Part shown: positions 1-64,000 of the stretch, piece by piece
How the letters are laid out: every line of letters begins with the position of its first letter
Numbering within the stretch: position 1 is the first letter of the stretch
Assembly (NCBI RefSeq): GCF_025143365.1
Contig: NZ_JALXPE010000016.1
Coordinates: forward strand, 1-64,000
DNA: 64,000 bases
From: Microbacterium sp. p3-SID336
GTDB lineage: Bacteria > Actinomycetota > Actinomycetes > Actinomycetales > Microbacteriaceae
Direction: 5' to 3'
Position numbers and translations under genes: made by a program
Notes under the pieces: generated by a model
The model's database searches: none
Seen by the model: only the letters and a program-made list of their open reading frames with translations
Told to the model about the DNA's origin: nothing

Positions 1-469
1 ACACGAGGAACCAGCGGTCCTTGTCGAGTCCGCGCTGGATCTCGATCGCGACGTCCTGGCTGGTCAGGTCGATGCCGTCGAGGCCATCGACCGCTGCGCG
101 GACATCGGCGAGGAGACTGTCGATGTCCGCGATCACGGCATGCACGAGGTCGTCTGAGCTCGCGAATCCCGCCGGGACGCTTGTGACGGCGCCCTTCTCG
201 GCGACAGCGCTCACACGGGCGTCGAGCGGGAGCCCGAGCGCGACGATGCGTTCCGCCGCCGCGTCGGCGAAATCGCCCGCGTTGCTCGCGATGGTGTCCA
301 GCAACTCGTGGACGCCGACGAAGTTCGCGCCGCGCACGTGCCAGTGCGCCTGCTTGGCGTTGATCGTCAGTGCCTGAAGGCCGAGCACGACGGGCGTGAG
401 GAACTGCGCGGTCGCGACAACCGCCGTCGGGTCGCTCGCGGTCGTGGCGATGGTGTCTGTGCTGCTCAT
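1..469 (-). CDS. dps: Dps-family DNA-binding ferritin (3' end cut by window)
   Basis: Dps proteins form 12-subunit shells that oxidise Fe(II) with peroxide and protect DNA under stress. The first 156 residues are visible. The ferroxidase set is complete: H42 and H44 in AHWHVRG, H54 and D58 in VHELLD, D69 and E73 in DAAAERI. The ATG at 469 follows an AGGGAG-like ribosome site. The gene lies downstream of, and on the same strand as, a redox-type gene run, which fits an oxidative-stress role. The C-terminus is missing only because the window starts here. Confidence 0.93.
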   Translation of the reverse strand, partial: MSSTDTIATTASDPTAVVATAQFLTPVVLGLQALTINAKQAHWHVRGANFVGVHELLDTIASNAGDFADAAAERIVALGLPLDARVSAVAEKGAVTSVPAGFASSDDLVHAVIADIDSLLADVRAAVDGLDGIDLTSQDVAIEIQRGLDKDRWFLV

Positions 470-516
470 ATCAATCGTTCTCCCTGCTCGTTGGTTTCTT
501 GATTCGGTGGACTCGG

Positions 517-1470
517 TCACGATCGGATGTCTGCGCCGGCTGGCTCTGATGCGGTTCGGGCTCGGAGGGCGGGGATGACGTCTTGTCCGATCTCTTCCAT
601 GACGTCCTCGACATCTCTGCGTCCCGGCCGCAGCACCAGGTTGATGTGCGCGATCCCTGCCGAGGCCAGTCCCGTGAGGTAATCGGTGAGACCGGTGGTG
701 CCGACCCGTGCGCCGAGGCGGATGGGCTCGAAGGGTGCATCCGGGTTCTCAGCGAGGTCGAGGTAGAGGTTCGTCATGAACGGCTTGAGCGATATCGCCC
801 GCCACTGCGCGGCGACGGCGCGCATCTGCGGGCCTGCACGGTGGTAGGTCATGTGCGCGTCGAGATTCTCGGCCGCCCACGCCGGGGACTGCTGCGCGCC
901 ACCGATCCCGATCAGTGGAATCGTCCCGTCCACAGGGGCGGGCAGGAACGAGTCCTGATCGATCCGGCCCTGCGCCGCCTGCTCCCAGATCTCACGCATG
1001 ACACGCACGCCTTCGCGGTAGGTCTCTCCACGGCGATCGAAATCGGCTCCGAAGAACGGGTACTCGCCCGGCCTGTCGCCCGAGGCGAGGCCGAGCAGCA
1101 GCCGCCCACCGGAGAGAGCGTCGACGGTGGCGGCCTCCTTTGCCAGCGTCACAGGGTGCCGCAGCGGGAGCACAATCCCTGCCGTGCCGAGCAATATGCG
1201 CTCGGTCGATGCGGCGAGGTAGCCGAGGTAGGGGATGGGGTCGAAGATCTGTCCGGCATCGCCGAAGTCACGCGGTCGCCACATCGGCACGTCCCGGAGC
1301 CAAAGGGCCTGGAATCCGAGCCGGTCGGCGAGCTGTGCCCTCTCCTGATGCCGGGTCAGATCAGGGAAGAGACCCTGACCCGAGACATCTCGTCGAGCGA
1401 GGTCGTTGTCCAGGGGCAGCTCGATCCCGAGGGACAAGCCGTCCTTGGTGAGTGAGTCTAGAGCGGTCAT
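517..1470 (-). CDS. LLM-class flavin-dependent oxidoreductase (TIGR03571-like)
   Basis: This 317-aa luciferase-like monooxygenase has a TIM barrel using reduced flavin. The family signature LSGGRLLLGLASGD is at residues 119-132, and the AASTERILLGT strand is at about 86-96. The layout resembles the TIGR03571 group, whose substrates are unknown. It starts 12 bp downstream of the NmrA-like gene and ends 47 bp before dps, so it is probably in the same transcript as the AcuI/NmrA genes. The reaction cannot be read from sequence; a role in detoxifying reactive electrophiles is inferred from the neighbours. Confidence 0.85.
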   Translation of the reverse strand: MTALDSLTKDGLSLGIELPLDNDLARRDVSGQGLFPDLTRHQERAQLADRLGFQALWLRDVPMWRPRDFGDAGQIFDPIPYLGYLAASTERILLGTAGIVLPLRHPVTLAKEAATVDALSGGRLLLGLASGDRPGEYPFFGADFDRRGETYREGVRVMREIWEQAAQGRIDQDSFLPAPVDGTIPLIGIGGAQQSPAWAAENLDAHMTYHRAGPQMRAVAAQWRAISLKPFMTNLYLDLAENPDAPFEPIRLGARVGTTGLTDYLTGLASAGIAHINLVLRPGRRDVEDVMEEIGQDVIPALRARTASEPAGADIRS

Positions 1471-1482
1471 GGCATGGTCCGT

Positions 1483-2124
1483 TCAGTACCAGGAGGGCTT
1501 GTCGCCGTCGGTGCCGGGCTTGTTCACGCCGAGCGAGGCGCCGACGCTGTCGGCCGGGTTCTTGGCGAGTTCGGCGACGAGCGCGCCGACGCTCTTGCGG
1601 GACACCTCGGTGCCCTGGAAGGGCTCATCCTTCTGGGTCAGCTCGTAGTCGACCTCGTCGTCATCTGACAGCCAGGCGGGACGGATGATCGTGTAGTCGA
1701 GGTCGGACTCCTCGATCACTTTCGCGGCGGCGCTGTAGGTCTGCAGGTATCCGCCGTCGAGCATCCGGTGGTTCCACTTGCCGTACTCGCCGGGCACCTC
1801 GTCGTAGATGCCGAGGGTGGATATCCAGATCAACCGTCGCGTTCCCGCGGCGGTCAGCGCTGCGACGACGGCGCGGGCCTGAGCTTCGATGTCGCCCCCG
1901 CCGAGGTTCGCGTACACGATGTCTTGCCCCGTGACGGTACGCGTGAGGAGGTCTTCATCGAGGACGTCGCCCTCGATCACCTGGACGCGGTCGGCGGGCA
2001 CGTCAGCCAGGCTCCCCGGGCGACGCAGGTACAGGGTCAGCTCGTTGGCAGGCTCTTCCAGCAGTGCGGCGATGGCGTGTCTTGCGATACGTCCGCCGGC
2101 TCCGAGCACGGTGATCTTCGTCAT
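1483..2124 (-). CDS. NmrA-like NAD(P)-binding oxidoreductase
   Basis: This is a 213-aa atypical short-chain dehydrogenase with a single Rossmann domain. The dinucleotide motif GAGGRIA is at residues 8-14. STLGIYDEVPGEYGKW lies where classical SDRs carry the Tyr-Lys pair, but no YxxxK is present, so it may be a sensor or a reductase of the NmrA type. The start lies 36 bp below the stop of the AcuI-like gene, and the end is 12 bp above the luciferase-like gene, which supports one operon. Confidence 0.82.
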   Translation of the reverse strand: MTKITVLGAGGRIARHAIAALLEEPANELTLYLRRPGSLADVPADRVQVIEGDVLDEDLLTRTVTGQDIVYANLGGGDIEAQARAVVAALTAAGTRRLIWISTLGIYDEVPGEYGKWNHRMLDGGYLQTYSAAAKVIEESDLDYTIIRPAWLSDDDEVDYELTQKDEPFQGTEVSRKSVGALVAELAKNPADSVGASLGVNKPGTDGDKPSWY

Positions 2125-2160
2125 GATCTTCTTCTTTCGTTTGTGTGGTCTTGGGGATGG

Positions 2161-3147
2161 TCAGCGGTTCACGTCGACGACGATCCGGCCGCGGACGCGC
2201 CCGTCCAGAAGGTCATCGGCAACGGAGAGGGCCTCGCTCAGGCCAACCTCGCGGCTCATAGCGGGCAGCAGGTCCAGGTCAAGCTCTGCGGCCAGGCGGT
2301 TCCACGCTGCGACGCGCTTGTCGTGAGGTTGGGTGACGCTGTTGATGCCGAGCAGACGCACCCCGCGTAGAATGAACGGCGCGACGGTGGCGGGTAGATC
2401 CATGCCCTGTGCGTTCCCGCATGCGGCGACGGCGCCGCCCGCCTTCGTCCCGGCACAGGCATTGGCGAGGGTATGGCTGCCGACGGAGTCGATCGCAGCC
2501 GCCCAGCGCTCTTTGCCGAGCGGCCGGCCGGGCTCGGATAGCTCTGTCCGGTCGATGATCGTCGTAGCGCCGAGGCGGCGCAGGTAGTCGGCTTCAGCGG
2601 GACGGCCGGTCGACGCGACGACCGAGTAGCCGCCGCATGCCAGCAGCGCGATCGCGAACCCGCCGACCCCACCGTTCGCGCCCGTGACGAGGACGTCACC
2701 CGAATCAGTGGTGAGGCCATGCGATTCGAGGGTCATGAGGGAGAGCATCGCCGTGTATCCGGCCGTGCCGATCGACATCGCCTGCCGCTCCGAGATCGCA
2801 TCAGGAACCGGCACGAGCCAGTCCGCACTCACGCGAGCTCGCTGGGCGAGGCCGCCCCAGTGCGTCTCGCCGATGCCCCACCCATTCACCAGCACCCGGT
2901 CACCAGGCGCATAGGAGGGACTGTCGCTGTGTTCCACGACCCCGGCGAGGTCGATCCCGGGCACCATCGGGAAGCGACGCACGACCGGCGCCTTCCCCGT
3001 GATCGCGAGGGCATCCTTGTAGTTCAGACCGCTGTACGACACGCGAACCGTGACGTCCCCGTCGGGTAGCTCGCTGTCGTCGAGTTCGCGCAGCGTTGCC
3101 TGGTATCCGGCGTCGGCCTTGGCGATGGAGATTGCGCTGAACATCAT
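2161..3147 (-). CDS. AcuI/YhdH-type quinone or acrylyl-CoA reductase (MDR family)
   Basis: This 328-aa zinc-free medium-chain reductase has LNYKDALAITGK at residues 41-52 (an AcuI/YhdH hallmark), a GroES-like N-terminal domain and the NADPH motif VTGANGGVGGFA at 154-165. AcuI reduces toxic acryloyl-CoA to propionyl-CoA, while YhdH relatives reduce quinone-like electrophiles. I place the start at 3147 because this ATG overlaps the TGA of the upstream repressor by 4 bp (ATGA), implying translational coupling. The reading frame stays open further upstream, but that part lies inside the repressor gene. Confidence 0.88.
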   Translation of the reverse strand: MMFSAISIAKADAGYQATLRELDDSELPDGDVTVRVSYSGLNYKDALAITGKAPVVRRFPMVPGIDLAGVVEHSDSPSYAPGDRVLVNGWGIGETHWGGLAQRARVSADWLVPVPDAISERQAMSIGTAGYTAMLSLMTLESHGLTTDSGDVLVTGANGGVGGFAIALLACGGYSVVASTGRPAEADYLRRLGATTIIDRTELSEPGRPLGKERWAAAIDSVGSHTLANACAGTKAGGAVAACGNAQGMDLPATVAPFILRGVRLLGINSVTQPHDKRVAAWNRLAAELDLDLLPAMSREVGLSEALSVADDLLDGRVRGRIVVDVNR

Positions 3148-3791
3148 GCTCCCTCGGGACGGAAACGGATGGATGCGAGGAAGCCGGCGAAGAAGACGCC
3201 CATCGGTCGGACGTCGCGGGTCAGGCGGGCGCGAAGGATCGCGCCTTCCCAGCCCACCCAGAAGAAGGACGCCAGCTCGTCGCAGTCGGAGCCGGGCGGG
3301 ATCTCGTCTGCGTCTGCGGCCAGTCGCAGGCACGCCGCGACGCGACGCTCCCAGTCGCGCAGCACGTCTTCGAGCGCTTCACGGTAGCCCTCGGGAAGGG
3401 TGGAGACCTCTTGGCCGAGATTGCCGACCAGGCAACCTCGTTCGAAGTCATGTCGCACCATGCCGGCCTTGGCGTCGTTCACAAACCGCGCCAGGCGTTC
3501 CAGCGGAGATGGGCCCTCTTCGAGCAGCCATCGGTCGAGCTTGCGGGCGAAGTAGCCCGCATACCGGTGCAGCACCTCGAACCCGAACGCGTCCTTGCTG
3601 TCGAAGTAGTGGTAGAAGGAGCCCTTCGGCACGCCGACGCGCTTCAGGACCGTGTCGATGCCGGTCGCGCTGATGCCCTGCATCGTCAGCACCGCCATGC
3701 CGCAACGCAGCAGCGCCTCGCGCGTGTCCCCGTGCTCGCGAGGGATCTTCGGGGGGCGTCCCCGGCGGGGTCGAGCTGCGATGTCGGTCAT
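3144..3791 (-). CDS. TetR-family repressor, AcuR type
   Basis: This is a 215-aa regulator. An RPRRGRPPK basic arm is followed by a TetR HTH at about residues 25-70 with the recognition segment GVPKGSFYHYFDSKDAF. The C-terminal ligand domain carries ERGCLVGNLGQE, typical of the AcuR/TetR_C-type group that senses electrophiles or acrylate; its cysteine could be a sensor (inference). It is the first gene of the run and overlaps the reductase start. A TANNNT box 7 nt before the ATG lies inside an inverted repeat, so it probably represses its own operon. Confidence 0.9.
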   Translation of the reverse strand: MTDIAARPRRGRPPKIPREHGDTREALLRCGMAVLTMQGISATGIDTVLKRVGVPKGSFYHYFDSKDAFGFEVLHRYAGYFARKLDRWLLEEGPSPLERLARFVNDAKAGMVRHDFERGCLVGNLGQEVSTLPEGYREALEDVLRDWERRVAACLRLAADADEIPPGSDCDELASFFWVGWEGAILRARLTRDVRPMGVFFAGFLASIRFRPEGA

Positions 3792-3798
3792 GACAGCG

Positions 3799-3821
3799 AA
3801 TTTAGACCGACCGTCTCTAAA
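3799..3821 (-). promoter_or_regulatory. Leaderless promoter overlapped by a TetR operator
   Basis: On the minus strand a TAAATT -10 box (3799-3804) ends 7 nt before the repressor ATG at 3791. It overlaps an inverted repeat whose arms are TTTAGA (3801-3806) and TCTAAA (3816-3821), with GACCGTC inside. TAGACCG/CGGTCTA-like operators are common for this TetR group. Binding here would block RNA polymerase. Confidence 0.72.
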
Positions 3822-3896
3822 TATCTACGAGTGAGCGCAGAGCATGCAGAGATCGGCTAATCGGGGCAGGGATCGGCCACTGGCTGGCGGGGCGCG

Positions 3897-4514
3897 TCAG
3901 GTGGGATCGCTGCCGATGGCCGCCATGGCGTGATCGAGGACGGCTGCGAGTGGCAGGGCTCCGTCTCCTTGAGCCCACGCGGCGATCGCGGCGTCGAGAT
4001 ATCCGAACGTCGCGGCGATCAAAGCCCCCGGGCGGGGGTCGCGGGGGTCGTCCGACTGGTTGCCCAGTCGGCGTGAGACCTCGGGGCCGAGCGTGTCGCG
4101 CCAACTCGCGACCTTTGTCGCGTGGTGCACGGCGAGAGCCTGCGTGCCGGTGAGCATCTGTGCGACGCGCATCGCGCGGTCGGGGTCCGTGCTGTAGATC
4201 GCGAGCAGTGGATCGAGCGAACGGCGCAGTGCGGTCCACGGCGTCTCAACCTCGGGGCGCTTCTCCAGTGCCTCGCGCATCTCCTCGCCGAAGCCGATTA
4301 CTCGCCTGAGCAGTGCCTGTTCCTTCGTCGGGAAGTAGCGGAAGAACGAGCTGCGGGAGACTCCTGCAGCAATGCAGATGTCGTCAACTGTCGTGCTCTC
4401 GTATCCGCGGTCCGCGAAGAGCTCGAAGGCTGTCTCCGCGACATGGTTCGCCACCGCGCTTCGCGCAAGAGCCCGAGCGGTCGGTCGAACAGGTGGGCGA
4501 GGATCCTCAAGCAT
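3897..4514 (-). CDS. TetR-family transcriptional regulator
   Basis: This is a 205-aa regulator if started at 4514. The HTH includes GVSRSSFFRYFPTKEQALL, preceded by the helix ADRGYESTTVDDICIAAG. The C-terminal half resembles the MftR/TetR_C_17-like class often found in actinobacteria. I prefer the ATG at 4514 because a TAGCAT box lies exactly 7 nt upstream, the spacing seen for many genes here; an ATG 9 bp upstream (4523) is the alternative. It diverges from a short-chain dehydrogenase across two palindromes and probably controls it. Confidence 0.86.
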   Translation of the reverse strand: MLEDPRPPVRPTARALARSAVANHVAETAFELFADRGYESTTVDDICIAAGVSRSSFFRYFPTKEQALLRRVIGFGEEMREALEKRPEVETPWTALRRSLDPLLAIYSTDPDRAMRVAQMLTGTQALAVHHATKVASWRDTLGPEVSRRLGNQSDDPRDPRPGALIAATFGYLDAAIAAWAQGDGALPLAAVLDHAMAAIGSDPT

Positions 4515-4547
4515 GCCACTCATGCTACTGTCATCCCGAAACTGAAA

Positions 4548-4577
4548 CTACAGTGTCATGTAGGGGACTACAGTCCC
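4548..4577. promoter_or_regulatory. Two palindromic operator candidates between tetR and SDR genes
   Basis: CTACA (4548-4552) and TGTAG (4559-4563) form one inverted repeat. GGGAC (4564-4568) and GTCCC (4573-4577) form a second, with TACA between the arms. The octamer ACTACAGT occurs at 4547 and again at 4567, 20 bp apart. TACAGT at 4569-4574 could be the -10 box of the SDR gene. The arrangement suits a TetR dimer pair. Confidence 0.5.
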
Positions 4578-4595
4578 GGGAAGGCGGGCTGCAGG

Positions 4596-5429
4596 ATGCC
4601 CACACGAAAAGTCATCGTCATCACGGGAGCCAGTGACGGCATCGGCGCGGCAGCGGCCCGCGCCCTCTCCGCACGGGGCCATCGGATCGTTCTCGTGGGA
4701 CGCAGCCGCGAGAAGACGCAGCGGATTGCGCAAGAGCTCGAGCAGGAGTTCCACGTGGCAGACTTCGCAGAACTCGAGCAGGTGCGCGCGCTTGCGCACC
4801 TGCTCCTCGAACGTCACCCGCGCATCGATGTCCTGGCCAACAACGCCGGTGGCGTGTTCGGCAGGAACCGGCAACTGACCATCGACGGGCATGAAGTTAC
4901 CTTCCAGGTGAACTATCTCGCACCATTCCTTTTGACGAGCCTGCTCATGGAGAGGCTGATCGAATCCCGCGCTTCGGTCATCAACACCTCGAGCGTCGCG
5001 AACCGCGCTTATGGGCGCATCGACCTCGCGAACCTGAACGGTCAGAAGCGGTACAGCCCCGTTACCGCGTACGGCAACGCAAAGCTCGCGCAGATCCTGT
5101 TCACCAGGGAACTGCACCACCGCTACGCAGACCGCGGCCTGGCCAGTGCCGCGTTCCACCCAGGCAACATCGCGACCAGTTTCTCCACCGAGGCCGGCGC
5201 CGGCCTCCGTCTCGTCTACCAGACCTGGATCGGACGGCGCATCCTCCAGACCCCGGACAAAGGCGCCGACACGCTCGTCTGGCTCGCAGACGCTGAAGCC
5301 GGAACCGACTACCCATCCGGCGAGTACTTCGTACGGCGTCGCGTCCGCCGAGCCAACCGCCAGGCCTACGACGAGACACTCGCGCGCGACCTCTGGGCGG
5401 CGAGCGAGCGCCTCCTTCACTCCCGATAG
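4596..5429 (+). CDS. Short-chain dehydrogenase/reductase (retinol dehydrogenase-like)
   Basis: This 277-aa classical SDR has TGASDGIG at residues 10-17 for NAD(P) binding, NNAG at 82-85, the catalytic serine region TSSVAN at 131-136 and the YxxxK pair Y159/K163. LNGQKRYSPVTAYGNAKLA resembles the retinol-dehydrogenase/WWOX-like SDR group. The ATG at 4596 was chosen because the TGASDGIG motif then sits at the normal distance from the N-terminus; the open frame extends upstream only through the divergent promoter and the tetR gene. It probably reduces an aldehyde or ketone; the substrate is unknown. Confidence 0.88.
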   Translation: MPTRKVIVITGASDGIGAAAARALSARGHRIVLVGRSREKTQRIAQELEQEFHVADFAELEQVRALAHLLLERHPRIDVLANNAGGVFGRNRQLTIDGHEVTFQVNYLAPFLLTSLLMERLIESRASVINTSSVANRAYGRIDLANLNGQKRYSPVTAYGNAKLAQILFTRELHHRYADRGLASAAFHPGNIATSFSTEAGAGLRLVYQTWIGRRILQTPDKGADTLVWLADAEAGTDYPSGEYFVRRRVRRANRQAYDETLARDLWAASERLLHSR

Positions 5430-5520
5430 AGGAGGGGTGCAGGAGAGCGCGGCCTCACGTCAGAGGGAGCTGATCGATCACCCGGCGGCCCCTCTGGGCG
5501 GGCATCTTCCGCGCAAGCAC

Positions 5521-7197
5521 TCAGGTAGTCGGCCACATCCGCTCGGGCGCCGAAACACCCAGCAGGCCGAGGCCGTTGCGCAGCACCTGTCCGGTGGCGT
5601 CGTTCAGCCACAGACGCGTGCGGTGCACGCTCTCGATCGGGTCATCGCCGAGCGGAGTGATGCGGCAGTTGTCGTACCAGCGGTGGTACAGGCCGGCGAG
5701 CTCCTCCAGGTAGCGGGCAACGCGGTGCGGCTCGCGCACCTCGGCGGCGAACGCCACGACGCGCGGGAACTCCTGCAGAGCGCCGAGCAGCGCCGACTCG
5801 GTCTCGTGCGTGAGCAGCTCGGGGGCGAACTTGGAGCGGTCGACGCCCGCGTCGGCGGCGTTGCGGGCCACGTTGTGCGTGCGGGCGTGCGCGTACTGCA
5901 CGTAGAACACGGGGTTGTCGTTCGTGCGCTTGCGCAGCAGGTCGGGGTCGAGCGACAGCGGCGAGTCGGCCGGGTAGCGCGCGAGCGAGTAGCGCAGCGC
6001 GTCGGTGCCGAGCCACTCGCGCAGGTCATCGAGCTCGATGATGTTGCCCGCGCGCTTCGAGAGCTTGGCACCGCCGATCGAGACGAGCTGGCCGATCAGG
6101 ATCTCGACGTCCTTCTCGGGGTCCTCGCCCACCGCACCCGCGAGCGCCTTGAGGCGGTGCACATAGCCGTGGTGATCGGCGCCGAGCAGGTAGATCTTGT
6201 GCGCGAACCCCCGGTCGCCCTTGTTCAGGTAGTACGCGGCGTCGGCGGCGAAGTAGGTGTACTCGCCGCTGGAGCGGCGGATGACGCGATCCTTGTCGTC
6301 GCCGAAGTCCGTCGTGCGCACCCACACCGCGCCGTCCCGGTCGAAGACGTAGCCCTGCGCGCGCAGCCGGTCCACGGCGCGGTCGACGAGGCCCGGCCCT
6401 CCCGCCTCGCCCGCGGCATGCAGCACGCGCTCCGAGAACCACACGTCGAAGTGCACGTTGAATTTCGCGAGCGAGCCTTCGATCTCCGTCAGCTGCAGCG
6501 CGTACGCGTCATCGCGCGCGGCGACGAGCTGCTCGTCGGCCGGCAGGCTCAGGATGTCCGGACGCGCCTCGAGCACGCGACGACCGAGCTCCGTCACGTA
6601 CTCGCCCGGGTAACCGCCCTCGGGCGTGGACTCGCCCTTTATCGCGGCCAGCACGGAGGCGCCGAAGCGGTCCATCTGCACGCCGGCATCGTTGATGTAG
6701 AACTCGCGCGCCAGCGTCGCGCCCGAGAACTGCAGCACCCGGCCGATGCTGTCGCCCAGCGCGGCCCAGCGGGTGTGGCCGATGTGCAGCGGGCCCGTGG
6801 GGTTCGCGCTCACGAACTCGAGGTTGATCGTGTTGCCGATCTGCGTGTCGTTGCGGCCGTAGTCGACGCCCGCCTCGACGATCGTCTTCGCGAGAGCGCC
6901 CGCGGCTCCCGCCTCGACGCGGATGTTGATGAAGCCAGGTCCCGCCACCTGGACCGACGCGATGCCGTCGGCCGAGGCGAGCTCCTCGGCGATCTCCCGC
7001 GCCAGCTCGTACGGGTCCGCACCGAGACGCTTGGCGATCTTCATGGCGATGCTGCTGGCCCAGTCACCATGATCGCGGTTCCGTGGACGTTCCAGCACAA
7101 TGTCGGTGGCGCTGAGAACGAGCGCTTTCTCCGGGCATCGCCGCGCGGCGATCGGCGCGACGACGGCGAGGAGAGCGGCGGCGAGACCCTTTGTCAC
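5521..7197 (-). CDS. argS: Arginyl-tRNA synthetase
   Basis: This class I synthetase charges tRNA-Arg. It has 558 aa, near the usual length, with an N-terminal Add-1-like domain (about 1-100). The HIGH motif appears as HIGHTR within SANPTGPLHIGHTR, the KMSKS-like loop as KLSKRAGN, and the C-terminal DALR anticodon domain includes YVQYAHAR and YRW-type residues. I favour the GTG at 7197, which overlaps the upstream TGA by 4 bp; a GTG at 7209 would add four residues. Close actinobacteria usually carry argS beside lysA/hom, so this setting is unusual and a second copy is possible. Confidence 0.93.
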   Translation of the reverse strand: MTKGLAAALLAVVAPIAARRCPEKALVLSATDIVLERPRNRDHGDWASSIAMKIAKRLGADPYELAREIAEELASADGIASVQVAGPGFINIRVEAGAAGALAKTIVEAGVDYGRNDTQIGNTINLEFVSANPTGPLHIGHTRWAALGDSIGRVLQFSGATLAREFYINDAGVQMDRFGASVLAAIKGESTPEGGYPGEYVTELGRRVLEARPDILSLPADEQLVAARDDAYALQLTEIEGSLAKFNVHFDVWFSERVLHAAGEAGGPGLVDRAVDRLRAQGYVFDRDGAVWVRTTDFGDDKDRVIRRSSGEYTYFAADAAYYLNKGDRGFAHKIYLLGADHHGYVHRLKALAGAVGEDPEKDVEILIGQLVSIGGAKLSKRAGNIIELDDLREWLGTDALRYSLARYPADSPLSLDPDLLRKRTNDNPVFYVQYAHARTHNVARNAADAGVDRSKFAPELLTHETESALLGALQEFPRVVAFAAEVREPHRVARYLEELAGLYHRWYDNCRITPLGDDPIESVHRTRLWLNDATGQVLRNGLGLLGVSAPERMWPTT

Positions 7198-7583
7198 CCC
7201 GGGGACCACCCGCGTAGGAATGCGAGAACCTTTGCGTCAGGCATCTCACAGGCCCGGAGGCAGTCAGCGTCCTGAGTCCGGTACACATTGGCGCTGACTA
7301 GATCATTTCCCCCTAGTTCCTCGGCGTAGATGCTGACGCTTCGTCCGCCTGCGTGCTCCGTTCGAGCTAGTCCGTAGGGACGTCCGTTGTAGACAACACG
7401 GGTCCAGCCTATTGGCACCCGGTCGAGCAGCGTGGAAAGGGGCTCACTGCAACGCTCGCCGCGCTGTGGTCGAGTGAGAGCATCCGTGTTGCTTCGCTCG
7501 CTGGGGCTTCGCCTGCTTTGCGAATTCAGATTCCCGGTTACGTGGCCCGGGCTAGTCACGTTCAATGTGTCCACCGTCCTCAC
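7194..7583 (-). CDS. Small conserved-looking protein coupled to argS
   Basis: Up to 129 aa, but only the C-terminal 75 or so look protein-like (from VPIGWTRVVYNGRPYG to the terminal FLRGWSPG). I recall similar short actinobacterial proteins, sometimes annotated as methionine-sulfoxide-reductase-like, but no catalytic motif is visible. The N-terminal third is Ser/Arg-rich and may be untranslated, so the start could be the internal GTG of VPIGW. Its TGA overlaps the argS GTG, so translation of the two is probably linked. Function unknown. Confidence 0.55.
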   Translation of the reverse strand: MRTVDTLNVTSPGHVTGNLNSQSRRSPSERSNTDALTRPQRGERCSEPLSTLLDRVPIGWTRVVYNGRPYGLARTEHAGGRSVSIYAEELGGNDLVSANVYRTQDADCLRACEMPDAKVLAFLRGWSPG

Positions 7584-7766
7584 GGCCTCGCCGGACAGCG
7601 TAGGGCCGCCCTGTAGACCACCCTAGACGCAGACTGGACCCCAAAGACCAAAAGTTGCGTATGTCGCGTCTGACCTCCCGCACATCAGCGAACTCGACGC
7701 GCCCGCCGGATCGACTGGCCCTCCGCTGCGCAGTGCACAAGGCGTCGGTCTCCGACGCGGTGCCGC

Positions 7767-8201
7767 TCAGATGCTCTGACGAGTCACCACAGGTTCGCTC
7801 TGCTGCGGTCGCCCGATGACGGGGCGGGGCGTGCCCAACTCTCGTACCCGCTCGCCGACGGCCTGCGCCACCTTCCTTGTACCGGCTACCGTGGCGTCCC
7901 GCACAGCCCGGTGCAGTCTCTCCTGCCCGTGACTGATCGCGTCCGCGGCACGTTGGCTGCTGTGTCGCATCAGTTCCGATGCGGGCATCCACGTCAGCCG
8001 CGAACGATCCTTCACCTGAGCGGCGATGCGCTCCCGACGCGCCGCCAACGCCGGGTCCGACAAGCGAGCCAGCGCGTCCGAATCCCTTTGCGCCGTCTCC
8101 ACATGCTCCGGCCCGGCCGTTCGTTCAGACGCCACAGTCACTACTGAATCCCTGCCATCCTGCTTCAGCGGGATGTACCGCTCGTCGTCAGCCGTGTTCA
8201 T
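7767..8201 (-). CDS. Hypothetical protein of the mobile region
   Basis: This 144-aa soluble, charged, mostly helical protein has no family I recognise. A central segment rich in Ala, Arg and Gln could form a coiled coil (about 45-120). The ATG at 8201 is preceded by a strong GAGGAGGAA ribosome site and overlaps the stop of the DUF2637 gene by 4 bp (ATGA), so it is the last gene of a three-gene coupled unit with the ArdC-like and DUF2637 genes. It may act with them in plasmid or element maintenance (inference). Confidence 0.65.
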   Translation of the reverse strand: MNTADDERYIPLKQDGRDSVVTVASERTAGPEHVETAQRDSDALARLSDPALAARRERIAAQVKDRSRLTWMPASELMRHSSQRAADAISHGQERLHRAVRDATVAGTRKVAQAVGERVRELGTPRPVIGRPQQSEPVVTRQSI

Positions 8202-8950
8202 GATTCCTCCTCTTTCTCCACTGCGGTCTCGGACCGCTTCTCGACTGATTTCAGCCACCGTCCGACGGTCGTCGGATGGACACCGAGCTCGAACGCGATC
8301 TGTCGGTTCGACAGACCCCGCTTGCTCAATCGGATCGCCTCTTCAGGCCCGCCCATATCCGCGGGCGCCCGGCTCGGCGTAGATGATGCCGCGTGCGTGT
8401 CTTCCGCTGTGACTGCTGTGCTCACTGTTCCGGACGCCAACGCTCGAACCGGCGTACGCTCCAACCTCCCTTCCTGCATCAGGGTCGTGGCCGGGACGAC
8501 ATCGGCATCCTCACCGACGGTCGGCACGGCGCGGCGGTAGCGGCCCAGCTCCACGGTCAAGTGCGTGGCCGCAAGCAGTACGATCGGTGGCACCGATGCC
8601 ACGAGTGCCGCCACTATGCCGGGCACGGTGTCGTCAGCGGCGACCAGTGCGTGCGTGATGTTCGCCGTGATCGACACCAGCGCTGCCCCGGCCAACAGCA
8701 GCCATGGATACCGGGTCGCCGCCCGCCCATACGGTGACAAGGCGACCACCGACATCGTCGCGATGACGATTACCCCGTCCACGATCAACGGCCATACCCA
8801 CGCGAGCCCCACCGCGGTGCCCGCGCGGGACGCGAGGTCCGCGAGCGCGGTGAACGATAGCCAGAACGCGCCGACTCCCAGCAGCACCGTGCCGATGATC
8901 GAGGCACCGACGACCCAGGCACCCATCCGACGCTGCGGCATACCCGTCAC
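8198..8950 (-). CDS. DUF2637 membrane protein with C-terminal HTH
   Basis: This is a 250-aa protein. The N-terminal half has four hydrophobic helices (roughly 10-32, 45-68, 77-99 and 104-128), with WPLIVDGVIVIATMSVVAL characteristic of DUF2637, a family related to Spd/plasmid-spread membrane proteins of actinomycetes. A Thr/Ala-rich linker follows, then a helix-turn-helix at about 205-240 (LSNRQIAFELGVHPTTVGRW). The GTG start overlaps the ArdC-like stop by 4 bp. The combination suggests a membrane-tethered DNA-binding protein in element transfer or segregation; this role is inferred. Confidence 0.85.
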   Translation of the reverse strand: MTGMPQRRMGAWVVGASIIGTVLLGVGAFWLSFTALADLASRAGTAVGLAWVWPLIVDGVIVIATMSVVALSPYGRAATRYPWLLLAGAALVSITANITHALVAADDTVPGIVAALVASVPPIVLLAATHLTVELGRYRRAVPTVGEDADVVPATTLMQEGRLERTPVRALASGTVSTAVTAEDTHAASSTPSRAPADMGGPEEAIRLSKRGLSNRQIAFELGVHPTTVGRWLKSVEKRSETAVEKEEES

Positions 8951-10044
8951 AGCGCCGGCACGGAGACGTCGACCGTCGCCGTCGTGCGCACCGGAGTCGC
9001 CGTACCCAACTCCACCGTCCGGGCCCGCGACGTCTCCCGTTCAGCGTCGGGGCCGGTGCGGTCAAGCCCGGGCGGGTACCCATCGCCGATGCCCGCATCC
9101 GGCAGCTTGTCGAGGATTTCCAGTGCCACGCGACGCACCCGCTCGCCGGTCTCGCGCACCACGTCCACCGGTTCCTTGTCCGCCACCGACTGCGCCCACG
9201 TCGCGACGTAGGGAATCGTGTAGTCGCTGGTGTCCATGCCGTGCGCCGCGCCGATCATCATCGCCACCGACTCCGCTTCTACCTCTCGGATGCCTCGATG
9301 ATGGGTGACGGCCTCAGCCGGGTCGTGCATGCGGACGTGCCCGAGTTCGTGCGCCAGCGTCTTCACCCGCGCTGCATCGTCCATGTCCGCGCGAACTGCG
9401 ACAACCTTCGTGTCGTAGATCGTCACGCCATTCGCTCCCCAGATGGAAGTCGCATCCACCGCGTCCTGCAACTCGAATCCCTCCGTCGCGACCTGGGCGG
9501 CGAGCCCCGCCCACAGCCCGGCCGGCGCCTCTCCTTCGAGCAGCCGCGGCATTGGCCGCTCCGGGATCTCCGACCCGCTGGTCTGCGTCACATCCCACAC
9601 GTAGGCGGGCTTCACGTTGACGATCCTCGAACGCACCACCTCGCCTGCTGCAGGTTTCTCCCGGGCTTGCAGTCTGCGCCACGACATCGGATCGGAGGGA
9701 TCTTTCGACGCGAATCGCCCCATCACCGGGGCGTAGATCATGTACCCGGATTGGCCCTTGTCGACCGACCGGTCGAGTTGTTTCCACTGGTTGAACCCCG
9801 CTACGTACGTCGGCACCGGCGTCGATACTCGTCCCTGTTCGTATGCGTCGGTGTGCTGGGCGTAGATCAGCAGTGTGTTCCGAAAACTCCGAGATCTGAA
9901 CCGGGCCGCGAACTCGATTGCCCTCTTCCAATCCTCACCCGTCGTCAGCCCCGCGACGGCAGTCTCGAGCTTCTCCGCCATCTCGTCGAGCTTGGCTTCA
10001 CGCGCCGCCTGCACCTCGGCCGGTGAACGTCTCATTCGGGCCAC
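8947..10044 (-). CDS. ArdC-like protein with ImmA/IrrE-type metallopeptidase domain
   Basis: This is a 365-aa protein. The N-terminal ArdC ssDNA-binding-like domain (about 15-130) includes SRSFRNTLLIYAQ and FNQWKQLDRSVDKGQSG. The C-terminal half has the zinc site HELGH at 232-236 with a downstream glutamate in REVEAESVA (about 252-260), as in the ImmA/IrrE family. ArdC of plasmid pSa protects incoming ssDNA from host nucleases and shows antirestriction activity. It heads a coupled operon with the DUF2637 gene. Its presence on an element that also carries a defence operon is notable. Confidence 0.87.
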   Translation of the reverse strand: MARMRRSPAEVQAAREAKLDEMAEKLETAVAGLTTGEDWKRAIEFAARFRSRSFRNTLLIYAQHTDAYEQGRVSTPVPTYVAGFNQWKQLDRSVDKGQSGYMIYAPVMGRFASKDPSDPMSWRRLQAREKPAAGEVVRSRIVNVKPAYVWDVTQTSGSEIPERPMPRLLEGEAPAGLWAGLAAQVATEGFELQDAVDATSIWGANGVTIYDTKVVAVRADMDDAARVKTLAHELGHVRMHDPAEAVTHHRGIREVEAESVAMMIGAAHGMDTSDYTIPYVATWAQSVADKEPVDVVRETGERVRRVALEILDKLPDAGIGDGYPPGLDRTGPDAERETSRARTVELGTATPVRTTATVDVSVPAL

Positions 10045-10346
10045 TCAGACCACCGCCTTCACGTCCGCACCGACCACGCTCGGATCGGCTATTCGTGAGG
10101 ACAGGTGCGCGCGTCACACCCCACAAGTCCGTGCTGGAGGTGACCTCGGGAACCTGCTGCTGTCCCGCGAGTAACCATCCCGGGTGCCCGGCACTCCCGA
10201 GCCGCCATCGCCCTCTCGCTACTCTCCGCCGCTCATCCTGTTCGCCGTCGCGTGTCCAGATTCCTCCCGAGTTGCGGGCTGGCGCTGTCGCCGCTTCTGC
10301 ACGGAAAGTCAGGCGGTCACCGCTGACGCGGTGGCAGCACTGGTTG

Positions 10347-10365
10347 GGCAATCCTGCGGATTGCC
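10347..10365. other. Perfect 8-bp hairpin GGCAATCC-TGC-GGATTGCC
   Basis: The arms 10347-10354 and 10358-10365 are exact inverted repeats around a 3-nt loop. On the plus strand a TTTCGG run follows, too weak for a clear terminator. An operator or oriT-type stem is possible. Confidence 0.5.
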
Positions 10366-10414
10366 TTTCGGCTGCTTGATTGTGCGGGACCATTCCCTTC
10401 TGCGCAAGGCACGC

Positions 10415-10470
10415 AAAAAATCTCCCCGATAGTAGATCTCCTTCCCCTGGCGTGGGGGAGGAGATTTTTT
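10415..10470 (+). terminator. Terminator hairpin with a competing upstream arm, in the parB-like leader
   Basis: A 12-bp stem (10436-10447 with 10454-10465, one G-U pair, 6-nt loop) ends in a T run to 10470, a classic intrinsic terminator for plus-strand transcripts. An upstream arm, AAAAAATCTCC at 10415-10425, is exactly complementary to GGAGATTTTTT at 10460-10470, so two structures compete for the same 3' arm. It lies 131 nt before the parB-like ATG, which suggests transcription attenuation; a simple bidirectional terminator is the alternative. Confidence 0.65.
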
Positions 10471-10600
10471 GACTCTTCGGCCTTGCGCATTCATTCCTGG
10501 CCCCTTTTCTCGGCATGTGCCGAAAGGCAATGGCAGGGAGGGAACAGCCACACCACCGGGTGTGACGGCCCTCCGGGATTCAGGAAAGGAACCGAAAGCC

Positions 10601-12253
10601 ATGACCATCATCGACACCACCCCGACCCAGGCCGCAGACCTCACCCCCGCCCAGGAGGCCGTGCAAGGACCGGAGGTTCGCCGGATCAGCCCCCACGCCC
10701 TCGTCGTGGAGGACAACATCCGCTCACAGGTCGACCTCGACCGGGCATTCGTCAACTCGATCAAGCTCCACGGCGTGATCGTGCCCATCCTCGCTCACCC
10801 CGACCAGGACGGAAACATCATCGTCCGCGACGGCCAGCGCCGCACCCTCGCCGCCCGCGAGGCAGACGCCGAGGACGTGCCCGTCTACGTCGTGGACGCC
10901 TCCGACGAGAAGCGCATCCGCATCATCCAGCAGTACATCACCAATGAACACCGCGCAGGCCTCACCGACACCGACCGGGCCGAGGCATGGCGGCAGTTGG
11001 CGCTGGACGGGATGAGCGTCACCGCGATCGCCAAGCAGACCGGCACCAAGCGCACCACCGTCAAGACCGGTCTTGCCGTCGCCGAAAGCGACATCGCCAA
11101 GACCGCCGTCACCCAGCACGCCCTCACCCTCGACCAGGCACTCATACTCACCGAGTTCGAGGACGACCCGGACGCGCTGGCCGAACTCACCAGCATCGCC
11201 GCACGCGACCCGGAATCGTTCGACCACTACGCCCAGCGGCACCTGGACGACAAGGCCACCAAGGAGGAAATCGCGGCCCTGCGCGCCCAGTACGAAGCAG
11301 ACGGATACATCGTCGTGGACTACCCGGCATGGGGCGACGAGGACGTGGCGTTCTTCCATGACCTCCTCACCGCCGACGGCGAGCGCGTCACCGAGGAGAA
11401 CTACGCCGGGAAGGACGGGCACGCCGTCGCTATCGGGGAGCGGTGGGGGAGCATCGACGTCGCGCACGTCGTTGTGAACTGGCGTGAGCACGGCCTGACC
11501 TCCATCCGGCACAGCCAGCCCACCACCCGATCCGGGGCGATGACCGAGGAGGAGAAGGCCGAACGTCGCCGCGTCGTCGCGAACAACAAGGCATGGGTCA
11601 GCGCGGAGAAGGTGCGCCGCGCATGGGTGACCAAGTTGCTCGGCCGGAAGCGTCTGCCCTCTCAGGCGCTCGCGTTCGCGGCAACCGTGATCGCGGACAG
11701 CCGTTACGAGGTCGCCCGCGCCGCAAACGACGGGCACGACATGGCCGCGACCCTCCTGGGCCTCGACGGTCAGCGCCACTACGGGCAGCCGCACCCCATC
11801 GCCGCGATGACCCAGGCCACCCCGACCAAGGCCGGACACGCACTGCTCGCCGTCGCACTCGGCGCTATGGAAGCGGCAACCGACAAGAACAGTTGGCGCA
11901 ACCCCAACGAGTCCATCCGCCAGTACCTCGACCAGCTCGCCGCATGGGGATACACCCTCTCCGACGTCGAAACCCTCATCACCGACCCCGACAGCGCCAC
12001 CCCCGGCGAGGACGCTCCGACCCCCACCGAGGAAACGGATGCCGCCGACGAGGAGAGCGGCACGGACGAGGACGAGGCAACCAGTGACGCCGACGACGAG
12101 GAGAACGGGCCGGAGGACGTGACCGCGCTCGAGAACCCCGCCGACGACGAGGAGCCGTCCACCGAGACGGACGCCGCCGACGCCACCGAGGCACGCGGCA
12201 CAGACGAGGACAACGCGACCGACGCTGGGGCCGAGGTCGCAGACGCCGCCTGA
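10601..12253 (+). CDS. ParB/KorB-like nuclease-domain DNA-binding protein
   Basis: This is a 550-aa protein. The ParB N-terminal domain contains DGQRRTLAA at residues 77-85 (GxRR-type box) and QYITNEHRAGLT at about 111-122 (box II). The HTH at about 138-160 contains VTAIAKQTGTKRTTVKTG. Residues 430-550 are an acidic Asp/Glu/Thr/Ala-rich tail. Such proteins are common on actinobacterial plasmids and integrative elements; no ParA is visible here, so partition is not proven. The ATG at 10601 follows AGGAAAGGA. It is separated from the dprA-like gene by 97 bp including a hairpin. Confidence 0.85.
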   Translation: MTIIDTTPTQAADLTPAQEAVQGPEVRRISPHALVVEDNIRSQVDLDRAFVNSIKLHGVIVPILAHPDQDGNIIVRDGQRRTLAAREADAEDVPVYVVDASDEKRIRIIQQYITNEHRAGLTDTDRAEAWRQLALDGMSVTAIAKQTGTKRTTVKTGLAVAESDIAKTAVTQHALTLDQALILTEFEDDPDALAELTSIAARDPESFDHYAQRHLDDKATKEEIAALRAQYEADGYIVVDYPAWGDEDVAFFHDLLTADGERVTEENYAGKDGHAVAIGERWGSIDVAHVVVNWREHGLTSIRHSQPTTRSGAMTEEEKAERRRVVANNKAWVSAEKVRRAWVTKLLGRKRLPSQALAFAATVIADSRYEVARAANDGHDMAATLLGLDGQRHYGQPHPIAAMTQATPTKAGHALLAVALGAMEAATDKNSWRNPNESIRQYLDQLAAWGYTLSDVETLITDPDSATPGEDAPTPTEETDAADEESGTDEDEATSDADDEENGPEDVTALENPADDEEPSTETDAADATEARGTDEDNATDAGAEVADAA

Positions 12254-12272
12254 CCCGCCGTCAATAACCACA

Positions 12273-12309
12273 GGGGCCGGCCATCGCATCGCCGTCGGTG
12301 ACCGGCCCC
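12273..12309 (+). terminator. GC-rich hairpin after the parB-like gene
   Basis: GGGGCCGG (12273-12280) pairs with CCGGCCCC (12302-12309) across a 21-nt loop, followed by CTCCCTCTTTC. It is probably a weak terminator or mRNA-stabilising stem between the two genes. Confidence 0.4.
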
Positions 12310-12350
12310 GCTCCCTCTTTCCGTTTCGCGACCTCACAGGAGCAGACATC

Positions 12351-13235
12351 ATGAGCACCCAGATTCTCGACCGCATCACCGCCGACCCCGACCAGCAGGA
12401 ACGCTACGCACGCATCGCGCTGGCCTGTCTGACCATCCCCGGCGAACCGAACCCGCCCGCCGTCCGTCTCACCGGCACCAACGGCCCCGCCGTCGTCCAG
12501 CACACCCTCGATACGCTCCCGCCCGCCATCGCAGAACAGACCGTGATCGACGCCCTCGACAGCGCCGCAGACGGCACCCACCGGGTACTCATCCCCACGG
12601 ACCCGGAATGGCCCACCGGGCTCGACGACCTCGGCACGGAACGCCCCGTCGCTCTCTGGGCATCCGGAGACCTCGACCTCCTCACCGGCACCCCCGCCCG
12701 AGCCGTGACGATCACCGGAGCCAGAGCCGCCACGAGCTACGGCGACCACGCCGCCGCCGAACTCGCCCACGACCTCACCAGTACCGGGCGCAGCATCATC
12801 ACCGGAGGCGCGTACGGGATCGACGCCGTCGCCACCCGCGCAACCCTCGCCGCATCCGGACACCCCATCGTCGTCCTCGCATCCGGCATCGACCGCCCCT
12901 ACCCGGCAGGCAACACCGGCCTGCTACATCAGGTCACCGAGCAGGGCCTCGTGCTCACCGAGACCCCGCCGAGTGTTGCACCGACCCGCTCCCGGTTCGT
13001 TGCACGCACCCGCATCCTTGCAGCGCTCGCCGCTGCAACCGTGATCGTGGAAGCCGGAGCGCGCTCGGGCGCACCCCAGGTCGCGCACACCGCGCACCGC
13101 CTCGCGCGCACCGTGGGAGCAGTGCCCGGCCCGATCACGAGCACCACCAGCACGGGATGCCACCTCCTCATCCAAGCGGGCATCGCCCGCCTCATCACCA
13201 GCGCCGACGACCTCGCCCCCACCGTGGACGAGTAA
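12351..13235 (+). CDS. DprA-like DNA-processing protein
   Basis: This 294-aa protein has a Rossmann-like DprA fold. GARAATSYGDHAA at 123-135 matches the GSRxxS-YG motif, TGGAYGIDAVA at 151-161 the SGGAxGID motif, and VLASGIDRPYPAGN at 175-188 follows. The usual FPxRNRIIAGL segment is changed to RFVARTRILAAL (215-226), so the conserved asparagine is lost. Chromosomal DprA loads RecA on ssDNA in transformation; element-borne copies may process incoming single strands or act in defence. An acidic end replaces the usual C-terminal winged helix. Confidence 0.85.
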   Translation: MSTQILDRITADPDQQERYARIALACLTIPGEPNPPAVRLTGTNGPAVVQHTLDTLPPAIAEQTVIDALDSAADGTHRVLIPTDPEWPTGLDDLGTERPVALWASGDLDLLTGTPARAVTITGARAATSYGDHAAAELAHDLTSTGRSIITGGAYGIDAVATRATLAASGHPIVVLASGIDRPYPAGNTGLLHQVTEQGLVLTETPPSVAPTRSRFVARTRILAALAAATVIVEAGARSGAPQVAHTAHRLARTVGAVPGPITSTTSTGCHLLIQAGIARLITSADDLAPTVDE

Positions 13236-14108
13236 CCGCCAGCACCCCCGGACGGCGCCGACCGCGTTACCAAGCCACGGTCGGCACCGCCCGAACCCCT
13301 CTCACACCGCACCCTGCGCCCGACCCTCGCCGCCAGCACCATGACCAGCCCACGCACCCAGCACCCGGCGCCAGCTCCGCCTCCGCTCGACCCGAAACCG
13401 GCCCCGCGGACCTCCTCCACCACGCTCCGCACCCGCTCTTCTCACAGTCGGATACACGTCTTGCATTTACACGCCGATCGAGCATTATTGCGGCAGAAGC
13501 CTCTTCCGCGCCCGCGTCGATGCGACCTCGCCGCCGCTACGCAGCGATCCCGCTCTCGCTCGATAAAACAGCCGACACCGCACGCGCGCCCGCGCCTGAA
13601 ACTTGCCGAGACATCGACCCGGGCCCGAGAAATCACCACGCGCGCAACTCCACAGCTCGCGCTACGGCCGAACAGGGATCGAGCCTCACCACCACCGGCG
13701 CTCACACCGCCGACAACGGCGACCGGAGCCGAAACACCCCGGCACCGCGCCCGCCATACGCGATGGCGAGGCGAACGTGCTCCGCAACACGCACGCGCAC
13801 AACAGCCCGCACATCACACCCGCAACACGAAGCCCCCGCAGCATGTTGCACACAGCAAAGGCCCCGGCAGCTCCAAGCGTGCTGCACGCCTCGCGCCCGC
13901 ACATCCGCGACCTGTAACATCCCTGCACGGACCCGATGCACCGCAAGAAGGAAGCCCTAGCGGCACCATGCAACACCCGGTACCATCGACAGCACCCGGC
14001 GGGCAATTACATGCTTCAGGATTCAGGACGCACCATCGGTGCGAAGGGGCCCAGCCACCAACAACACAACCGAGCACGAATGTGCTCGACCGTTGAAGGA
14101 GGCCCCTG
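13236..14108. other. 873-bp region without a convincing gene; strong C+A bias on the plus strand
   Basis: Long open frames exist here, but their products are almost all Arg, His, Pro, Thr and Ala with no fold-like pattern, as expected from a C-rich strand with few stops. The region holds a hairpin at 14029-14043 (CGCACC-ATC-GGTGCG), another at 14071-14088, a tandem TTCAGGA pair near 14016, and TGCAAC/GTTGCA hexamers at 13845 and 13969 plus three more in the end of the dprA-like gene. A noncoding RNA, centromere-like or transfer-origin site is possible. Confidence 0.45.
14071..14088. promoter_or_regulatory. Perfect 7-bp inverted repeat before the small membrane gene
   Basis: CGAGCAC (14071-14077) and GTGCTCG (14082-14088) flank GAAT, 20 bp upstream of the next ATG and just before its ribosome site. 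It could be an operator or a leader hairpin. Confidence 0.45.
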
Positions 14109-14546
14109 ATGTTCCTCATCTCACTCGCCATGCGCCCCGCCGCCGCCGTCTACAACTGGTGCCAGCGGTGGCTCCCCAGCAATCGACTCGTCACGCTCCT
14201 ACGCACGCGGCGAGGCTACCGTTGGGGCGTGCCCGCCGTGCTCCTCGGCGCCCTGTACTTCGTCGTCGGGATCGGCTGCTACGGTGCTGTCCGCCTCGGA
14301 CATACCGAATGGCTCTACCTCGGCATGCTCGTCTTCTGGTGGACCGCCCTCAAACTCGCCGTCCACGGCGTGACGGCGACCATCCGTCTCCTCATCGCCC
14401 GCGGCCACGAGAACCTCGCCGTCCGCGCCGCCATCCGCAACGAACGCCGCATCGCCGTCGCAGAAGGTCGAACGGCGCCGACCCACACCGTCGCCGAACG
14501 CCGCCGCATTACCGGTGACGTAAGGCACACCTTGCTCGCGCAGTGA
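14109..14546 (+). CDS. Small membrane protein of the mobile region
   Basis: This is a 145-aa protein with two clear membrane helices (about residues 41-62, ending in YFVVGIGCYG, and 68-92 around YLGMLVFWWTALKLAVHGV) and a basic, Arg-rich C-terminal tail. It has an excellent AAGGAGG ribosome site at 14096-14102. I do not recognise a named family, though small proteins of this shape occur in actinobacterial conjugative elements. It converges on the end of the defence operon. Confidence 0.65.
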   Translation: MFLISLAMRPAAAVYNWCQRWLPSNRLVTLLRTRRGYRWGVPAVLLGALYFVVGIGCYGAVRLGHTEWLYLGMLVFWWTALKLAVHGVTATIRLLIARGHENLAVRAAIRNERRIAVAEGRTAPTHTVAERRRITGDVRHTLLAQ

Positions 14547-14582
14547 GAGACACCGGCCGACAGCCCTCCTTAACTCTGACGG

Positions 14583-14623
14583 CCGCCCAGAGCCATAACT
14601 CCGAGTATGCAACTTCTGGGCGG
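14583..14623. terminator. Stem between convergent genes
   Basis: CCGCCCAGA (14583-14591) is exactly complementary to TCTGGGCGG (14615-14623), with a 23-nt loop. Its position between the small membrane gene and the end of drmB suits a shared terminator, but no T run follows. Confidence 0.35.
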
Positions 14624-14730
14624 GCCGATACGACCAGACTCGTACTCGATGCCCCATAGTTTGCGCATGAGCACCGCCCCCGAGTGGCGATGGGACTGGT
14701 CGTCAGATGGTATCTTCCTTCGGAAACGCT

Positions 14731-16656
14731 TCAGTCTGAGAACGCGTCGGAGAAGTAGCCCAGCTTCGGGTCGTCCAGAGTGCCGATTACGAGACCTCGA
14801 TCGAGGAATCGATTGAACTCCTCACAGCTGGTCTCGGGGAGGAGCCCACAGGCGTGACACGCCGCAAGGTTGCAGGAGTCCGGTCCCTGCCCCTTCTCGC
14901 CTGCATCCATACACACCGGATCAGTCGAGCACCAGTGAGCGTCCGCCAGTGCAGAGGCAAAAACTTGCCGCAGGTTGTCCGGGCGTGCCATGCGAACAAG
15001 TCCGCCCATCGTCCCTTCTGAGTCGCCCGCCGCTGTGTAGATCAGTACGCCGGCCATGTTCCGATCGGCCGAGTCAGAGACGTAGAGACGCTCCCGGAGC
15101 GAAGCCGAGCTGTAGCCGCAGGCGAAGATGAACTCGTTGATCAAGAGATGCGACAGCGTATGCAGCAGCACGAACCTTGGGCTAATCGTCCGCCCCTGCA
15201 ACCCGCGCTGGCTTGCCACTGATCCGTAGTGATCGGTGATCCGCTGGGCGCGTGCCTGAACCTCCGCACGCCCCTCCCAGGCTGCAAGGCGTGTCCCATC
15301 GAGTTCGAAGTAGATTCCTTCACCCTTGACCACATAGGCCGGCAGCCAATCCTGTGCAGGGGTCAAGCTGGCACGCCTGAGCATCGCCTTCCCCTCCGTC
15401 AGCTTCAGCTCGCCGTCGCGAACTCGCGTAAACCCCCGCAACGCGCGCGTCTCCCGAAGCACATCGATCGACCTCACGCGAGAGAGGTGGCTTGCTAGAT
15501 CAGCGTGAAGACCGGGGTCGGATGCCGCGAGGAAGTCATCTTTCGGTGTCTCGCGAATCTTCACGTATTCCGGATGCCGCCAGATGTCGTCGCTCGTCAG
15601 GCTCTCCGCGTCGACCGGAGTCTCGACTGGCTCCTCCCCGCTGCTCTCGCCGATGCCGAACTGATCTTGGTATGCCGCCAGTAACTCGTCGTCCGAAATG
15701 GGAGCGAAGAGTTCGGGCGGGACGTTTCGCTCCAGCAGCTTCCGTAGCTGCCCGCCCGACACCTCATCAAGACTCAACTGAAACACGTTGTTGAAGGTCG
15801 TGCTGACAGCAGGGTGTCGGAGCAGCTGATGGACCTCCTCGCTGACGGCTCCCTCACGTCGAGGGAGATAGATCGAGGACTCCACCTTGGGGAAGTAGAC
15901 GTTTCCAGCAGCGCGCAGGGCGCCTCGAATCGGTTGATCGCAAACACCGTCAAGCTGCGCTAACCAGGGCCGAGCCCCACCGCAGAGATAGGGCTGTTCG
16001 GGCGAAACGAGCTGATCGCTGAGATTGGTGTGCTCCTCGCCGTTCTTGTCGAATCGGGCCTCGGTGACCCCTCGAAGCGAGCGCTCCTGCTTGCAGGTAT
16101 CGCAGGTTACGACCTGCCCTTCGAGCCCGCCGCCTCCGCGTGATACGAGGCGCAAGGTGCCCGTACATGATGGGTTGGCCGATCGATGCACCCACTTGTC
16201 AAAGGGAAAGTCATCCAGGTGTCCTCGGGCGCAGATCGCCACGAACGGAACCTGCGACATCTTCGGCTTGTACTTCTTGTCGGCATGCTCCTTGTCCTGG
16301 CACTCAACGAGCGTCTTCATCGTGAGCTTGCTGAGTTCCAGACGCTTGCAATAGATGCAGAACGACCATCGGGGGAAGCGCAACACGGGCACGGTAAGTC
16401 GGACGTTTCGCAAGTCGCTGCCCTGGCCTGACGGCCTGTAGTCCGGTGGCAGTCGGAACTCGGAGACTTTGAGGCGAGACTCAAGCCGCCAGTCGTGTTC
16501 CTGGTACTCCTCCATCGCGAGAGCGCTTTGGTCGACGACCTCGTACCAGTGATCAAGACCAGCAGTGATCACTGAGGTCCCATTCACAAGCACGCTCATG
16601 GCCCCCACGCCGAATGGAGTCACTAGCTGCGCTCGGCGCATTGCTCCAGTGCTCAT
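14731..16656 (-). CDS. drmB: DISARM protein DrmB (DUF1998)
   Basis: This is a 641-aa protein. N-terminal Cys pairs (C100/C103, C142, C185/C188) suggest zinc sites. The DUF1998 region near the C-terminus contains HTLSHLLINEFIFACGYSS, GVLIYTAAGDSEGTMGGLV and a final cysteine cluster (SCNLAACHACGLLP and TSCEEF). In DISARM, DrmB binds the DrmA helicase, and together they engage DNA carrying a 5' overhang. The start at 16656 overlaps the drmA TGA by 4 bp. It is the last gene of the operon. Confidence 0.92.
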   Translation of the reverse strand: MSTGAMRRAQLVTPFGVGAMSVLVNGTSVITAGLDHWYEVVDQSALAMEEYQEHDWRLESRLKVSEFRLPPDYRPSGQGSDLRNVRLTVPVLRFPRWSFCIYCKRLELSKLTMKTLVECQDKEHADKKYKPKMSQVPFVAICARGHLDDFPFDKWVHRSANPSCTGTLRLVSRGGGGLEGQVVTCDTCKQERSLRGVTEARFDKNGEEHTNLSDQLVSPEQPYLCGGARPWLAQLDGVCDQPIRGALRAAGNVYFPKVESSIYLPRREGAVSEEVHQLLRHPAVSTTFNNVFQLSLDEVSGGQLRKLLERNVPPELFAPISDDELLAAYQDQFGIGESSGEEPVETPVDAESLTSDDIWRHPEYVKIRETPKDDFLAASDPGLHADLASHLSRVRSIDVLRETRALRGFTRVRDGELKLTEGKAMLRRASLTPAQDWLPAYVVKGEGIYFELDGTRLAAWEGRAEVQARAQRITDHYGSVASQRGLQGRTISPRFVLLHTLSHLLINEFIFACGYSSASLRERLYVSDSADRNMAGVLIYTAAGDSEGTMGGLVRMARPDNLRQVFASALADAHWCSTDPVCMDAGEKGQGPDSCNLAACHACGLLPETSCEEFNRFLDRGLVIGTLDDPKLGYFSDAFSD

Positions 16657-19600
16657 GCTGGCTCCTCCGCGGCCGTGTCCTCGAACAGGTACGCCTGACT
16701 GATCTCCAGGCGGCATTCGGCATCGACGTTCCGCATGCTTGTCGGCACATCCCAGATCGTCGCGCGCCTATCGAGATCAGGGAGGGTTCCCGCGAACCGC
16801 ATGAGCCCCTGCAGCGGATCACCAGTACGGGGGTTGGCGTCCCACTCGGTACGCTCCCAACCACCCCACTGACGGGCGCGATCACGCGCAAAACGATCGA
16901 GGACCGGGAGCTCGTCGGGTTCCGCGATTTCTGCTCGCTCACGCAGCAGGCGAATGGCCTCGTCGTAGGCAGTCGAAGGGAACGGGTCGGGTCCGAGTGT
17001 CTCGGGAGCGGTCTGCCGAACATAGGCGACCGCGGCAGCGTGAAGCGCTCTGCGAAGGACCGGCATGGCAAATGGAGTGACGGAAGTAGGCTCCACCTGC
17101 GCGTAAAGCTGTTGATGGTAGGTGCGGAAACGCTCGTAGTGGCTGCGGTCACGCGGCTTCGCGGCCCCGTAGATGGTGATGACCAGTCCAGGGCTGACTT
17201 CCTGCTTCCGGCCGACCCGACCGCTCACCTGGATGTACTGCGCCGTGGTCTTCGGTTGCCCGACGATCGTCATCAGCGCGAGCCGATCGATGTCCACACC
17301 TACCTCGATGATGTTCGAGGCGAGACAGATATCGATAGCCTCTTGTCGCTCCTTCCCAGGGGCGTACCTCACCTGGAGCTGTTCGATCGCTTTTGGAATC
17401 TCGTCTGACCGCCGCCTCGATGTGAGTTCCATCTGTCGGTGAGGCCACCGTGGCACGATCCCGTCCCGTCGGCGGAGCCCGGTGAGATAGTCGGGAATGT
17501 CAGCCTGGAGGAGCGAGACGGTATTCCCGAGTTCCCGGAGCGAGTTGAGGAAGTTGAGGTTGGTCCAGTAGCCGTCCCGGTCCTCTTCCGGGATGTCCAC
17601 CGCGGCCTGGAGGGTTGCGGCGGCGACGCGGACCTGGACCGTCTGTGTCGAGCCGAGCGATGCGCTCATCACACCGATGTAGCGCCGCCCTGGTTCCGGG
17701 GTTCCGTCGGCCGAAGTCGCGGGTTCAGCGAAGAAGGATCGCCCCTCCTCAAGACCGTGCGGCGGAAAGAGCGCGACGGTCTCCCTGCCGAAAAGCCCCT
17801 TGATCTGGTCCTCATATCGTCTGACCGTCGCCGTGGAGGCAATGATCTTGGGGAGCACAGGACTCGCGCCGCGGCGATCGGTACAGAGTTCGTCGATCAC
17901 GGGCTCGTAGATTCCGACCATTGAGCCGAGCGGGCCGGAGATCAAGTGCAGCTCGTCCTGAATGATCAAGCTGGGCGGGGACACCTTTCGCGCGCCACTC
18001 CCGTCAAGCCCGAAGAGATTCCTCGCCCTGGGGCGCCACGCCATCATCGCGAACTTGTCGACAGTCCCGATGACAATCGAGGGCCGAGCTTCATAGATAT
18101 CGTCATCGACAACATGGACCGGCAGACCAGCGCGGCGTGAATACTTGCACTCGCCGTCAATGCAGCGGAGCACGACCCTGCCCGCTGCTTCCTCGTACCC
18201 GATCGGTTCCTGTCCACCGCCCTTCTTAGGCTGCGGGCCCATCTGTGCACCGCACCAGGGACACCTCAGCAGAAGGAAAAGGTTCTGCTCGTGAGGTCGT
18301 CTACGCAGAGCCCGCAAGTTGTCAAGTGCTTGCTTCCACGTATTCGGCGTTGAGCTGCCACCCAGCCAAATCCCAATTCCAAAGGGAGCAGCACCGAGGG
18401 TGTCAGAGTTCTGCTCCCGAATGTCTTCGAGCACGCAGACCAGCGATGCAGCACGGAGGAACTGCTGCGCCGTGAGGAGACGCAGGGTGTATCGCATGAG
18501 CGTGTCTGTTCCGGCGTCCTCGGGGTTACGGAGCCGCCGGGAGAGCAAACTGACGGCGGCCGCGCCAAGGTACGCCTCTGTCTTGCCACCACCAGTGGGG
18601 AAGAAGATCAGATCGACGTCGCTGCGAGTCTGGCGTTCTGGCTCTACGAGTTCGGGCAGCACTGCAAGTAGGAACGCGATCTGGAATGGACGCCAGTATC
18701 CCCGGCCAGTCGGCACGGTGAGTGCGGGGTGCGCTCCCTCGACTCTCCAGCGACCATCGCCGCTCTGCTTGGCCTCGCGCAGCTCGAATCCGGATCGGAC
18801 CTGCTGGAGCAGCATCGCCTCGTTTGCCCAGCGAAACGCTCGCGCAGCTCGATCGTTCGCTGCCACGAGGCTCCAGCCTGTTCGCATCCGCGTCAGCGCC
18901 GCTCGTGCTCGACGCATGTGCTCACTCGCGGCGTCCTGATAGCGCGGAAGCAACTCGGGGATCTCGGCCTCCCGCCGGTCGATCCACTTCTCGTACTGAC
19001 TGAGGACAAGCTCCACTTGGGCGGCGCCGTCCTCGCTACCGCTTGCCAGGGCCGCCATACTGACAGCCACCGGCTGCCGCTTGCCATCGGCATCGAAGGC
19101 AGGATTCCCGTTGTCGTCAGACAGGTACACGTTCGGTGAGAGGCTGACGACCTCATATGCAGGCAGAGCCGCGGCCTGCACGAACGGCACAACTCCATCG
19201 GCGTTGACTGCCCCCCATTCGGCTGCACAGCCATGCCCGATCGCATAGGTGCGCTGGTTCCGGTAGAGGAGGTCAAGTGATCGCTCCTCCTCGTCCCGGT
19301 CGGGCAGCTCGACCTCCGGATAGGGGACGATGTCAGCGTCGCCGACAGTCGACACCTTGAAGCCAACCTGAAAGACCGCCGCAGACGGGCCGGAACCAGG
19401 GGCATCGTTGACGACTGCGAGGGTCACGATCCTGAGAGCCGGGTCGTCAGCCCCGGGGACCGGACGACTGAACACTCGCACCGCAAGAGGGACAACGCCT
19501 TCGCCGCTCAGGAGCACGACGTCGATAACTTTGAGCCGATTCGTCTCCCGCAGAACCGTACGACCCGAGATCGTGCCGACCGCCTCGAAGGGGCGTCTGA

Positions 19601-20153
19601 CCCACCAATCGACTGGTTTGGCGACACCTGGGATGTGCACGGTCAGCTTCTCGTATCTCGCGCCGACTACCTCAACTGTGAGGGTTCCCGAGTCAGCCAT
19701 GCGAGTCTCAAACGAGACGGCCATCGCCGACGGCTTGAACGTGTTGGCATCCGTGAGATCGAAGTCATCCGAGTCAGCGACATCGTGACGGACGTGGCCC
19801 TGAATCTCGACAGGCGGCCCAATCTGGTCGTCTTCGGAGAGCGCGATACCGGTGATTCCGTCGAGGGCGTCGGAAACCTCCTCGACGGCGCTTTCCACCG
19901 GCGAGCCGCCGACGGTGGCGCCCGCGAATAAGACTCCGACGCCGTAGCGCTTGAGCGGGGTGCCGCTCGTGAGAATCTCCTGGCCGCTGTCCGCATCGTG
20001 GAACTGGCCCCGGGATGCCTCCGTCGTCTCGAAATGCACGACTCCAGCGTTAATCGTCAGCGGCTGCCCCCGCACGGGATCACCGTCGAGAGGCCCGAAG
20101 AGCTCGCGCCGTAGGGCCGCCTCAACGGTCTCACGGGCTTCGATTCCGCTCAT
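16653..20153 (-). CDS. drmA: DISARM SF2 helicase DrmA
   Basis: This is a 1166-aa superfamily 2 helicase. Walker A PTGGGKTEA is at 519-527, the DELH box at 733-736 (IIQDELHLISG), motif III STAT at 783-786, SNIIEVGVDIDRL at about 946-958 and the arginine-finger segment QYIQVSGRVGRK at 972-983. A putative zinc insertion has CPWC at 631-634 and C664/C669. The first 450 residues form the DrmA N-terminal region. With DrmB it forms the DISARM core that recognises invading DNA. The start overlaps the NERD-helicase stop by 4 bp. Confidence 0.94.
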   Translation of the reverse strand: MSGIEARETVEAALRRELFGPLDGDPVRGQPLTINAGVVHFETTEASRGQFHDADSGQEILTSGTPLKRYGVGVLFAGATVGGSPVESAVEEVSDALDGITGIALSEDDQIGPPVEIQGHVRHDVADSDDFDLTDANTFKPSAMAVSFETRMADSGTLTVEVVGARYEKLTVHIPGVAKPVDWWVRRPFEAVGTISGRTVLRETNRLKVIDVVLLSGEGVVPLAVRVFSRPVPGADDPALRIVTLAVVNDAPGSGPSAAVFQVGFKVSTVGDADIVPYPEVELPDRDEEERSLDLLYRNQRTYAIGHGCAAEWGAVNADGVVPFVQAAALPAYEVVSLSPNVYLSDDNGNPAFDADGKRQPVAVSMAALASGSEDGAAQVELVLSQYEKWIDRREAEIPELLPRYQDAASEHMRRARAALTRMRTGWSLVAANDRAARAFRWANEAMLLQQVRSGFELREAKQSGDGRWRVEGAHPALTVPTGRGYWRPFQIAFLLAVLPELVEPERQTRSDVDLIFFPTGGGKTEAYLGAAAVSLLSRRLRNPEDAGTDTLMRYTLRLLTAQQFLRAASLVCVLEDIREQNSDTLGAAPFGIGIWLGGSSTPNTWKQALDNLRALRRRPHEQNLFLLLRCPWCGAQMGPQPKKGGGQEPIGYEEAAGRVVLRCIDGECKYSRRAGLPVHVVDDDIYEARPSIVIGTVDKFAMMAWRPRARNLFGLDGSGARKVSPPSLIIQDELHLISGPLGSMVGIYEPVIDELCTDRRGASPVLPKIIASTATVRRYEDQIKGLFGRETVALFPPHGLEEGRSFFAEPATSADGTPEPGRRYIGVMSASLGSTQTVQVRVAAATLQAAVDIPEEDRDGYWTNLNFLNSLRELGNTVSLLQADIPDYLTGLRRRDGIVPRWPHRQMELTSRRRSDEIPKAIEQLQVRYAPGKERQEAIDICLASNIIEVGVDIDRLALMTIVGQPKTTAQYIQVSGRVGRKQEVSPGLVITIYGAAKPRDRSHYERFRTYHQQLYAQVEPTSVTPFAMPVLRRALHAAAVAYVRQTAPETLGPDPFPSTAYDEAIRLLRERAEIAEPDELPVLDRFARDRARQWGGWERTEWDANPRTGDPLQGLMRFAGTLPDLDRRATIWDVPTSMRNVDAECRLEISQAYLFEDTAAEEPA

Positions 20154-21859
20154 GCCTCTCCTCCAACCAGTCGCCGTAGCGTCTTCGTTTCTACCAGGGC
20201 GGTCAGGCGATCCGTCGCGCGTGTCAGCCCGACGTAGACGAGGGCATCGAAGTGCGGCCCACCGGAGTCATCAAGGTCAGTGACGATGACGGCCGGCGCG
20301 TCCAGTCCCTTGAACGAGTGGATGGTGCCGTAGCGGAGCCGCCCCTTGATCGGCTTCGAACCGTCTGCGGGACTCAGCACTTGACGAAGCCAGGGCTCAG
20401 ATGTGCTCGCAGCGACAGAACTATCGCCAAGCGGGCTGAGCACGACGATCTCTGTCAGATCGAAGCCTTCGTCACGCAGATCGCCTACGACCTTCCGCAA
20501 TATGGCGGCCTGGTCCTCGCCGCGGACGTACTTGATGATCGTCGGATCGATACCGTCGTCGGTTCGGCGGAACTCTCTGAACCCCGGCGTCAAGTGACCG
20601 AGGAGATTCACCTGATATCCGATGCGGGGCAGGTTCCGACAGTTCTCGGACAGCCGGAACGACGCCAGATGCGGCGATCGGGCGCGAAGTACCTCGCGTG
20701 CCCCCTCGCTGCCATAGATCGCCTGGCGTTCAAAGTCACCGAACATGAGAACGCGACCGTCGCGCAGCCCGCCCTTGACGAGCAGATCGAGCAAGTCGAG
20801 GTAGGTGCCAGTCGCGATGTCCTGAATCTCATCGACGATGAGGAAGTCCCCGACCTCCTCCGCACTCCGCTCAGCAAGGCCCTCAAGGGCCTTCTCGGGC
20901 AGCACTCGCTCCCAGAAGTCGCTATCGGCGTCTGCCGGCGGGCCGCTCATGCCGGCGAGTCGCAACATCTCCTGGTGCAATGTGCCCACGCGGAGCCCCA
21001 CGACATCCATGAGCTTCTCGCGGAGACTACGCCCAAGTAGGCGGTTGAAACACAGAAGTCGACCTGCTCGCCCCTGAGCGACCTCCCGCTGAGCCGACTC
21101 AGCGGCGAGGAAGGTCTTGCCTGTGCCGGCGGGGCCTGTGAACAAGACGCCTCTGTTGTCGGCGGCTGAGTCCAGTGCGCGGTACTGCTCCTCGACGAAC
21201 TGTGCGAGCTGACCCTCTCGCGCTTGTCGGCGGTCCCCAGCAGTCATCACAACCTCGAACCGCGGACGAAGCGTAGCCACGATCCGTTCAGTGGTGGCCC
21301 GGTCCGGGCCATATCCACCAAACCCGAAGTACTTGATCATCGAGGCGAGGTGCTGCGCTCCCTCTCTCATGACTCGTTCAACCGCTTGAGCTGTGGTCGG
21401 GAGGTCGCTCGAATCAAGCACCTGCCACGAGTGCCACTCAGGTGAGTCGGGCAGCGTCGCTCGCGCACGCACTCCCGTGAACCACACCGCGTGCAGGACC
21501 GGGACGTCCCGCAGCTCGACCCGTTTGCTCCGGAGGTAGCCCCGGATGCTGTGCATCGCCTCCTGCGCCTGCTGAAAAGGTCCTCGCACGGTCGGAGGGT
21601 CCTGACCGAGGCGCCAGGTGCCATCGGAGCTACGCGCGACCGACAGGTGCGACTTCACCTCTACCACCAGCAGGCCAGCGTCGGGCGCGACGACGACGAA
21701 GTCCGCCTCTCCTTCGACCTGTCGCTCATGCTGCGCGATCCCAAGTGAGTGCAGCACAGTCCAGTGTTCAGTCCCAGCTGCGTCCCGCAGTGCCACAAAG
21801 ACGGCCTTCTCGCCTGGAGGCGCGGACTCGGTGCAGTAGGCCGGGATCATTCGAGCCAT
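20150..21859 (-). CDS. NERD nuclease-UvrD-like helicase fusion
   Basis: This is a 569-aa protein. The N-terminal NERD domain carries a nuclease-type E50/D53 and E67-x-K69 pattern (GEADFVVVAP, LLVVEVKS). The helicase part has Walker A GPAGTGKT at 242-249, Walker B VDEIQD at 342-347, SENCRN at 404-409, TIHSFKGLDA at 512-521 and VGLTRATDRL at 543-552. Standard DISARM has DrmC, a phospholipase-D nuclease, instead. The ATG at 21859 has GAGGG 6 nt upstream and overlaps the previous gene by 13 bp; an ATG at 21850 would give a 4-bp overlap. Confidence 0.88.
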   Translation of the reverse strand: MARMIPAYCTESAPPGEKAVFVALRDAAGTEHWTVLHSLGIAQHERQVEGEADFVVVAPDAGLLVVEVKSHLSVARSSDGTWRLGQDPPTVRGPFQQAQEAMHSIRGYLRSKRVELRDVPVLHAVWFTGVRARATLPDSPEWHSWQVLDSSDLPTTAQAVERVMREGAQHLASMIKYFGFGGYGPDRATTERIVATLRPRFEVVMTAGDRRQAREGQLAQFVEEQYRALDSAADNRGVLFTGPAGTGKTFLAAESAQREVAQGRAGRLLCFNRLLGRSLREKLMDVVGLRVGTLHQEMLRLAGMSGPPADADSDFWERVLPEKALEGLAERSAEEVGDFLIVDEIQDIATGTYLDLLDLLVKGGLRDGRVLMFGDFERQAIYGSEGAREVLRARSPHLASFRLSENCRNLPRIGYQVNLLGHLTPGFREFRRTDDGIDPTIIKYVRGEDQAAILRKVVGDLRDEGFDLTEIVVLSPLGDSSVAASTSEPWLRQVLSPADGSKPIKGRLRYGTIHSFKGLDAPAVIVTDLDDSGGPHFDALVYVGLTRATDRLTALVETKTLRRLVGGEA

Positions 21860-23379
21860 TGAGCACCCTCGTCGGCAAAGGGCACGCGAGCGTCGTAGCG
21901 GGCGACCAGTTCCGTAAATGGCGCGATCGCAAGGACGCGGGTGACGAACATGCCCCGAAAGCCTGGCTCAGCAATGTCGAGAGTCATATGACCGACGCGC
22001 TCGAGCTCGTGAAGGTCCGCGGCATCCGCCGCTGCTTCCAGCCGGTCACGCAGCTCCCGGGTGGCTCGATGCACCTCATGTCTTAGCAATGAGGCGTGCC
22101 CGAAGTGCGGCTGGATCGGTAGCCCCAGCCATCCGAGGAGCCGCTCGAAATCGCCATCACTCTGCGGACGGATAACGTGCGGCGATGCCCAGGCGCGAAC
22201 CTGGCCGGCCGCGCGAACACCGAGTGCACGCAAGGCGCGTTCGGAGTCGCGGATGCCTCTCGCCCTAAGTTGCTCAATCAGTGCAGACTTCCAGGACGCC
22301 TGCGACTCCTGGGTTGCTGACGCGCGAGGGCCGATTCGCGTATATGCTCGCGCATGGAGGGACTCCCGCTCAGCCTCACCTTCACGCAGAAGCAGGTACG
22401 TGCCCGGAGCGACCGCGGACACCTCCGAATAGCCGACGCGCTCGCCAGGCGGCTGTGTCGGATCAAGCGCACGGATGCGCTCACCATCGTCATCAAGCCA
22501 GATTGCGCGATTCCCCGAAAGAAGAATCTTGCGCGCTTCCACCTCGTCCGCGTGCGGCGCACGGTCCTCACTCACCCGGCTCCCCCAGACCGGCTGCGGA
22601 AGGAGGTCCTCCTCCTGGATCGGCTCGGTCTCCGACATCGCAGGCTCCGGCGGCGCAGGCAGCGCATCGCCGACCTCGACGATGCGCGCGGCGACCTGGA
22701 TACCGCCTTCGGCGTACTGTGCGATCGCCGACCTTGGGACGTTTCGATCGCCGAACCACGCCGGAAGGATAAACGTCACTTCCAGCGTGCGGGGCGCAGT
22801 GACCGCCGTCGGTTTGAAGAATCGCGGGGGACCCACGAAGTAGGCGATGTCCTCGGAAACATCGGCGCGCTCAAGATCGCCGAGCGTGAGAACTCGTGCC
22901 CCAAGCGAGCCGAGCCATTCGCCCAGGGCTTCTCGCGATCGACTGCTCGCAGTCACGACAATTGCCGAGTCCACTCCGACCTCAGTCAGCGACTCAAGCA
23001 GTACGGCGCCTACGAGTGGGTCGCGGGTGCAGAGTGCCGCCGCGGCGTCAGCGATCTCTCGCAGGAGCGCATCTTCGTCGACGGCTCCGATCAGCTGCCG
23101 AGCCTGACGACCCACCTCGCCCGCAGCAGCCGTGAGCTGAGCATTGCGCTCTATCGGCATCGGGTCGGTGATGAGGCGCCAGCGCAGTGCTTTCGCGGCA
23201 CCGGCAAGATGATCCCAGACGCCGGGCCCATCCCGCTGGATCAGTCGGAAAAGGCCGCGGGTGGCCGAATCGAACCTTGCACCGAGTTCGTCCCGAACAG
23301 CAATGATCTCGACGCCATGCCGCACCAGCGAAGCCGAGGCTGTATATCGCTGATCGAGTCCGATGATCCGCGACGTCAT
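21847..23379 (-). CDS. Unrecognised defence-operon protein (510 aa)
   Basis: The product has 510 aa. Residues 1-215 look alpha/beta, with a helix-rich start and a Rossmann-like stretch (SAIVVTASSRSREALGEW, then GARVLTLGDLERADVSEDI and IAYFVGPPRFF). This resembles the C-terminal lobe of a degenerate helicase or ATP-independent recombinase fold, without Walker motifs. The middle (about 225-330) is acidic and the rest helical. It may be a divergent DrmE-like subunit, which I cannot confirm. The ATG overlaps the upstream TGA by 4 bp, so it is coupled to both neighbours. Confidence 0.75.
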   Translation of the reverse strand: MTSRIIGLDQRYTASASLVRHGVEIIAVRDELGARFDSATRGLFRLIQRDGPGVWDHLAGAAKALRWRLITDPMPIERNAQLTAAAGEVGRQARQLIGAVDEDALLREIADAAAALCTRDPLVGAVLLESLTEVGVDSAIVVTASSRSREALGEWLGSLGARVLTLGDLERADVSEDIAYFVGPPRFFKPTAVTAPRTLEVTFILPAWFGDRNVPRSAIAQYAEGGIQVAARIVEVGDALPAPPEPAMSETEPIQEEDLLPQPVWGSRVSEDRAPHADEVEARKILLSGNRAIWLDDDGERIRALDPTQPPGERVGYSEVSAVAPGTYLLLREGEAERESLHARAYTRIGPRASATQESQASWKSALIEQLRARGIRDSERALRALGVRAAGQVRAWASPHVIRPQSDGDFERLLGWLGLPIQPHFGHASLLRHEVHRATRELRDRLEAAADAADLHELERVGHMTLDIAEPGFRGMFVTRVLAIAPFTELVARYDARVPFADEGAQWLE

Positions 23380-24329
23380 AGTGCCACCGTGAATCCGAGT
23401 GCCTCGACACCGGCAGGAGGAGCCCAACCGAGCTGTGTCGACAGCGCAATCGGCTCTCCGCGCGAGTTTCTGAGCTGCACGACCTGTTCCGCTGCACTCT
23501 CGTCAGCAACGGATCGATCGAAGACGCACACGACGATCGGGCTTAGGACGTCATTGAGATATCTGATCGCACCTTGGCCGTCCAGAATCGTGAGGGATAC
23601 GTCATCCGAAAGCGGAAGCTGGTCAGCAAGGCCCGAAGACGAGTAGATGCGCGAGAACCAAGTTGCCGATTTCTCGGTCCTCGGCAGAAGCAGGGTAGCC
23701 AGCGAGTCGCCATCGGGATCATCACCCCGGGCAAGAACAGCTTCGAGGTCGTCGCTGATCCAGCTTTTCGTGCCCACGATTGCGAGGTCCGCCGCAGGAG
23801 CGACAAGACGCCGCGCCCAGTTTCGGTCAACACCTGTCATCCGACCGATGCTCCCGATGCGCGGTCGCGGCATCCGCTCGGCCGGGTCGCCCTCGGCAGT
23901 GGCCGCGACTGCTTCCAGCATGTCGACGACCCACTGCCCTGCGAGTGTGACATCAACGCGCAGCTTGTCTCGCACGACCTTCTCGGACAACCCCTGGAAC
24001 CTACCTGAAATCACGTGGTTCGCGTTGACGGCACGATAGTTGCCCTGCGGCAGTGCCGCGCGCAGAACCGTCAACGGATCAGTCGCCACCTGAGTGGGCG
24101 GCCTTCCGAGAGTCCAACCGGAACCAATGAGCGCCGCTGCATACTCGCGACTCGGAACCGAGATTGCAATGATCAGCTGTCGACCTCTGAAATCATCAAC
24201 CTTCCGCGCAAGCCGCGTTCCCAACGCGAGGATGGGACCAATCCAAGACGAGCAAACCGAGGCGGAGTCAGGGTTTTCAGCAAGACTGAGGAGCACGTTC
24301 GGCCCAGGCCGACTCTCCGCCTTACTCAT
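23376..24329 (-). CDS. Unrecognised defence-operon protein (317 aa)
   Basis: The 317-aa product matches no family I know. It has an N-terminal alpha/beta part (QLIIAISVPSREYAAALIG), a basic middle with IGSIGRMTGVDRNWARRL, and a C-terminal stretch VSLTILDGQGAIRYLNDV followed by IVVCVFDRS, where D-x-S/D residues might be catalytic (speculative). The ATG at 24329 follows the methyltransferase gene by 65 bp, and its TGA overlaps the next ATG. Always judged with its 510-aa partner, it is a candidate new DISARM-associated subunit. Confidence 0.72.
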   Translation of the reverse strand: MSKAESRPGPNVLLSLAENPDSASVCSSWIGPILALGTRLARKVDDFRGRQLIIAISVPSREYAAALIGSGWTLGRPPTQVATDPLTVLRAALPQGNYRAVNANHVISGRFQGLSEKVVRDKLRVDVTLAGQWVVDMLEAVAATAEGDPAERMPRPRIGSIGRMTGVDRNWARRLVAPAADLAIVGTKSWISDDLEAVLARGDDPDGDSLATLLLPRTEKSATWFSRIYSSSGLADQLPLSDDVSLTILDGQGAIRYLNDVLSPIVVCVFDRSVADESAAEQVVQLRNSRGEPIALSTQLGWAPPAGVEALGFTVAL

Positions 24330-24394
24330 CGTTTCCTCCCCCCTCCACTGTAGGGATGACGGCCGACATTGGACGCAGGCAGCGGCTGAGCTGA

Positions 24395-25435
24395 CTACGC
24401 TGTGACCGTCTGGGTAGCGCTCGCCGACGTGGTTAGCGCAGTCGAGGTGGCCGCCGCGAGCGAACGAGCCACGGGCGGTGGCACAGCGTTCGAGACCTGC
24501 TCCACCTGCTGTGAGAGAGTGCCTTCGAGGACGAATGACCTCGGGAAGCCCTGCAGGAGCATCGCCTCATAGATGCTGAGCCGACGCGCTCCGTCCGGAT
24601 GAACATGAATCTCGCGATGTCCGTAGGCGACCGTGGGACTTGGCTTGTCCCACGACAGGCGTCGGAAGCTCCTAGTGGGCGCGGGCGCAGCGGTCTCGCC
24701 CTTGAATCTCTTGGACCGCGGAGTCATCGTCCAATGGTTCGGATGTGTCGGGATGTCGTCCGCTGAGAGGCTTCGCGAGAAGAAAACTGGCTGAGGCAGG
24801 TGACCAATTGCGCCGCGCACGGTCAAGTCGACTCCCTCGCGGGAGATTGTCTTCGGCTTGAAGGCGCTAGCGGCTGCCTCGTTCTTGAATCCTGAAATGA
24901 TCACACGGTTCCGTGTCTGGGGCACGCCGTAGTCGAGGGCCGAGTGGTCGGCGACACCCGCCGTGAGTTCCAACTCTTTGAGGCGAGCCAGGATCCCACG
25001 GAATGTCACCGAGTGCTTCGCATCGCGGATGCCCATGACGTTCTCGAAGAGCACGAACTGCACGTCGTAGCGTGTTTGCAGCGCCTGAACGATCTCAAGG
25101 TAGAAGGTTGGCATTTGATTTCGGGGGTCATCAGCGCGAGAGTTCGAGTTCGCGCGTGAGAATCCCTGACACGGGGGCCCGCCGATGATTCCGATGGCCT
25201 CGCCATCCGTCAGCGCCTTCGCGATCTCATCCAAGACGGCGAGGCTGCCGGACGCCTCGTTCCGGATCGTGATGTCCGCCGCAACTGACATGGTCGCTGG
25301 GAAGTTGCGCTTATGCGTCTGCACCGCGGCCACCATCCGATCGACAGCAAAGGCGATTTCGTAGCCCTCCAGATGGAAGCCAAGATCAAGTCCTCCTGCA
25401 CCCGAGAAGAGGCTCACGATGCGGGGCAAGACCAT
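24395..25435 (-). CDS. drmMII: DNA (cytosine-5)-methyltransferase, DrmMII-like
   Basis: This 346-aa enzyme transfers methyl groups from S-adenosylmethionine to cytosine C5. Motif I FSGAGGLDLGF is at 10-20, motif IV GGPPCQGFS at 85-93 with catalytic C89, motif VI ENV at 131-133, motif VIII QTRNR at 173-177, and motif X near the C-terminus has SNAVPPPVA. In class 2 DISARM the DrmMII enzyme marks host DNA. The ATG at 25435 is preceded by GAAGGAGC. It is the first gene of the operon, divergent from the relaxase; self-marking of host sites is inferred. Confidence 0.92.
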   Translation of the reverse strand: MVLPRIVSLFSGAGGLDLGFHLEGYEIAFAVDRMVAAVQTHKRNFPATMSVAADITIRNEASGSLAVLDEIAKALTDGEAIGIIGGPPCQGFSRANSNSRADDPRNQMPTFYLEIVQALQTRYDVQFVLFENVMGIRDAKHSVTFRGILARLKELELTAGVADHSALDYGVPQTRNRVIISGFKNEAAASAFKPKTISREGVDLTVRGAIGHLPQPVFFSRSLSADDIPTHPNHWTMTPRSKRFKGETAAPAPTRSFRRLSWDKPSPTVAYGHREIHVHPDGARRLSIYEAMLLQGFPRSFVLEGTLSQQVEQVSNAVPPPVARSLAAATSTALTTSASATQTVTA

Positions 25436-25851
25436 CGGGCGCTCCTTCGGCTACGCAGGCACCCGACTGGGCCTTTCCGGCCTAGCGTACCGGCATCGCC
25501 GACTCAGATCAGACCGCTGTCGGCGTGTCGTGAGGCTCCTTCTGCTTGTGTCGGCTATTGCTTCCTCGCCCCCTACCAGAGCGCGCCGGAATGGTCCGGA
25601 TGGGGCAGCTTAACGCGAACAGACGGAACGGGGCTGTTCGGACTGTCCGGTGGAAGCCAGGGCGCTAGCGGCAGGAAAGCTGTGGTGAATTTCGATTCCT
25701 GCGCGCTTCCCTACTCGACCAGTCGGACACTCCGAGGAGCACCTCCGATCAGTTCCCCGATTCACCTTCCGCATGAAGACCTCGTCGGGCCCTCTCCCCG
25801 GCCGCCGCCTCAAGGGGCCCTCGAAGGGATCGGGTCACGTACCTGTCTTGT
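25436..25851. other. Divergent region before the relaxase: three CGGA-N-TCCG palindromes
   Basis: No gene lies in these 416 bp. Three short palindromes of one design occur at 25587-25598 (CGGAATGGTCCG), 25639-25649 (CGGACTGTCCG) and 25724-25734 (CGGACACTCCG). Their position between the methyltransferase and the MobF relaxase suits operators of one regulator, or relaxosome/oriT repeats. The MobF nick site would be expected near here but I cannot recognise it. Confidence 0.5.
25484..25489 (-). promoter_or_regulatory. Candidate -10 box of the defence operon
   Basis: On the minus strand TACGCT lies 48 bp before the methyltransferase ATG, which itself has a clear ribosome site (GAAGGAG). It is the best TANNNT match in the leader; the -35 region (about CTGATC at 17-bp spacing) is weak. 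A single promoter here could serve all six genes. Confidence 0.4.
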
Positions 25852-28800
25852 GTGACGGTGTCGATGCGTGTGCTCAGTGCGGGGGAGGGGTATCGGTATC
25901 TCCTCAAGAGCATCGCGGCCGGTGACACCGGGCGGGACCTTGCGACGTCACTGACCCGCTATTACGCGGAGGCGGGAACCCCGCCGGGATTCTGGCTTGG
26001 TACTGGTTTGACCGGTCTCGAGGATGCGGCCGTCGCGGACGGTGAGGTGGTGACGGAGGCCCAGCTTCGTCATCTGCTGGGACGGGGTGAGCATCCGACG
26101 ACGGGTGAGCAGCTCGGGCGGGCGTACTTCGCGTTCAAGCCGTTGCGGGAGCGGGTGAAGATCCGCACTGGCAGGTTGTCCGAGGATCTGAACGCTGAGA
26201 AGCGGGAAGCCGCGGTGGAGAACATCGTCCGTGAGGAGAAGGAACGCAAGCGCCCGCGCACCGTCGCCGGGTATGACTACACCTTCTCCGTCCCGAAATC
26301 GGTCTCCGTACTCTGGGCCGTTGCAGACGGCGGCACACAGGCACTGATCGGACAGGCCCATCACGCGGCAATCCGGGAAGTCATCGATCTGATCGAGCGT
26401 GACGTCGCGGCGAGCAGGACAGGCACGAACGGTGTCGCGCAGGTCGACGTGCGGGGCGCGGTGGCGACCGCGTTCGATCACTTCGATTCCCGCGCGGGCG
26501 ACCCTCAGCTGCACACGCATGTCGTGATCGCGAACCGGGTGCAGGCAGCGGACGGGAAGTGGCGGACGCTGGATGGCCGGCCCATGCACGCGGCCGTGGT
26601 CGCGTTGTCTGAGCACTACAACGCGGTGCTCGCCGACCACCTCACCCGTGTCCTCGGGCTGGGGTGGGAAGCTCGCGATCGCGGCCGGGACCGCAACCCC
26701 TCGTGGGAGATCACCGGGGTGGGCGACGCGTTGATCGATGAGTTCTCGTCCCGGTCGGCCGCGATCGACACGGAGAAGAACCGGCTCATCGACGAGTACG
26801 TCACGCGTCACGGGAAGTACCCGTCAGAGACGACGATCATCCGGTTGCGCCAGCAGGCGACCCTCGCCACCCGTCCCGCGAAAGAAGTCCGCTCCCTCGC
26901 TGACCTGACCGAGGAATGGCGTGGACGGGCGACCCACGTGCTGGACGAGGAATGCACCACGTGGGCGACGCATCTTCTCGAATCCGGCACCGCCCGGGGA
27001 ACCCTGCGCGCAGATGATCTTCCGCTGGACCAGGCCACCGCGATCGGTGAAGTCGTCGTCGCGCAAGTCGGGGTGAAGCGGTCGACGTGGCGGCGCTGGA
27101 ATCTGCATGCCGAGGCATCCCGGCAGACGATGGGACTGCGCTTCGCGTCCACCACCGACCGGGAAACGATCATCGGCATGATCGTCGACGCCGCCGAGAC
27201 TGCGTCGCTGCGGCTGACCCCGCCTGAGCTCGTCGTCCCGCCAGCGGAGTTCACTCGTCCGGACGGGTCGAGCATGTTCCGTCCGAAGCATCACACGGTC
27301 TTCTCCTCGACCCGCATCCTGGAAGCCGAAGACACCCTCCTCGCACTCTCACAGGCCACGAACGCCCCCGCCGTGCCGCTGCGCACCGTAAGCGCAGTCG
27401 TCTCCCGGCGAGACGCCCGAGGCATCCGGCTGTCGGTGGAGCAGCAGGCCGCGGTGGAGAAGATCGCCGTCTCCGGGCGGAGCATCGACGTGCTCGTCGG
27501 CCCTGCCGGAACCGGGAAGACCACGACCCTCGGAGCGCTGCGCCGCGCATGGGAGAAGAAGCACGGCGCCGGCACCGTCATCGGACTTGCCCCCTCGGCC
27601 GCTGCGGCGGAAGTGCTTGCAGAGGACCTGGGCATCGAAACCGACAACACTGCGAAGTGGCTTCATGAACATGACCACGGCCGATGGGACCTGCAGCCCG
27701 GCCAGCTGGTCATCATTGACGAGTCCTCCCTCGCTGGCACCCTCGCCCTGGAACGCATCGCCACCCACGCCGCCGAGGCCGGCGCGAAGGTCGTCCTCGT
27801 CGGGGACTGGGCGCAGCTGACCGCGGTCGATGCCGGTGGGGCATTCGGGTTGCTCGTCCGGGACCGCGGTGATGCCCCCGAGCTGGCCGACGTGCGCCGA
27901 TTCCACGCCGAGTGGGAGAAGACGGCGTCCCTGCACCTCCGCCTGGGCCGGACCGACGTGATCGACACCTACGACGATCAGGGTCGGATCGTCGTAGGTG
28001 ACTTTGAAGACATCCTCGACGCCGCCTACCGGTCCTGGTACATGGACATCGCCGACGGCAAGAGCAGCCTCCTGATCGCGGAGACCAACGAGACCGTCAC
28101 CGAGCTGAACAGCCGCGCCCGCGACGACCGCATCCTCGACGGCCACGTCTCACCCGACGGCATCCGTCTGCGAGACGGCACCCGCGCCGGGACAGGAGAC
28201 ATCATCATCACCAGGAAGAACGACCGGCGCCTGACCACCGGCGGAGGGGCGTGGGTGAAGAACGGCGACCGGTGGCGCGTCGCCGAACACCACGACGACG
28301 GTTCCCTCACCATCGCACGTGCCGACGCCCGCCACGCCACCACCGTCGTGCTCCCCGCTGGCTACGTGGCAGACAACGTCGACCTCGGATATGCGGTCAC
28401 TGCCCACCGCGCACAGGGCGCAACCGTGGACACTGCGCACGCGATCGTGCACTCGTCTTCAATGACGCGGGAGAACTTCTACGTCGCGATGACCCGCGGC
28501 CGGGCGTCCAACACCGCCTACGTCGCCATCGACCAGGCCCACCTTGAAGAACACCAGCTCCCCGACACCGAGCCCACCGCCCACTCGATCCTCTACGGGG
28601 TCTTGCAGCATGAAGGGGCGGAGAGGTCCGCGCACGAGACGATCGAGGCCGAGCAGCAAGCCTGGTCCTCGATCGCGCACCTCGCCGATCAGTACGAGAC
28701 CGTCGCGCAGGAAGCCCAGGCGGAGCACATCACGGAACTGTTTGCGCGAGCGGGCCTTGACCACGGCCTCGTCGACGAGCTGACAGAGTCGGAAACGTTC

Positions 28801-29373
28801 GGGTCCATCGTCGCCACGCTGCGCCGGGCAGAGGCCGCCGGGCACCGACCGGAACGGCTGATCGACCGCGCACTGAAGGCCGGGCCGCTCACTGACGCCG
28901 ATGACCCGGCGAGCCTGCTGCGCCACCGCGTGCAGCAACTCGCCACGCGCACCAGCCCCGGACGCGGGCGCGGCACCCGGCGACGGTTCATCGCCGGGTT
29001 CATCCCCGAAGCATCCGGCAGCATGCCCGAGGACATGACCCGCGCGCTGACCGAACTACGATCGCTCATCGAACAGCGCGCCCAAGCCCTCGCGGACGAC
29101 GCCCTCACGGAGAAGCCTCCCTGGCTGAAGGCGCTCGGCCCCGAACCTCGTCCCGATTCAGCTGCGAGAGAGCCGTGGGGGACGGTATTGCGCATGGTCG
29201 TCGCCTATCGGGAACGCTACGGGATCACCGACCACACCCCGCTCGGGGCGAAACCGGATGCCACGCAGCAGCGCCTCGATCACGAACGCATCGACGGCTT
29301 CCTTACCAGCCTCCGCCGCCGTGGCACGCCTCCGGCCACGCCCGAGGTCACGCGAGAGGGAATCGGACGGTGA
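25852..29373 (+). CDS. MobF-family relaxase with helicase domain (TraA/TrwC type)
   Basis: This is a 1173-aa protein. The relaxase domain has catalytic tyrosines at Y37/Y38 (RYY) and the histidine triad H210, H221 and H223 in HFDSRAGDPQLHTH. The RecD2-like helicase has Walker A GPAGTGKT at 550-557, IIDESS at 621-626 and GDWAQL at 651-656, with AHRAQGATVD further on. Such proteins nick oriT and unwind the transferred strand. The GTG at 25852 gives the family-typical N-terminus MTVSMRVLSAGEGYRYL; an ATG at 25864 is possible. No coupling protein or secretion genes accompany it. Confidence 0.93.
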   Translation: MTVSMRVLSAGEGYRYLLKSIAAGDTGRDLATSLTRYYAEAGTPPGFWLGTGLTGLEDAAVADGEVVTEAQLRHLLGRGEHPTTGEQLGRAYFAFKPLRERVKIRTGRLSEDLNAEKREAAVENIVREEKERKRPRTVAGYDYTFSVPKSVSVLWAVADGGTQALIGQAHHAAIREVIDLIERDVAASRTGTNGVAQVDVRGAVATAFDHFDSRAGDPQLHTHVVIANRVQAADGKWRTLDGRPMHAAVVALSEHYNAVLADHLTRVLGLGWEARDRGRDRNPSWEITGVGDALIDEFSSRSAAIDTEKNRLIDEYVTRHGKYPSETTIIRLRQQATLATRPAKEVRSLADLTEEWRGRATHVLDEECTTWATHLLESGTARGTLRADDLPLDQATAIGEVVVAQVGVKRSTWRRWNLHAEASRQTMGLRFASTTDRETIIGMIVDAAETASLRLTPPELVVPPAEFTRPDGSSMFRPKHHTVFSSTRILEAEDTLLALSQATNAPAVPLRTVSAVVSRRDARGIRLSVEQQAAVEKIAVSGRSIDVLVGPAGTGKTTTLGALRRAWEKKHGAGTVIGLAPSAAAAEVLAEDLGIETDNTAKWLHEHDHGRWDLQPGQLVIIDESSLAGTLALERIATHAAEAGAKVVLVGDWAQLTAVDAGGAFGLLVRDRGDAPELADVRRFHAEWEKTASLHLRLGRTDVIDTYDDQGRIVVGDFEDILDAAYRSWYMDIADGKSSLLIAETNETVTELNSRARDDRILDGHVSPDGIRLRDGTRAGTGDIIITRKNDRRLTTGGGAWVKNGDRWRVAEHHDDGSLTIARADARHATTVVLPAGYVADNVDLGYAVTAHRAQGATVDTAHAIVHSSSMTRENFYVAMTRGRASNTAYVAIDQAHLEEHQLPDTEPTAHSILYGVLQHEGAERSAHETIEAEQQAWSSIAHLADQYETVAQEAQAEHITELFARAGLDHGLVDELTESETFGSIVATLRRAEAAGHRPERLIDRALKAGPLTDADDPASLLRHRVQQLATRTSPGRGRGTRRRFIAGFIPEASGSMPEDMTRALTELRSLIEQRAQALADDALTEKPPWLKALGPEPRPDSAAREPWGTVLRMVVAYRERYGITDHTPLGAKPDATQQRLDHERIDGFLTSLRRRGTPPATPEVTREGIGR

Positions 29374-29381
29374 GCGTTCCG

Positions 29382-29729
29382 TCAGGACGTGGCGTCGTAG
29401 GCGGCGACGATGGCCGCCGAGACACGTCCCCGATCGCTCACCGTGTATCCGTGATCCCGTGCCCATTCCCGGATCGCCCCCAAGTTCCGAGCCTGCGCGA
29501 CAGAAGATGCCGGGCGCCCGGCTGGGCGACGCCCCGTCAGGCGTGCGGCCGTCAGGTACGGGGTGAGCACCTGCCGAAGTTCATCCGCGTGTGCCGTCGA
29601 CAGGTCGATCTCATACGTGCGGCCATCCAGCCCGAAGGTGATGCTCTCACCGGTCCCGTCGAGCTCGGCGCCATCAAGGTCATCAACGAGCTGAACACCA
29701 TTTTGCGTGCCATGCGTTGATCGTGACAC
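29382..29729 (-). CDS. Lsr2-like nucleoid protein with an apparent N-terminal frameshift
   Basis: Lsr2 bridges AT-rich, often foreign DNA in actinobacteria. The dimer domain (QLVDDLDGAELDGTGESI, then FGLDGRTYEIDLS) and the C-terminal DNA-binding part (IREWARDHGYTVSDRGRV with an RGR hook) are intact. The usual start MARK is present at 29713 but in another frame: ATGGCACGCAAAATGGTG is followed by only two bases before CAGCTCGTT, so one base appears missing near 29694. In the correct frame the nearest start is the GTG at 29729. It may be a pseudogene, a sequencing error, or a real alternative start. Confidence 0.7.
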   Translation of the reverse strand: MSRSTHGTQNGVQLVDDLDGAELDGTGESITFGLDGRTYEIDLSTAHADELRQVLTPYLTAARLTGRRPAGRPASSVAQARNLGAIREWARDHGYTVSDRGRVSAAIVAAYDATS

Positions 29730-29797
29730 ACCACAAGGGCGTCGCATCTCTGCGACGCCCCGGCACCTCACCCCAGTGGGTTCCTATCCATATGCGG

Positions 29798-30568
29798 TCA
29801 TCTGCCCAGTGGCTCCGGGCGGGCGTCGATGCTGTGACCAGTCACCCCGGCGGTGACCGTCGGCGACGCTGGGCCCAGCTGCCGGGCACGCTCCGATGGT
29901 GTCGCCGCCTCGGCCGCGCCAGCGATACTGCGGGTCAAGCCCACGTGTCCCAGCGAGTGATTCCACGACAGGTGATATGCGCCGCTGCGGAACTCCCTAT
30001 CCCACGTCCCGACCGGTGGCGCCTTGTAGACGTGACCGTTCGCGGCTGCAGCCTGCTCCGTCTCATCTCCAAAGTCCCACTGCGCCAAATGCGCGATCGC
30101 TGCCTCCGGACCGCGCTCTTCAAGAACCGAGAGCGCGGCGTCCGCGTCCTCGCCCTGCAAAAACACCACCGACGCCCACGGCCCTTCCTGCTCACCGAAC
30201 CGCCCGGTGAACACCTCCGGCTCTTCGAGCTCGAACGACGCCATCGCCAGCTCGTCCTCATTCAGATACGCCTGCTCATAGACCCACTCCGGGTAGGCGT
30301 CATCCGGCGGGCACATGCCCGAGCGGTATCTCTCGCCTGCCTTAGAGAGGAACCCCGCCAGCACCCCGACCATTCGCGACGCCGACACATCCATCCCGAC
30401 ACCCGCATACAGATCCGTACCTCGATAGACATGCTCGCCGGCACGCACCTCGTACAAGAACTGCATCCGACTCCCGCCGGCCTCCTCGGGCGCGCGGCCT
30501 GTCTTCTCGACCCGCAGCGACATGCCGCCGACCACCGTCGATGCCTTACGATCCAACTCCGAAGCCAT
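29798..30568 (-). CDS. Hypothetical acidic protein
   Basis: This 256-aa soluble acidic protein has no family I recognise. The sequence alternates beta-like stretches (FLYEVRAGEHVYRGTDLY) and helices, and is Asp/Glu-rich between about 95 and 180. I chose the ATG at 30568 because GAGGA lies 8 nt upstream; an ATG 15 bp upstream lacks a ribosome site. It sits between Lsr2 and a toxin-antitoxin pair and is probably an accessory gene of the element. Confidence 0.62.
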   Translation of the reverse strand: MASELDRKASTVVGGMSLRVEKTGRAPEEAGGSRMQFLYEVRAGEHVYRGTDLYAGVGMDVSASRMVGVLAGFLSKAGERYRSGMCPPDDAYPEWVYEQAYLNEDELAMASFELEEPEVFTGRFGEQEGPWASVVFLQGEDADAALSVLEERGPEAAIAHLAQWDFGDETEQAAAANGHVYKAPPVGTWDREFRSGAYHLSWNHSLGHVGLTRSIAGAAEAATPSERARQLGPASPTVTAGVTGHSIDARPEPLGR

Positions 30569-30697
30569 GACCAGTCCTCGCATCTATCTATCCGCTCACT
30601 TGCGTAAAGAGGTACGAGACGACCACCCCACGCAGGGCTGACGACTCCTCTCACGCTCGTGGCCGGGTCAACCTCGCTGAACCGGACGGTGCCACGG

Positions 30698-30703
30698 TAG
30701 AAT
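30698..30703 (+). promoter_or_regulatory. -10 box TAGAAT of a leaderless transcript
   Basis: TAGAAT ends 6 nt before the antitoxin ATG at 30710 (spacer TGGGGC), so transcription would start at or next to the ATG. Confidence 0.6.
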
Positions 30704-30709
30704 TGGGGC

Positions 30710-30943
30710 ATGACGGTGGCTGAGGTGATCCAAGCCGCGATGGCGCTCACGCCCGAGGAGCGATCGCGGGTCGCCGACGTCCTCTACGACGCCGACGCCC
30801 CCGACCAGGCGGTCATCGACGCAGCCTGGGCATCCGTCGCTTCACGCAGGGCTGACGAACTCGAGAACGGCACGGTCACGATGCTCTCTCGCGAGGAAGC
30901 GAACGCCTACCTCGACGCCCGCGCTGCCGAGAGAAGCGTTTGA
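30710..30943 (+). CDS. Addiction-module antitoxin (TIGR02574-like)
   Basis: This 77-aa antitoxin has the short-helix pattern MTVAEVIQAAMALTPEERSR, then a W-containing helix (DAAWASVASRRADELE), typical of the addiction-module proteins paired with ParE/RelE toxins. It would neutralise the toxin encoded directly downstream and probably autoregulates. Its TGA overlaps the toxin TTG by 4 bp, so the toxin is translated only after the antitoxin. Confidence 0.85.
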   Translation: MTVAEVIQAAMALTPEERSRVADVLYDADAPDQAVIDAAWASVASRRADELENGTVTMLSREEANAYLDARAAERSV

Positions 30944-31251
30944 CGCTCCGCGTCGGGTTTCACCCCGATGCCGTGCGTGAGCTGGACGACGCGATCCAGT
31001 GGTACGACCAGGGTGGACAGCACCGCGGCGCGAGGTTCCGCACCGACGTCGACCGGGTCATCGATCGTCTCCTCGAATGGCCGGAGTCAGCCGAGACCAT
31101 CCTCGACACGCCGGCTGGCCGTGTCTTTCGCCATGCCAAGGTTCCTCACTCGCACTACCGCCTCGTCTACTACCTCACCGACGAGGCCCTGAAGATCGTC
31201 GCCATTGCCCACGAACGGCGCATGCCGCTGTACTGGAGCGGAAGAGACTGA
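30940..31251 (+). CDS. ParE/RelE-family toxin
   Basis: This is a 103-aa toxin of the ParE/RelE superfamily. The core has HPDAVRELDDAIQWYDQ, FRTDVDRVIDRLLEWP and RVFRHAKVPHSHYRLVYYL, with the terminal VAIAHERRMPLYW strand characteristic of this fold. ParE members poison gyrase, RelE members cleave mRNA; the sequence does not separate them. It uses a TTG start at 30940 inside the overlap TTGA with the antitoxin stop. Such pairs stabilise mobile DNA. Confidence 0.88.
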   Translation: MTLRVGFHPDAVRELDDAIQWYDQGGQHRGARFRTDVDRVIDRLLEWPESAETILDTPAGRVFRHAKVPHSHYRLVYYLTDEALKIVAIAHERRMPLYWSGRD

Positions 31252-31272
31252 CACGCCGACGGCGACCGCAAC

Positions 31273-31278
31273 TACCCT
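31273..31278 (+). promoter_or_regulatory. -10 box TACCCT of a leaderless transcript
   Basis: TACCCT lies 6 nt (GAAAGC) before the ATG at 31285. Confidence 0.6.
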
Positions 31279-31284
31279 GAAAGC

Positions 31285-31782
31285 ATGGCGACGATCTTCC
31301 TCACCGTGCGGGTCGCGCTCGATGACGTGGATGAGGCGCTCCGCGTTGCGAGCGGCCTCGGATACGAGGCGCGTCCGATCGGCGGCAGGCGCCGCAGCAC
31401 TCTCGTGCTGGTCGAGACGATGACCATCGACGACGCAACGGACGAAGGCGCCGCCGAACAGCGGGTGCGTCACCGTGTCGCTACGGCGTTGACAGAACAC
31501 GGCCTCCAATACGACCTGATCGGTAGCGGGACGGACGCATCGAGCATTACGAAGTCGCTCTTCACGATCAGGCCCATCGGCGCCACCGACGAGACCGACT
31601 CGCTCGAGATCCGCGCCGACAACCGAGCCGAGTTCGAGCAGCGCCTGGCCGCCGTGCGTTCGCTGTTCAGCGGGGAATCGTGGCCGAGTCAGGACCTCGT
31701 CGGATACGAGGTCACCGTCGATGGCCTCGCCGCCGGTGATCCCGACGTGCAGCACCTGCCCTTCCTCCCGAAACGGCGATAG
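31285..31782 (+). CDS. Hypothetical protein
   Basis: This 165-aa, probably soluble protein with mixed alpha/beta pattern has no family I recognise. It begins MATIFLTVRVALDDVDEA and contains repeated short beta-alpha units (LVLVETMTIDD, LFTIRPIGATD), suggesting two related halves. No membrane segment or signal peptide is seen. It has its own promoter with TANNNT spacing typical of chromosomal genes here, so it may already be outside the mobile region. Confidence 0.6.
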   Translation: MATIFLTVRVALDDVDEALRVASGLGYEARPIGGRRRSTLVLVETMTIDDATDEGAAEQRVRHRVATALTEHGLQYDLIGSGTDASSITKSLFTIRPIGATDETDSLEIRADNRAEFEQRLAAVRSLFSGESWPSQDLVGYEVTVDGLAAGDPDVQHLPFLPKRR

Positions 31783-32114
31783 ATCCGCGACGGGCACGTG
31801 CAGACGCCAGCTGGGACGAGTACAATTTGTACTGTGTCACGACCCGTTTCGGCGAGTGCAACAAGCCTTTTGGTACGAGTGGCACGCAGGTGGCACGGCC
31901 GGTCTGCGGAGACGCAGAGACCGCGAGATCACGTGCTTCCCGACGAGAACTGGGACTTCTGACCCGCTCGGCGAAAGCTCGAACGAACGACCCCCTCCGG
32001 TTCCGGCGGAGGGGGTCGTTCTCGTTCGTGACGCAGCCGGATGTGCGAGCGATGGAGTCGGGGGAGGGGAGCTTCGCGCTGCCGTGGCGGGGGCTCGCTC
32101 CGTTTCGCGCCAGG
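31783..32114. other. Probable right junction region of the mobile DNA
   Basis: No gene is supported in these 332 bp. They hold a 13-bp palindrome GTACAATTTGTAC (31820-31832), two GTGGCAC heptamers 11 bp apart (31879 and 31890) and a strong hairpin at 31986-32020 that terminates nothing visible. The repeats resemble integrase arm sites and the whole could be scar sequence from a lost insertion (inference). Confidence 0.4.
31986..32020 (+). terminator. Strong 14-bp hairpin terminator
   Basis: AACGACCCCCTCCG (31986-31999) pairs perfectly with CGGAGGGGGTCGTT (32007-32020) over a 7-nt loop, and outer ACGAA/TTCGT bases extend it. It has the look of a real terminator, yet no gene ends just upstream on either strand within 200 bp. 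Confidence 0.65.
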
Positions 32115-32720
32115 ATGGGACTCGTGATCACAGCGACGAGACGACCCGCCCGCATCCTCCTGATGGGGGCAGCCATGCTCGCGGCCCTCACGGGCTGCGC
32201 GGCCGAGCCGGTGTCCACCGGGCCGCGTGACGGGAGCGCCGCCGCCGACGCCCCTACACCCGAGATCGAAGTGGGCGATGTCCTCACCGCAGAGCAGGCG
32301 ACCGCGCTCAACGACGGGAATGAGCTCATGAAGGCGTATCCGGTCGGGGCCGAGTTCATCGCTGTCGAATGGGGTCAGCCAATTCCCGAGGCGGTGACGA
32401 CCGCCGTCACGGCGCAGGTGGTCGCTGCTGCGCCGACCTGGGGCACGAATACCGACAGCGACGTGAACGCCGCGGCCTGGCAACAGGTGCGCGATGCCAT
32501 GAAGCAGGAGTCCCAGAAGCTCGGGGGCGTCACGATCGCCCTCGTCTCGTGCGCTCAGAGCTTCTCCACGGAGATCAACACCTGGCGCCCGACCTGGGTC
32601 ATGTCGGAGCCCGGTCCGGTCGGCGAGTACGAGTCCAAGGAAGCGGTTCTCGCCCGCGCGGATGCCTGGGCGCAAGAGGGCAGGAAGATGTACGTCGTCG
32701 TCGACAACCTCGGCTGCTGA
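32115..32720 (+). CDS. Putative lipoprotein
   Basis: This 201-aa secreted lipoprotein has an N-terminal Arg-rich region (TATRRPARI), a hydrophobic stretch and the lipobox LTGC, with lipidation expected at that cysteine (about residue 28). The mature part begins with an Ala/Asp/Pro-rich linker and is otherwise unrecognised. The start is uncertain: the ATG at 32115 gives a signal peptide of normal length, while an upstream in-frame ATG at 32052 would add 21 residues. No partner genes are adjacent. Confidence 0.72.
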   Translation: MGLVITATRRPARILLMGAAMLAALTGCAAEPVSTGPRDGSAAADAPTPEIEVGDVLTAEQATALNDGNELMKAYPVGAEFIAVEWGQPIPEAVTTAVTAQVVAAAPTWGTNTDSDVNAAAWQQVRDAMKQESQKLGGVTIALVSCAQSFSTEINTWRPTWVMSEPGPVGEYESKEAVLARADAWAQEGRKMYVVVDNLGC

Positions 32721-32755
32721 CAGAACACGCCGTAGGACCAGCTCGGCATACCCAT

Positions 32756-32780
32756 CCCGCGGACAACATCGTGCCGCGGG
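32756..32780. other. 7-bp hairpin after the lipoprotein gene
   Basis: CCCGCGG (32756-32762) pairs with CCGCGGG (32774-32780). It may end the lipoprotein transcript; no T run follows. Confidence 0.35.
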
Positions 32781-32827
32781 CCTCGACCGCGGGCCCGATG
32801 CTCTGCCGTCCAGTGATGCCTCATGGA

Positions 32828-32833
32828 TAGAGT
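32828..32833 (+). promoter_or_regulatory. -10 box TAGAGT of a leaderless transcript
   Basis: TAGAGT lies 6 nt (CGGGGG) before the ATG at 32840, which supports that start over the in-frame ATG 9 bp later. Confidence 0.6.
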
Positions 32834-32839
32834 CGGGGG

Positions 32840-33169
32840 ATGGGAACCATGCAGTACGGCAGCGGCAGCGAGATCCAGATCGAGGACAGGGCGCTCGCGC
32901 ACCTGAAGGTCGCGATCGCGACGAAGCTCCGCCGCAACGAGAGTTTCACGCTGTCCTGGCGGCACGCCGAGGGTGACACGCCCGGGCGTTCCACCATCTG
33001 GCTTCACCCGTCCATTCCGCTGCGGTTCACGTTCTCGGAGCCGGAGACGCCGCAGCTCAACGCGAAGTGGATACAGGCGCTGATGGTGGAGGCCAGCTCC
33101 TCCGGCGGGATCCGCCTGGTGGACGAGGTCGTCGACGGCCCGGCCGAGGAGACGTCGCGCATCGCATGA
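32840..33169 (+). CDS. DUF7882-type conserved actinobacterial protein
   Basis: This is a 109-aa protein. The sequence GSGSEIQIEDRALAHLKVAI followed by TKLRRNESFTLSW and a later IWLHPSIPLRFTF matches the small family widespread in Microbacteriaceae that is often mislabelled ATP-dependent DNA ligase. No catalytic lysine motif of ligases is present. Function unknown. Its TGA overlaps the next ATG by 4 bp, so it is coupled to the DUF4304 gene. Confidence 0.8.
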   Translation: MGTMQYGSGSEIQIEDRALAHLKVAIATKLRRNESFTLSWRHAEGDTPGRSTIWLHPSIPLRFTFSEPETPQLNAKWIQALMVEASSSGGIRLVDEVVDGPAEETSRIA

Positions 33170-34944
33170 CGCTGACACGCGAGAGCCTGTTCCACGAGCT
33201 GACGACCTCGCTGGCCCTCCCGGAGCATGAGCGCGACGACTGGGTCGAACACGTCGCTCGCGGCCGCCCGACGCCGCGGCAGCAGCTGCTGGCCCTCCTG
33301 CTCCTCATGGACGCCAGCCCCGCGCGGATGAACGGCTGGCCGTTCCGGTCGACCGAGAATGCGCTGATGGGCTCACTGCCGCGCAAGTCCCTTCCCTGGG
33401 ATGGGCCGACCGCCGTGTTCGCGCTGCGCGCCGCGCTCGCGATCAGTGCCATGACGTACGTGTGCGGACCCGCGCTGCGGGGCGCCGAGACCGCGATGCA
33501 GGCAGGGCACCGCGATCCCGAGCTGTACGAGGCGCTCGCCGCGTGCGCGCAACAGCTTCAGGGGCTGATGTCGGGCCGGTTCGCGACACGCTGGGGTGTC
33601 GACAGAGACCTCAAGACCGCCAACCGCCTGCTCGCCCTGTTCCTGCCCTCCGGGGTGCTCGACCTCACCATGATCCACGACGGCGACGACTGGGCGGAGA
33701 GCGCCCGCCGGAGCGCGCGGACGCACCCCGTCGACGGTGTCGAGCCGCTCGTGCGGCAGCTGACGTCACTCGGCCACAAGGCGCCGTCGCAGACCTGGCA
33801 GCGGGGAGTTCAGCCTCTTGTGCAGACCGATACCGGGCGGCAACTCGTACGCGACTGGCTGGAGGCCGCCCGGCAGACCACCACCGCGGAGGACGGCCGC
33901 CTCTTCTCGGCCTCGAACGAGGACCTGGTCCGCGCCACGGTGATCGCCGCGCGCTGGCTGCCCGAGACGGACGTCCCCGCGGAGCTGCTCGGTGCACTCG
34001 CGCGCCAGGGCGCCGCGACCCGCCCTCCCGGGACCGAGTCGCTCGCGCTGCGCGTCGCCACAGCCTCGATCGACACCCTCGCCCAGCGTGCCGCGCCGGC
34101 CGATGTCGCCGAGCTCGAGCGGCTGCTCGACGACATCACGCGTCGGGACCTGATCAAGCGGATCGGTTCCGCGCTCGGCCCGGAGGCGGTGGCGCGTGCC
34201 GAGAGCCGCGACACCGACCTGAAGCGCGAGAAGGCCGCCGCCGTGCGGGCGAAGGCGAACCCGATCCCGAAGATCCTGCGGGCGGAGGTGGATCGCCTGC
34301 TGCGCGAGCACCTCGACGAGGTCATGCGCGAGCTCGGCTTCCGGAAGTCAGGGCGCACCTGGCGTCGCGTGCGGGAAGACCAGGTGGACGTCGTCGACGT
34401 CTCCTCCAGCCACCTGTACCTGGGCGTGCAGTACGGTGTGCTCTTTCCTGCGCTGCACCCGGAGGACGGGCCGGCACCGCAGCGTGAGCCGAAGCGCGTG
34501 AAGCCGTCCGAACTCGACCTGCTCATCGTGGAGGACTCCTGGATCGCGGAGGAGGGGCCCCTCGACCTGCTGGCGGCGCGCATGCGGTCGACCATCTCCC
34601 CGTTCCTCCTCGCCTGCGGAGACAGGGAGGCGCTCGCCGCCCTGCTGACGACCGGCGCCGGGATGCCGCAACCGGCGGGGCTCCGCGATCCGTTCACCGG
34701 TCGCGCCGACGCGGCGCTGTACTTTCGCACCAGGCCGTTCACACCGGGCCTCGCCCTCGGGGCACTGGCCTGCGTCGCGGGGGACCGCGATGCCGCGCGG
34801 GTCTGGCTCGACGACGCCGCCCGGGCGATCGACCCCTCCCGTCACCGTGCGGCTGCGGCCGAGGCCGACTACTGGAGGCGACGTGTGGAGGCGCTCCCGG
34901 GCGGGGGAGGGCGAGTCAGCCCGCGGGATACTCCTGGGCCCTGA
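33166..34944 (+). CDS. Large DUF4304-containing protein
   Basis: This is a 592-aa soluble protein. Residues 1-370 are helical and repeat-like with Leu-rich helices (LLALLLLMDA, LLALFLPSGVLDL). At about 385-450, LDEVMRELGFRKSGRTWRR followed by VDVVDVSSSHLYLGVQYGV matches DUF4304. The C-terminus is another helical region. The DUF4304 role is unknown. The start overlaps the DUF7882-type stop. Its 3' end overlaps the convergent FMN-reductase gene by 29 bp. Confidence 0.75.
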   Translation: MTLTRESLFHELTTSLALPEHERDDWVEHVARGRPTPRQQLLALLLLMDASPARMNGWPFRSTENALMGSLPRKSLPWDGPTAVFALRAALAISAMTYVCGPALRGAETAMQAGHRDPELYEALAACAQQLQGLMSGRFATRWGVDRDLKTANRLLALFLPSGVLDLTMIHDGDDWAESARRSARTHPVDGVEPLVRQLTSLGHKAPSQTWQRGVQPLVQTDTGRQLVRDWLEAARQTTTAEDGRLFSASNEDLVRATVIAARWLPETDVPAELLGALARQGAATRPPGTESLALRVATASIDTLAQRAAPADVAELERLLDDITRRDLIKRIGSALGPEAVARAESRDTDLKREKAAAVRAKANPIPKILRAEVDRLLREHLDEVMRELGFRKSGRTWRRVREDQVDVVDVSSSHLYLGVQYGVLFPALHPEDGPAPQREPKRVKPSELDLLIVEDSWIAEEGPLDLLAARMRSTISPFLLACGDREALAALLTTGAGMPQPAGLRDPFTGRADAALYFRTRPFTPGLALGALACVAGDRDAARVWLDDAARAIDPSRHRAAAAEADYWRRRVEALPGGGGRVSPRDTPGP

Positions 34945-35527
34945 GCTGGCGCGCCAGGTGCGCCGCGTTGCGCGCCGCGGTGGCGATCGCCGAGGACACC
35001 GCCTCCGGCGTCTCGTCGAGATCCTTGTAGTCGACGGTCTGCATGGCCTCGCCGTTCCAGTACACCGAGGTCTGCGCGGGGATCGTGTATCCGACGTCGT
35101 TGAGCGCCTGGAACAGGATGGCCGAGATGTGGTGGGCGCCGTCCTCGTTGCCCAGCACGCCCGCGATGGCGACCTTGTCGAACAGGGTCGGGCGCCCGCG
35201 CGCGTCGGTCTCGCCGAGCTCGGCGTCGAGGCGCTCCAGCACCCGCTGCGCCACGCTCGAGTGCTGCCCCATCCAGGTCGGCGTCACGAAGACCAGGATG
35301 TCCGCCTCCAGCACCTTGCGCCGCACGCTCGGCCACTGGTCTCCGCCGCCCATGTCCTTCTCCACGCCGGGGCTCAGATCGAGGTCGACGGCGCGCACGA
35401 GGTCGCCGGTGACCCCGTGCCCGGCGAGGGCGTCCAGCAGCTGCCTGGCGAGCAGATCCGAGCTGGACTCCGCGGGGGAGGGCTTCAACGTGCAGGAGAT
35501 CGCGAGTGCGGTGAGCGGACTGTTCAT
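34916..35527 (-). CDS. NAD(P)H-dependent FMN reductase (flavodoxin-like)
   Basis: This 203-aa flavodoxin-fold protein has an SCTLKPSPAESSSDLLARQLL phosphate-binding-type N-terminus, ADILVFVTPTWMGQHSSVAQRVLER in the central strand-helix, and AIAGVLGNEDGAHH in the loop that contacts flavin in NADPH-dependent FMN reductases. It probably reduces quinones or flavins. It is convergent with, and overlaps by 29 bp, the DUF4304 gene, so terminators must lie inside coding sequence or be absent. Confidence 0.85.
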   Translation of the reverse strand: MNSPLTALAISCTLKPSPAESSSDLLARQLLDALAGHGVTGDLVRAVDLDLSPGVEKDMGGGDQWPSVRRKVLEADILVFVTPTWMGQHSSVAQRVLERLDAELGETDARGRPTLFDKVAIAGVLGNEDGAHHISAILFQALNDVGYTIPAQTSVYWNGEAMQTVDYKDLDETPEAVSSAIATAARNAAHLARQLRAQEYPAG

Positions 35528-35615
35528 GCCCCGAGCACACCACCGCCTCGGAGCGCGGGACAGGGCCTTCCCGGGCGCGGGCTATCCTGGTAGTGCACCG
35601 ACGACAGGAGATCCC

Positions 35616-35822
35616 GTGATCCTCAGCTTCCTCTTCTTCATGATCATGTTCCTCGGAGGCTTCTGGCTGCTGGGGATCGCGCATGAGATGCCGGACACGC
35701 TCGCCGCGCTGACCTTCGTCGGCGGCATCCTGCTCGTGTCGCTCGCTCTCGGCTTCGCCATGCGCCAGCGCGGCTCCGCGACGCGCCGCTCCAAGAACTG
35801 GACCGGCAGCCCCACCGAGTGA
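35616..35822 (+). CDS. Small membrane protein (68 aa)
   Basis: A GTG at 35616 preceded by ACAGGAGATC encodes 68 aa with two hydrophobic helices (ILSFLFFMIMFLGGFWLLGI and a second around LTFVGGILLVSLALGF) and a basic tail (RQRGSATRRSKNW). A TATCCT box lies about 32 bp upstream. It looks like a genuine small membrane protein of unknown function. Confidence 0.65.
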   Translation: MILSFLFFMIMFLGGFWLLGIAHEMPDTLAALTFVGGILLVSLALGFAMRQRGSATRRSKNWTGSPTE

Positions 35823-35850
35823 GCAGGAGCGCGCGTCCGCGGACGCGCGC

Positions 35851-36453
35851 TCACCGGCGGCGGGACAGTCGCGCCTCGAGGTTGGCGCACACCGCCGGCC
35901 ATTCCGGCTCGATGATCGAGTACTCGACGCTGTCGCGCAGGGCGCCGTTGCGGTAGCGGCTCATCGCGCGCATCACCCCGTCCTGCTTGGCACCGAGGCG
36001 TTCGATGGCCGAGCGTGACTGGAAGTTGACCCACTGCGTGGTGAGACCCACGCGGAAGACGCCGAGCATCTCGAAGGCGTGACGCAGGAGAAGCAGCTTC
36101 GACTCCGCGTTGGTGCCGGTGCCGTGGGCGGACGGGCGATTCCACGTGTACCCGATGTGGAGTCGGGGGACGTCGGCGACGATGTCGTAGAACGAGGTGA
36201 GACCCAGCACGCGGCCCGTGGCGTCGAAGGCGGTGAAGGGCACCATCTCCCCGCTCTCGACGAGACCGAGCCGGCGGTCGACCTCGGCGGCGACGCCGTC
36301 CGGGGCCGGCACCGAGGTGTACCACGCGGTCTTCCACAGGTCTCCCTCGGTGACGGCGTCGATGAGTCCGTCCACGTGCGAGCGGTCGAGGGGTCGCAGT
36401 TCGACGAGTTCGCCGGTGAGGGTGACGGGGGACGGCGGGACGAGGAAAGCCAT
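35851..36453 (-). CDS. GNAT-family N-acetyltransferase
   Basis: This is a 200-aa acetyltransferase of the RimJ/RimL-like Acetyltransf_3 type. LTGELVELRPLDRSHVDGL is at the N-terminus, HIGYTWNRPSAHGTGTN at the acetyl-CoA loop region, and ESKLLLLRHAFEMLGVFRVG with NFQSRSAIERLGAKQDG form the usual last core. The substrate could be a protein N-terminus or a small amine. The ATG at 36453 gives the standard family N-terminus. Confidence 0.88.
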   Translation of the reverse strand: MAFLVPPSPVTLTGELVELRPLDRSHVDGLIDAVTEGDLWKTAWYTSVPAPDGVAAEVDRRLGLVESGEMVPFTAFDATGRVLGLTSFYDIVADVPRLHIGYTWNRPSAHGTGTNAESKLLLLRHAFEMLGVFRVGLTTQWVNFQSRSAIERLGAKQDGVMRAMSRYRNGALRDSVEYSIIEPEWPAVCANLEARLSRRR

Positions 36454-36485
36454 GCGCCCATTCAAGCAGTGTGTCGTCGAGCGGA

Positions 36486-36881
36486 TCACGCCGCCGCGCG
36501 CGGTCCTGGATCCTGACGCAGCAGCCGCTGGAACGCCGCCACCAGCTCGATCGTGACGTCGAGCTCGAAGGCGAGGCTCGCGAGGTGGGTTCCGCGCGCC
36601 GCCTCGGCCTCCGCGTAGGCCGCGGGGGTGATCAGTCGGCGCGCGGCCCACTCGTCAGCGCGGCGCTCCTGCCGCGCGCGGGCGGACGCGAGAGCCGTGG
36701 GATGGTGGCCGAGCTGCGCGTGGCCGAGCTCGTGGGCGAGCACGCTGCGGGCGGTGCGCCGGCTCATGCCTGGCGCGAGTCGGATGGTGCCGGCGACAGG
36801 ATCGAAGCCGCCGCGGGTACGTCCGGCGCGTTCGACGACGCGCAGCTCGAGCTGGTCGGCGAGACGGAGGAGCTGCTGCAC
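36486..36881 (-). CDS. ImmA/IrrE-family metallopeptidase
   Basis: This 131-aa zinc protease has HELGH at 50-54 and a downstream acidic residue in RRADEWAA (E77) as third ligand. ImmA-type enzymes cleave partner XRE repressors. The GTG at 36881 has GGGAGGGAGG just upstream. The XRE gene lies 19 bp upstream on the same strand, so the two form a typical repressor-protease pair. Confidence 0.87.
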   Translation of the reverse strand: MQQLLRLADQLELRVVERAGRTRGGFDPVAGTIRLAPGMSRRTARSVLAHELGHAQLGHHPTALASARARQERRADEWAARRLITPAAYAEAEAARGTHLASLAFELDVTIELVAAFQRLLRQDPGPRAAA

Positions 36882-36900
36882 GGTCCTCCCTCCCCGGCGG

Positions 36901-37272
36901 CTAGTCGTAGAGGTCGTCGGTATCGGCGCTGTGCGGTGTCGGCGAGTCGAAGGCGACCTCGCGGGTATCTTCGCGTGGGGCGGCGACATCGGGGGATCGG
37001 CGGATCGGCGTGACGGTCGCCGATGCGCCGTCGGCGTCGAGGCGCTCCTCAGCGCGGGAGATGAGCACGTGCGGTTCGAGGCCGAGAGTCGCGCACACCG
37101 CATAGACCACGGGCACGGGGATGGCGCGCTTGCCGGTGACGTAGTTGTCGAGAGCACTGCGGGCGATGCCGATGCTGCGGGCCATGGCGGCGATGCTGCT
37201 CCGGGCGGCCGCGATCTCCGCGCGCAGCTGGCGACCGACGGCAGCGTTGAACTGCTCGGCAGGTGTCCTCAT
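36901..37272 (-). CDS. XRE-family HTH regulator paired with ImmA
   Basis: This 123-aa regulator has an N-terminal HTH (about 18-70: IAAMARSIGIARSALDNYV followed by GKRAIPVPVVYAVC), then an acidic tail ending DTDDLYD. Start chosen at 37272 because a TAGGGT box (37280-37285) lies exactly 7 nt upstream; a GTG 9 bp further up would fall inside that box. It is probably cleaved or controlled by the adjacent ImmA protease. Confidence 0.83.
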   Translation of the reverse strand: MRTPAEQFNAAVGRQLRAEIAAARSSIAAMARSIGIARSALDNYVTGKRAIPVPVVYAVCATLGLEPHVLISRAEERLDADGASATVTPIRRSPDVAAPREDTREVAFDSPTPHSADTDDLYD

Positions 37273-37279
37273 CCGACTC

Positions 37280-37285
37280 ACCCTA
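37280..37285 (-). promoter_or_regulatory. -10 box TAGGGT of the XRE/ImmA transcript
   Basis: On the minus strand TAGGGT is followed by 7 nt (GAGTCGG) and the ATG at 37272, indicating a leaderless mRNA. Confidence 0.55.
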
Positions 37286-37354
37286 GCAGCGCCCCGACGT
37301 CAGGATGCCGTCATATCGGTGGTGCGGGACGCCGTGAGTGTCTGTGCGTGGGAG

Positions 37355-37360
37355 TAGCGT
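37355..37360 (+). promoter_or_regulatory. -10 box TAGCGT deciding the start at 37367
   Basis: TAGCGT lies 6 nt before the ATG at 37367; the ATG at 37361 abuts the box and is unlikely to be used. Confidence 0.5.
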
Positions 37361-37366
37361 ATGCGT

Positions 37367-37597
37367 ATGGGGACAGAACTGCGTCATCTGGTGGCAGCTT
37401 CGGTGGAAGCCGCCCGTCTTCACGCCGGAGTGTCACTCGGCTGGCTCGCCGACCGCTCCGGGCTCCCGGTCGAGACGCTCGACGGGCTGATGCGGGAGCA
37501 GGCCGACTTCACGATGGTCGATCTCGCTCGGATCGCCGAGGCCCTCGATGTCGCAGTCACGACCCTTCTTCCCTGCTCGCCCGCGGAAGACCTCTGA
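37367..37597 (+). CDS. Small XRE-type HTH protein
   Basis: This 76-aa protein is almost entirely one helix-turn-helix domain (SLGWLADRSGLPVETLDGLM, DLARIAEALDVAV). It diverges from the XRE/ImmA pair across about 94 bp and may regulate it or itself. Confidence 0.75.
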   Translation: MGTELRHLVAASVEAARLHAGVSLGWLADRSGLPVETLDGLMREQADFTMVDLARIAEALDVAVTTLLPCSPAEDL

Positions 37598-37620
37598 GGC
37601 GCGCGGAGCAGGCGGCGGAG

Positions 37621-37626
37621 TAGCGT
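37621..37626 (+). promoter_or_regulatory. -10 box TAGCGT of the aldo/keto reductase gene
   Basis: TAGCGT is followed by 7 nt (GGGCGCT) and the ATG at 37634, which supports that start rather than the GTG at 37625. Confidence 0.55.
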
Positions 37627-37633
37627 GGGCGCT

Positions 37634-38560
37634 ATGAAGACAGTGCCGTTCGGATCCGCCACCGCCCCCGCCGTCATCGCCGGCATGATGCGCATCGATG
37701 CGAAGGATGACGAGCAGGTGCGCGAGCTCTATGCCGCGGCCAGGGAGTCGGGCATCGACTTCTTCGACCACGCCGACATCTACGGCGGGTCCATGCATCA
37801 CTGCGAGGCGCGGTTCGCCGACGCCCTGCGTCTCAGCTCTGCCGAGCGTGACGAGATCGTGCTGCAGACGAAATGCGGGATCGTGCCCGCGCAGGGGATG
37901 TTCGACTTCTCCTTCGAGCACATCGTCGGGCAGGTCGAGGGGTCGCTCGCCGCCCTCCGCACGGACCGCATCGACGTGCTGCTGCTGCATCGCCCCGACG
38001 CCCTCGTGGAGCCGGACGAGGTCGCGCGTGCCTTCGACCACCTGGAGGCGGCCGGGAAGGTCAGGGCCTTCGGCGTCTCGAACCACACCCCACGGCAGAT
38101 CGATCTCCTGCGCACCGCCGTCCGCCAGCCGCTCGTGGCGAACCAGCTGCAGCTGTCCCTGACGCACGCGCCGATCATCGCGCAGCCCGTCGCCGCCAAC
38201 ATGGCCGGTCACGACCAGAGCATCGACCGCGACGGCGGCATCGTCGACTACTGCCGGATCAACGGCATCACCGTGCAGGCCTGGTCGCCGTTCCAGAGCG
38301 GCTTCGGGGGCGGCGTGTTCCTCGACAACCCCGAGTACGGGGAGCTCAACGCGGTGATCGACCGGCTCGCCGCCGCGCACGGCGTGACCGCGCTCGCGAT
38401 CGCGACGGCCTGGATCACGCGGCACCCCGCAGGAATGCAGGTCGTGCTGGGGACGACGACCCCGCAGCGCGTGCGCGACGCGGCCGCGGGAGCCGACATC
38501 GTCCTCACCAGAGCGGAATGGTACGAGCTGTTCCGCGCCGCCGGCCACCTGGTTCCCTAG
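37634..38560 (+). CDS. Aldo/keto reductase (YdhF-like)
   Basis: This 308-aa TIM-barrel NADPH oxidoreductase has DFFDHADIYGGS (catalytic Asp and Tyr), the lysine in VLQTKCGI and the histidine in VLLLHRPD. FGVSNHTPRQIDLL and LGTTTPQRVRDA at the C-terminal NADPH site match the family. WSPFQSGFGGGVF resembles the YdhF group. It reduces unknown carbonyl compounds and appears to be a monocistronic gene with its own leaderless promoter. Confidence 0.9.
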   Translation: MKTVPFGSATAPAVIAGMMRIDAKDDEQVRELYAAARESGIDFFDHADIYGGSMHHCEARFADALRLSSAERDEIVLQTKCGIVPAQGMFDFSFEHIVGQVEGSLAALRTDRIDVLLLHRPDALVEPDEVARAFDHLEAAGKVRAFGVSNHTPRQIDLLRTAVRQPLVANQLQLSLTHAPIIAQPVAANMAGHDQSIDRDGGIVDYCRINGITVQAWSPFQSGFGGGVFLDNPEYGELNAVIDRLAAAHGVTALAIATAWITRHPAGMQVVLGTTTPQRVRDAAAGADIVLTRAEWYELFRAAGHLVP

Positions 38561-38586
38561 CCGGCTCGGCCCCGTCGCCCGTCGTC

Positions 38587-38592
38587 TACCCT
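38587..38592 (+). promoter_or_regulatory. -10 box TACCCT of the PLDc_N gene
   Basis: TACCCT lies 6 nt (GAAGCC) before the ATG at 38599. Confidence 0.55.
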
Positions 38593-38598
38593 GAAGCC

Positions 38599-38982
38599 AT
38601 GCCGTTCCTGTTCTCCATGCTCGTCATCGCGCTGATGATCGGTGCGCTGATCGACATCATCACGCGCGATGACGCGCAGGTGAAGCATCTGCCCAAGATG
38701 GTGTGGATCATCATCGTGATCCTGCTGCCGCTCGTCGGCAGTCTGCTGTGGTTCGCGATCGGCCGCGAGTACGGGGACGGCGGCATCCCGATCCCGAGCA
38801 TGCGCCGCGCGGAGCGTCCGCGCACGCCCGTGGTCGACGTGCGCCCGGCGCCGCCGGTCGACACCAGGACCACCGAGCAGCAGATCGCCGACCTGGACCG
38901 CGAGATCGAGGAGTGGCGGCTCCGCGAGGAGATCGAGCGGCGGCGGCGCGAGCCGGGCGACGACGCGACGCCGAACGCCTAG
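38599..38982 (+). CDS. PLDc_N-domain membrane protein
   Basis: This 127-aa protein has two membrane helices (residues about 2-22 and 35-55; WIIIVILLPLVGSLLWFAIG is the PLDc_N signature) followed by a charged, Arg/Glu-rich cytoplasmic tail that may form a coiled coil (TEQQIADLDREIEEWRLREE). These proteins match the N-terminal membrane part of cardiolipin-synthase-like phospholipase D enzymes, without the catalytic domain. Function unknown. Confidence 0.82.
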   Translation: MPFLFSMLVIALMIGALIDIITRDDAQVKHLPKMVWIIIVILLPLVGSLLWFAIGREYGDGGIPIPSMRRAERPRTPVVDVRPAPPVDTRTTEQQIADLDREIEEWRLREEIERRRREPGDDATPNA

Positions 38983-38998
38983 CCCTCGCGCGCCCGCG

Positions 38999-39827
38999 GC
39001 GATCGACAAGCAGACCGTGATCCGGCTGAACCGTGACACGCTCTACAGCTTCGCCGTGGTCGACATCAGCCAGGGGGCGAGCTTCACCATCCCCGAGCAC
39101 GGGGAGCGCTACCTGTCGGCGATGGTCGTGAACGAACACCACTACGTGAACGCCATCTTCCACGATGCCGGCGAGCACCGGCTCACCCTCGAGCAGTTCG
39201 GCACGCCCTACGTCGTGCTGGCGGTGCGCACGCTCGTCGACCCCGCCGATGCCGCCGACATCGACGCGGTCGCCGCGCTGCAGGACGCGATCAGCCTCGA
39301 CGCCGTCGCCGCCGAGCCGTTCGCGATGCCGGACTACGACACGACCACGCTGGATGAGACCCGCCAGGCGCTGCTGGCGCTGGCGCGGAACCTGCATGGC
39401 TTCGACCGCATGTTCGGCTCGGCCGAGCAGGTTGACCCGGTGCGGCATCTGATCGGGACGGCGGCGGGCTGGGGCGGGCTCCCCTCCTTCGAGGCGAGCT
39501 ACATCGGCGTCGATCCGCGCCTGCCCCGCGGGCGTTACGAGCTGACCGTGCGGGACGTGCCCGTCGACGGCTTCTGGTCGATCTCGGTGTACAACGCGGA
39601 GGGGTACTTCGAGCCGAACGAGCGTGGCGCTTACACGATCAACAGCATCACCGGTGTACGCGATGAGGACGGATCCATCACGGTCCGCTTCGGCGACCAC
39701 CCGACGGGCTGCCGAACGTGCTCCCGATCACCGACGGATGGAACTATCTGGTGCGGCTGTACCGTCCACGTCCCGAGATCCTCGACGGCGCCTGGACCTT
39801 CCCTGCCTGCAGCCGTCTGCGGGATGA
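38999..39827 (+). pseudogene. Decayed DUF1254/DUF1214 protein gene
   Basis: Homology starts abruptly at AIDKQTVIRLNRDTLYSFAV, 16 bp after the previous stop, so the usual N-terminal 40 or so residues and start are gone. The body is well kept (YLSAMVVNEHHYVNAIFHD, GFWSISVYNAEGYFEPN). At about 39705 the frame shifts by one missing base (FGDHP then, in another frame, [19 protein letters not shown]), and a second missing base near 39812 is needed to reach the expected end LQPSAG and stop at 39825-39827. Three independent lesions argue for a true pseudogene. Confidence 0.8.
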
Positions 39828-39836
39828 CCGGGTTGC

Positions 39837-41054
39837 TCACGCACCGGCGCCCTCGCCGGCTCTCGCGGTCTTCGCGGCCACCGCGCGCTCGACGCTCGCG
39901 GGGGAGAGCACCTCGCGAGCGACCATGATCGCGGCGCCGAGCACCGCCGCACGGTCGCCGGCCTGCGACTGGACGATCGCCAGGTGCTGCGTGGCGAGCG
40001 GGATGGACCGACGGTAGACGACCTCGCGCACCCCCGCCAGCAGGTGCTCTCCGGCGCGCGCGATGCTCCCGCCCAGCACGATGATGGAGGGGTTGAGCAG
40101 GTTCACCACCGAGGCCAGCACCTCGCCGACGTCGCGCCCGGCCTGCCGCGTCGCCTCGATCGCCGTCGCGTTGCCGGCGCGCACGAGGTCGACCACGTCG
40201 GACGCGCCCTGCACGTCGTGGCCTTCGGCGCGCAGCGCTATCGCGAGCGCCGACCCGCTCGCCAGCGCCTCCAGATCGCGCTCGTCTCCCGGCTCGCGCA
40301 CCGACCCGGCGCCGATCGGCACCTGCACGTGCCCCATGTCTCCCGCGGAGCCCTGCGCGCCACGCTGCAGATGGCCGCCCGCGATGATGCCGGCGCCGAT
40401 GCCGGTGGAGACCTTCACGAAGATGAGGTCGTCGACGTGCGGCCAGCTGGTGGCCTGCTCTCCGAGCGCCAGGATGTTCACGTCGTTGTCGACCAGCACG
40501 GGCACGTCGAAGGTGCGCTGCACGTAGCCGGGCACGTCGAACCGATCCCAGCCGGGCATGATGGGCGGGTTGGTGGGGCGGCCGGTGGAGTGCTCCACGG
40601 GGCCGGGCACGCCGATGCCGACCCCGAGGAGCGGGAGACCTCCGGAGGCGGCGGCGAGCAGATCGGTGCCGTCGGCCAGGATCGAGTCGAGCAGACGCTT
40701 CGGGCCATCGCCGATGTCGATCGTGCGGGTCCTGACATCGAGGATCACTCCGGCGAGATCGGCGACAGCGACCGTCGCATGCGTGGCGCCCAGGTCCACG
40801 GCCAGGACGAGGCCGGCCCGGGGGTTGAACGCGACCCGAGCCGGCGGGCGGCCGCCGGTCGAGGCGGCCTCTCCCGCGGGGCGGAGCAGACCGGCGGCAA
40901 GCAGAGCGTCCACGCGGAGCGCGACCGTGGAGCGGGCCAGGCCCGTCAGCGCCGCCAGCTCGGCCTTCGTGCGCGCCTGGCCGTCGCGGAGGATCTGGAA
41001 GATCTCGCCGGTGCCGGGGGCGGGCGTCACGATCGGCTTCAGCACGTCAACCAT
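39837..41054 (-). CDS. ROK-family transcriptional regulator
   Basis: This is a 405-aa protein. An N-terminal MarR-like HTH (about 15-60: [20 protein letters not shown]) and wing TGGRPP are followed by a ROK sugar-kinase-like domain with [12 protein letters not shown] (86-97), VPGPVE and [10 protein letters not shown]. The ROK zinc cluster CxCGxxGC is absent: the corresponding segment reads [17 protein letters not shown], though the histidine of GHVQV remains. It diverges from the sugar operon and probably represses it in response to a sugar. Start 41054 gives a normal N-terminus. Confidence 0.9.
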
Positions 41055-41115
41055 GGCGTCAGTAAACCACAGCATTCGACGGCAGAGCCGTGGACTTCGA
41101 ATTCGATCCACGCAT

Positions 41116-41139
41116 CTTTTGACGAGGCACTAGCAAAAG
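41116..41139. promoter_or_regulatory. Candidate ROK operator
   Basis: CTTTTG (41116-41121) and CAAAAG (41134-41139) form an inverted repeat with a 12-bp spacer between the divergent regulator and sugar operon. A/T-rich arms at about this distance are usual for NagC/XylR-type regulators. Confidence 0.55.
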
Positions 41140-41167
41140 TGGTCTCGAGTGTGTCAGACTCCCCGAC

Positions 41168-42277
41168 ATGACAACGGATGTCACAGACACCGGGCTCGGA
41201 ACGATCCGAACCGGGATCCTCGGCGGGGGCTTCATGGCCCGCGTCCACCGCTCAGCGGCCCGCGACGCCGGCGCCGAGCTGCGGGCCATCGCCACCCGGT
41301 CCCTGCAGGGGGCCAGAGACGCGGCCCACGCGCTGGGAGCCGAGCGCGCCGAGAGCGACGCCGACGCCCTCCTCGATGCCGCGGACATCGACGTCGTGCA
41401 CATCTGCACCCCGAACGCCACGCACGCCGAGCTCGCACGGCGGGCACTCGCCGCAGGCAAGCACGTCGTCTGCGAGAAGCCGCTCGCGACCTCGGCGGCC
41501 GACGCCGCCGCACTCGCCGAACAGGCCGCGCAGAGCGGTCGCATCGCGGCGGTGCCGTTCGTATACCGCTATCACCCCATGGTGCGGGAGGCCAGGGCCC
41601 GCGTCGCACGCGGCGAGGTCGGCGAACTGCTGACGCTGGACTGCTCGTACCTGCAGGACTGGATGCTGCTGCCCACCGACGACGACTGGCGCGTGCGGTC
41701 GGCCTCCGGCGGCGCCTCCCGCGCCTTCGCCGACATCGGCTCGCACCTGTGCGACCTCATCGAGTTCGTGACGGGCGAGCGGATCCACGCGCTCAGCGCC
41801 CGCACGCGCCGCGTGCACCCCGAGCGCGCAGGACACGCTGTCGACACCGAGGACATCGTGGCCGTGCTCATCGAGACGGACTCCGGCGCCCTGGGCACCC
41901 TGCTCATCTCGCAGATGGCCCCTGGACGCAAGAACGCGCTGACGCTCGAGCTGCACGGCTCGCAGCAGAGCCTGCGCTTCGAGCAGGAGCGGCCGGAGGA
42001 GCTGTGGGTGGGGATGCGCGAGGAGTCGCGACTGCTGCTGAGGGACCCCGCGACCGCCGACGCCGCCTCCGTGCGGCTGCAGCGGGTGCCGGCCGGCCAC
42101 GCCATGGGCTACCAGGACGCCTTCAACGGCTTCGTCGCCGACGTGTACGCCGCCATGGCCGGTGCGGCACCGGACGGGATGCCCACGTTCGCCGACGGGC
42201 ATCGCGCCGCGGTGCTCACCGAGGCCGTGCTCGACTCGGCCGCGCACGGCGGACGATGGGTGGAGGTGACGGCATGA
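41168..42277 (+). CDS. Gfo/Idh/MocA-family oxidoreductase
   Basis: This 369-aa NAD(P)-dependent sugar or inositol dehydrogenase has a Rossmann loop GILGGGFMARVH (17-28), TPNATH at 81-86 and the catalytic-lysine motif EKPLA at 103-107. ASRAFADIGSHLCDLIEFV is in the C-terminal domain, with the H typical of substrate binding. It is the first gene of a sugar-uptake operon, with its stop overlapping the ABC ATPase start (ATGA). It probably oxidises the imported sugar or polyol. Confidence 0.9.
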   Translation: MTTDVTDTGLGTIRTGILGGGFMARVHRSAARDAGAELRAIATRSLQGARDAAHALGAERAESDADALLDAADIDVVHICTPNATHAELARRALAAGKHVVCEKPLATSAADAAALAEQAAQSGRIAAVPFVYRYHPMVREARARVARGEVGELLTLDCSYLQDWMLLPTDDDWRVRSASGGASRAFADIGSHLCDLIEFVTGERIHALSARTRRVHPERAGHAVDTEDIVAVLIETDSGALGTLLISQMAPGRKNALTLELHGSQQSLRFEQERPEELWVGMREESRLLLRDPATADAASVRLQRVPAGHAMGYQDAFNGFVADVYAAMAGAAPDGMPTFADGHRAAVLTEAVLDSAAHGGRWVEVTA

Positions 42278-43845
42278 CCGCGACCACGACCGCGCCCGTG
42301 CTCGCCGCGACGGGCATCCGCAAGTCGTTCTTCGGCGTCGAGGTGCTGCGCGGCGTCGACTTCGACGTGCGGCCCGGCGAAGTGCACGGACTGGTCGGGG
42401 AGAACGGTGCGGGCAAGTCGACCCTCATGAAGATCATCGCGGGCGTGCAGCCCGCCGACGAGGGGGCCATCACCTACCGGGGCGAGGAGGTGCACCACGC
42501 GCATCCGCGCCAGGCCATGGACGCCGGCATCGTCACGGTGTTCCAGGAGTTCACGCTGCTCCCCGAGCGCACCGTCGCCCAGAACGTCTACCTCGGACGC
42601 GAGCCGCGGCGACGGGGGCTCGTGGACCTCCGCGGCATGAACGCGCGCACGGCGGAGCTGCTCACGGATCTCGGGGTGACCTTCATCGACCCGCAGGCCA
42701 GGGTCGGCTCGCTCACCGTCGCGGAGCAGCAGATCGTCGAGATCGTGAAGGCCCTGTCCTTCGACGCGCAGGTCATCTCGATGGACGAGCCCACCGCGGC
42801 GCTCAGCGACCGCGAGGTCGAGCTGCTCTACGCGATCATCCGGCGCCTCACCGCGCGCGGAGTCGCCGTGATCTACGTGTCGCACCGGCTCAAGGAGATC
42901 TTCGACCTGTGCGATCGCATCACGATCCTCAAGGACGGCGCCCTGGTCTCGACGGACGAGACCGCAGCGCTCACCACCGACGAGCTCGTGCGGCGCATGG
43001 TCGGCCGTTCCATCCAGTCGTACTTCCCCGACCGGCTCGCGGGCACTGCCGTGGGCGCCCCGCGGCTCGAGCTCGACCGCTGCGGCAACGCCTACGTCGA
43101 CGGGGTGTCGCTGACGCTCCGCGCCGGGGAGATCGTCGGCGTCGCCGGGCTCCAGGGCTCGGGTCGCACGGAGCTCGTCGAGGGCGTGTTCGGCATCCAG
43201 GCGTTCACCCGCGGCGAGCTGCGCATCGACGGAGCCCCCGTCCGCATCACCGGCCCGAGGGCTGCCGTGCGCGCGGGTCTCGCGCTCGTGTCGGAGGACC
43301 GCAAGGCGCAGGGCCTCGCGCTCGGGCAGTCGATCCTCGACAACGCCCTGCTCGTGGTGCGCAGCGTGTTCGCCGGTCGCACGGCCGTGTCGCGGCGAGA
43401 GGTGCCCGGTGTGCTGAGCGCCTTGGAGGTCTCCTCCCGCGGGCTGGACCAGGAGGTGCGCTTCCTCTCCGGCGGCAACCAGCAGAAGGTCGTGCTCGCC
43501 AAGTGGCTGCTCACCCAGCCTCATGTGGTGCTGTTCGACGAGCCGACGCGAGGGATCGACGTCGGCGCCAAGTACGCGGTGTACCAGCTGATGCGCGAGC
43601 TCGCGGCGCAGGGGAAGGCCGTGCTCATGGTGTCCAGCGAGCTGCCGGAGGTCATCGGCATGAGCGACCGCATCCTCGTGATGCACGATGGCGAGCTCGT
43701 CGCGGAGCTGCCCGCCGGGTCGGCCGAGCACGAGATCCTCGGCGCGGCGACCGGGGCGACCGCCGGCGCGCACGGCGAGACCCGCGTACCGGACGGCGGT
43801 CGCGCTCCGCGCGCCGGTGGCGTCGATGAGGGAGGCGCGCGATGA
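42274..43845 (+). CDS. Sugar ABC transporter ATP-binding protein (two ATPase domains)
   Basis: This 523-aa protein of the RbsA/MglA/XylG type powers sugar import. The first domain has Walker A GENGAGKST (42-50), signature LTVAEQQIVEI and Walker B VISMDEPTAALS. The second has a degenerate Walker A (GLQGSGRTE), signature LSGGNQQKV and VVLFDEPTRGIDVGAK, as usual in this family. Starts inside the stop of the dehydrogenase (ATGA) and ends overlapping the first permease. Confidence 0.94.
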   Translation: MTATTTAPVLAATGIRKSFFGVEVLRGVDFDVRPGEVHGLVGENGAGKSTLMKIIAGVQPADEGAITYRGEEVHHAHPRQAMDAGIVTVFQEFTLLPERTVAQNVYLGREPRRRGLVDLRGMNARTAELLTDLGVTFIDPQARVGSLTVAEQQIVEIVKALSFDAQVISMDEPTAALSDREVELLYAIIRRLTARGVAVIYVSHRLKEIFDLCDRITILKDGALVSTDETAALTTDELVRRMVGRSIQSYFPDRLAGTAVGAPRLELDRCGNAYVDGVSLTLRAGEIVGVAGLQGSGRTELVEGVFGIQAFTRGELRIDGAPVRITGPRAAVRAGLALVSEDRKAQGLALGQSILDNALLVVRSVFAGRTAVSRREVPGVLSALEVSSRGLDQEVRFLSGGNQQKVVLAKWLLTQPHVVLFDEPTRGIDVGAKYAVYQLMRELAAQGKAVLMVSSELPEVIGMSDRILVMHDGELVAELPAGSAEHEILGAATGATAGAHGETRVPDGGRAPRAGGVDEGGAR

Positions 43846-45047
43846 ACCGCCTGCGCGCCGGATCACGGTTCCGCGTCGACTCGACCGTCATCGTGCTCGG
43901 CATCCTGCTGCTGACCCTCGTGGTCGGCGCGATCCTCGTGGCCACCGTCGGCCGCAACTTCCTCAGCGCCGGCAACATCCGCGACATCCTGACCGGCATG
44001 AGCGTGCTGGGGCTCGTGGCCATCGGGCAGACCCTCGTCGTCCTCGGTGCCTCGCTCGACTTGTCCGTCACGTATGTGATCAGCCTGTCCAGCCTGCTGG
44101 CGGCCACGATCATGAACGGCAATCCAGGCAACATCCCGGTCGCGGTCCTCGTGACGCTGCTCGTGTGCGCCGGCATCGGACTGCTCAACGGTCTCATCGT
44201 CACCGTGCTCAAGGTCAACGGCTTCATCGCCACGCTTGGCGTCGGCCTGATCCTGCAGGGCATCCTCAACACCAACTTCGAAGGGTCCGCGGGCAGCGTG
44301 CCCTGGGCGTTCCAGCTGATCGGCGCCACCGGTGTCGGCCCTGTCCCGGTGTCCACCCTCATCATGATCGTGCTCGCCGTGCTGGTGTGGGTGCTGCTGA
44401 ACCGCACCCGCACGGGCGCGCACCTGTATGCGGTCGGCGGCGACCCCGAGATCGCGCGGCTCAGCGGCGTCCGCACCCGCATGCCGCTGATCTGGGCGCA
44501 CGTGCTGTGCTCGGTGTTCGCCGGACTCGCGGGGCTGCTGCTCGCCAGCAGGCTCGGCGTCGGCAGCCCGACCGTCGGACAGCAGGGCGGGTACGCGCTG
44601 CTGTCGATCGCCGCGGTGGTGCTCGGCGGCACGCTCCTGCTCGGCGGCCGCGGCTCCCTGTGGGGCACGATCGGCGGCGTCGCGATCCTCGCGGTGGTGG
44701 ACAACGTCATGAGCGTCATGCAGGTCAATCCGTTCCTGAAGGACGTCGTGCGCGGCATCGTGATCGTCGCGGCCGTGGCGGTCTACAGCCGCAGGGCGAT
44801 CGTCCGCCGCCGCCCGCGCTTCGGCCCCGGCGGCACGCGCACGAGTGGAGACGACGCCGCCAGGGCCGCTGATGCCGACATGGCCGCCGCTGCCACCCAG
44901 CTGGCCGACCCTGCGGCCGACGTCGCCGCCGTCGACAGCCCCACCACCCATACCGCCCATACCGCCGCCGACATCGCGGCCGTGGACACCCCCGCCGCGG
45001 ATACGTCGGCCGATACCGCCGCCACGACGGAAGGAGGCCGCCCATGA
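43842..45047 (+). CDS. Sugar ABC transporter permease 1 (RbsC-like) with repetitive tail
   Basis: This 401-aa integral membrane permease of the BPD_transp_2 type has about 8-10 helices in residues 15-325. Typical segments are GQTLVVLGASLDLSVTYVIS, VNGFIATLGVGLILQG and AVVLGGTLLLGGRGSLWGT. The last 70 residues are hydrophilic and Ala/Asp/Thr-rich, with near-repeats ADVAAVDSP and ADIAAVDTP, which is unusual. Stop overlaps the next permease start by 4 bp. Confidence 0.92.
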   Translation: MNRLRAGSRFRVDSTVIVLGILLLTLVVGAILVATVGRNFLSAGNIRDILTGMSVLGLVAIGQTLVVLGASLDLSVTYVISLSSLLAATIMNGNPGNIPVAVLVTLLVCAGIGLLNGLIVTVLKVNGFIATLGVGLILQGILNTNFEGSAGSVPWAFQLIGATGVGPVPVSTLIMIVLAVLVWVLLNRTRTGAHLYAVGGDPEIARLSGVRTRMPLIWAHVLCSVFAGLAGLLLASRLGVGSPTVGQQGGYALLSIAAVVLGGTLLLGGRGSLWGTIGGVAILAVVDNVMSVMQVNPFLKDVVRGIVIVAAVAVYSRRAIVRRRPRFGPGGTRTSGDDAARAADADMAAAATQLADPAADVAAVDSPTTHTAHTAADIAAVDTPAADTSADTAATTEGGRP

Positions 45048-46111
45048 ACGCGCTGCGTACCCTGGTGAGTCCGCGGGGAGCCGTGTTCCTGCTGCTCGTG
45101 GTGCTGCTCGTCGCCGTCACGGTCCTCAACCCGAGCTTCGCCGATCCAGGACAGTTCATGCGGTTCCTGCAGCGCGTCGCCCCCATCGCGATCGTGGCGA
45201 TCGGCCAGTACTTCGTGATCATCGCGGGGGAGTTCGACCTGTCGCAGGGCTCGCTCATCACGGCGCAGGTCATCATCGCGGGCAACCTCGTCGGACAGGA
45301 CGACTCCCGCACGATCCCCGTACTGCTGCTCATGGTGGTGTTCGCCGTGGCGGTCGGCCTCGTGAACGGCGTGTTGACCACGCTGCTCAAAGTGCCGTCG
45401 TTCATCGTCACGCTCGGCATGATGCTGGCCCTGCTGGGCGGCGTCATGTGGTGGACCGGGGGAGCGGCGACCGGGAACCCCGCGGACAGCTTCCGCGAGA
45501 TCGGCCGCGGCGGCTTCCGGGACGTGCCGCTGCTCGAGTTCATCCCGTGGGCCGTGCTGCTGCTGATCGCCTGGCTCGCGCTCGGCATCTGGGTCACGAA
45601 GCGCCCGCTCGGCAAGACGCTCATCGCGGTGGGCGACAACGCCAGGGCGGTGGACTACGCGGGAGCCCGCCGTGCCTGGGTCACCACCCGCGCTTTCGTC
45701 ATCTCGTCGCTGTCCGCGACGCTCTCGGCCGTGCTGCTCGTCGGCTACGCGGGCGTGCACCCCTCGGTCGGACGCGGTTACGAGTTCACCGCGATCACCG
45801 CGGTCGTGCTCGGCGGTGTCGTGCTGGGCGGAGGGCGCGGCTGGATCGTCGGGGCCGTCGCCGGCGCCTTCACGCTCGAAGCGCTCTTCATGCTGCTGAA
45901 CATCGCAGGAGTCCCGTCGACGCTGCGCGACGCCGTGCAGGGCGTCATCATCATCGCCGCGGTCGCCTACTCGGCTGTCGCCTTCCGGGCTCGACGGCGC
46001 CGCGCACCGCAGGTCGCGCAGACGCCGGCGGACCCCGCGGATGCGCGCACGCCGACCGGCGCCGCGGCCGCACAGACCAGCACCATCCACACAGAAACCA
46101 GAGGAGATTAG
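45044..46111 (+). CDS. Sugar ABC transporter permease 2 (RbsC-like)
   Basis: This 355-aa permease has the same fold as its neighbour. Segments include IAIVAIGQYFVIIAGEFDLS, VPSFIVTLGMMLALLGGV and ITAVVLGGVVLGGGRGW. Helices fill residues 12-320; the C-terminal 35 residues are hydrophilic. The two permeases probably form a heterodimeric pore. The ATG at 45044 overlaps the upstream stop (ATGA). Confidence 0.93.
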   Translation: MNALRTLVSPRGAVFLLLVVLLVAVTVLNPSFADPGQFMRFLQRVAPIAIVAIGQYFVIIAGEFDLSQGSLITAQVIIAGNLVGQDDSRTIPVLLLMVVFAVAVGLVNGVLTTLLKVPSFIVTLGMMLALLGGVMWWTGGAATGNPADSFREIGRGGFRDVPLLEFIPWAVLLLIAWLALGIWVTKRPLGKTLIAVGDNARAVDYAGARRAWVTTRAFVISSLSATLSAVLLVGYAGVHPSVGRGYEFTAITAVVLGGVVLGGGRGWIVGAVAGAFTLEALFMLLNIAGVPSTLRDAVQGVIIIAAVAYSAVAFRARRRRAPQVAQTPADPADARTPTGAAAAQTSTIHTETRGD

Positions 46112-46113
46112 CA

Positions 46114-47322
46114 ATGCGACGATCGATGAAGATCGCCACCGCAGGGGTGGCCCTCTTCGGCCTCATCGCGCTCGCCGGGTGCACGACCGACCCGTCGGTG
46201 GCGCCGGCCGAGTCGGAGAATCCGGAGGAGTCCGCCGAGACGACCGAGTGGTTCGACCAGGAGCTCTTCGACAAGCAGGATGAGGAGCGCGGGGTCGAGC
46301 CGCAGGGACCGGCCGACCAGCCCTACCTCCAGCACATCAACGCGGAGATGGTGGACACGGCGGAGTACGCCAGCAGCGGGGCCAAGAAGGCCTGCTTCGC
46401 GAACGCCTCGATCTCCAACCCGTGGCGCCAGACCGGGTGGATCACGATGAACGAGCAGCTGAAGGTGCTGCAGGAGGCCGGAGCGATCAGTGAGATGGAG
46501 ACGCGCGACGCGCAGGACTCCGACGACACGCAGATCGCCGACATCGACTACTTCATCGCCGAGGGCGGCTGCGACGTGTTCCTCATCTCGCCCAACAGCA
46601 CCGCGGCGATGACGCCCGCCGTGGAGCGCGCATGCGAGACGGGCAAGCCCGTCGTGGTGTTCGACCGCGGCGTGAACACCGACTGCCCCGTCACGTTCAT
46701 CCACCCGATCGGCGGTTTCGCCTGGGGCATCGACACGGCCGAGTTCCTGATCGACAACCTGGAGGAGGGAGACAAGGTCGTGGCACTGCGCATCCTCCCC
46801 GGGGTCGACGTGCTGGAGCACCGCTGGGCCGGCGCCGAGAAGCTGTTCGACGAGGCCGGCATCGAGGCCGTGGACTACTTCACGGGCGCGGACCCCGCCG
46901 AGATCAAGAGCATCATCAGCGACGAGCTCGCCAAGGGCGACGTGCACGGCATCTGGATGGACGCCGGCGACGGCGCCGTGGCCGCGATCGAGGCGTTCGA
47001 GGACGCCGGCGCCGACTACCCGGTGATGACCGGCGAGGACGAGATGAGCTTCCTGCGCAAGTGGAAGGACACCGGTCTCACGGGTCTCGCACCGGTCTAC
47101 TCGAACTTCCAGTGGCGCACCCCGTTGCTCGCGGCGCAGATGATCTTCGCGGGCCAGGAGGTGCCGAAGGAGTGGGTGCTCCCGCAGAAGCCGATCACCG
47201 AGGCCGAGCTGGACCAGTACCTCGAGGCCAACGACGGCATGCCGGACGGCCACTACGCCAAGTTCGGCGGCGAGGACCTGCCCGGGTATCCGACCGTGTG
47301 GCAGGAGCGCCAGATCCCGTGA
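46114..47322 (+). CDS. Sugar ABC transporter substrate-binding lipoprotein
   Basis: This 402-aa secreted binding protein has a basic N-terminus MRRSMK, hydrophobic core and lipobox LAGC (residues 20-23). The mature protein has the periplasmic-binding-protein type I fold (Peripla_BP_4): ANASISNPWRQTGWITMNEQ, VFLISPNSTAAMTPAVERA and VVVFDRGVNTDCPVTFI match the ribose/inositol binding group. The ATG is preceded by AGAGGAGA. The sugar is not identifiable; with the dehydrogenase and isomerases, a pentose or cyclitol is plausible. Confidence 0.9.
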   Translation: MRRSMKIATAGVALFGLIALAGCTTDPSVAPAESENPEESAETTEWFDQELFDKQDEERGVEPQGPADQPYLQHINAEMVDTAEYASSGAKKACFANASISNPWRQTGWITMNEQLKVLQEAGAISEMETRDAQDSDDTQIADIDYFIAEGGCDVFLISPNSTAAMTPAVERACETGKPVVVFDRGVNTDCPVTFIHPIGGFAWGIDTAEFLIDNLEEGDKVVALRILPGVDVLEHRWAGAEKLFDEAGIEAVDYFTGADPAEIKSIISDELAKGDVHGIWMDAGDGAVAAIEAFEDAGADYPVMTGEDEMSFLRKWKDTGLTGLAPVYSNFQWRTPLLAAQMIFAGQEVPKEWVLPQKPITEAELDQYLEANDGMPDGHYAKFGGEDLPGYPTVWQERQIP

Positions 47323-47397
47323 CCCGAGGCTCCCGCCCTTCCGCTCCGCACCCGCGGGGTGGGAGGGTGGGAGCGTCTTCCCGATCGAAGGACGATG

Positions 47398-48249
47398 ATG
47401 CCCCGCACGATCGCCGTCAACACCTGGGTGTGGACGTCACCGCTCACCGATGCGACGCTCGAGCCGCTCGCCCGGAAGGCCGCGGCGCTCGGGTACGACG
47501 CGCTGGAGCTGCCGCTGGAGAGCCCCGGCGACTGGGACCCCGGTCGCGCCAGGGAGCTGCTCGACGAGCTCGGGCTCGGCGCGGTCGTCGTCGGGGCCAT
47601 GGGGCCCGGGCGGTCGCTGCTCGCCCGCGCCGGCGACGTGCCGGCCACGCAGGAGTACCTGCGGGCGTGTCTCGACGCTGCCGTCACCCTGCGCGCCCCG
47701 GTGGTGGCCGGGCCGTTCTACACCCCGACCGGCGTGACCTGGCGGATGGACGCCGACGAGCGCACCGCCGCCGTGTCGGAGCTGCGGGAGAACCTCGCGC
47801 CCCTGGCGGACACGGCGGCGGAGACCGGACTGATCCTGGCCGTCGAACCCCTCAACAGGTATGAGACGAGCCTGCTGAACACCGTGGAGCAGAGCCTGGA
47901 TGCGCTCGACCCGCTGCTGGGCGCGGGCGTGGGGCTCGCGCTCGACACGTATCACCTCAACATCGAGGAGAAGCGGCCCGCGGAGGCGGTGCGTGCGGCC
48001 GGAGCCGCCATCGCGCACGTGCAGGTCTGCGGCAGCGACCGCGGGGCCGTGGGCGACGACCACACCGACTGGCCCGCGTTGCTGCAGGCCCTCGACGACG
48101 TCGGCTACCGCGGCGTGCTCGGCCTGGAGAGCTTCACGGGCGAGAACGCCACCATCGCGGTCGCCGCCTCCGTGTGGCGCCCGCTCGCCGCGAGCCAGGA
48201 CGAGCTGGCCGCCCGCAGCATCGCCGCCCTCCGCGCCCTCGGCACCTGA
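47398..48249 (+). CDS. Sugar phosphate isomerase/epimerase (AP-endonuclease-2 fold)
   Basis: This 283-aa TIM barrel has metal ligands of the tagatose/psicose 3-epimerase group: the Glu in [10 protein letters not shown], the Asp in [12 protein letters not shown], the His region in [11 protein letters not shown] and the final Glu in [11 protein letters not shown]. It probably epimerises the keto-sugar made by the dehydrogenase. A double ATG (47395 and 47398) follows GAAGGAC; the second has better spacing. Encoded in the sugar operon. Confidence 0.87.
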
Positions 48250-48254
48250 CCCGT

Positions 48255-48302
48255 CCGCACACCCGCCCGCCGCCCCCGCACACCCGCCCCCGCACACCCG
48301 CC
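48255..48302 (+). repeat. Three copies of a 13-bp repeat between the isomerase genes
   Basis: CCGCACACCCGCC occurs at 48255, 48276 and 48290. It fills the 67-bp gap upstream of the second isomerase; the C-rich repeat leaves the ribosome site GAAGGAG intact. Probably replication slippage, with no clear function. Confidence 0.6.
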
Positions 48303-48316
48303 CCGAAGGAGCATCC

Positions 48317-49324
48317 ATGAGCACTCACCCGGTCACCCTGTTCACGGGCCAATGGGCCGACCTGCCGTTCGAGGAGGTCGCGCGGCTCGCGGCCGACTGG
48401 GGGTACGACGGCCTGGAGATCGCCGCCTCGGGGGACCACCTCGACCTGCTCCGCGCCGACGAGGACGACGCCTACGTCGCGTCGCGGCGGGAGATCCTCG
48501 ACCGGCACGGGCTTCAGGTCTTCGCGATCTCGAACCACCTCGCGGGGCAGGCGGTGTGCGACGACCCGATCGACTTCCGCCACCAGGCGATCCTGCGCCC
48601 GTCCGTCTGGGGGGACGGCGCCGCGGAGGGCGTGCGGCAGCGCGCGGCGGAGGACATGAAGCGCGCGGCGCGCGTGGCGCGCAAGCTCGGCGTCGACACG
48701 GTGGTCGGCTTCACCGGTTCGTCCATCTGGCCGTTCGTGGCGATGTTCCCGCCCGTGCCCGCCGCGGTGATCGAGGCAGGGTTCCAGGACTTCGCCGACC
48801 GGTGGAACCCGATCCTGGACGTGTTCGACGCCGAGGGCGTGCGCTTCGCCCACGAGGTGCACCCGGGGGAGATCGCCTACGACTACTGGTCGAGCGTGCG
48901 CGCCCTGGACGCGATCGACCACCGGGAGGCGTTCGGGTTCAACTGGGACCCCTCGCACATGATGTGGCAGAACATCGACCCGGTCGGTTTCATCGTCGAC
49001 TTCGCGGATCGCATCTACCACGTCGACTGCAAGGACACCCGGATGCGTCCGCGCAACGGCAGGGCGGGAGTGCTCGGCTCGCACCTGCCGTGGGGCGACC
49101 CGCGGCGCGGCTGGGATTTCGTCTCGACGGGTCACGGCGACGTGCCGTGGGAGGACGCCTTCCGCGCGCTCGACGCGATCGGCTACCGGGGCCCCATCTC
49201 GATCGAGTGGGAGGACGCGGGCATGGACCGTCTGCACGGCGCACCCCAGGCGCTCGCGTTCGTGCGGTCGCTGCTGTGGCCGCCGCCTGCCGCGTCGTTC
49301 GACGCCGCGTTCAGCAACCAGTGA
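48317..49324 (+). CDS. Sugar phosphate isomerase/epimerase (second)
   Basis: This 335-aa TIM barrel is longer than its neighbour. Metal-binding residues are seen in [15 protein letters not shown] (Glu), [15 protein letters not shown] (Asp/His), [11 protein letters not shown] and the C-terminal [11 protein letters not shown]. This variant is frequent with Gfo/Idh/MocA enzymes and acts on inositol- or pentose-like substrates (inference). The ATG at 48317 follows GAAGGAG by 6 nt. Last gene of the operon. Confidence 0.87.
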
Positions 49325-49336
49325 CGCGCGTCGACC

Positions 49337-50305
49337 TCACGGCTCGCGGAGCCGGACGAGCCGCTCGTGCCCCGTCTCCTCGAGCTCCGCGATGTCGTCG
49401 CGCGACTTGAGGAAGTCGGAGAACGAGCGGTAGCCCAGCGCCTTCTCGCTGAAGGACGGGTCCATCCGGCGCATGTGGGTCTTCACGGCGGAGCTGTGCA
49501 GCCACTCGTCCGCGTCCGCCTTGTCGTGGCCGAGCCGCAGCGCACGCTCCAGCAGACGCGTGGCCTCGCCCTGGTCGTCCACCTTCTGCTCCTCGACCTT
49601 CGGCTCCTCCGCCTTGGCCTTGGACTTCGCGCGCTTCGGGGCCGTCTTCGGCTTCGCGGCCGTGTCCGCCACGGACTCCGCGGCGGGAGCGGCGGCGGTC
49701 ACCGGAGCAGCCGTCGTGGCCGGAGCGGGCTTGGCCGGGCGGGCGACGCCTGGCAGCGAGTCGTACGACTCGAACTCGTCGCACGCGGCGGCGAGGGACT
49801 TCGCGGTGGAGCCGGCGACGCCCACCCCGATCACGTAGCGGCCGAGGCGCTTGCACCGCTGCGCGAGCGGCACGTAGTCGCTGTCGCCCGCCACGATCAC
49901 CACGTGCGTGAGGTCGGGCAGCCGGAACATGTCCTCCACCGCGTCGACGGCGAGGCGGATGTCGGCGCCGTTCTTGGCGTAGGCCGCCGCGGGGAAGAGC
50001 TGCACGAGGTCGACCGCGCGGGCCACGAGCTGCGAGCGGTACTCGGCGTTCACGGGAGACGACCAGTCGGCGTAGGCCCTCGTGAGCACGAGCGTGCCGA
50101 ACGAGGCCGCGTAGTCGATGATCGCGCCCACCTCGATCATGGCGCTGCTCAACCGCTCGGCGACCTCGGGGTCGTTCGGGTTCTCGGTGATGCGCTGGCG
50201 GTCCTTGCCGTACGAGTTGCGGCCGTGCACGCGGTCGTACCAGGAGATGACGATGTTGTCGAAGTCGAGGTACACCGCCACGCGGGCGTCGGTCGTCTCA
50301 GCCAC
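49337..50305 (-). CDS. NYN-domain ribonuclease with C-terminal OST-HTH/LOTUS domain
   Basis: This is a 322-aa protein. The LabA-like NYN (PIN-fold) domain, residues 8-165, has acidic residues D14 and D16 in YLDFDN, D115 in GADIRLAVD and D141/D143 in AGDSDYVPL. An Ala/Lys/Pro linker (about 188-242) leads to an OST-HTH-like RNA-binding domain (about 245-320). It probably cleaves or binds RNA. Its start overlaps the end of the upstream oxidoreductase gene by 8 bp. Confidence 0.85.
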   Translation of the reverse strand: MAETTDARVAVYLDFDNIVISWYDRVHGRNSYGKDRQRITENPNDPEVAERLSSAMIEVGAIIDYAASFGTLVLTRAYADWSSPVNAEYRSQLVARAVDLVQLFPAAAYAKNGADIRLAVDAVEDMFRLPDLTHVVIVAGDSDYVPLAQRCKRLGRYVIGVGVAGSTAKSLAAACDEFESYDSLPGVARPAKPAPATTAAPVTAAAPAAESVADTAAKPKTAPKRAKSKAKAEEPKVEEQKVDDQGEATRLLERALRLGHDKADADEWLHSSAVKTHMRRMDPSFSEKALGYRSFSDFLKSRDDIAELEETGHERLVRLREP

Positions 50306-51293
50306 GTGCGTCCTCCTCGCCGGGGTAGCGCACGCCGATCTGCGCGCGGATCTCGTCGAGGGCGCCCATGATCGCCACGGTCTCGGCGATCGGCAGGATG
50401 TCGCCCTCCAGGGTGCCCGCGGCCACGAGGCGCTCGGCCGCCAGGGCCTCGAACTGCATGCCGCGGCCCTCGATGTCGGTCACGTACTCCTCCTGCACCG
50501 TGCCGTCCGGCAGGACCAGGCGGAACGTGGTGGGGGCGTACCAGACGCGGTCGATGTCGATGCGGGCGGCCGTGCCCACGATGCTGGCCGCGTTCGGGCC
50601 GGCGCCGCGCGAGGAGGAGAGGCTGGTGGAGATGGCACCGCCCTCGTGCGTCATCACGGTCGCCACCTCGGAGTCGGCGCCGGTCTCGACCAGTCGGCCG
50701 ACCGCGCGGATGCTCGTCGGGGCGCCCAGGATGTCCCAGATGAAGGAGATCGGGTAGATGCCGAGGTCGAGCAGGGCGCCGCCGCCCAGCTCGAGCGCGT
50801 TCAGGCGATGGTCCGGATCGGTGGACAGCAGCTGCGTGTGGTCGGCGCTCACAGCGCGGATCTCGCCCAGTGCGCCCTCCGCGATCAGCTCGCGGATGCG
50901 CACCATGTGCGGCAGATACCGCGTCCACATCGCCTCGGTCACCAACAGGCCGCGCTCGGCTGCCAGCGCCTGCAGATCGGCGGCCTCGGCCTGCGTCAGC
51001 GTGAACGCCTTCTCGATCAGCACGTGCTTGCCGTGCTCCAGCGCCAGACGGGCGTTCGCGTGGTGCATCGGGTGCGGGGTGGAGACGTACACGATGTCGA
51101 CGTCGGGGTCAGCCACGAGCGCCTCGTACGAGGGATGGGCGTGCGGGATGTCGAACCGCGCGGCGAACGCGTCGGCGGACTCCTGCGAGCGCGACCCCAC
51201 CGCGACCAGTTCGAGGCCCGCCGTGCGCAGGTCGGATGCGAACGCGCCGGCGATGCCGCCGGTCGCGAGGATTCCCCAACGAAGACCAGTCAT
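50298..51293 (-). CDS. Gfo/Idh/MocA-family oxidoreductase (dihydrodiol dehydrogenase-like)
   Basis: This is a 331-aa NAD(P)-dependent enzyme. WGILATGGIAGAFASDL is the Rossmann loop, followed by STPHPMH and the lysine motif IEKAFTLT. MWTRYLPHMVRIREL and GGGALLDLGIYPISF are typical of the dihydrodiol-dehydrogenase/1,5-anhydrofructose-reductase-like branch. A TACGCT box lies 6 nt upstream of the ATG at 51293. It is co-directional and overlapping with the NYN gene, though a functional link is not obvious. Confidence 0.88.
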   Translation of the reverse strand: MTGLRWGILATGGIAGAFASDLRTAGLELVAVGSRSQESADAFAARFDIPHAHPSYEALVADPDVDIVYVSTPHPMHHANARLALEHGKHVLIEKAFTLTQAEAADLQALAAERGLLVTEAMWTRYLPHMVRIRELIAEGALGEIRAVSADHTQLLSTDPDHRLNALELGGGALLDLGIYPISFIWDILGAPTSIRAVGRLVETGADSEVATVMTHEGGAISTSLSSSRGAGPNAASIVGTAARIDIDRVWYAPTTFRLVLPDGTVQEEYVTDIEGRGMQFEALAAERLVAAGTLEGDILPIAETVAIMGALDEIRAQIGVRYPGEEDARG

Positions 51294-51299
51294 GGTCTC

Positions 51300-51305
51300 A
51301 GCGTA
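51300..51305 (-). promoter_or_regulatory. -10 box TACGCT of the oxidoreductase/NYN transcript
   Basis: On the minus strand TACGCT, then 6 nt (GAGACC), then the ATG at 51293. Confidence 0.55.
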
Positions 51306-51385
51306 GAGGGTGGGGTGGATATGTCGCCGTGTGACGTCGCATGACACCCGGCATCGCCGCCATGGCCGCGGCGCCCGTGCGCTCC

Positions 51386-51391
51386 TACCGT
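51386..51391 (+). promoter_or_regulatory. -10 box TACCGT of the monooxygenase/ABC operon
   Basis: TACCGT followed by 7 nt (GACGGAC) and the ATG at 51399. It argues for that ATG rather than the GTG at 51390, which lies inside the box. Confidence 0.55.
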
Positions 51392-51398
51392 GACGGAC

Positions 51399-52793
51399 AT
51401 GACGGAGACCCTCGTGATCGGCGCCATGGTGCGCACGCTCGGCGCCCACCCGTCGGGCTGGCGACAGCCCGGCGCCCACCGCGACCCCGCGCGCGACGCC
51501 GAGATCCTGCGGCACATCGCCCGCGAGGGGGAGGACGCGGGGCTGGACTACCTCTTCTTCGGCGACTGGCTCGCCACCGGACCCGACCTGGAATTCCGTG
51601 ACCCGTACCTGCTCGCCCGCATCGACCCCCTGAGCGCCGTGCTGTACCTCGCGGGGGTGACGTCGCGGATCGGCCTCATCGCGACGGTCAACACCACCTA
51701 CGCCGATCCCTATGCCACCGCCAGGGCGCTCGCCTCGCTGGACCTGCTGTCGGGAGGGCGCGCGGGCGTGAATCTCGTCACCGGCGCCGAGCCGCGTGCG
51801 GCAGGCAACCACGGTCGCGGCGCCCACGCCGACACCGAGACCAGGTACGACAGGGCCGAGGAGTTCGTCGAGGCCCTGCGCCGGCTGTGGGACTCGTGGG
51901 ACGAGGACGCCTGGATCGCCGACGCCGCGCGCGGGGTGCTGATCGACCCGGACGGACTGCACGCCGCGGACCTCGACGGTGCGCACGTGCGGGTGTCCGG
52001 TCCGCTCAACGTCGCGCGCCCGCCCCAGGGTCGCCTCCCGCTCGTGCACGCCGGCACCTCACCGCGGTCGCGGAGGCTCGCGGCCACGGTGGCGGACCTG
52101 GCCCTGATCGCGGCGCCGACCCTGGACGACGCCATCGCCACGCGCCGCACGCTGCACGAGATCGCAGTCGAGGCAGGCCGCTCGCCGGAGGAGCTCCGGG
52201 TGATCGCGCCCGTGCTTCCCGTCGTCGCCGACACCGACGCCGAGGCGCACCGGATCGTGGAGCGGCTGCTCGCCCTGGTCCCGCTCGCGGAGGGGCATCA
52301 GGCGACGCGCCCGGGCTTCCCCGCGAACCGCACGGTCGCCGCTCTCGCGGATGCCTTCGACGTGGCCATCGACGACCCGCTGCGGCTGTCCTCGTTCGAC
52401 GCTCCGGTCCGTCCGGCCGAGGCCCTGCGGCTGGGGGAGCGCGGAGCAGTGCTCATCGACCGCGTGCGCACGATCGCCGGGGTCGGCTCCGCGACCGGGG
52501 TGCCGCTCACCTGGCGGCACCTGGTCGCCGCCCACGCCGTCCCCGCGGCCTTCGTGGTCGGCGACGCCCGCGCCATCACCGACCACGTCGAGACCTGGCG
52601 CGACGAGGGCGCCGCGGACGGCTTCAACGTGCTCTCCGCCTTCCAGCCCGCGCAGTTCGAGGCTTTCACGCGGCTCGCCGTCCCGGAGCTCCGTCGCCGG
52701 GGGCTGCTCGCCCCGCCGCCCGAGGCCGACGCCGACGGTCGCCCGCCGACCCTTCGCGACCGCCTCCGCGTGTCGTCGCGTGTCGGCGCCTGA
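51399..52793 (+). CDS. NtaA/SnaA/DszA-type FMNH2-dependent monooxygenase
   Basis: This 464-aa luciferase-like enzyme is of the subgroup that oxidises nitrilotriacetate, dibenzothiophene or similar compounds. YLFFGDWLATG, SRIGLIATVNTTYADPYATAR, LSGGRAGVNLVTGAE and the long insert with PQGRLPLVHAGTSPRSRRLA match the family. It starts an operon with a dipeptide-type importer and three further oxidative genes, so the imported compound is probably its substrate. Partner flavin reductase not encoded here. Confidence 0.9.
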   Translation: MTETLVIGAMVRTLGAHPSGWRQPGAHRDPARDAEILRHIAREGEDAGLDYLFFGDWLATGPDLEFRDPYLLARIDPLSAVLYLAGVTSRIGLIATVNTTYADPYATARALASLDLLSGGRAGVNLVTGAEPRAAGNHGRGAHADTETRYDRAEEFVEALRRLWDSWDEDAWIADAARGVLIDPDGLHAADLDGAHVRVSGPLNVARPPQGRLPLVHAGTSPRSRRLAATVADLALIAAPTLDDAIATRRTLHEIAVEAGRSPEELRVIAPVLPVVADTDAEAHRIVERLLALVPLAEGHQATRPGFPANRTVAALADAFDVAIDDPLRLSSFDAPVRPAEALRLGERGAVLIDRVRTIAGVGSATGVPLTWRHLVAAHAVPAAFVVGDARAITDHVETWRDEGAADGFNVLSAFQPAQFEAFTRLAVPELRRRGLLAPPPEADADGRPPTLRDRLRVSSRVGA

Positions 52794-52831
52794 AAACCCC
52801 AGCCCGAATCCCTGACCGAGGAGACCTCCGC

Positions 52832-54466
52832 ATGAACCGCCGCCTCATCCGCACCGCCGCCGTCGCCGTCCCGCTCGTCCTGGCGGGGAGTCTCGCCGCG
52901 TGCGCGACCTCCCCGGCCCCGGGCAACACTCCCTCCGACAGCGGTGACCCCGTCGCCGGGGGCACGCTCACCTACCTCGAGCACCAGGCGTACACGAACC
53001 TGTACCCGCCGCAGGCCGGCTTCTACCCCAACGGCGGCATCGTGAACAACATCACCGCCCGCCTCACCTGGCAGAACCCGGAGACGCTGGAGATCGAGCC
53101 GTGGATCGCGTCCGCGTGGACCGTGAACGACGACGCCACCGCGTACACGTTCGACCTGCAGCCCGGCGTCACCTTCTCCGACGGCACGCCCGTCGACGCG
53201 GCGGCGGTCGCCAAGAACTTCGACACGTACGGTCTCGGCGACGCGGACCGCGGGCTGACCGTCTCGGAGGCCATCAACAACTACGCGAGGAGCGAGGTGG
53301 TCGACGAGGACACGGTGACCTTCCGCTTCACGGCGCCCTCGCCGGGATTCCTGCAGGCGACCTCGACCATCAACAGCGGGCTCCTGTCGCCCGAAACCCT
53401 CGACGGCACCATCGAGGACTTCGGCGCGGGCAACGCCGAGGAGATCATCGGCTCCGGTCCCTTCACCGTCACGGACGAGAAGCTCGGCACGGAGTACACG
53501 CTCACGGCACGCGCGGACTACGACTGGGCGCCCGAGAGCGCGGACAACGACGGTCGTGCGTACCTCGACGCCGTGCACGTCCTCGTCACGCCGGAGGACT
53601 CCGTCCGCATCGGCTCGCTACTCGCCGGGCAGGCCGACTACGTGCGCTACGTGCAGGCGTTCGACGAGGACCGCGTGGAGGGCGCCGGCTTCACGCTGTA
53701 CGCGCCGCAGACGCGCGGAGTGAACAACTCGATCGCGCTGCGCCCCGACAACCCGCTGCTGGCGGACATCCGCGTGCGGCAGGCTCTCATCGCGGCCGTG
53801 GATGCGCAGGAGGTCGTCGACACCCTCTTCACGGAGAACTACCCGGTCGCCACCTCCGTGCTGTCGTCCCAGGCCGTCGGGTACAAGGACGAGTCCGCGT
53901 ACTACGCGCACGACCCCGAGAAGGCGGAGCAGCTGCTCGAGGACGCCGGCTGGACGCCCGGCGCCGACGGCATCCGCGAGAAGGACGGCGAGCGCCTCGC
54001 CCTCACGGTGTACGAGGCGAAGCCGCAGCCGCTGTCGAAGCAGACGCTGGAGCTCATCGCCCAGCAGCTGGCGGCGGTCGGCGTGGAGCTGACGGTGAAG
54101 CCGGGCGACGCGGGCTCCTATGCCGAGGACACCAGGGACCCGCTGAAGACGGGGCTCTACCACTCCATGGTCGGCCGCGCGGACCTCGATGTCATCAAGA
54201 GCCAGTACTTCACGAAGAACCGCGACGTGCTGATCTCGCAGGACGCGACCCTCGACGAGCTGCTGCTCGCCGTGGCGTCCGAGCCCGACGCCGAGAAGCG
54301 CATCGCCGCCTCGCAGGCCGTGCAGGACTACATCGCCGAGCAGGCGTACGTGATCCCGCTGTTCGAGGAGCCGCAGGTGTACGGGGTCGCGACCTCCGTC
54401 CACGGCGTCGCGTTCGAGTCCGTCGGACGCCCGACGTTCTCCGGCGTCTGGCTCGCGGAGCACTGA
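52832..54466 (+). CDS. Dipeptide/nickel-type ABC substrate-binding lipoprotein
   Basis: This is a 544-aa SBP_bac_5 protein with a basic N-terminus MNRRLIR and lipobox LAAC (21-24). Characteristic segments are YTFDLQPGVTFSDGTPVDA, AEEIIGSGPFTVTD, IRVRQALIAAVDAQEVVDTL and PEKAEQLLEDAGWTPG. It delivers peptides, opines or other small ligands to the permeases downstream. A GAGGAGA site precedes the ATG, 38 bp after the monooxygenase stop. Confidence 0.92.
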   Translation: MNRRLIRTAAVAVPLVLAGSLAACATSPAPGNTPSDSGDPVAGGTLTYLEHQAYTNLYPPQAGFYPNGGIVNNITARLTWQNPETLEIEPWIASAWTVNDDATAYTFDLQPGVTFSDGTPVDAAAVAKNFDTYGLGDADRGLTVSEAINNYARSEVVDEDTVTFRFTAPSPGFLQATSTINSGLLSPETLDGTIEDFGAGNAEEIIGSGPFTVTDEKLGTEYTLTARADYDWAPESADNDGRAYLDAVHVLVTPEDSVRIGSLLAGQADYVRYVQAFDEDRVEGAGFTLYAPQTRGVNNSIALRPDNPLLADIRVRQALIAAVDAQEVVDTLFTENYPVATSVLSSQAVGYKDESAYYAHDPEKAEQLLEDAGWTPGADGIREKDGERLALTVYEAKPQPLSKQTLELIAQQLAAVGVELTVKPGDAGSYAEDTRDPLKTGLYHSMVGRADLDVIKSQYFTKNRDVLISQDATLDELLLAVASEPDAEKRIAASQAVQDYIAEQAYVIPLFEEPQVYGVATSVHGVAFESVGRPTFSGVWLAEH

Positions 54467-54482
54467 GGGCACCGGTGACCCG

Positions 54483-55448
54483 ATGACCTTCGTGCTCCGA
54501 CGAGCCGGGCAGGCCGCGATCGTGCTGGTCGCGGCCTTCACGGCCACCTTCTTCCTGCTGCAGCTGCTTCCGGGCGACGCGATCCTCATCAAGTTCTCCG
54601 ACCCGAGCCTCGGGCTGTCGCCGGAGCAGCTGGACGACATCCGCGCGACCTACGGGGCGGACCTGCCTTGGTGGCAGCAGTACCTGCACGCCGGGCTCGG
54701 CTTCCTCGCGGGCGACTTCGGGTACTCGACGCAGTTCGGCACTCCGGTGCTGACGATGCTGGCCGAGGCGCTGCCCGCGACGCTGCTGCTCGCGTCGCTC
54801 GGACTCGTCGTGGCCTTGGTGCTTGCAGTGCTGATCGCCGGGCTGTCAGCGCTCGCCCCGTTCGCCTGGCTGCGCGACGGGCTGCGCCAGGTGCCTGGTC
54901 TCTTCGTCGCGGTGCCGGTCTTCTGGCTCGGCATCCTGCTCATCCAGGTGTTCTCGTTCGGCCTCGGCTGGGTGCCCATCGTCGGCGCCGACCCCGTGTC
55001 CGGGCTGATCCTGCCCGTGCTCACGCTGGCCGTGCCGATCTCGGCGCCGCTCGCGCAGGTGCTGGTGCGCTCGATCGACCGAGTGCAGGCGCAGCCCTTC
55101 GTCACGGTCGTCCGCGCCAAGGGCGCCCCGCCCGTCTGGGTGCTGACCCGCTCGGTGGCCAGGAACGCCGCCGTGCCGACGCTCACGATCGCCGGCGTGC
55201 TGTTCGGGGAGCTCGTGGGAGGCGCGGTCGTGACCGAGACCGTGTTCGGCCGCACCGGCATCGGGAGACTGACGGAGCAGGCCGTCGCGAACCAGGACAT
55301 CCCGGTCCTGCAGGGCGTGGTGCTGCTGTCGGCGCTCGGCTTCGTGCTGATCAGCCTCGCGGTCGACATCGCCACTCCGCTCATCGACCCGCGGCAGCGC
55401 ACCGTGCGCACGCCGACCCGCCGCACGCTCCAGGAGGCGACCGCATGA
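54483..55448 (+). CDS. Dipeptide-type ABC permease 1 (DppB-like)
   Basis: This 321-aa membrane protein starts with FVLRRAGQAAIVLVAAFTAT, includes a large external loop to about residue 95, then five helices with the EAA-type loop VRAKGAPPVWVLTRSVARN and VVTETVFGRTGIGRL. It pairs with the next permease; the stop overlaps the next ATG by 4 bp. Confidence 0.93.
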   Translation: MTFVLRRAGQAAIVLVAAFTATFFLLQLLPGDAILIKFSDPSLGLSPEQLDDIRATYGADLPWWQQYLHAGLGFLAGDFGYSTQFGTPVLTMLAEALPATLLLASLGLVVALVLAVLIAGLSALAPFAWLRDGLRQVPGLFVAVPVFWLGILLIQVFSFGLGWVPIVGADPVSGLILPVLTLAVPISAPLAQVLVRSIDRVQAQPFVTVVRAKGAPPVWVLTRSVARNAAVPTLTIAGVLFGELVGGAVVTETVFGRTGIGRLTEQAVANQDIPVLQGVVLLSALGFVLISLAVDIATPLIDPRQRTVRTPTRRTLQEATA

Positions 55449-56389
55449 CCGCTCCCGCCCCGTCCACGCCTGCCCTCGCGGCGACGGACGACACCGCTTC
55501 CGCGCCCGCATCCGCACCTCCGTCCCCGCCTTCGCCTGTCGCCGCGTCTGCGCCCGCCGTGCCGCCCGCTCTTCCGCCGCGACGCCGGGGGCGCCGCGGT
55601 CGCCCGTGGGGCCTGTCCCTCGCGGTGGCCGTGATCGCCGTCGCCGTGCTGTGGGCACTCCTCCCCGGCGTCTTCGCGCCGGGGGACCCGCTGTCCGGCG
55701 TGCCGGCGGACAAGCTCCTGCCGCCCGGCGCCGCGCACTGGTTCGGCACGGACGCCCTCGGCCGCGATCTGTTCGGCCGGGTCGTGCACGGCGCCGTGCA
55801 CTCGCTCTCCGGCGCGCTGATCGCGGTGACCGTCGGGCTCGCGCTCGGCACGCTGCTCGGCGCGATCGCCGGCGCCGTCGGGGGCGTCGTCGACGACGTG
55901 CTGATGCGGGTCGTCGACGTGCTGCTGGCGATCCCGGGTCTGCTGCTCTCGCTGTCCGTCATCATCCTGCTCGGATTCGGCACGGTGAACGCGGCGATCG
56001 CCGTCGGGCTCGGCAGCGTCGCGGCGTTCGCTCGGCTCATGCGCGCAGAGGTGGCGCGCGTGCGCCGCACCGAGTACGTCGAGGCCGCCTTCGGCAGCGG
56101 TGCGACGTTCCTCGCGGTGCTGCGCCGACACGTGCTGCCGAACTCCCTCACGCCCATCGTCGCGCTCGCCGCCCTCCAGTTCGGCACCGCGATCCTGGCG
56201 ATCTCCACACTGGGCTTCCTCGGCTACGGCGCGCCGCCGCCCACGCCGGAGTGGGGCCTGCTGATCGCCGAGGGCCGGAACTACACCGCGACGGCGTGGT
56301 GGCTGACCGCACTTCCCGGCCTCGTCGTCGTCGCCGTGGTGCTCAGCGCCAACCGCCTCAGCCACCGCATCGGAAGGAGCACGAGATGA
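55445..56389 (+). CDS. Dipeptide-type ABC permease 2 (DppC-like) with Ala/Pro-rich N-terminus
   Basis: This is a 314-aa permease. The first 45 residues are an Ala/Pro/Ser-rich, then Arg-rich extension (ALPPRRRGRRGRPWG), followed by a first helix, HWFGTDALGRDLFGRVVHGA, and the EAA loop VRRTEYVEAAFGSGATFLAV. It forms the translocation pore with DppB-like protein. Both ends overlap neighbours by 4 bp, so the long low-complexity N-terminus is likely translated. Confidence 0.92.
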   Translation: MTAPAPSTPALAATDDTASAPASAPPSPPSPVAASAPAVPPALPPRRRGRRGRPWGLSLAVAVIAVAVLWALLPGVFAPGDPLSGVPADKLLPPGAAHWFGTDALGRDLFGRVVHGAVHSLSGALIAVTVGLALGTLLGAIAGAVGGVVDDVLMRVVDVLLAIPGLLLSLSVIILLGFGTVNAAIAVGLGSVAAFARLMRAEVARVRRTEYVEAAFGSGATFLAVLRRHVLPNSLTPIVALAALQFGTAILAISTLGFLGYGAPPPTPEWGLLIAEGRNYTATAWWLTALPGLVVVAVVLSANRLSHRIGRSTR

Positions 56390-58002
56390 GCGTGCTGACC
56401 GCCGCCGACCTGCGCGTCTCCTACGGGGAGACCGAGGTCGTGCACGACGTCTCGTTCGAGATCGGCGAGGGAGAGACCCTCGCGCTGGTCGGCGAGTCCG
56501 GGTCGGGCAAGTCGACCACGGCGCACGCCCTGCTCGGGCTGCTCCCGGAGGGCGGCCGCGTGACCGGCGGCCGGGTCCTGCTCGGCGGACTCGACATCTC
56601 GGGATGGTCGGACCGCGCGCTGCGCGGCATCCGTGGCCCGGAGGTCGGCCTGGTGCCCCAGGACCCGACGACCTCGCTCGACCCCGTGCGACCGGTGGGC
56701 GTGCAGGTGGCGGAGGTCCTGCGGCTGCACGGCCATCGCGACCGTCGGGCGCGGCGTGCGCGGGTCCTGGAGCTGCTGGATCGCGTGGGCATCGACGACC
56801 CCTCCCTGCGGGCCCGCCAGTACCCGCACGAGCTGTCCGGCGGCATGCGGCAGCGTGTGCTCATCGCCACCGCGATCGCCCTCCGGCCGCGGCTGCTCAT
56901 CGCGGACGAGCCCACCAGTGCCCTGGACGCCACGGTGCAGAAGCGCGTGCTGAACCTCCTCGACGAACTCCAGCGCGAGGACGGCACCAGCATCCTGCTC
57001 GTCACACACGACCTCGGCGTCGCCGCCGACCGTGCCACGCGGATCGCCGTGCTCAAGGACGGCCGCGTGGTGGAGCACGGGCCGAGCGCGGCGGTGCTCG
57101 CCGACCCCGTCGACCCGTACACGCGGCGGCTGCTCGCCGACGCCCCGGCGTTCGCGACCGGGTTCCGTCGCCCTGAGGCCCCGCCGTTCCTGCGCGATGC
57201 GGCCGCGGTCGCCGCGGAGAACCCCTTCGTGATCGTGGCGGACGGGCTCGTGAAGGAGTTCCGCGTCGCCGGTCGCGAGCGCTTCCGGGCCGTCGACGAC
57301 GTGTCATTCCGGGTGCGGAGAGGCACCACTCACGCCCTCGTGGGGGAGTCCGGATCCGGCAAGTCCACGACAGCGCGACTCGTGACCCGGTTCCTGCGCC
57401 CGGACGCCGGGACGATCGCGCTCGCCGGGGAGGACGTGACCACCGTCGACGGTGCCGCGCTGCGAGCCCTCCGGCGACGCATCCAGCTCGTCTCGCAGAA
57501 CCCGTTCGCCTCCCTCGACCCGCGCCAGCAGATCGCCGACATCGTGGCGGAGCCGCTGCACAACTTCCGGATCGGCTCCAGGGCCGAGCGCCGCGAGCGC
57601 GCGGTCGCCCTGCTCGACCGCGTGGCATTGCCCGCGGAGCTGGCCCGACGCCGTCCGCACGAGCTCTCCGGCGGGCAGCGGCAGCGCGTCGCGATCGCGC
57701 GCGCCCTCGCCCTGGAGCCCGAGATCGTCGTGCTCGACGAGGCCGTCTCCGCCCTCGACGTGACGGTGCAGGCGCGCATCCTCGACCTGCTCGCCTCGCT
57801 GCAGGCCGAGCTCGCCCTGACCTACCTGTTCATCTCGCACGACCTCGCGGTGGTGCGACGCCTCAGCCACACGGTCTCGGTCCTGCACCGCGGCCGCATC
57901 GTCGAGGAGGGGCCGACCGACGAGCTCTTCCACGATCCGCAGCACGCGGTCACCAGGGAGCTGCTCGCCGCCGTGCCAGGACAGATCGGGATCACCGCAT
58001 GA
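56386..58002 (+). CDS. Dipeptide-type ABC ATP-binding protein, fused DppD-DppF
   Basis: This 538-aa protein has two complete ATPase domains. Walker A GESGSGKS is at 36-43 and again near 320, with signatures LSGGMRQRV and LSGGQRQRV and Walker B segments LLIADEPTSALD and IVVLDEAVSALD. The second domain has SLDPRQQIADIVAEPL, typical of DppF. The fusion supplies both ATPases of the importer. Both ends overlap neighbouring genes (ATGA). Confidence 0.93.
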   Translation: MSVLTAADLRVSYGETEVVHDVSFEIGEGETLALVGESGSGKSTTAHALLGLLPEGGRVTGGRVLLGGLDISGWSDRALRGIRGPEVGLVPQDPTTSLDPVRPVGVQVAEVLRLHGHRDRRARRARVLELLDRVGIDDPSLRARQYPHELSGGMRQRVLIATAIALRPRLLIADEPTSALDATVQKRVLNLLDELQREDGTSILLVTHDLGVAADRATRIAVLKDGRVVEHGPSAAVLADPVDPYTRRLLADAPAFATGFRRPEAPPFLRDAAAVAAENPFVIVADGLVKEFRVAGRERFRAVDDVSFRVRRGTTHALVGESGSGKSTTARLVTRFLRPDAGTIALAGEDVTTVDGAALRALRRRIQLVSQNPFASLDPRQQIADIVAEPLHNFRIGSRAERRERAVALLDRVALPAELARRRPHELSGGQRQRVAIARALALEPEIVVLDEAVSALDVTVQARILDLLASLQAELALTYLFISHDLAVVRRLSHTVSVLHRGRIVEEGPTDELFHDPQHAVTRELLAAVPGQIGITA

Positions 58003-59036
58003 CCACTGCACGCCCCACCACCGCGTTCTTCACCCGGCTGCTCGACGACGCCGCTCCGGCCGACCGGTACGCGCTCGCGGTGGAACAGCTGCAGCACGCC
58101 GAGCGCCACGGCATCGGTCGTGCCTGGGTCGCCCAGCACCACTTCCGCGCCGCGGAGGGCGGGCTGCCCTCGCCGCTGGTCTTCCTCGCCCACGCCGCCG
58201 CGCGCACCGAGAGGATCCGGCTCGGCACGGGCGTCATCACGCTGCCGATCGAGGACCCGGTGCGCGTCGCCGAGGATGCGGTGGTCGCCGACCTCCTCAC
58301 TGGCGGACGGCTCGACCTGGGGCTCGGCAGCGGGGGCACGCCGTCGTCGTTCCCGCCGTTCGGGCAGGACGTGCGCGACAAGGCGCTGACGTACGACCGC
58401 AAGCTCGCCACGCTGCTCGACGCGCTGCACGGGCGCGACGTCGGCGCAGGCAACACTCTGTATCCGGATGCCGGGAGCCTCGCGGAGCGGCTGTGGCAGG
58501 CCACCTTCTCCGCGCCCGGCGGTCATCGGGCGGGCGTGCACGGCCACGGACTGCTGCTGTCGCGCACACAACCGCGTCCGGCCGAACGCCTGCACGCGCC
58601 GCTCTCCGCGCTGCAGGACCCCCTCATCGACGCGTACCTGGAGGCGCTGCCGCCCGGAGTGCCGCCGCGCATCACGGCGTCGCGCACGGTGTTCGTCGCG
58701 GACGACCGCGCGGAGGCGCTGCGCTTCGCCGAGGTCGGGCTGCGCCGGGCGGCCGAGGGGTTCCGGCGCCAGGGGCAGACCATCCCCGGAGACACCCTGC
58801 CCGAGCTGATCGCCGCACTCGACACGCACCTGGGCACACCGGAGGACGTGGCGGCCTCGCTCGCCGCCGACACCACGCTGACCCGCGCGACCGAGGTGGC
58901 CTTCCAGGTGCACTCGGTCGACGCCCCGCACGAGCACGTGCTGCGGTCGATCGAGCTGTTCGCGACCGCGGTGGCGCCCGCCCTCGGGTATGCCCTCGCA
59001 CCCACCACCACCGACACCCTCAAGGAGAACGCATGA
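57999..59036 (+). CDS. Putative FMN-dependent luciferase-like monooxygenase (KPN_01858 type)
   Basis: This 345-aa luciferase-like protein has GIGRAWVAQHHFRAAEGGLPS, TERIRLGTGVITLPIEDPVR and LTGGRLDLGLGSGG in the barrel. The order with an ABC importer and CMD/AhpD genes matches the TIGR04027 group. The substrate is unknown. It starts within the ABC ATPase stop and ends within the next start (ATGA), so it is tightly coupled. Confidence 0.88.
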   Translation: MTTARPTTAFFTRLLDDAAPADRYALAVEQLQHAERHGIGRAWVAQHHFRAAEGGLPSPLVFLAHAAARTERIRLGTGVITLPIEDPVRVAEDAVVADLLTGGRLDLGLGSGGTPSSFPPFGQDVRDKALTYDRKLATLLDALHGRDVGAGNTLYPDAGSLAERLWQATFSAPGGHRAGVHGHGLLLSRTQPRPAERLHAPLSALQDPLIDAYLEALPPGVPPRITASRTVFVADDRAEALRFAEVGLRRAAEGFRRQGQTIPGDTLPELIAALDTHLGTPEDVAASLAADTTLTRATEVAFQVHSVDAPHEHVLRSIELFATAVAPALGYALAPTTTDTLKENA

Positions 59037-59707
59037 CCACCGACACCGTCGACCTGATCGCCGGGGTGACGCCGGCGCTGGAGGCGCTGCGCCGCCGCCG
59101 ACCGGTCACCCGCGAACAGCTCCAGGCGAGCTTCGACGCCCTCTTCCGTCCGGTCTCGGTGCAGCATGTCTCGCAGGCCGAGCGCGAGCTCGTCGCGGCC
59201 TTCGCCACCGCGCTCACCGCCCCGGGCGACTCCGCCGCCGCAGGCGACCCCACGGTCGCAGGCGACCCCACCGCCGCGTTCTACGCCGACCGTGCGCGGA
59301 AGGCGGATCCGGTGCGGGCTGCGGCGGTGCTCGCGGAGGCCGAGACCGCCACGACTCCCGGTCCCTTCGGCGCCTACCGCGAGCTCGGCCTGCACGACGA
59401 GAGCACGGACGGGCCGCGGTACACCCCGGGCGACGGGGCCACCGCCGCGCTCGGCGAACGGCTGGCGGCAGCGCTCGCCCACGCCCACCTGCTCGTGCTG
59501 CGACCGCGGGAGGCATCCGGCGCCGACCTCGGACGGCTGCTCGACGCCGGCTGGTCGCCCGACGGCATCGTGACGCTGTCGCAGCTGGTGTCGTTCCTCG
59601 CGTTCCAGCAGCGCGTGGTCTCCGGGCTGCGCGTGCTCGACGCCGCGGGGCTCGCGGACGACAACGCGCCGACGGGTGCATCGGGCGCCGAGGAGGTCGC
59701 CGCATGA
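59033..59707 (+). CDS. CMD-domain protein, Avi_7170 type
   Basis: This 224-aa carboxymuconolactone-decarboxylase-like (AhpD-fold) protein begins DTVDLIAGVTPALEALRRRR and includes the helix pair SPDGIVTLSQLVSFLAFQQR, matching the TIGR04029 group. No CxxC pair is present, unlike its neighbour. It probably functions with the adjacent AhpD-like protein on the product of the monooxygenases. A repeat of the codons for AGDPT occurs around 59238-59270. Confidence 0.85.
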   Translation: MTTDTVDLIAGVTPALEALRRRRPVTREQLQASFDALFRPVSVQHVSQAERELVAAFATALTAPGDSAAAGDPTVAGDPTAAFYADRARKADPVRAAAVLAEAETATTPGPFGAYRELGLHDESTDGPRYTPGDGATAALGERLAAALAHAHLLVLRPREASGADLGRLLDAGWSPDGIVTLSQLVSFLAFQQRVVSGLRVLDAAGLADDNAPTGASGAEEVAA

Positions 59708-60312
59708 GCGCCCCCGAGGCCGTGCTCCGCCACGACGACGCCGCCCACCCGCACGCCTTCACCCGCGAACAGGTCGGCTGGACCCCGCACCTCGCGCCGC
59801 TCGCGGAGGACGAGCTGACCCCGCGTCACCGCGACGGACTGGTCGAGCCGTCGCGGGCCAGGAACGAGTACTTCCGCCTCCTCGCGCGCGACCCTGAGGT
59901 GCTGCGGGCGCGCACCCTGGTCGACAAGGACATCTTCTTCAACGCGGCGGAGGGGCTGCCGCGTGCCGATCGCGAGCTCGCGGCGACCGCGGCCTCGCGC
60001 CGGAACGGCTGCGTGTTCTGCGCCTCGGTGCACTCCCGGTTCGCGGCGCATCACAGCTCGCGCACGGACGACGTCGACCGCCTGCTCGACGAGGGAGTGG
60101 ACGCCGACCTCGGCGAGCGGTGGAACGCGATCGTCGCGGCGGCCGTGGCGCTCACGGACACGCCGAGCGCCTTCGGGCACGCACACGTGGCACGGTTGCG
60201 CGCGGCCGGTCTGGACGACCTGGAGATCGCGGACGTCATCCACGGTGCCGCGTTCTTCAACTGGGCGAACCGGCTGATGCTGTCGCTCGGCCGCCCCGTC
60301 GCCCCCGCCTGA
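59704..60312 (+). CDS. Alkylhydroperoxidase-domain protein, Avi_7169 type
   Basis: This 202-aa AhpD-fold protein has the redox motif C103-x-x-C106 and H110 (NGCVFCASVHSRF), as in AhpD, so peroxidase or thiol-dependent reductase chemistry is likely. LEIADVIHGAAFFNWANRLM matches the TIGR04030 group. It is the last gene of the operon, coupled to the CMD gene by ATGA, and converges with the quinone oxidoreductase. Confidence 0.88.
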   Translation: MSAPEAVLRHDDAAHPHAFTREQVGWTPHLAPLAEDELTPRHRDGLVEPSRARNEYFRLLARDPEVLRARTLVDKDIFFNAAEGLPRADRELAATAASRRNGCVFCASVHSRFAAHHSSRTDDVDRLLDEGVDADLGERWNAIVAAAVALTDTPSAFGHAHVARLRAAGLDDLEIADVIHGAAFFNWANRLMLSLGRPVAPA

Positions 60313-60336
60313 CACTGGCCGCCCGGGCCCGCGCGG

Positions 60337-61281
60337 TCAGGGGAGGAGGGTGATCTTGCCGGAGGCGGCGCCGGACTCCATGAGCTCGTGGGCCCGCGCC
60401 GCCTCGGCGAGGGGCAGCTGGGGGCCGAGCTCGATCGTGAAGTCGCCGGCGGCCAGCAGGTCGACGGTCTTCTGCAGCGCCTCGGCGCGCCATTCCAGCT
60501 CCTGCGCGGTGAGCGGCACCGGTGATCCGCCCGAGAAGGCGCGGATGCCGAAGTCGGCGGCGTCGGGGCCGCGCACGATCGTGGCGATGCGGTCGCGGTC
60601 GGCCACCAGCGCGAGGGAGGTCTGGATCGCCTCGTCCGTGCCTGCGCAGTCGAGGGTCACGGTGACCGGAGCGGGGGCGGCGTCGCGCACGCGCTCGAGC
60701 AGCCCGTCGCCGTAGGCCACGGGGATCGCGCCGAGCTCGCGCAGCTGGTCGTGCCTGGCCGGACTCGCGGTGGCGATCACCGTGGCGCCCCCGGCGACAG
60801 CGAACTGGACAGCGGCCTGGCCGACCGAGCCGGAGCCGCCGTGAACGAGGAGCACGTCGCCCGCCTGCACGTCGAGCGACCGCAGGGCCTGGTAGGCCGT
60901 GCCGGCGGGGATCCCGATCGCGGCACCCTCGGCGGCGGTCACCGCATCGGGCAGCCGCACGAGCTTCTCGGCCTCCACGGCCAGGGCGGAGGCATACGTG
61001 CCCACCGCATCGCGGATCGCCACCCTGTCGCCCACGGCGAGACCCTCGACGCCCTCGCCGAGCACCTCGACCACTCCGGCGCCGTCGAACCCGACCGGAC
61101 GCGGCTCGGTGATCGGCGGAGAGGGGCGCTTGCCGCTGCGGAGCTTCGCATCGATGGGGTTCGCGCCCGCCGCCTCGATCCGCACCACGACCTCGCCGCG
61201 GACGGCGACGGGGTCGGGGACCTCCATCAGGTGCAGGACGTCGGGGGAGCCGAACTCGGTGTAGACGATCGCGCTGGCCAT
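60337..61281 (-). CDS. NADPH:quinone oxidoreductase (zinc-free MDR family)
   Basis: This 314-aa medium-chain reductase starts SAIVYTEFGSPDVLHLMEVP, with AAGANPIDAKLRSG in the catalytic region and the NADPH motif VHGGSGSVGQAAVQFAVAGG. No zinc ligands are seen. It reduces quinones or other electrophiles. A TAGCCT box lies 6 nt before the ATG at 61281. Monocistronic. Confidence 0.9.
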   Translation of the reverse strand: MASAIVYTEFGSPDVLHLMEVPDPVAVRGEVVVRIEAAGANPIDAKLRSGKRPSPPITEPRPVGFDGAGVVEVLGEGVEGLAVGDRVAIRDAVGTYASALAVEAEKLVRLPDAVTAAEGAAIGIPAGTAYQALRSLDVQAGDVLLVHGGSGSVGQAAVQFAVAGGATVIATASPARHDQLRELGAIPVAYGDGLLERVRDAAPAPVTVTLDCAGTDEAIQTSLALVADRDRIATIVRGPDAADFGIRAFSGGSPVPLTAQELEWRAEALQKTVDLLAAGDFTIELGPQLPLAEAARAHELMESGAASGKITLLP

Positions 61282-61287
61282 GGTCCC

Positions 61288-61293
61288 AGGCTA
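61288..61293 (-). promoter_or_regulatory. -10 box TAGCCT of the quinone oxidoreductase gene
   Basis: On the minus strand TAGCCT, then 6 nt (GGGACC), then the ATG at 61281. Confidence 0.55.
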
Positions 61294-61308
61294 CCCGCGC
61301 CGGCGCGG

Positions 61309-64000
61309 TCAGCGCCCGGCGAGCGCCTTCATGATCCGCTGCGGCGACACCGGCTGTGCGGTGCCGAGGCGCTGCGCGAACAGGCTCACGCGGTACTCCT
61401 CCAGCAGCCAGCGCGTCTCCGCGAGGGCGGGCGTCGCGTCGCGGGGGAGCGGGATGGTGCCGCCAGCCTCCTCGTACGCCTTCGCCATCCGCTCGAACTC
61501 GGTCATGCGGGCGCGATCCCTGCCCGGTTCGTTCGCCAGGGTCTTCAGGCGGTCGAGCATGCCGTCCAGGTATCGGGGATACTGCGCCAGCCGGTCCACG
61601 CCCGCGGCGGACACGAACCCGGGGTGCAGCAGACCGGAGAGCTGCCCGCGCAGGTCGCCCAGCGGGCCGAGCAGTGCGAGCGAGTTCTGCCCCTTGATTC
61701 CGCGCTCCACCTCGCGCGCCTTCGTGAGGATGCGGGCGACGAGCGACACGCACGCGAACAGCTCGTCCACGAGCACGGCGGACACGGCATCCCGCACCTG
61801 CGCGAACGCGGCCTCGGTGCGCACGATGCCGCGGTCGCGTCCGTCCGGCGCGCCCGTGGACCCGTCGATGACCCGTCGGGCGACGGCCGCACGGCAGTCC
61901 TCGATCAGGGCGGACGCCGAGGAGTACGGTGAGGCCGCGAGGGCGAGCTTCTCCTGACTGGTCAGGTGCTGCTGCACGTAGGAGGACGGAGAGGGCACGG
62001 CGAGCAGCACGAGGCGCAGCACGCCGTCGCGCGTGGCGGCCGCGGCGGCATCCGGCGTGGACTCCACGCGCACCGACACGCTCGCGCCGTCGTCGACGAT
62101 CGCCGGGTAGCCGCGCACCACGCCGCCGGCGACGCGCGTGTCGAGCACCTCCGGCAGGTCGCCGAAGCTCCAGGCGGTGAGCCCGCTCTGCTCGACGGAG
62201 GCCGCGGCCACCCGTGCCGGGGCTTCGCCGGGACGCGCGGGGCCCGTGCCGGGGGCCTTCGCGACCGACCGGGCGACGCTGCTGCGCGCGCGGTCGGAGA
62301 GCTGCGCCTGCAACGCCCGGAGGTCGCGCCCGGAGCCGACCACGCGACCCCGGTCGTCGACCGCGCGGAAGTTCATGCGCAGGTGTGCGGGCACCCGCTC
62401 GTCCTCGAAGTCGGACGCGGAGACGAGCTGATTCGCGAGCGGCTGGATCAGCCGGGCCAGGGCCTCCTTGAGCGTGCGCGGGGGCAGACCCTCGTGAGCC
62501 TCCGGGCCCTGGTCGGCGAGCTCGGCCCCGAACTTCTCCGCCCAGTCCGCCGCGGGCACGACGTGGCGGCGGATGGCCTTGGGCAGCGCGCGCAGCAGCC
62601 CGGTGACGAGCTCGGCGCGGAGCCCCGGCACCTGCCAGTCGAAGCCGCGGTCCTCCAGCTGCGCGAGCAGGGGGAGGGGCACCACGACGCTCACGCCGTC
62701 GTCCGGGGCGCCGGGCTCGAAGCGGTACGCGAGCCCCAGCACCTGGTCGCCCTGCGTCCACCGCGTCGGGAACTCGCGCTGATCGGCGCGGTCCTCGTCG
62801 TCGATCAGGTCGCTCTCGCGCATCACGAGCAGCTTCGGCGTCGCGACGAGCGCGTCCCGCCACCAGGCCTCGAAGGAGCGCACGTCGAAGACCTCGGCGG
62901 GGATGCGCTCGTCGTAGAACCGGAACACGGCCTCGTCGCCGGCCAGGATGTCGCGGCGACGCTCCCGCTCCTCGAGCTTCTCCAGGCGGCGGCGCAGCTC
63001 GGCGTTGCTGCGCCAGAAGGCGCTCACGCGCTTGTCGATCCGCGACGGGTCCCACTCGCCCTCGACGAGCGCATGCCGCACGAACAGCTCGCGCGAGGCG
63101 GCCCTGTCGATGCGCGCGAACTGCACGCGCCGCCGCGGGATGATCTCCACGCCGAACAGGGTGACCTTCTCGAAGGCCACGGCGGCACCCGCGTCCTTCG
63201 ACCAGTGCGGCTCCGTGACCTGTCGCTTGGCGAGCTCGCCCGCGAGCGGCTCCGCCCACGCCGGGTCGATCGCGGCGACCGTGCGGGCGAAGGTGCGCGA
63301 GGTCTCCACGATCTCGGCGGCCATCACCGCGCGCGGGCTCTTCTTCCGCAGGGCCGAGCCGGGGAAGATCGAGAACCGGATGCCGCGGGCTCCGCGATAC
63401 TCGGTGATCCGCCGCTTCGGATCGCGCGCGGGGGAGTGCGTCTTGCCCGCCGGGGCGGTGCGCTCGTCGAGCACCCCGATCTGCGACAGCAGGCCGGACA
63501 GCAGTGCCCGGTGCACGGCGTCGGGGTCGGCGGCGCCGGTCTGCTCCGCGCCGCGCTCCGGCGTCTTCACCAGGGTGCGCAGCTGCCGGTGCACGTCGAA
63601 CCACTCGCGCACGCGCACGTAGTTGAGGTGCTCGGCGCGGCAGAGACGGCGGAAAGCGCTCGAGCCGAGTTCGCGCTGCTGTTCGCGGAGGTGGTTCCAC
63701 AGGTTCAGCAGCGTGAGGAAGTCGCTCGTGGGGTCGGCGAAGCGGGCGTGCAGTCGGTCGGCCTCCTCGCGCCGCTCCTCCGGGCGCTCGCGGACGTCCT
63801 GGATCGTGAGGCCCGCCACGATCGCGAGCACGTCCCGCAGCACGGAGCCGCCGCGACCGGAGCGCTGCGCCTCGATCAGCATGCGGGCGAAGCGCGGATC
63901 GATCGGCATGCGCGAGAGGTCGCGGCCGATCCTGGTGAGATGCGGGGAGCCGTCGCGGCGGGAGGGCTCGACGGCGCCCAGCTCGGTGAGCAGGTCGAAC
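61309..64000 (-). CDS. hrpA: ATP-dependent RNA helicase HrpA, C-terminal part (5' end beyond window)
   Basis: About 897 residues are visible, with no start. LSRMPIDPRFARMLIEAQRSG and the region after it belong to the HA2/OB-fold block that follows the DEAH helicase core. The long remainder (FPTRWTQGDQVLGLAYRFEPG, VPLPLLAQLEDRGFDWQVPG, LPKAIRRHVVPAADW) is DUF3418, specific to HrpA. HrpA resolves RNA secondary structure and rescues stalled ribosomes in E. coli. The helicase motifs lie outside the window. Confidence 0.93.
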   Translation of the reverse strand, partial: FDLLTELGAVEPSRRDGSPHLTRIGRDLSRMPIDPRFARMLIEAQRSGRGGSVLRDVLAIVAGLTIQDVRERPEERREEADRLHARFADPTSDFLTLLNLWNHLREQQRELGSSAFRRLCRAEHLNYVRVREWFDVHRQLRTLVKTPERGAEQTGAADPDAVHRALLSGLLSQIGVLDERTAPAGKTHSPARDPKRRITEYRGARGIRFSIFPGSALRKKSPRAVMAAEIVETSRTFARTVAAIDPAWAEPLAGELAKRQVTEPHWSKDAGAAVAFEKVTLFGVEIIPRRRVQFARIDRAASRELFVRHALVEGEWDPSRIDKRVSAFWRSNAELRRRLEKLEERERRRDILAGDEAVFRFYDERIPAEVFDVRSFEAWWRDALVATPKLLVMRESDLIDDEDRADQREFPTRWTQGDQVLGLAYRFEPGAPDDGVSVVVPLPLLAQLEDRGFDWQVPGLRAELVTGLLRALPKAIRRHVVPAADWAEKFGAELADQGPEAHEGLPPRTLKEALARLIQPLANQLVSASDFEDERVPAHLRMNFRAVDDRGRVVGSGRDLRALQAQLSDRARSSVARSVAKAPGTGPARPGEAPARVAAASVEQSGLTAWSFGDLPEVLDTRVAGGVVRGYPAIVDDGASVSVRVESTPDAAAAATRDGVLRLVLLAVPSPSSYVQQHLTSQEKLALAASPYSSASALIEDCRAAVARRVIDGSTGAPDGRDRGIVRTEAAFAQVRDAVSAVLVDELFACVSLVARILTKAREVERGIKGQNSLALLGPLGDLRGQLSGLLHPGFVSAAGVDRLAQYPRYLDGMLDRLKTLANEPGRDRARMTEFERMAKAYEEAGGTIPLPRDATPALAETRWLLEEYRVSLFAQRLGTAQPVSPQRIMKALAGR

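What the first reader, a model, noticed from the sequence alone, without database searches (positions are those of the whole stretch)
14731..25435. Non-canonical DISARM-like defence operon: drmMII, two unknowns, NERD-UvrD helicase, drmA, drmB
DrmA, DrmB and a DrmMII-like 5-cytosine methyltransferase are clearly recognisable from their motifs. Class 1 and class 2 DISARM, as described, add DrmC (phospholipase D) with DrmD/DrmMI or DrmE. Here no HxKxxxxD phospholipase motif is present; instead a NERD nuclease-helicase and two unrecognised proteins occupy the middle. Five genes overlap end to start, four by exactly 4 bp counting neighbours, so they are expressed as one unit. This is the best candidate for an undescribed system in the window.
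Basis: partly seen in the sequence, partly recalled or inferred. Interest (0 to 1): 0.86.

Follow-up and report, generated by a model that had tools for sequence, protein, structure and literature searches.

The report
DISARM variant with split DrmE
A six-gene bacterial locus turns out to be a distinct variant of the known DISARM anti-virus system, in which one poorly understood component appears to be made as two proteins and the usual nuclease gene is absent while a different nuclease-helicase gene sits in the operon; this gives a testable lead on which enzyme destroys the viral DNA.

Summary
The six-gene operon is real. DrmA, DrmB, a C5-cytosine methyltransferase and a NERD-UvrD nuclease-helicase are confirmed; no DrmC (phospholipase D) occurs in the window. 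The two 'unknowns' can be placed. The larger (510 aa) belongs to a family in which 32 of 59 members scanned match Pfam DrmE_C, and its two Nostoc members align to positions 393-802 of the 838-position DrmE family model (E about 1e-18). The smaller (317 aa) folds confidently, resembles a degenerate SF2-helicase RecA domain and sits where DrmE's N-terminal half belongs; that link rests on position, size and fold, not sequence. Best reading: class-2-like DISARM with DrmE split in two and a NERD-UvrD enzyme instead of DrmC. The five-gene cassette keeps its order in 13 of 14 related actinobacterial contigs, recurs in Rhodococcus and Deinococcus plasmids, and has a Nostoc form without the NERD gene at that place. 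The DrmA proteins tested from these loci form one clade (support 99/100). In 42 DrmA loci inspected, full NERD-UvrD (21) and DrmC (7) never co-occurred, though the sample is not random. Nine searches of an open-licence library found no description. Antiphage function and mechanism remain inferred.

The parts
24395..25435 (-). C5-cytosine DNA methyltransferase, 346 aa (DrmMII-like in role; closest PADLOC profile DruM2)
   Evidence: Pfam PF00145 E 1e-49; PADLOC DruM2 E 4e-97, DrmMII 3e-40; FSGAGG at 10, PPCQGF at 87, ENV at 131, QTRNR at 173
23376..24329 (-). 317-aa protein ('g2'), proposed DrmE N-terminal half: degenerate SF2-helicase RecA-like fold (RecA1 assigned by inference), no Walker A
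21847..23379 (-). 510-aa protein ('g3'), proposed DrmE C-terminal half: RecA-like domain with helical parts plus DrmE_C region (ORF can open at 23427; probable start 23379)
20150..21859 (-). NERD nuclease domain fused to UvrD-like SF1 helicase, 569 aa
   Evidence: PF08378 NERD E 7e-11, PF13538 UvrD_C_2 1.6e-8; NERD D...ExK and Walker A kept in 15 of 15 homologues aligned, Walker B DExQD in 14 of 15
16653..20153 (-). DrmA, SF2 (YprA-family) helicase, 1166 aa
   Evidence: NF038325 DISARM_DrmAS 824 bits, below its cut-off of 950; PDB 7s9v_A E 4e-139; GGGKT, DELH, QVSGRVGR present
14731..16656 (-). DrmB, DUF1998/MZB protein, about 641 aa (ORF can open at 16716)
   Evidence: NF038324 DrmB_fam 435 bits, over its cut-off of 240; PDB 7s9v_B E 2e-73
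25852..29373 (+). context only: MobF/TrwC-type relaxase-helicase, divergent from the operon
   Evidence: PF08751 E 1e-89, NF041492 MobF 256 bits

Best explanation
The operon is a class-2-like DISARM antiphage variant. Supported by sequence: DrmA, DrmB, a C5 methyltransferase, an intact-looking NERD-UvrD enzyme, a DrmE-type C-terminal half as its own gene, and no DrmC in the window. Inferred: the 317-aa protein is the N-terminal half of the same DrmE, so that DrmE is an ATP-incompetent SF2-like pseudo-helicase split between its two RecA domains. Proposed working: the methyltransferase marks the host's own DNA; DrmAB loads onto unmethylated DNA with single-stranded 5' ends, as shown for a Serratia DrmAB (PMC9142583); the two DrmE halves reassemble on DrmAB as a clamp or adaptor; the NERD-UvrD enzyme is recruited, translocates and degrades the DNA, doing the job expected of DrmC.
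For: Profiles for DrmA, DrmB, methyltransferase and NERD-UvrD; solved DrmA and DrmB as the only PDB sequence matches at E <= 0.001; DrmE_C in the g3 family; DrmE_fam matches of the two Nostoc g3; profile-profile score above all 60 shuffles and the reversed control; fold comparisons of g2 and g3 dominated by helicase RecA domains; g2 + g3 = 827 aa against 768-858 aa in 20 of 22 DrmE-family proteins; order kept in 13 of 14 contigs, g2- and g3-type genes in Deinococcus and Nostoc by profile while four other proteins tested gave none; one DrmA clade, 99/100; NERD-UvrD in 21 of 42, DrmC in 7 of 42, both in 0 of 42; purifying selection.
Confidence: 0.62

Rival explanations
1. The locus is a DISARM variant in which g3 is a DrmE homologue but g2 is an unrelated accessory protein (for example a sensor), so DrmE is truncated rather than split.
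For: g2 shows no sequence similarity to DrmE and no library hit at E <= 0.1. g2 is more diverged than g3 against two of the four nearest contigs: 82% against 95% identity with L013 and 75% against 90% with L014, but 93% against 93% with L015 and 70% against 68% with L016.
Against: g2 is directly upstream of g3 in 14 of 14 contigs, and a g2-type gene precedes g3 in Deinococcus and both Nostoc plasmids (in one Nostoc plasmid a transposase gene lies between). The folds look complementary and the summed length fits DrmE.
Confidence: 0.25
2. It is a Druantia type II or a Druantia-DISARM hybrid, since the methyltransferase is closest to DruM2.
For: PADLOC's best profile for the methyltransferase is DruM2, E 4e-97.
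Against: DrmA and DrmB are separate genes and score best with DISARM families; DruE profiles reach only E about 1e-3; g2 and g3 hit no PADLOC model at E <= 1. The methyltransferase of this type is not seen in 7 of 14 contigs.
Confidence: 0.05
3. It is DISARM machinery kept by a mobile element mainly against competing plasmids or integrative elements rather than phages.
For: A MobF relaxase is the next gene in the window, with ArdC-like, ParB-like and DUF2637 genes nearby; PMC9142583 (passage) cites work in which DISARM protects against plasmid conjugation.
Against: By ORF reading the flanks differ in other contigs, for example L015. The two roles do not exclude each other.
Confidence: 0.15

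Closest known systems
DISARM class 2 (drmE, drmA, drmB, drmC, drmMII)
   Same: DrmA nearest the short-type model, DrmB, a C5 methyltransferase, a DrmE-type C-terminal region, co-directional genes
   Different: DrmE apparently in two genes, no drmC found, an added NERD-UvrD gene, methyltransferase nearer DruM2 and seen in only part of the loci
DISARM class 1 (drmD, drmMI, drmA, drmB, drmC)
   Same: DrmA and DrmB
   Different: no DrmD, DrmMI or DrmC in the operon; DrmA in another clade, with QVSGRVGR or QVTGRVGR as motif VI in 16 of 16 clade rows and 0 of 16 others
Unnamed plasmid DrmA-DrmB cassettes with NERD-UvrD (Rhizobium L011 and L039, Azospirillum L043, Shinella L042, Deinococcus gobiensis L010); perhaps the 'DISARM-like' system that PMC11090510 says accompanies McrBC
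   Same: DrmA, a NERD-UvrD enzyme and no DrmC match
   Different: no g2 or g3 match by BLAST in the two looked at (L010, L011); NERD gene downstream rather than upstream of drmA in four of five; a second UvrD-type helicase in five of five; DrmA outside the window's clade in the three tested (L010, L011, L039)
ARMADA, BRIGADE, TALON and Druantia (YprA-family systems, PMC12458937)
   Same: a YprA-family helicase at the core; TALON typically also has a NERD nuclease
   Different: there the helicase and DUF1998 module are typically one protein, and partners such as BrxHII, PglX, TPR-CSD and TBP were not recognised among the six proteins here

Membership tests
DISARM core | DrmA helicase | tested here: met
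   PADLOC DrmA E 4e-204; DISARM_DrmAS E 1.9e-247, but 824 bits against a cut-off of 950; 7s9v_A
DISARM core | DrmB (DUF1998) as a separate gene | tested here: met
   DrmB_fam 435 bits, cut-off 240; 7s9v_B
DISARM class 1 and class 2 (as PADLOC requires) | DrmC phospholipase-D nuclease | tested here: not met
   No DrmC-profile match and no strict HKD motif in the window; positive controls found, two of them (L044, L045) not used to build the profile. DrmC elsewhere in the genome is not excluded: no whole genome is held
DISARM class 2 | DrmE C-terminal part | tested here: met
   Through relatives: DrmE_C in 32 of 59 family members at E <= 0.1, over the Pfam cut-off in P0104 (52% identical to the window protein) and both Nostoc members; DrmE_fam E 3e-19 and 3.6e-18 for the Nostoc members, under that model's cut-off. 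The window's own sequence scores none
DISARM class 2 | DrmE as one protein of about 800 aa | tested here: not met
   Two genes of 317 and 510 aa
DISARM class 2 | DrmE N-terminal part | tested here: inconclusive
   g2 in the right place, of the right size and RecA-like, but without sequence similarity
DISARM class 2 | DrmMII C5 methyltransferase | tested here: inconclusive
   C5 methyltransferase present; DrmMII profile E 3e-40 but DruM2 better, E 4e-97
DISARM class 1 | DrmD SNF2 helicase and DrmMI adenine methyltransferase | tested here: not met
   In the rows listed (best 25 families per protein) the only DrmD hit is a 63-residue P-loop stretch of the NERD-UvrD protein, E 0.002, and no DrmMI appears
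Druantia type II | DruE: helicase and DUF1998 in one protein | tested here: not met
   Separate drmA and drmB genes; DruE profiles only E about 1e-3
ARMADA | BrxHII-like helicase plus PglX-like methyltransferase with a fused YprA helicase | tested here: not met
   DrmA and DrmB are separate; the only BrxH hit is a 45-residue helicase stretch of DrmA, E 0.007, and no PglX hit appears in the rows listed; definition from PMC12458937
Any antiphage system | Protection against phage | not testable with these tools
   Needs plaque assays

The most novel reading that the evidence does not exclude
This is a separate DISARM class, present in Actinomycetota and Deinococcota and, in a reduced or more fragmented form, in Cyanobacteriota and Bacillota. 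Its hallmark is DrmE made as two proteins that rebuild a dead SF2 helicase on DrmAB, and its nuclease is a translocating NERD-UvrD enzyme that takes DrmC's place. The methyltransferase and the N-terminal part of g2 would be exchanged together as the self/non-self specificity unit.
Probability: 0.33. Interest if true: 0.68.

Novelty: new variant of a known kind. Interest (0 to 1): 0.52.

Why it matters
[quoted passage not shown] This variant encodes a different, definite candidate inside the operon, and DrmC and full NERD-UvrD did not co-occur in any of the 42 loci inspected. That paper also leaves DrmE for future study. Reading DrmE as a split pseudo-helicase gives a structural hypothesis that one co-purification or structure would test. 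For annotation, PADLOC, NCBIfam and Pfam leave the window's g2 and g3 unnamed, so such loci would look like incomplete DISARM.

Tried and rejected

Literature: nine searches of an open-licence library. PMC12458937: parts 1-5 of 8 read; its supplementary tables were not seen and could contain such loci. PMC11090510, PMC9252829, PMC9142583, PMC10270631 and PMC10952713: passages only. The original DISARM paper (Ofir 2018) is not held; class definitions come from the PADLOC figure legend, annotated class 1 plasmid loci and recall.
Full report
Observation. The window (69% GC) holds six co-directional minus-strand genes between 14731 and 25435. In order of transcription they are a C5 methyltransferase (346 aa), g2 (317 aa), g3 (510 aa from the start shared with homologues), a NERD-UvrD protein (569 aa), DrmA (1166 aa) and DrmB (about 641 aa). 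With these starts g2/g3, NERD/drmA and drmA/drmB overlap by 4 bp and g3/NERD by 13 bp; 65 bp separate the methyltransferase from g2. The same overlaps appear in relatives such as L017 and L025. dN/dS is 0.02-0.19 for all six genes against L013, L014 and L015. Against the more distant L016, L017 and L025 it is 0.06-0.26 where computable, leaving out a non-orthologous methyltransferase match in L017 (0.66); synonymous sites are saturated in several of those pairs.

Named parts. DrmA and DrmB are secure: DISARM_DrmAS E 1.9e-247 (824 bits, under the cut-off of 950) and DrmB_fam 435 bits (cut-off 240). Their only PDB sequence matches at E <= 0.001 are the DrmA and DrmB chains of 7s9v/7s9w. DrmA keeps GGGKT and DELH, with QVSGRVGR as motif VI. 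The NERD-UvrD protein keeps the nuclease D...ExK and the helicase Walker A in 15 of 15 homologues aligned, and Walker B DExQD in 14 of 15 (Deinococcus differs). The methyltransferase is a C5 enzyme whose best PADLOC profile is DruM2 rather than DrmMII. Neither a DrmC profile nor the strict HKD motif matches in the window.

The larger unknown. The searches found 273 relatives of g3 and 246 of g2 at E <= 0.001 among about 8,000 scored candidates each; the best 120 of each were listed. A Pfam scan of 59 g3-family members found DrmE_C in 32 (threshold E 0.1, best 1.1e-8, a Nostoc member), though not in the window's own protein. Of the members seen one by one, three pass the curated cut-off of 27 bits: both Nostoc members and P0104, an unnamed protein 52% identical to the window's g3. 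A 278-aa Priestia protein passes it too. NCBIfam DrmE_fam (838 positions) matches the Nostoc g3 proteins at 453-802 (E 3e-19) and 393-802 (E 3.6e-18), under its cut-off of 80 bits (69 and 65); the stricter DISARM_DrmE model does not match them. An extended g3 profile against a 20-member DrmE-family alignment scores 50.4, against at most 28.9 in 60 column shuffles and 16.6 reversed. That alignment is itself of divergent DrmE: the members tested score under the NCBIfam cut-offs. I conclude that g3 corresponds to the C-terminal half of a DrmE-type protein.

Recurrence. A genome-contig scan with g3 returned 14 loci, all actinobacterial by their record titles. The order g2, g3, NERD-UvrD, drmA, drmB is kept in 13 of 14; one of these, L026, has broken frames in g2, g3, drmA and drmB. 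The fourteenth, L023, a 4-kb contig, runs g2-g3-drmA with no NERD gene between and ends in drmA. A window-type methyltransferase lies upstream in 7 of 14 (cut by the contig end in L023); a different C5 methyltransferase is elsewhere in the locus in 4 of 14; no relative of the window's enzyme was seen in 3 of 14, two of them with little upstream sequence. Only C5 relatives were looked for. On plasmids, Rhodococcus opacus pROB02 has the same five genes. Deinococcus psychrotolerans has g2- and g3-type genes (P 3.5e-5 and 9.5e-7 against profiles without it) and a NERD-UvrD gene running up to the end of the record, directly before drmA. Two Nostoc HK-01 plasmids have g2, g3, drmA and drmB without the NERD gene between g3 and drmA; in one a transposase gene lies between g2 and g3. 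Priestia has three consecutive genes of 330, 206 and 278 aa before drmA; only the last matches DrmE_fam (580-837, E 2.6e-11).

Placement. A tree of 32 DrmA proteins puts the window, 10 of the 14 contigs (the other four were not included), R. opacus, both Nostoc, D. psychrotolerans and Priestia in one group of 16 with support 99/100, apart from seven class-1-type loci (drmD and/or drmC) and from the Rhizobium, Photobacterium, D. gobiensis, Streptomyces, Tsukamurella and Lactiplantibacillus loci. The root is a midpoint. The two DrmE-bearing loci L032 and L033 are long branches far from the group. treekit warns about several long rows (Priestia among them) and about unlike composition (Priestia and both Nostoc among them). 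Motif VI reads QVSGRVGR or QVTGRVGR in 16 of 16 rows of the group; the pattern used was found in 0 of the other 16.

Nuclease exchange. In 42 distinct DrmA loci (1 window, 25 of the 85 plasmid records with a DrmA match, 14 genome contigs, 2 from genomes found by DrmE_C), a full NERD-UvrD match occurs in 21, a DrmC match in 7, both in 0 and neither in 14. This is not a random or independent sample: 14 loci were fetched by g3, the plasmid ones by DrmA similarity and my choice, and locus lengths differ. Thirteen of the 21 NERD-UvrD and five of the 7 DrmC sequences were used to build the profiles; L044 and L045 are independent DrmC positives. Among the 14 'neither', Nostoc L002 has a partial NERD-UvrD-like match in a 733-aa protein about 1 kb downstream of drmB, and several others have UvrD-type helicases without the NERD part (L005, L007, L009).

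How it probably works. Shown elsewhere for a Serratia DrmAB (PMC9142583, passages): it binds DNA with 5' single-stranded ends, is held off by a trigger loop, and its ATPase is stimulated less by DNA carrying 5-methylcytosine. Inferred here: the same sensing by DrmAB, self-protection by this or a neighbouring methyltransferase, the DrmE halves as a non-hydrolysing clamp or adaptor on DrmAB, and degradation by NERD-UvrD. I put the chance that NERD-UvrD is the effector nuclease at about 0.6.

Comparison and novelty. Against class 2, DrmC is not met and DrmE is not one protein; against class 1, DrmD, DrmMI and DrmC are not met. It is built on the DISARM core and probably works like it, but belongs to neither class as PADLOC requires. 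Nine searches of the open-licence library found no description. PMC11090510 (passage) mentions a 'DISARM-like' system associated with McrBC and leaves it for a later paper; in parts 1-5 of PMC12458937 I saw no split DrmE and no NERD-UvrD in DISARM. I rate it a new variant of a known kind.

A lead on specificity. Against L013 and L014, a block with the methyltransferase (73-87% DNA identity) and above all the first part of g2 (65% and 62% in the 400-bp bin from 24200 down, gaps counted as differences) is more diverged than g3 to the middle of drmA (84-97%). The end of drmB is also more diverged (73-85%), and L015 does not show the pattern, so past exchange of several blocks is possible and the link to specificity is only a guess.

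Noticed in passing
window 23800-25435: Methyltransferase plus the N-terminal part of g2 are more diverged from L013 and L014 than g3 to mid-drmA, as if exchanged as a block; the 3' end of drmB is also more diverged, and L015 does not show it.
   Followed up: partly
window 8198-13235 and 25852-29373: Genes typical of mobile elements around the operon: DUF2637/HTH protein, ArdC-like antirestriction protein, ParB-like protein (just under the Pfam cut-off), DprA-like protein and a MobF relaxase. GC is 63-67% up to 32 kb and 70-74% beyond. No tRNA was found in the window.
   Followed up: partly
window 30710-31251: Small toxin-antitoxin pair: addiction-module antitoxin (PF09720) and ParE-type toxin (PF05016).
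   Followed up: no
L008 6104-8575: Priestia megaterium plasmid: three consecutive genes (330, 206, 278 aa) before drmA where a single DrmE might be expected; only the last matches DrmE_fam (580-837 of 838), so DrmE may be in three pieces there.
   Followed up: partly
L002 16403-18607: Nostoc plasmid: a 733-aa protein annotated as pentapeptide repeat, about 1 kb downstream of drmB, matches parts of the NERD-UvrD profile (E 1e-13), perhaps a displaced nuclease.
   Followed up: no
L010, L011, L039, L042, L043: DrmA loci with a NERD-UvrD gene and a second UvrD-type helicase, in L010 and L011 near a DUF2357 (McrC-like) gene and a methyltransferase: apparently another DISARM-like group.
   Followed up: partly
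L017, L019, L020, L021, L025, L026: By sequence reading only, short Vsr-like endonuclease ORFs appear near the cassette in L019, L020, L021 and L026; a second type of C5 methyltransferase in L017, L019, L025 and L026.
   Followed up: no
P0011 (relative of g3, 91% identical): One source names this close relative as from a Pseudozobellia MAG (Bacteroidota by my recall), which may be a mis-binned contig or a transfer.
   Followed up: no
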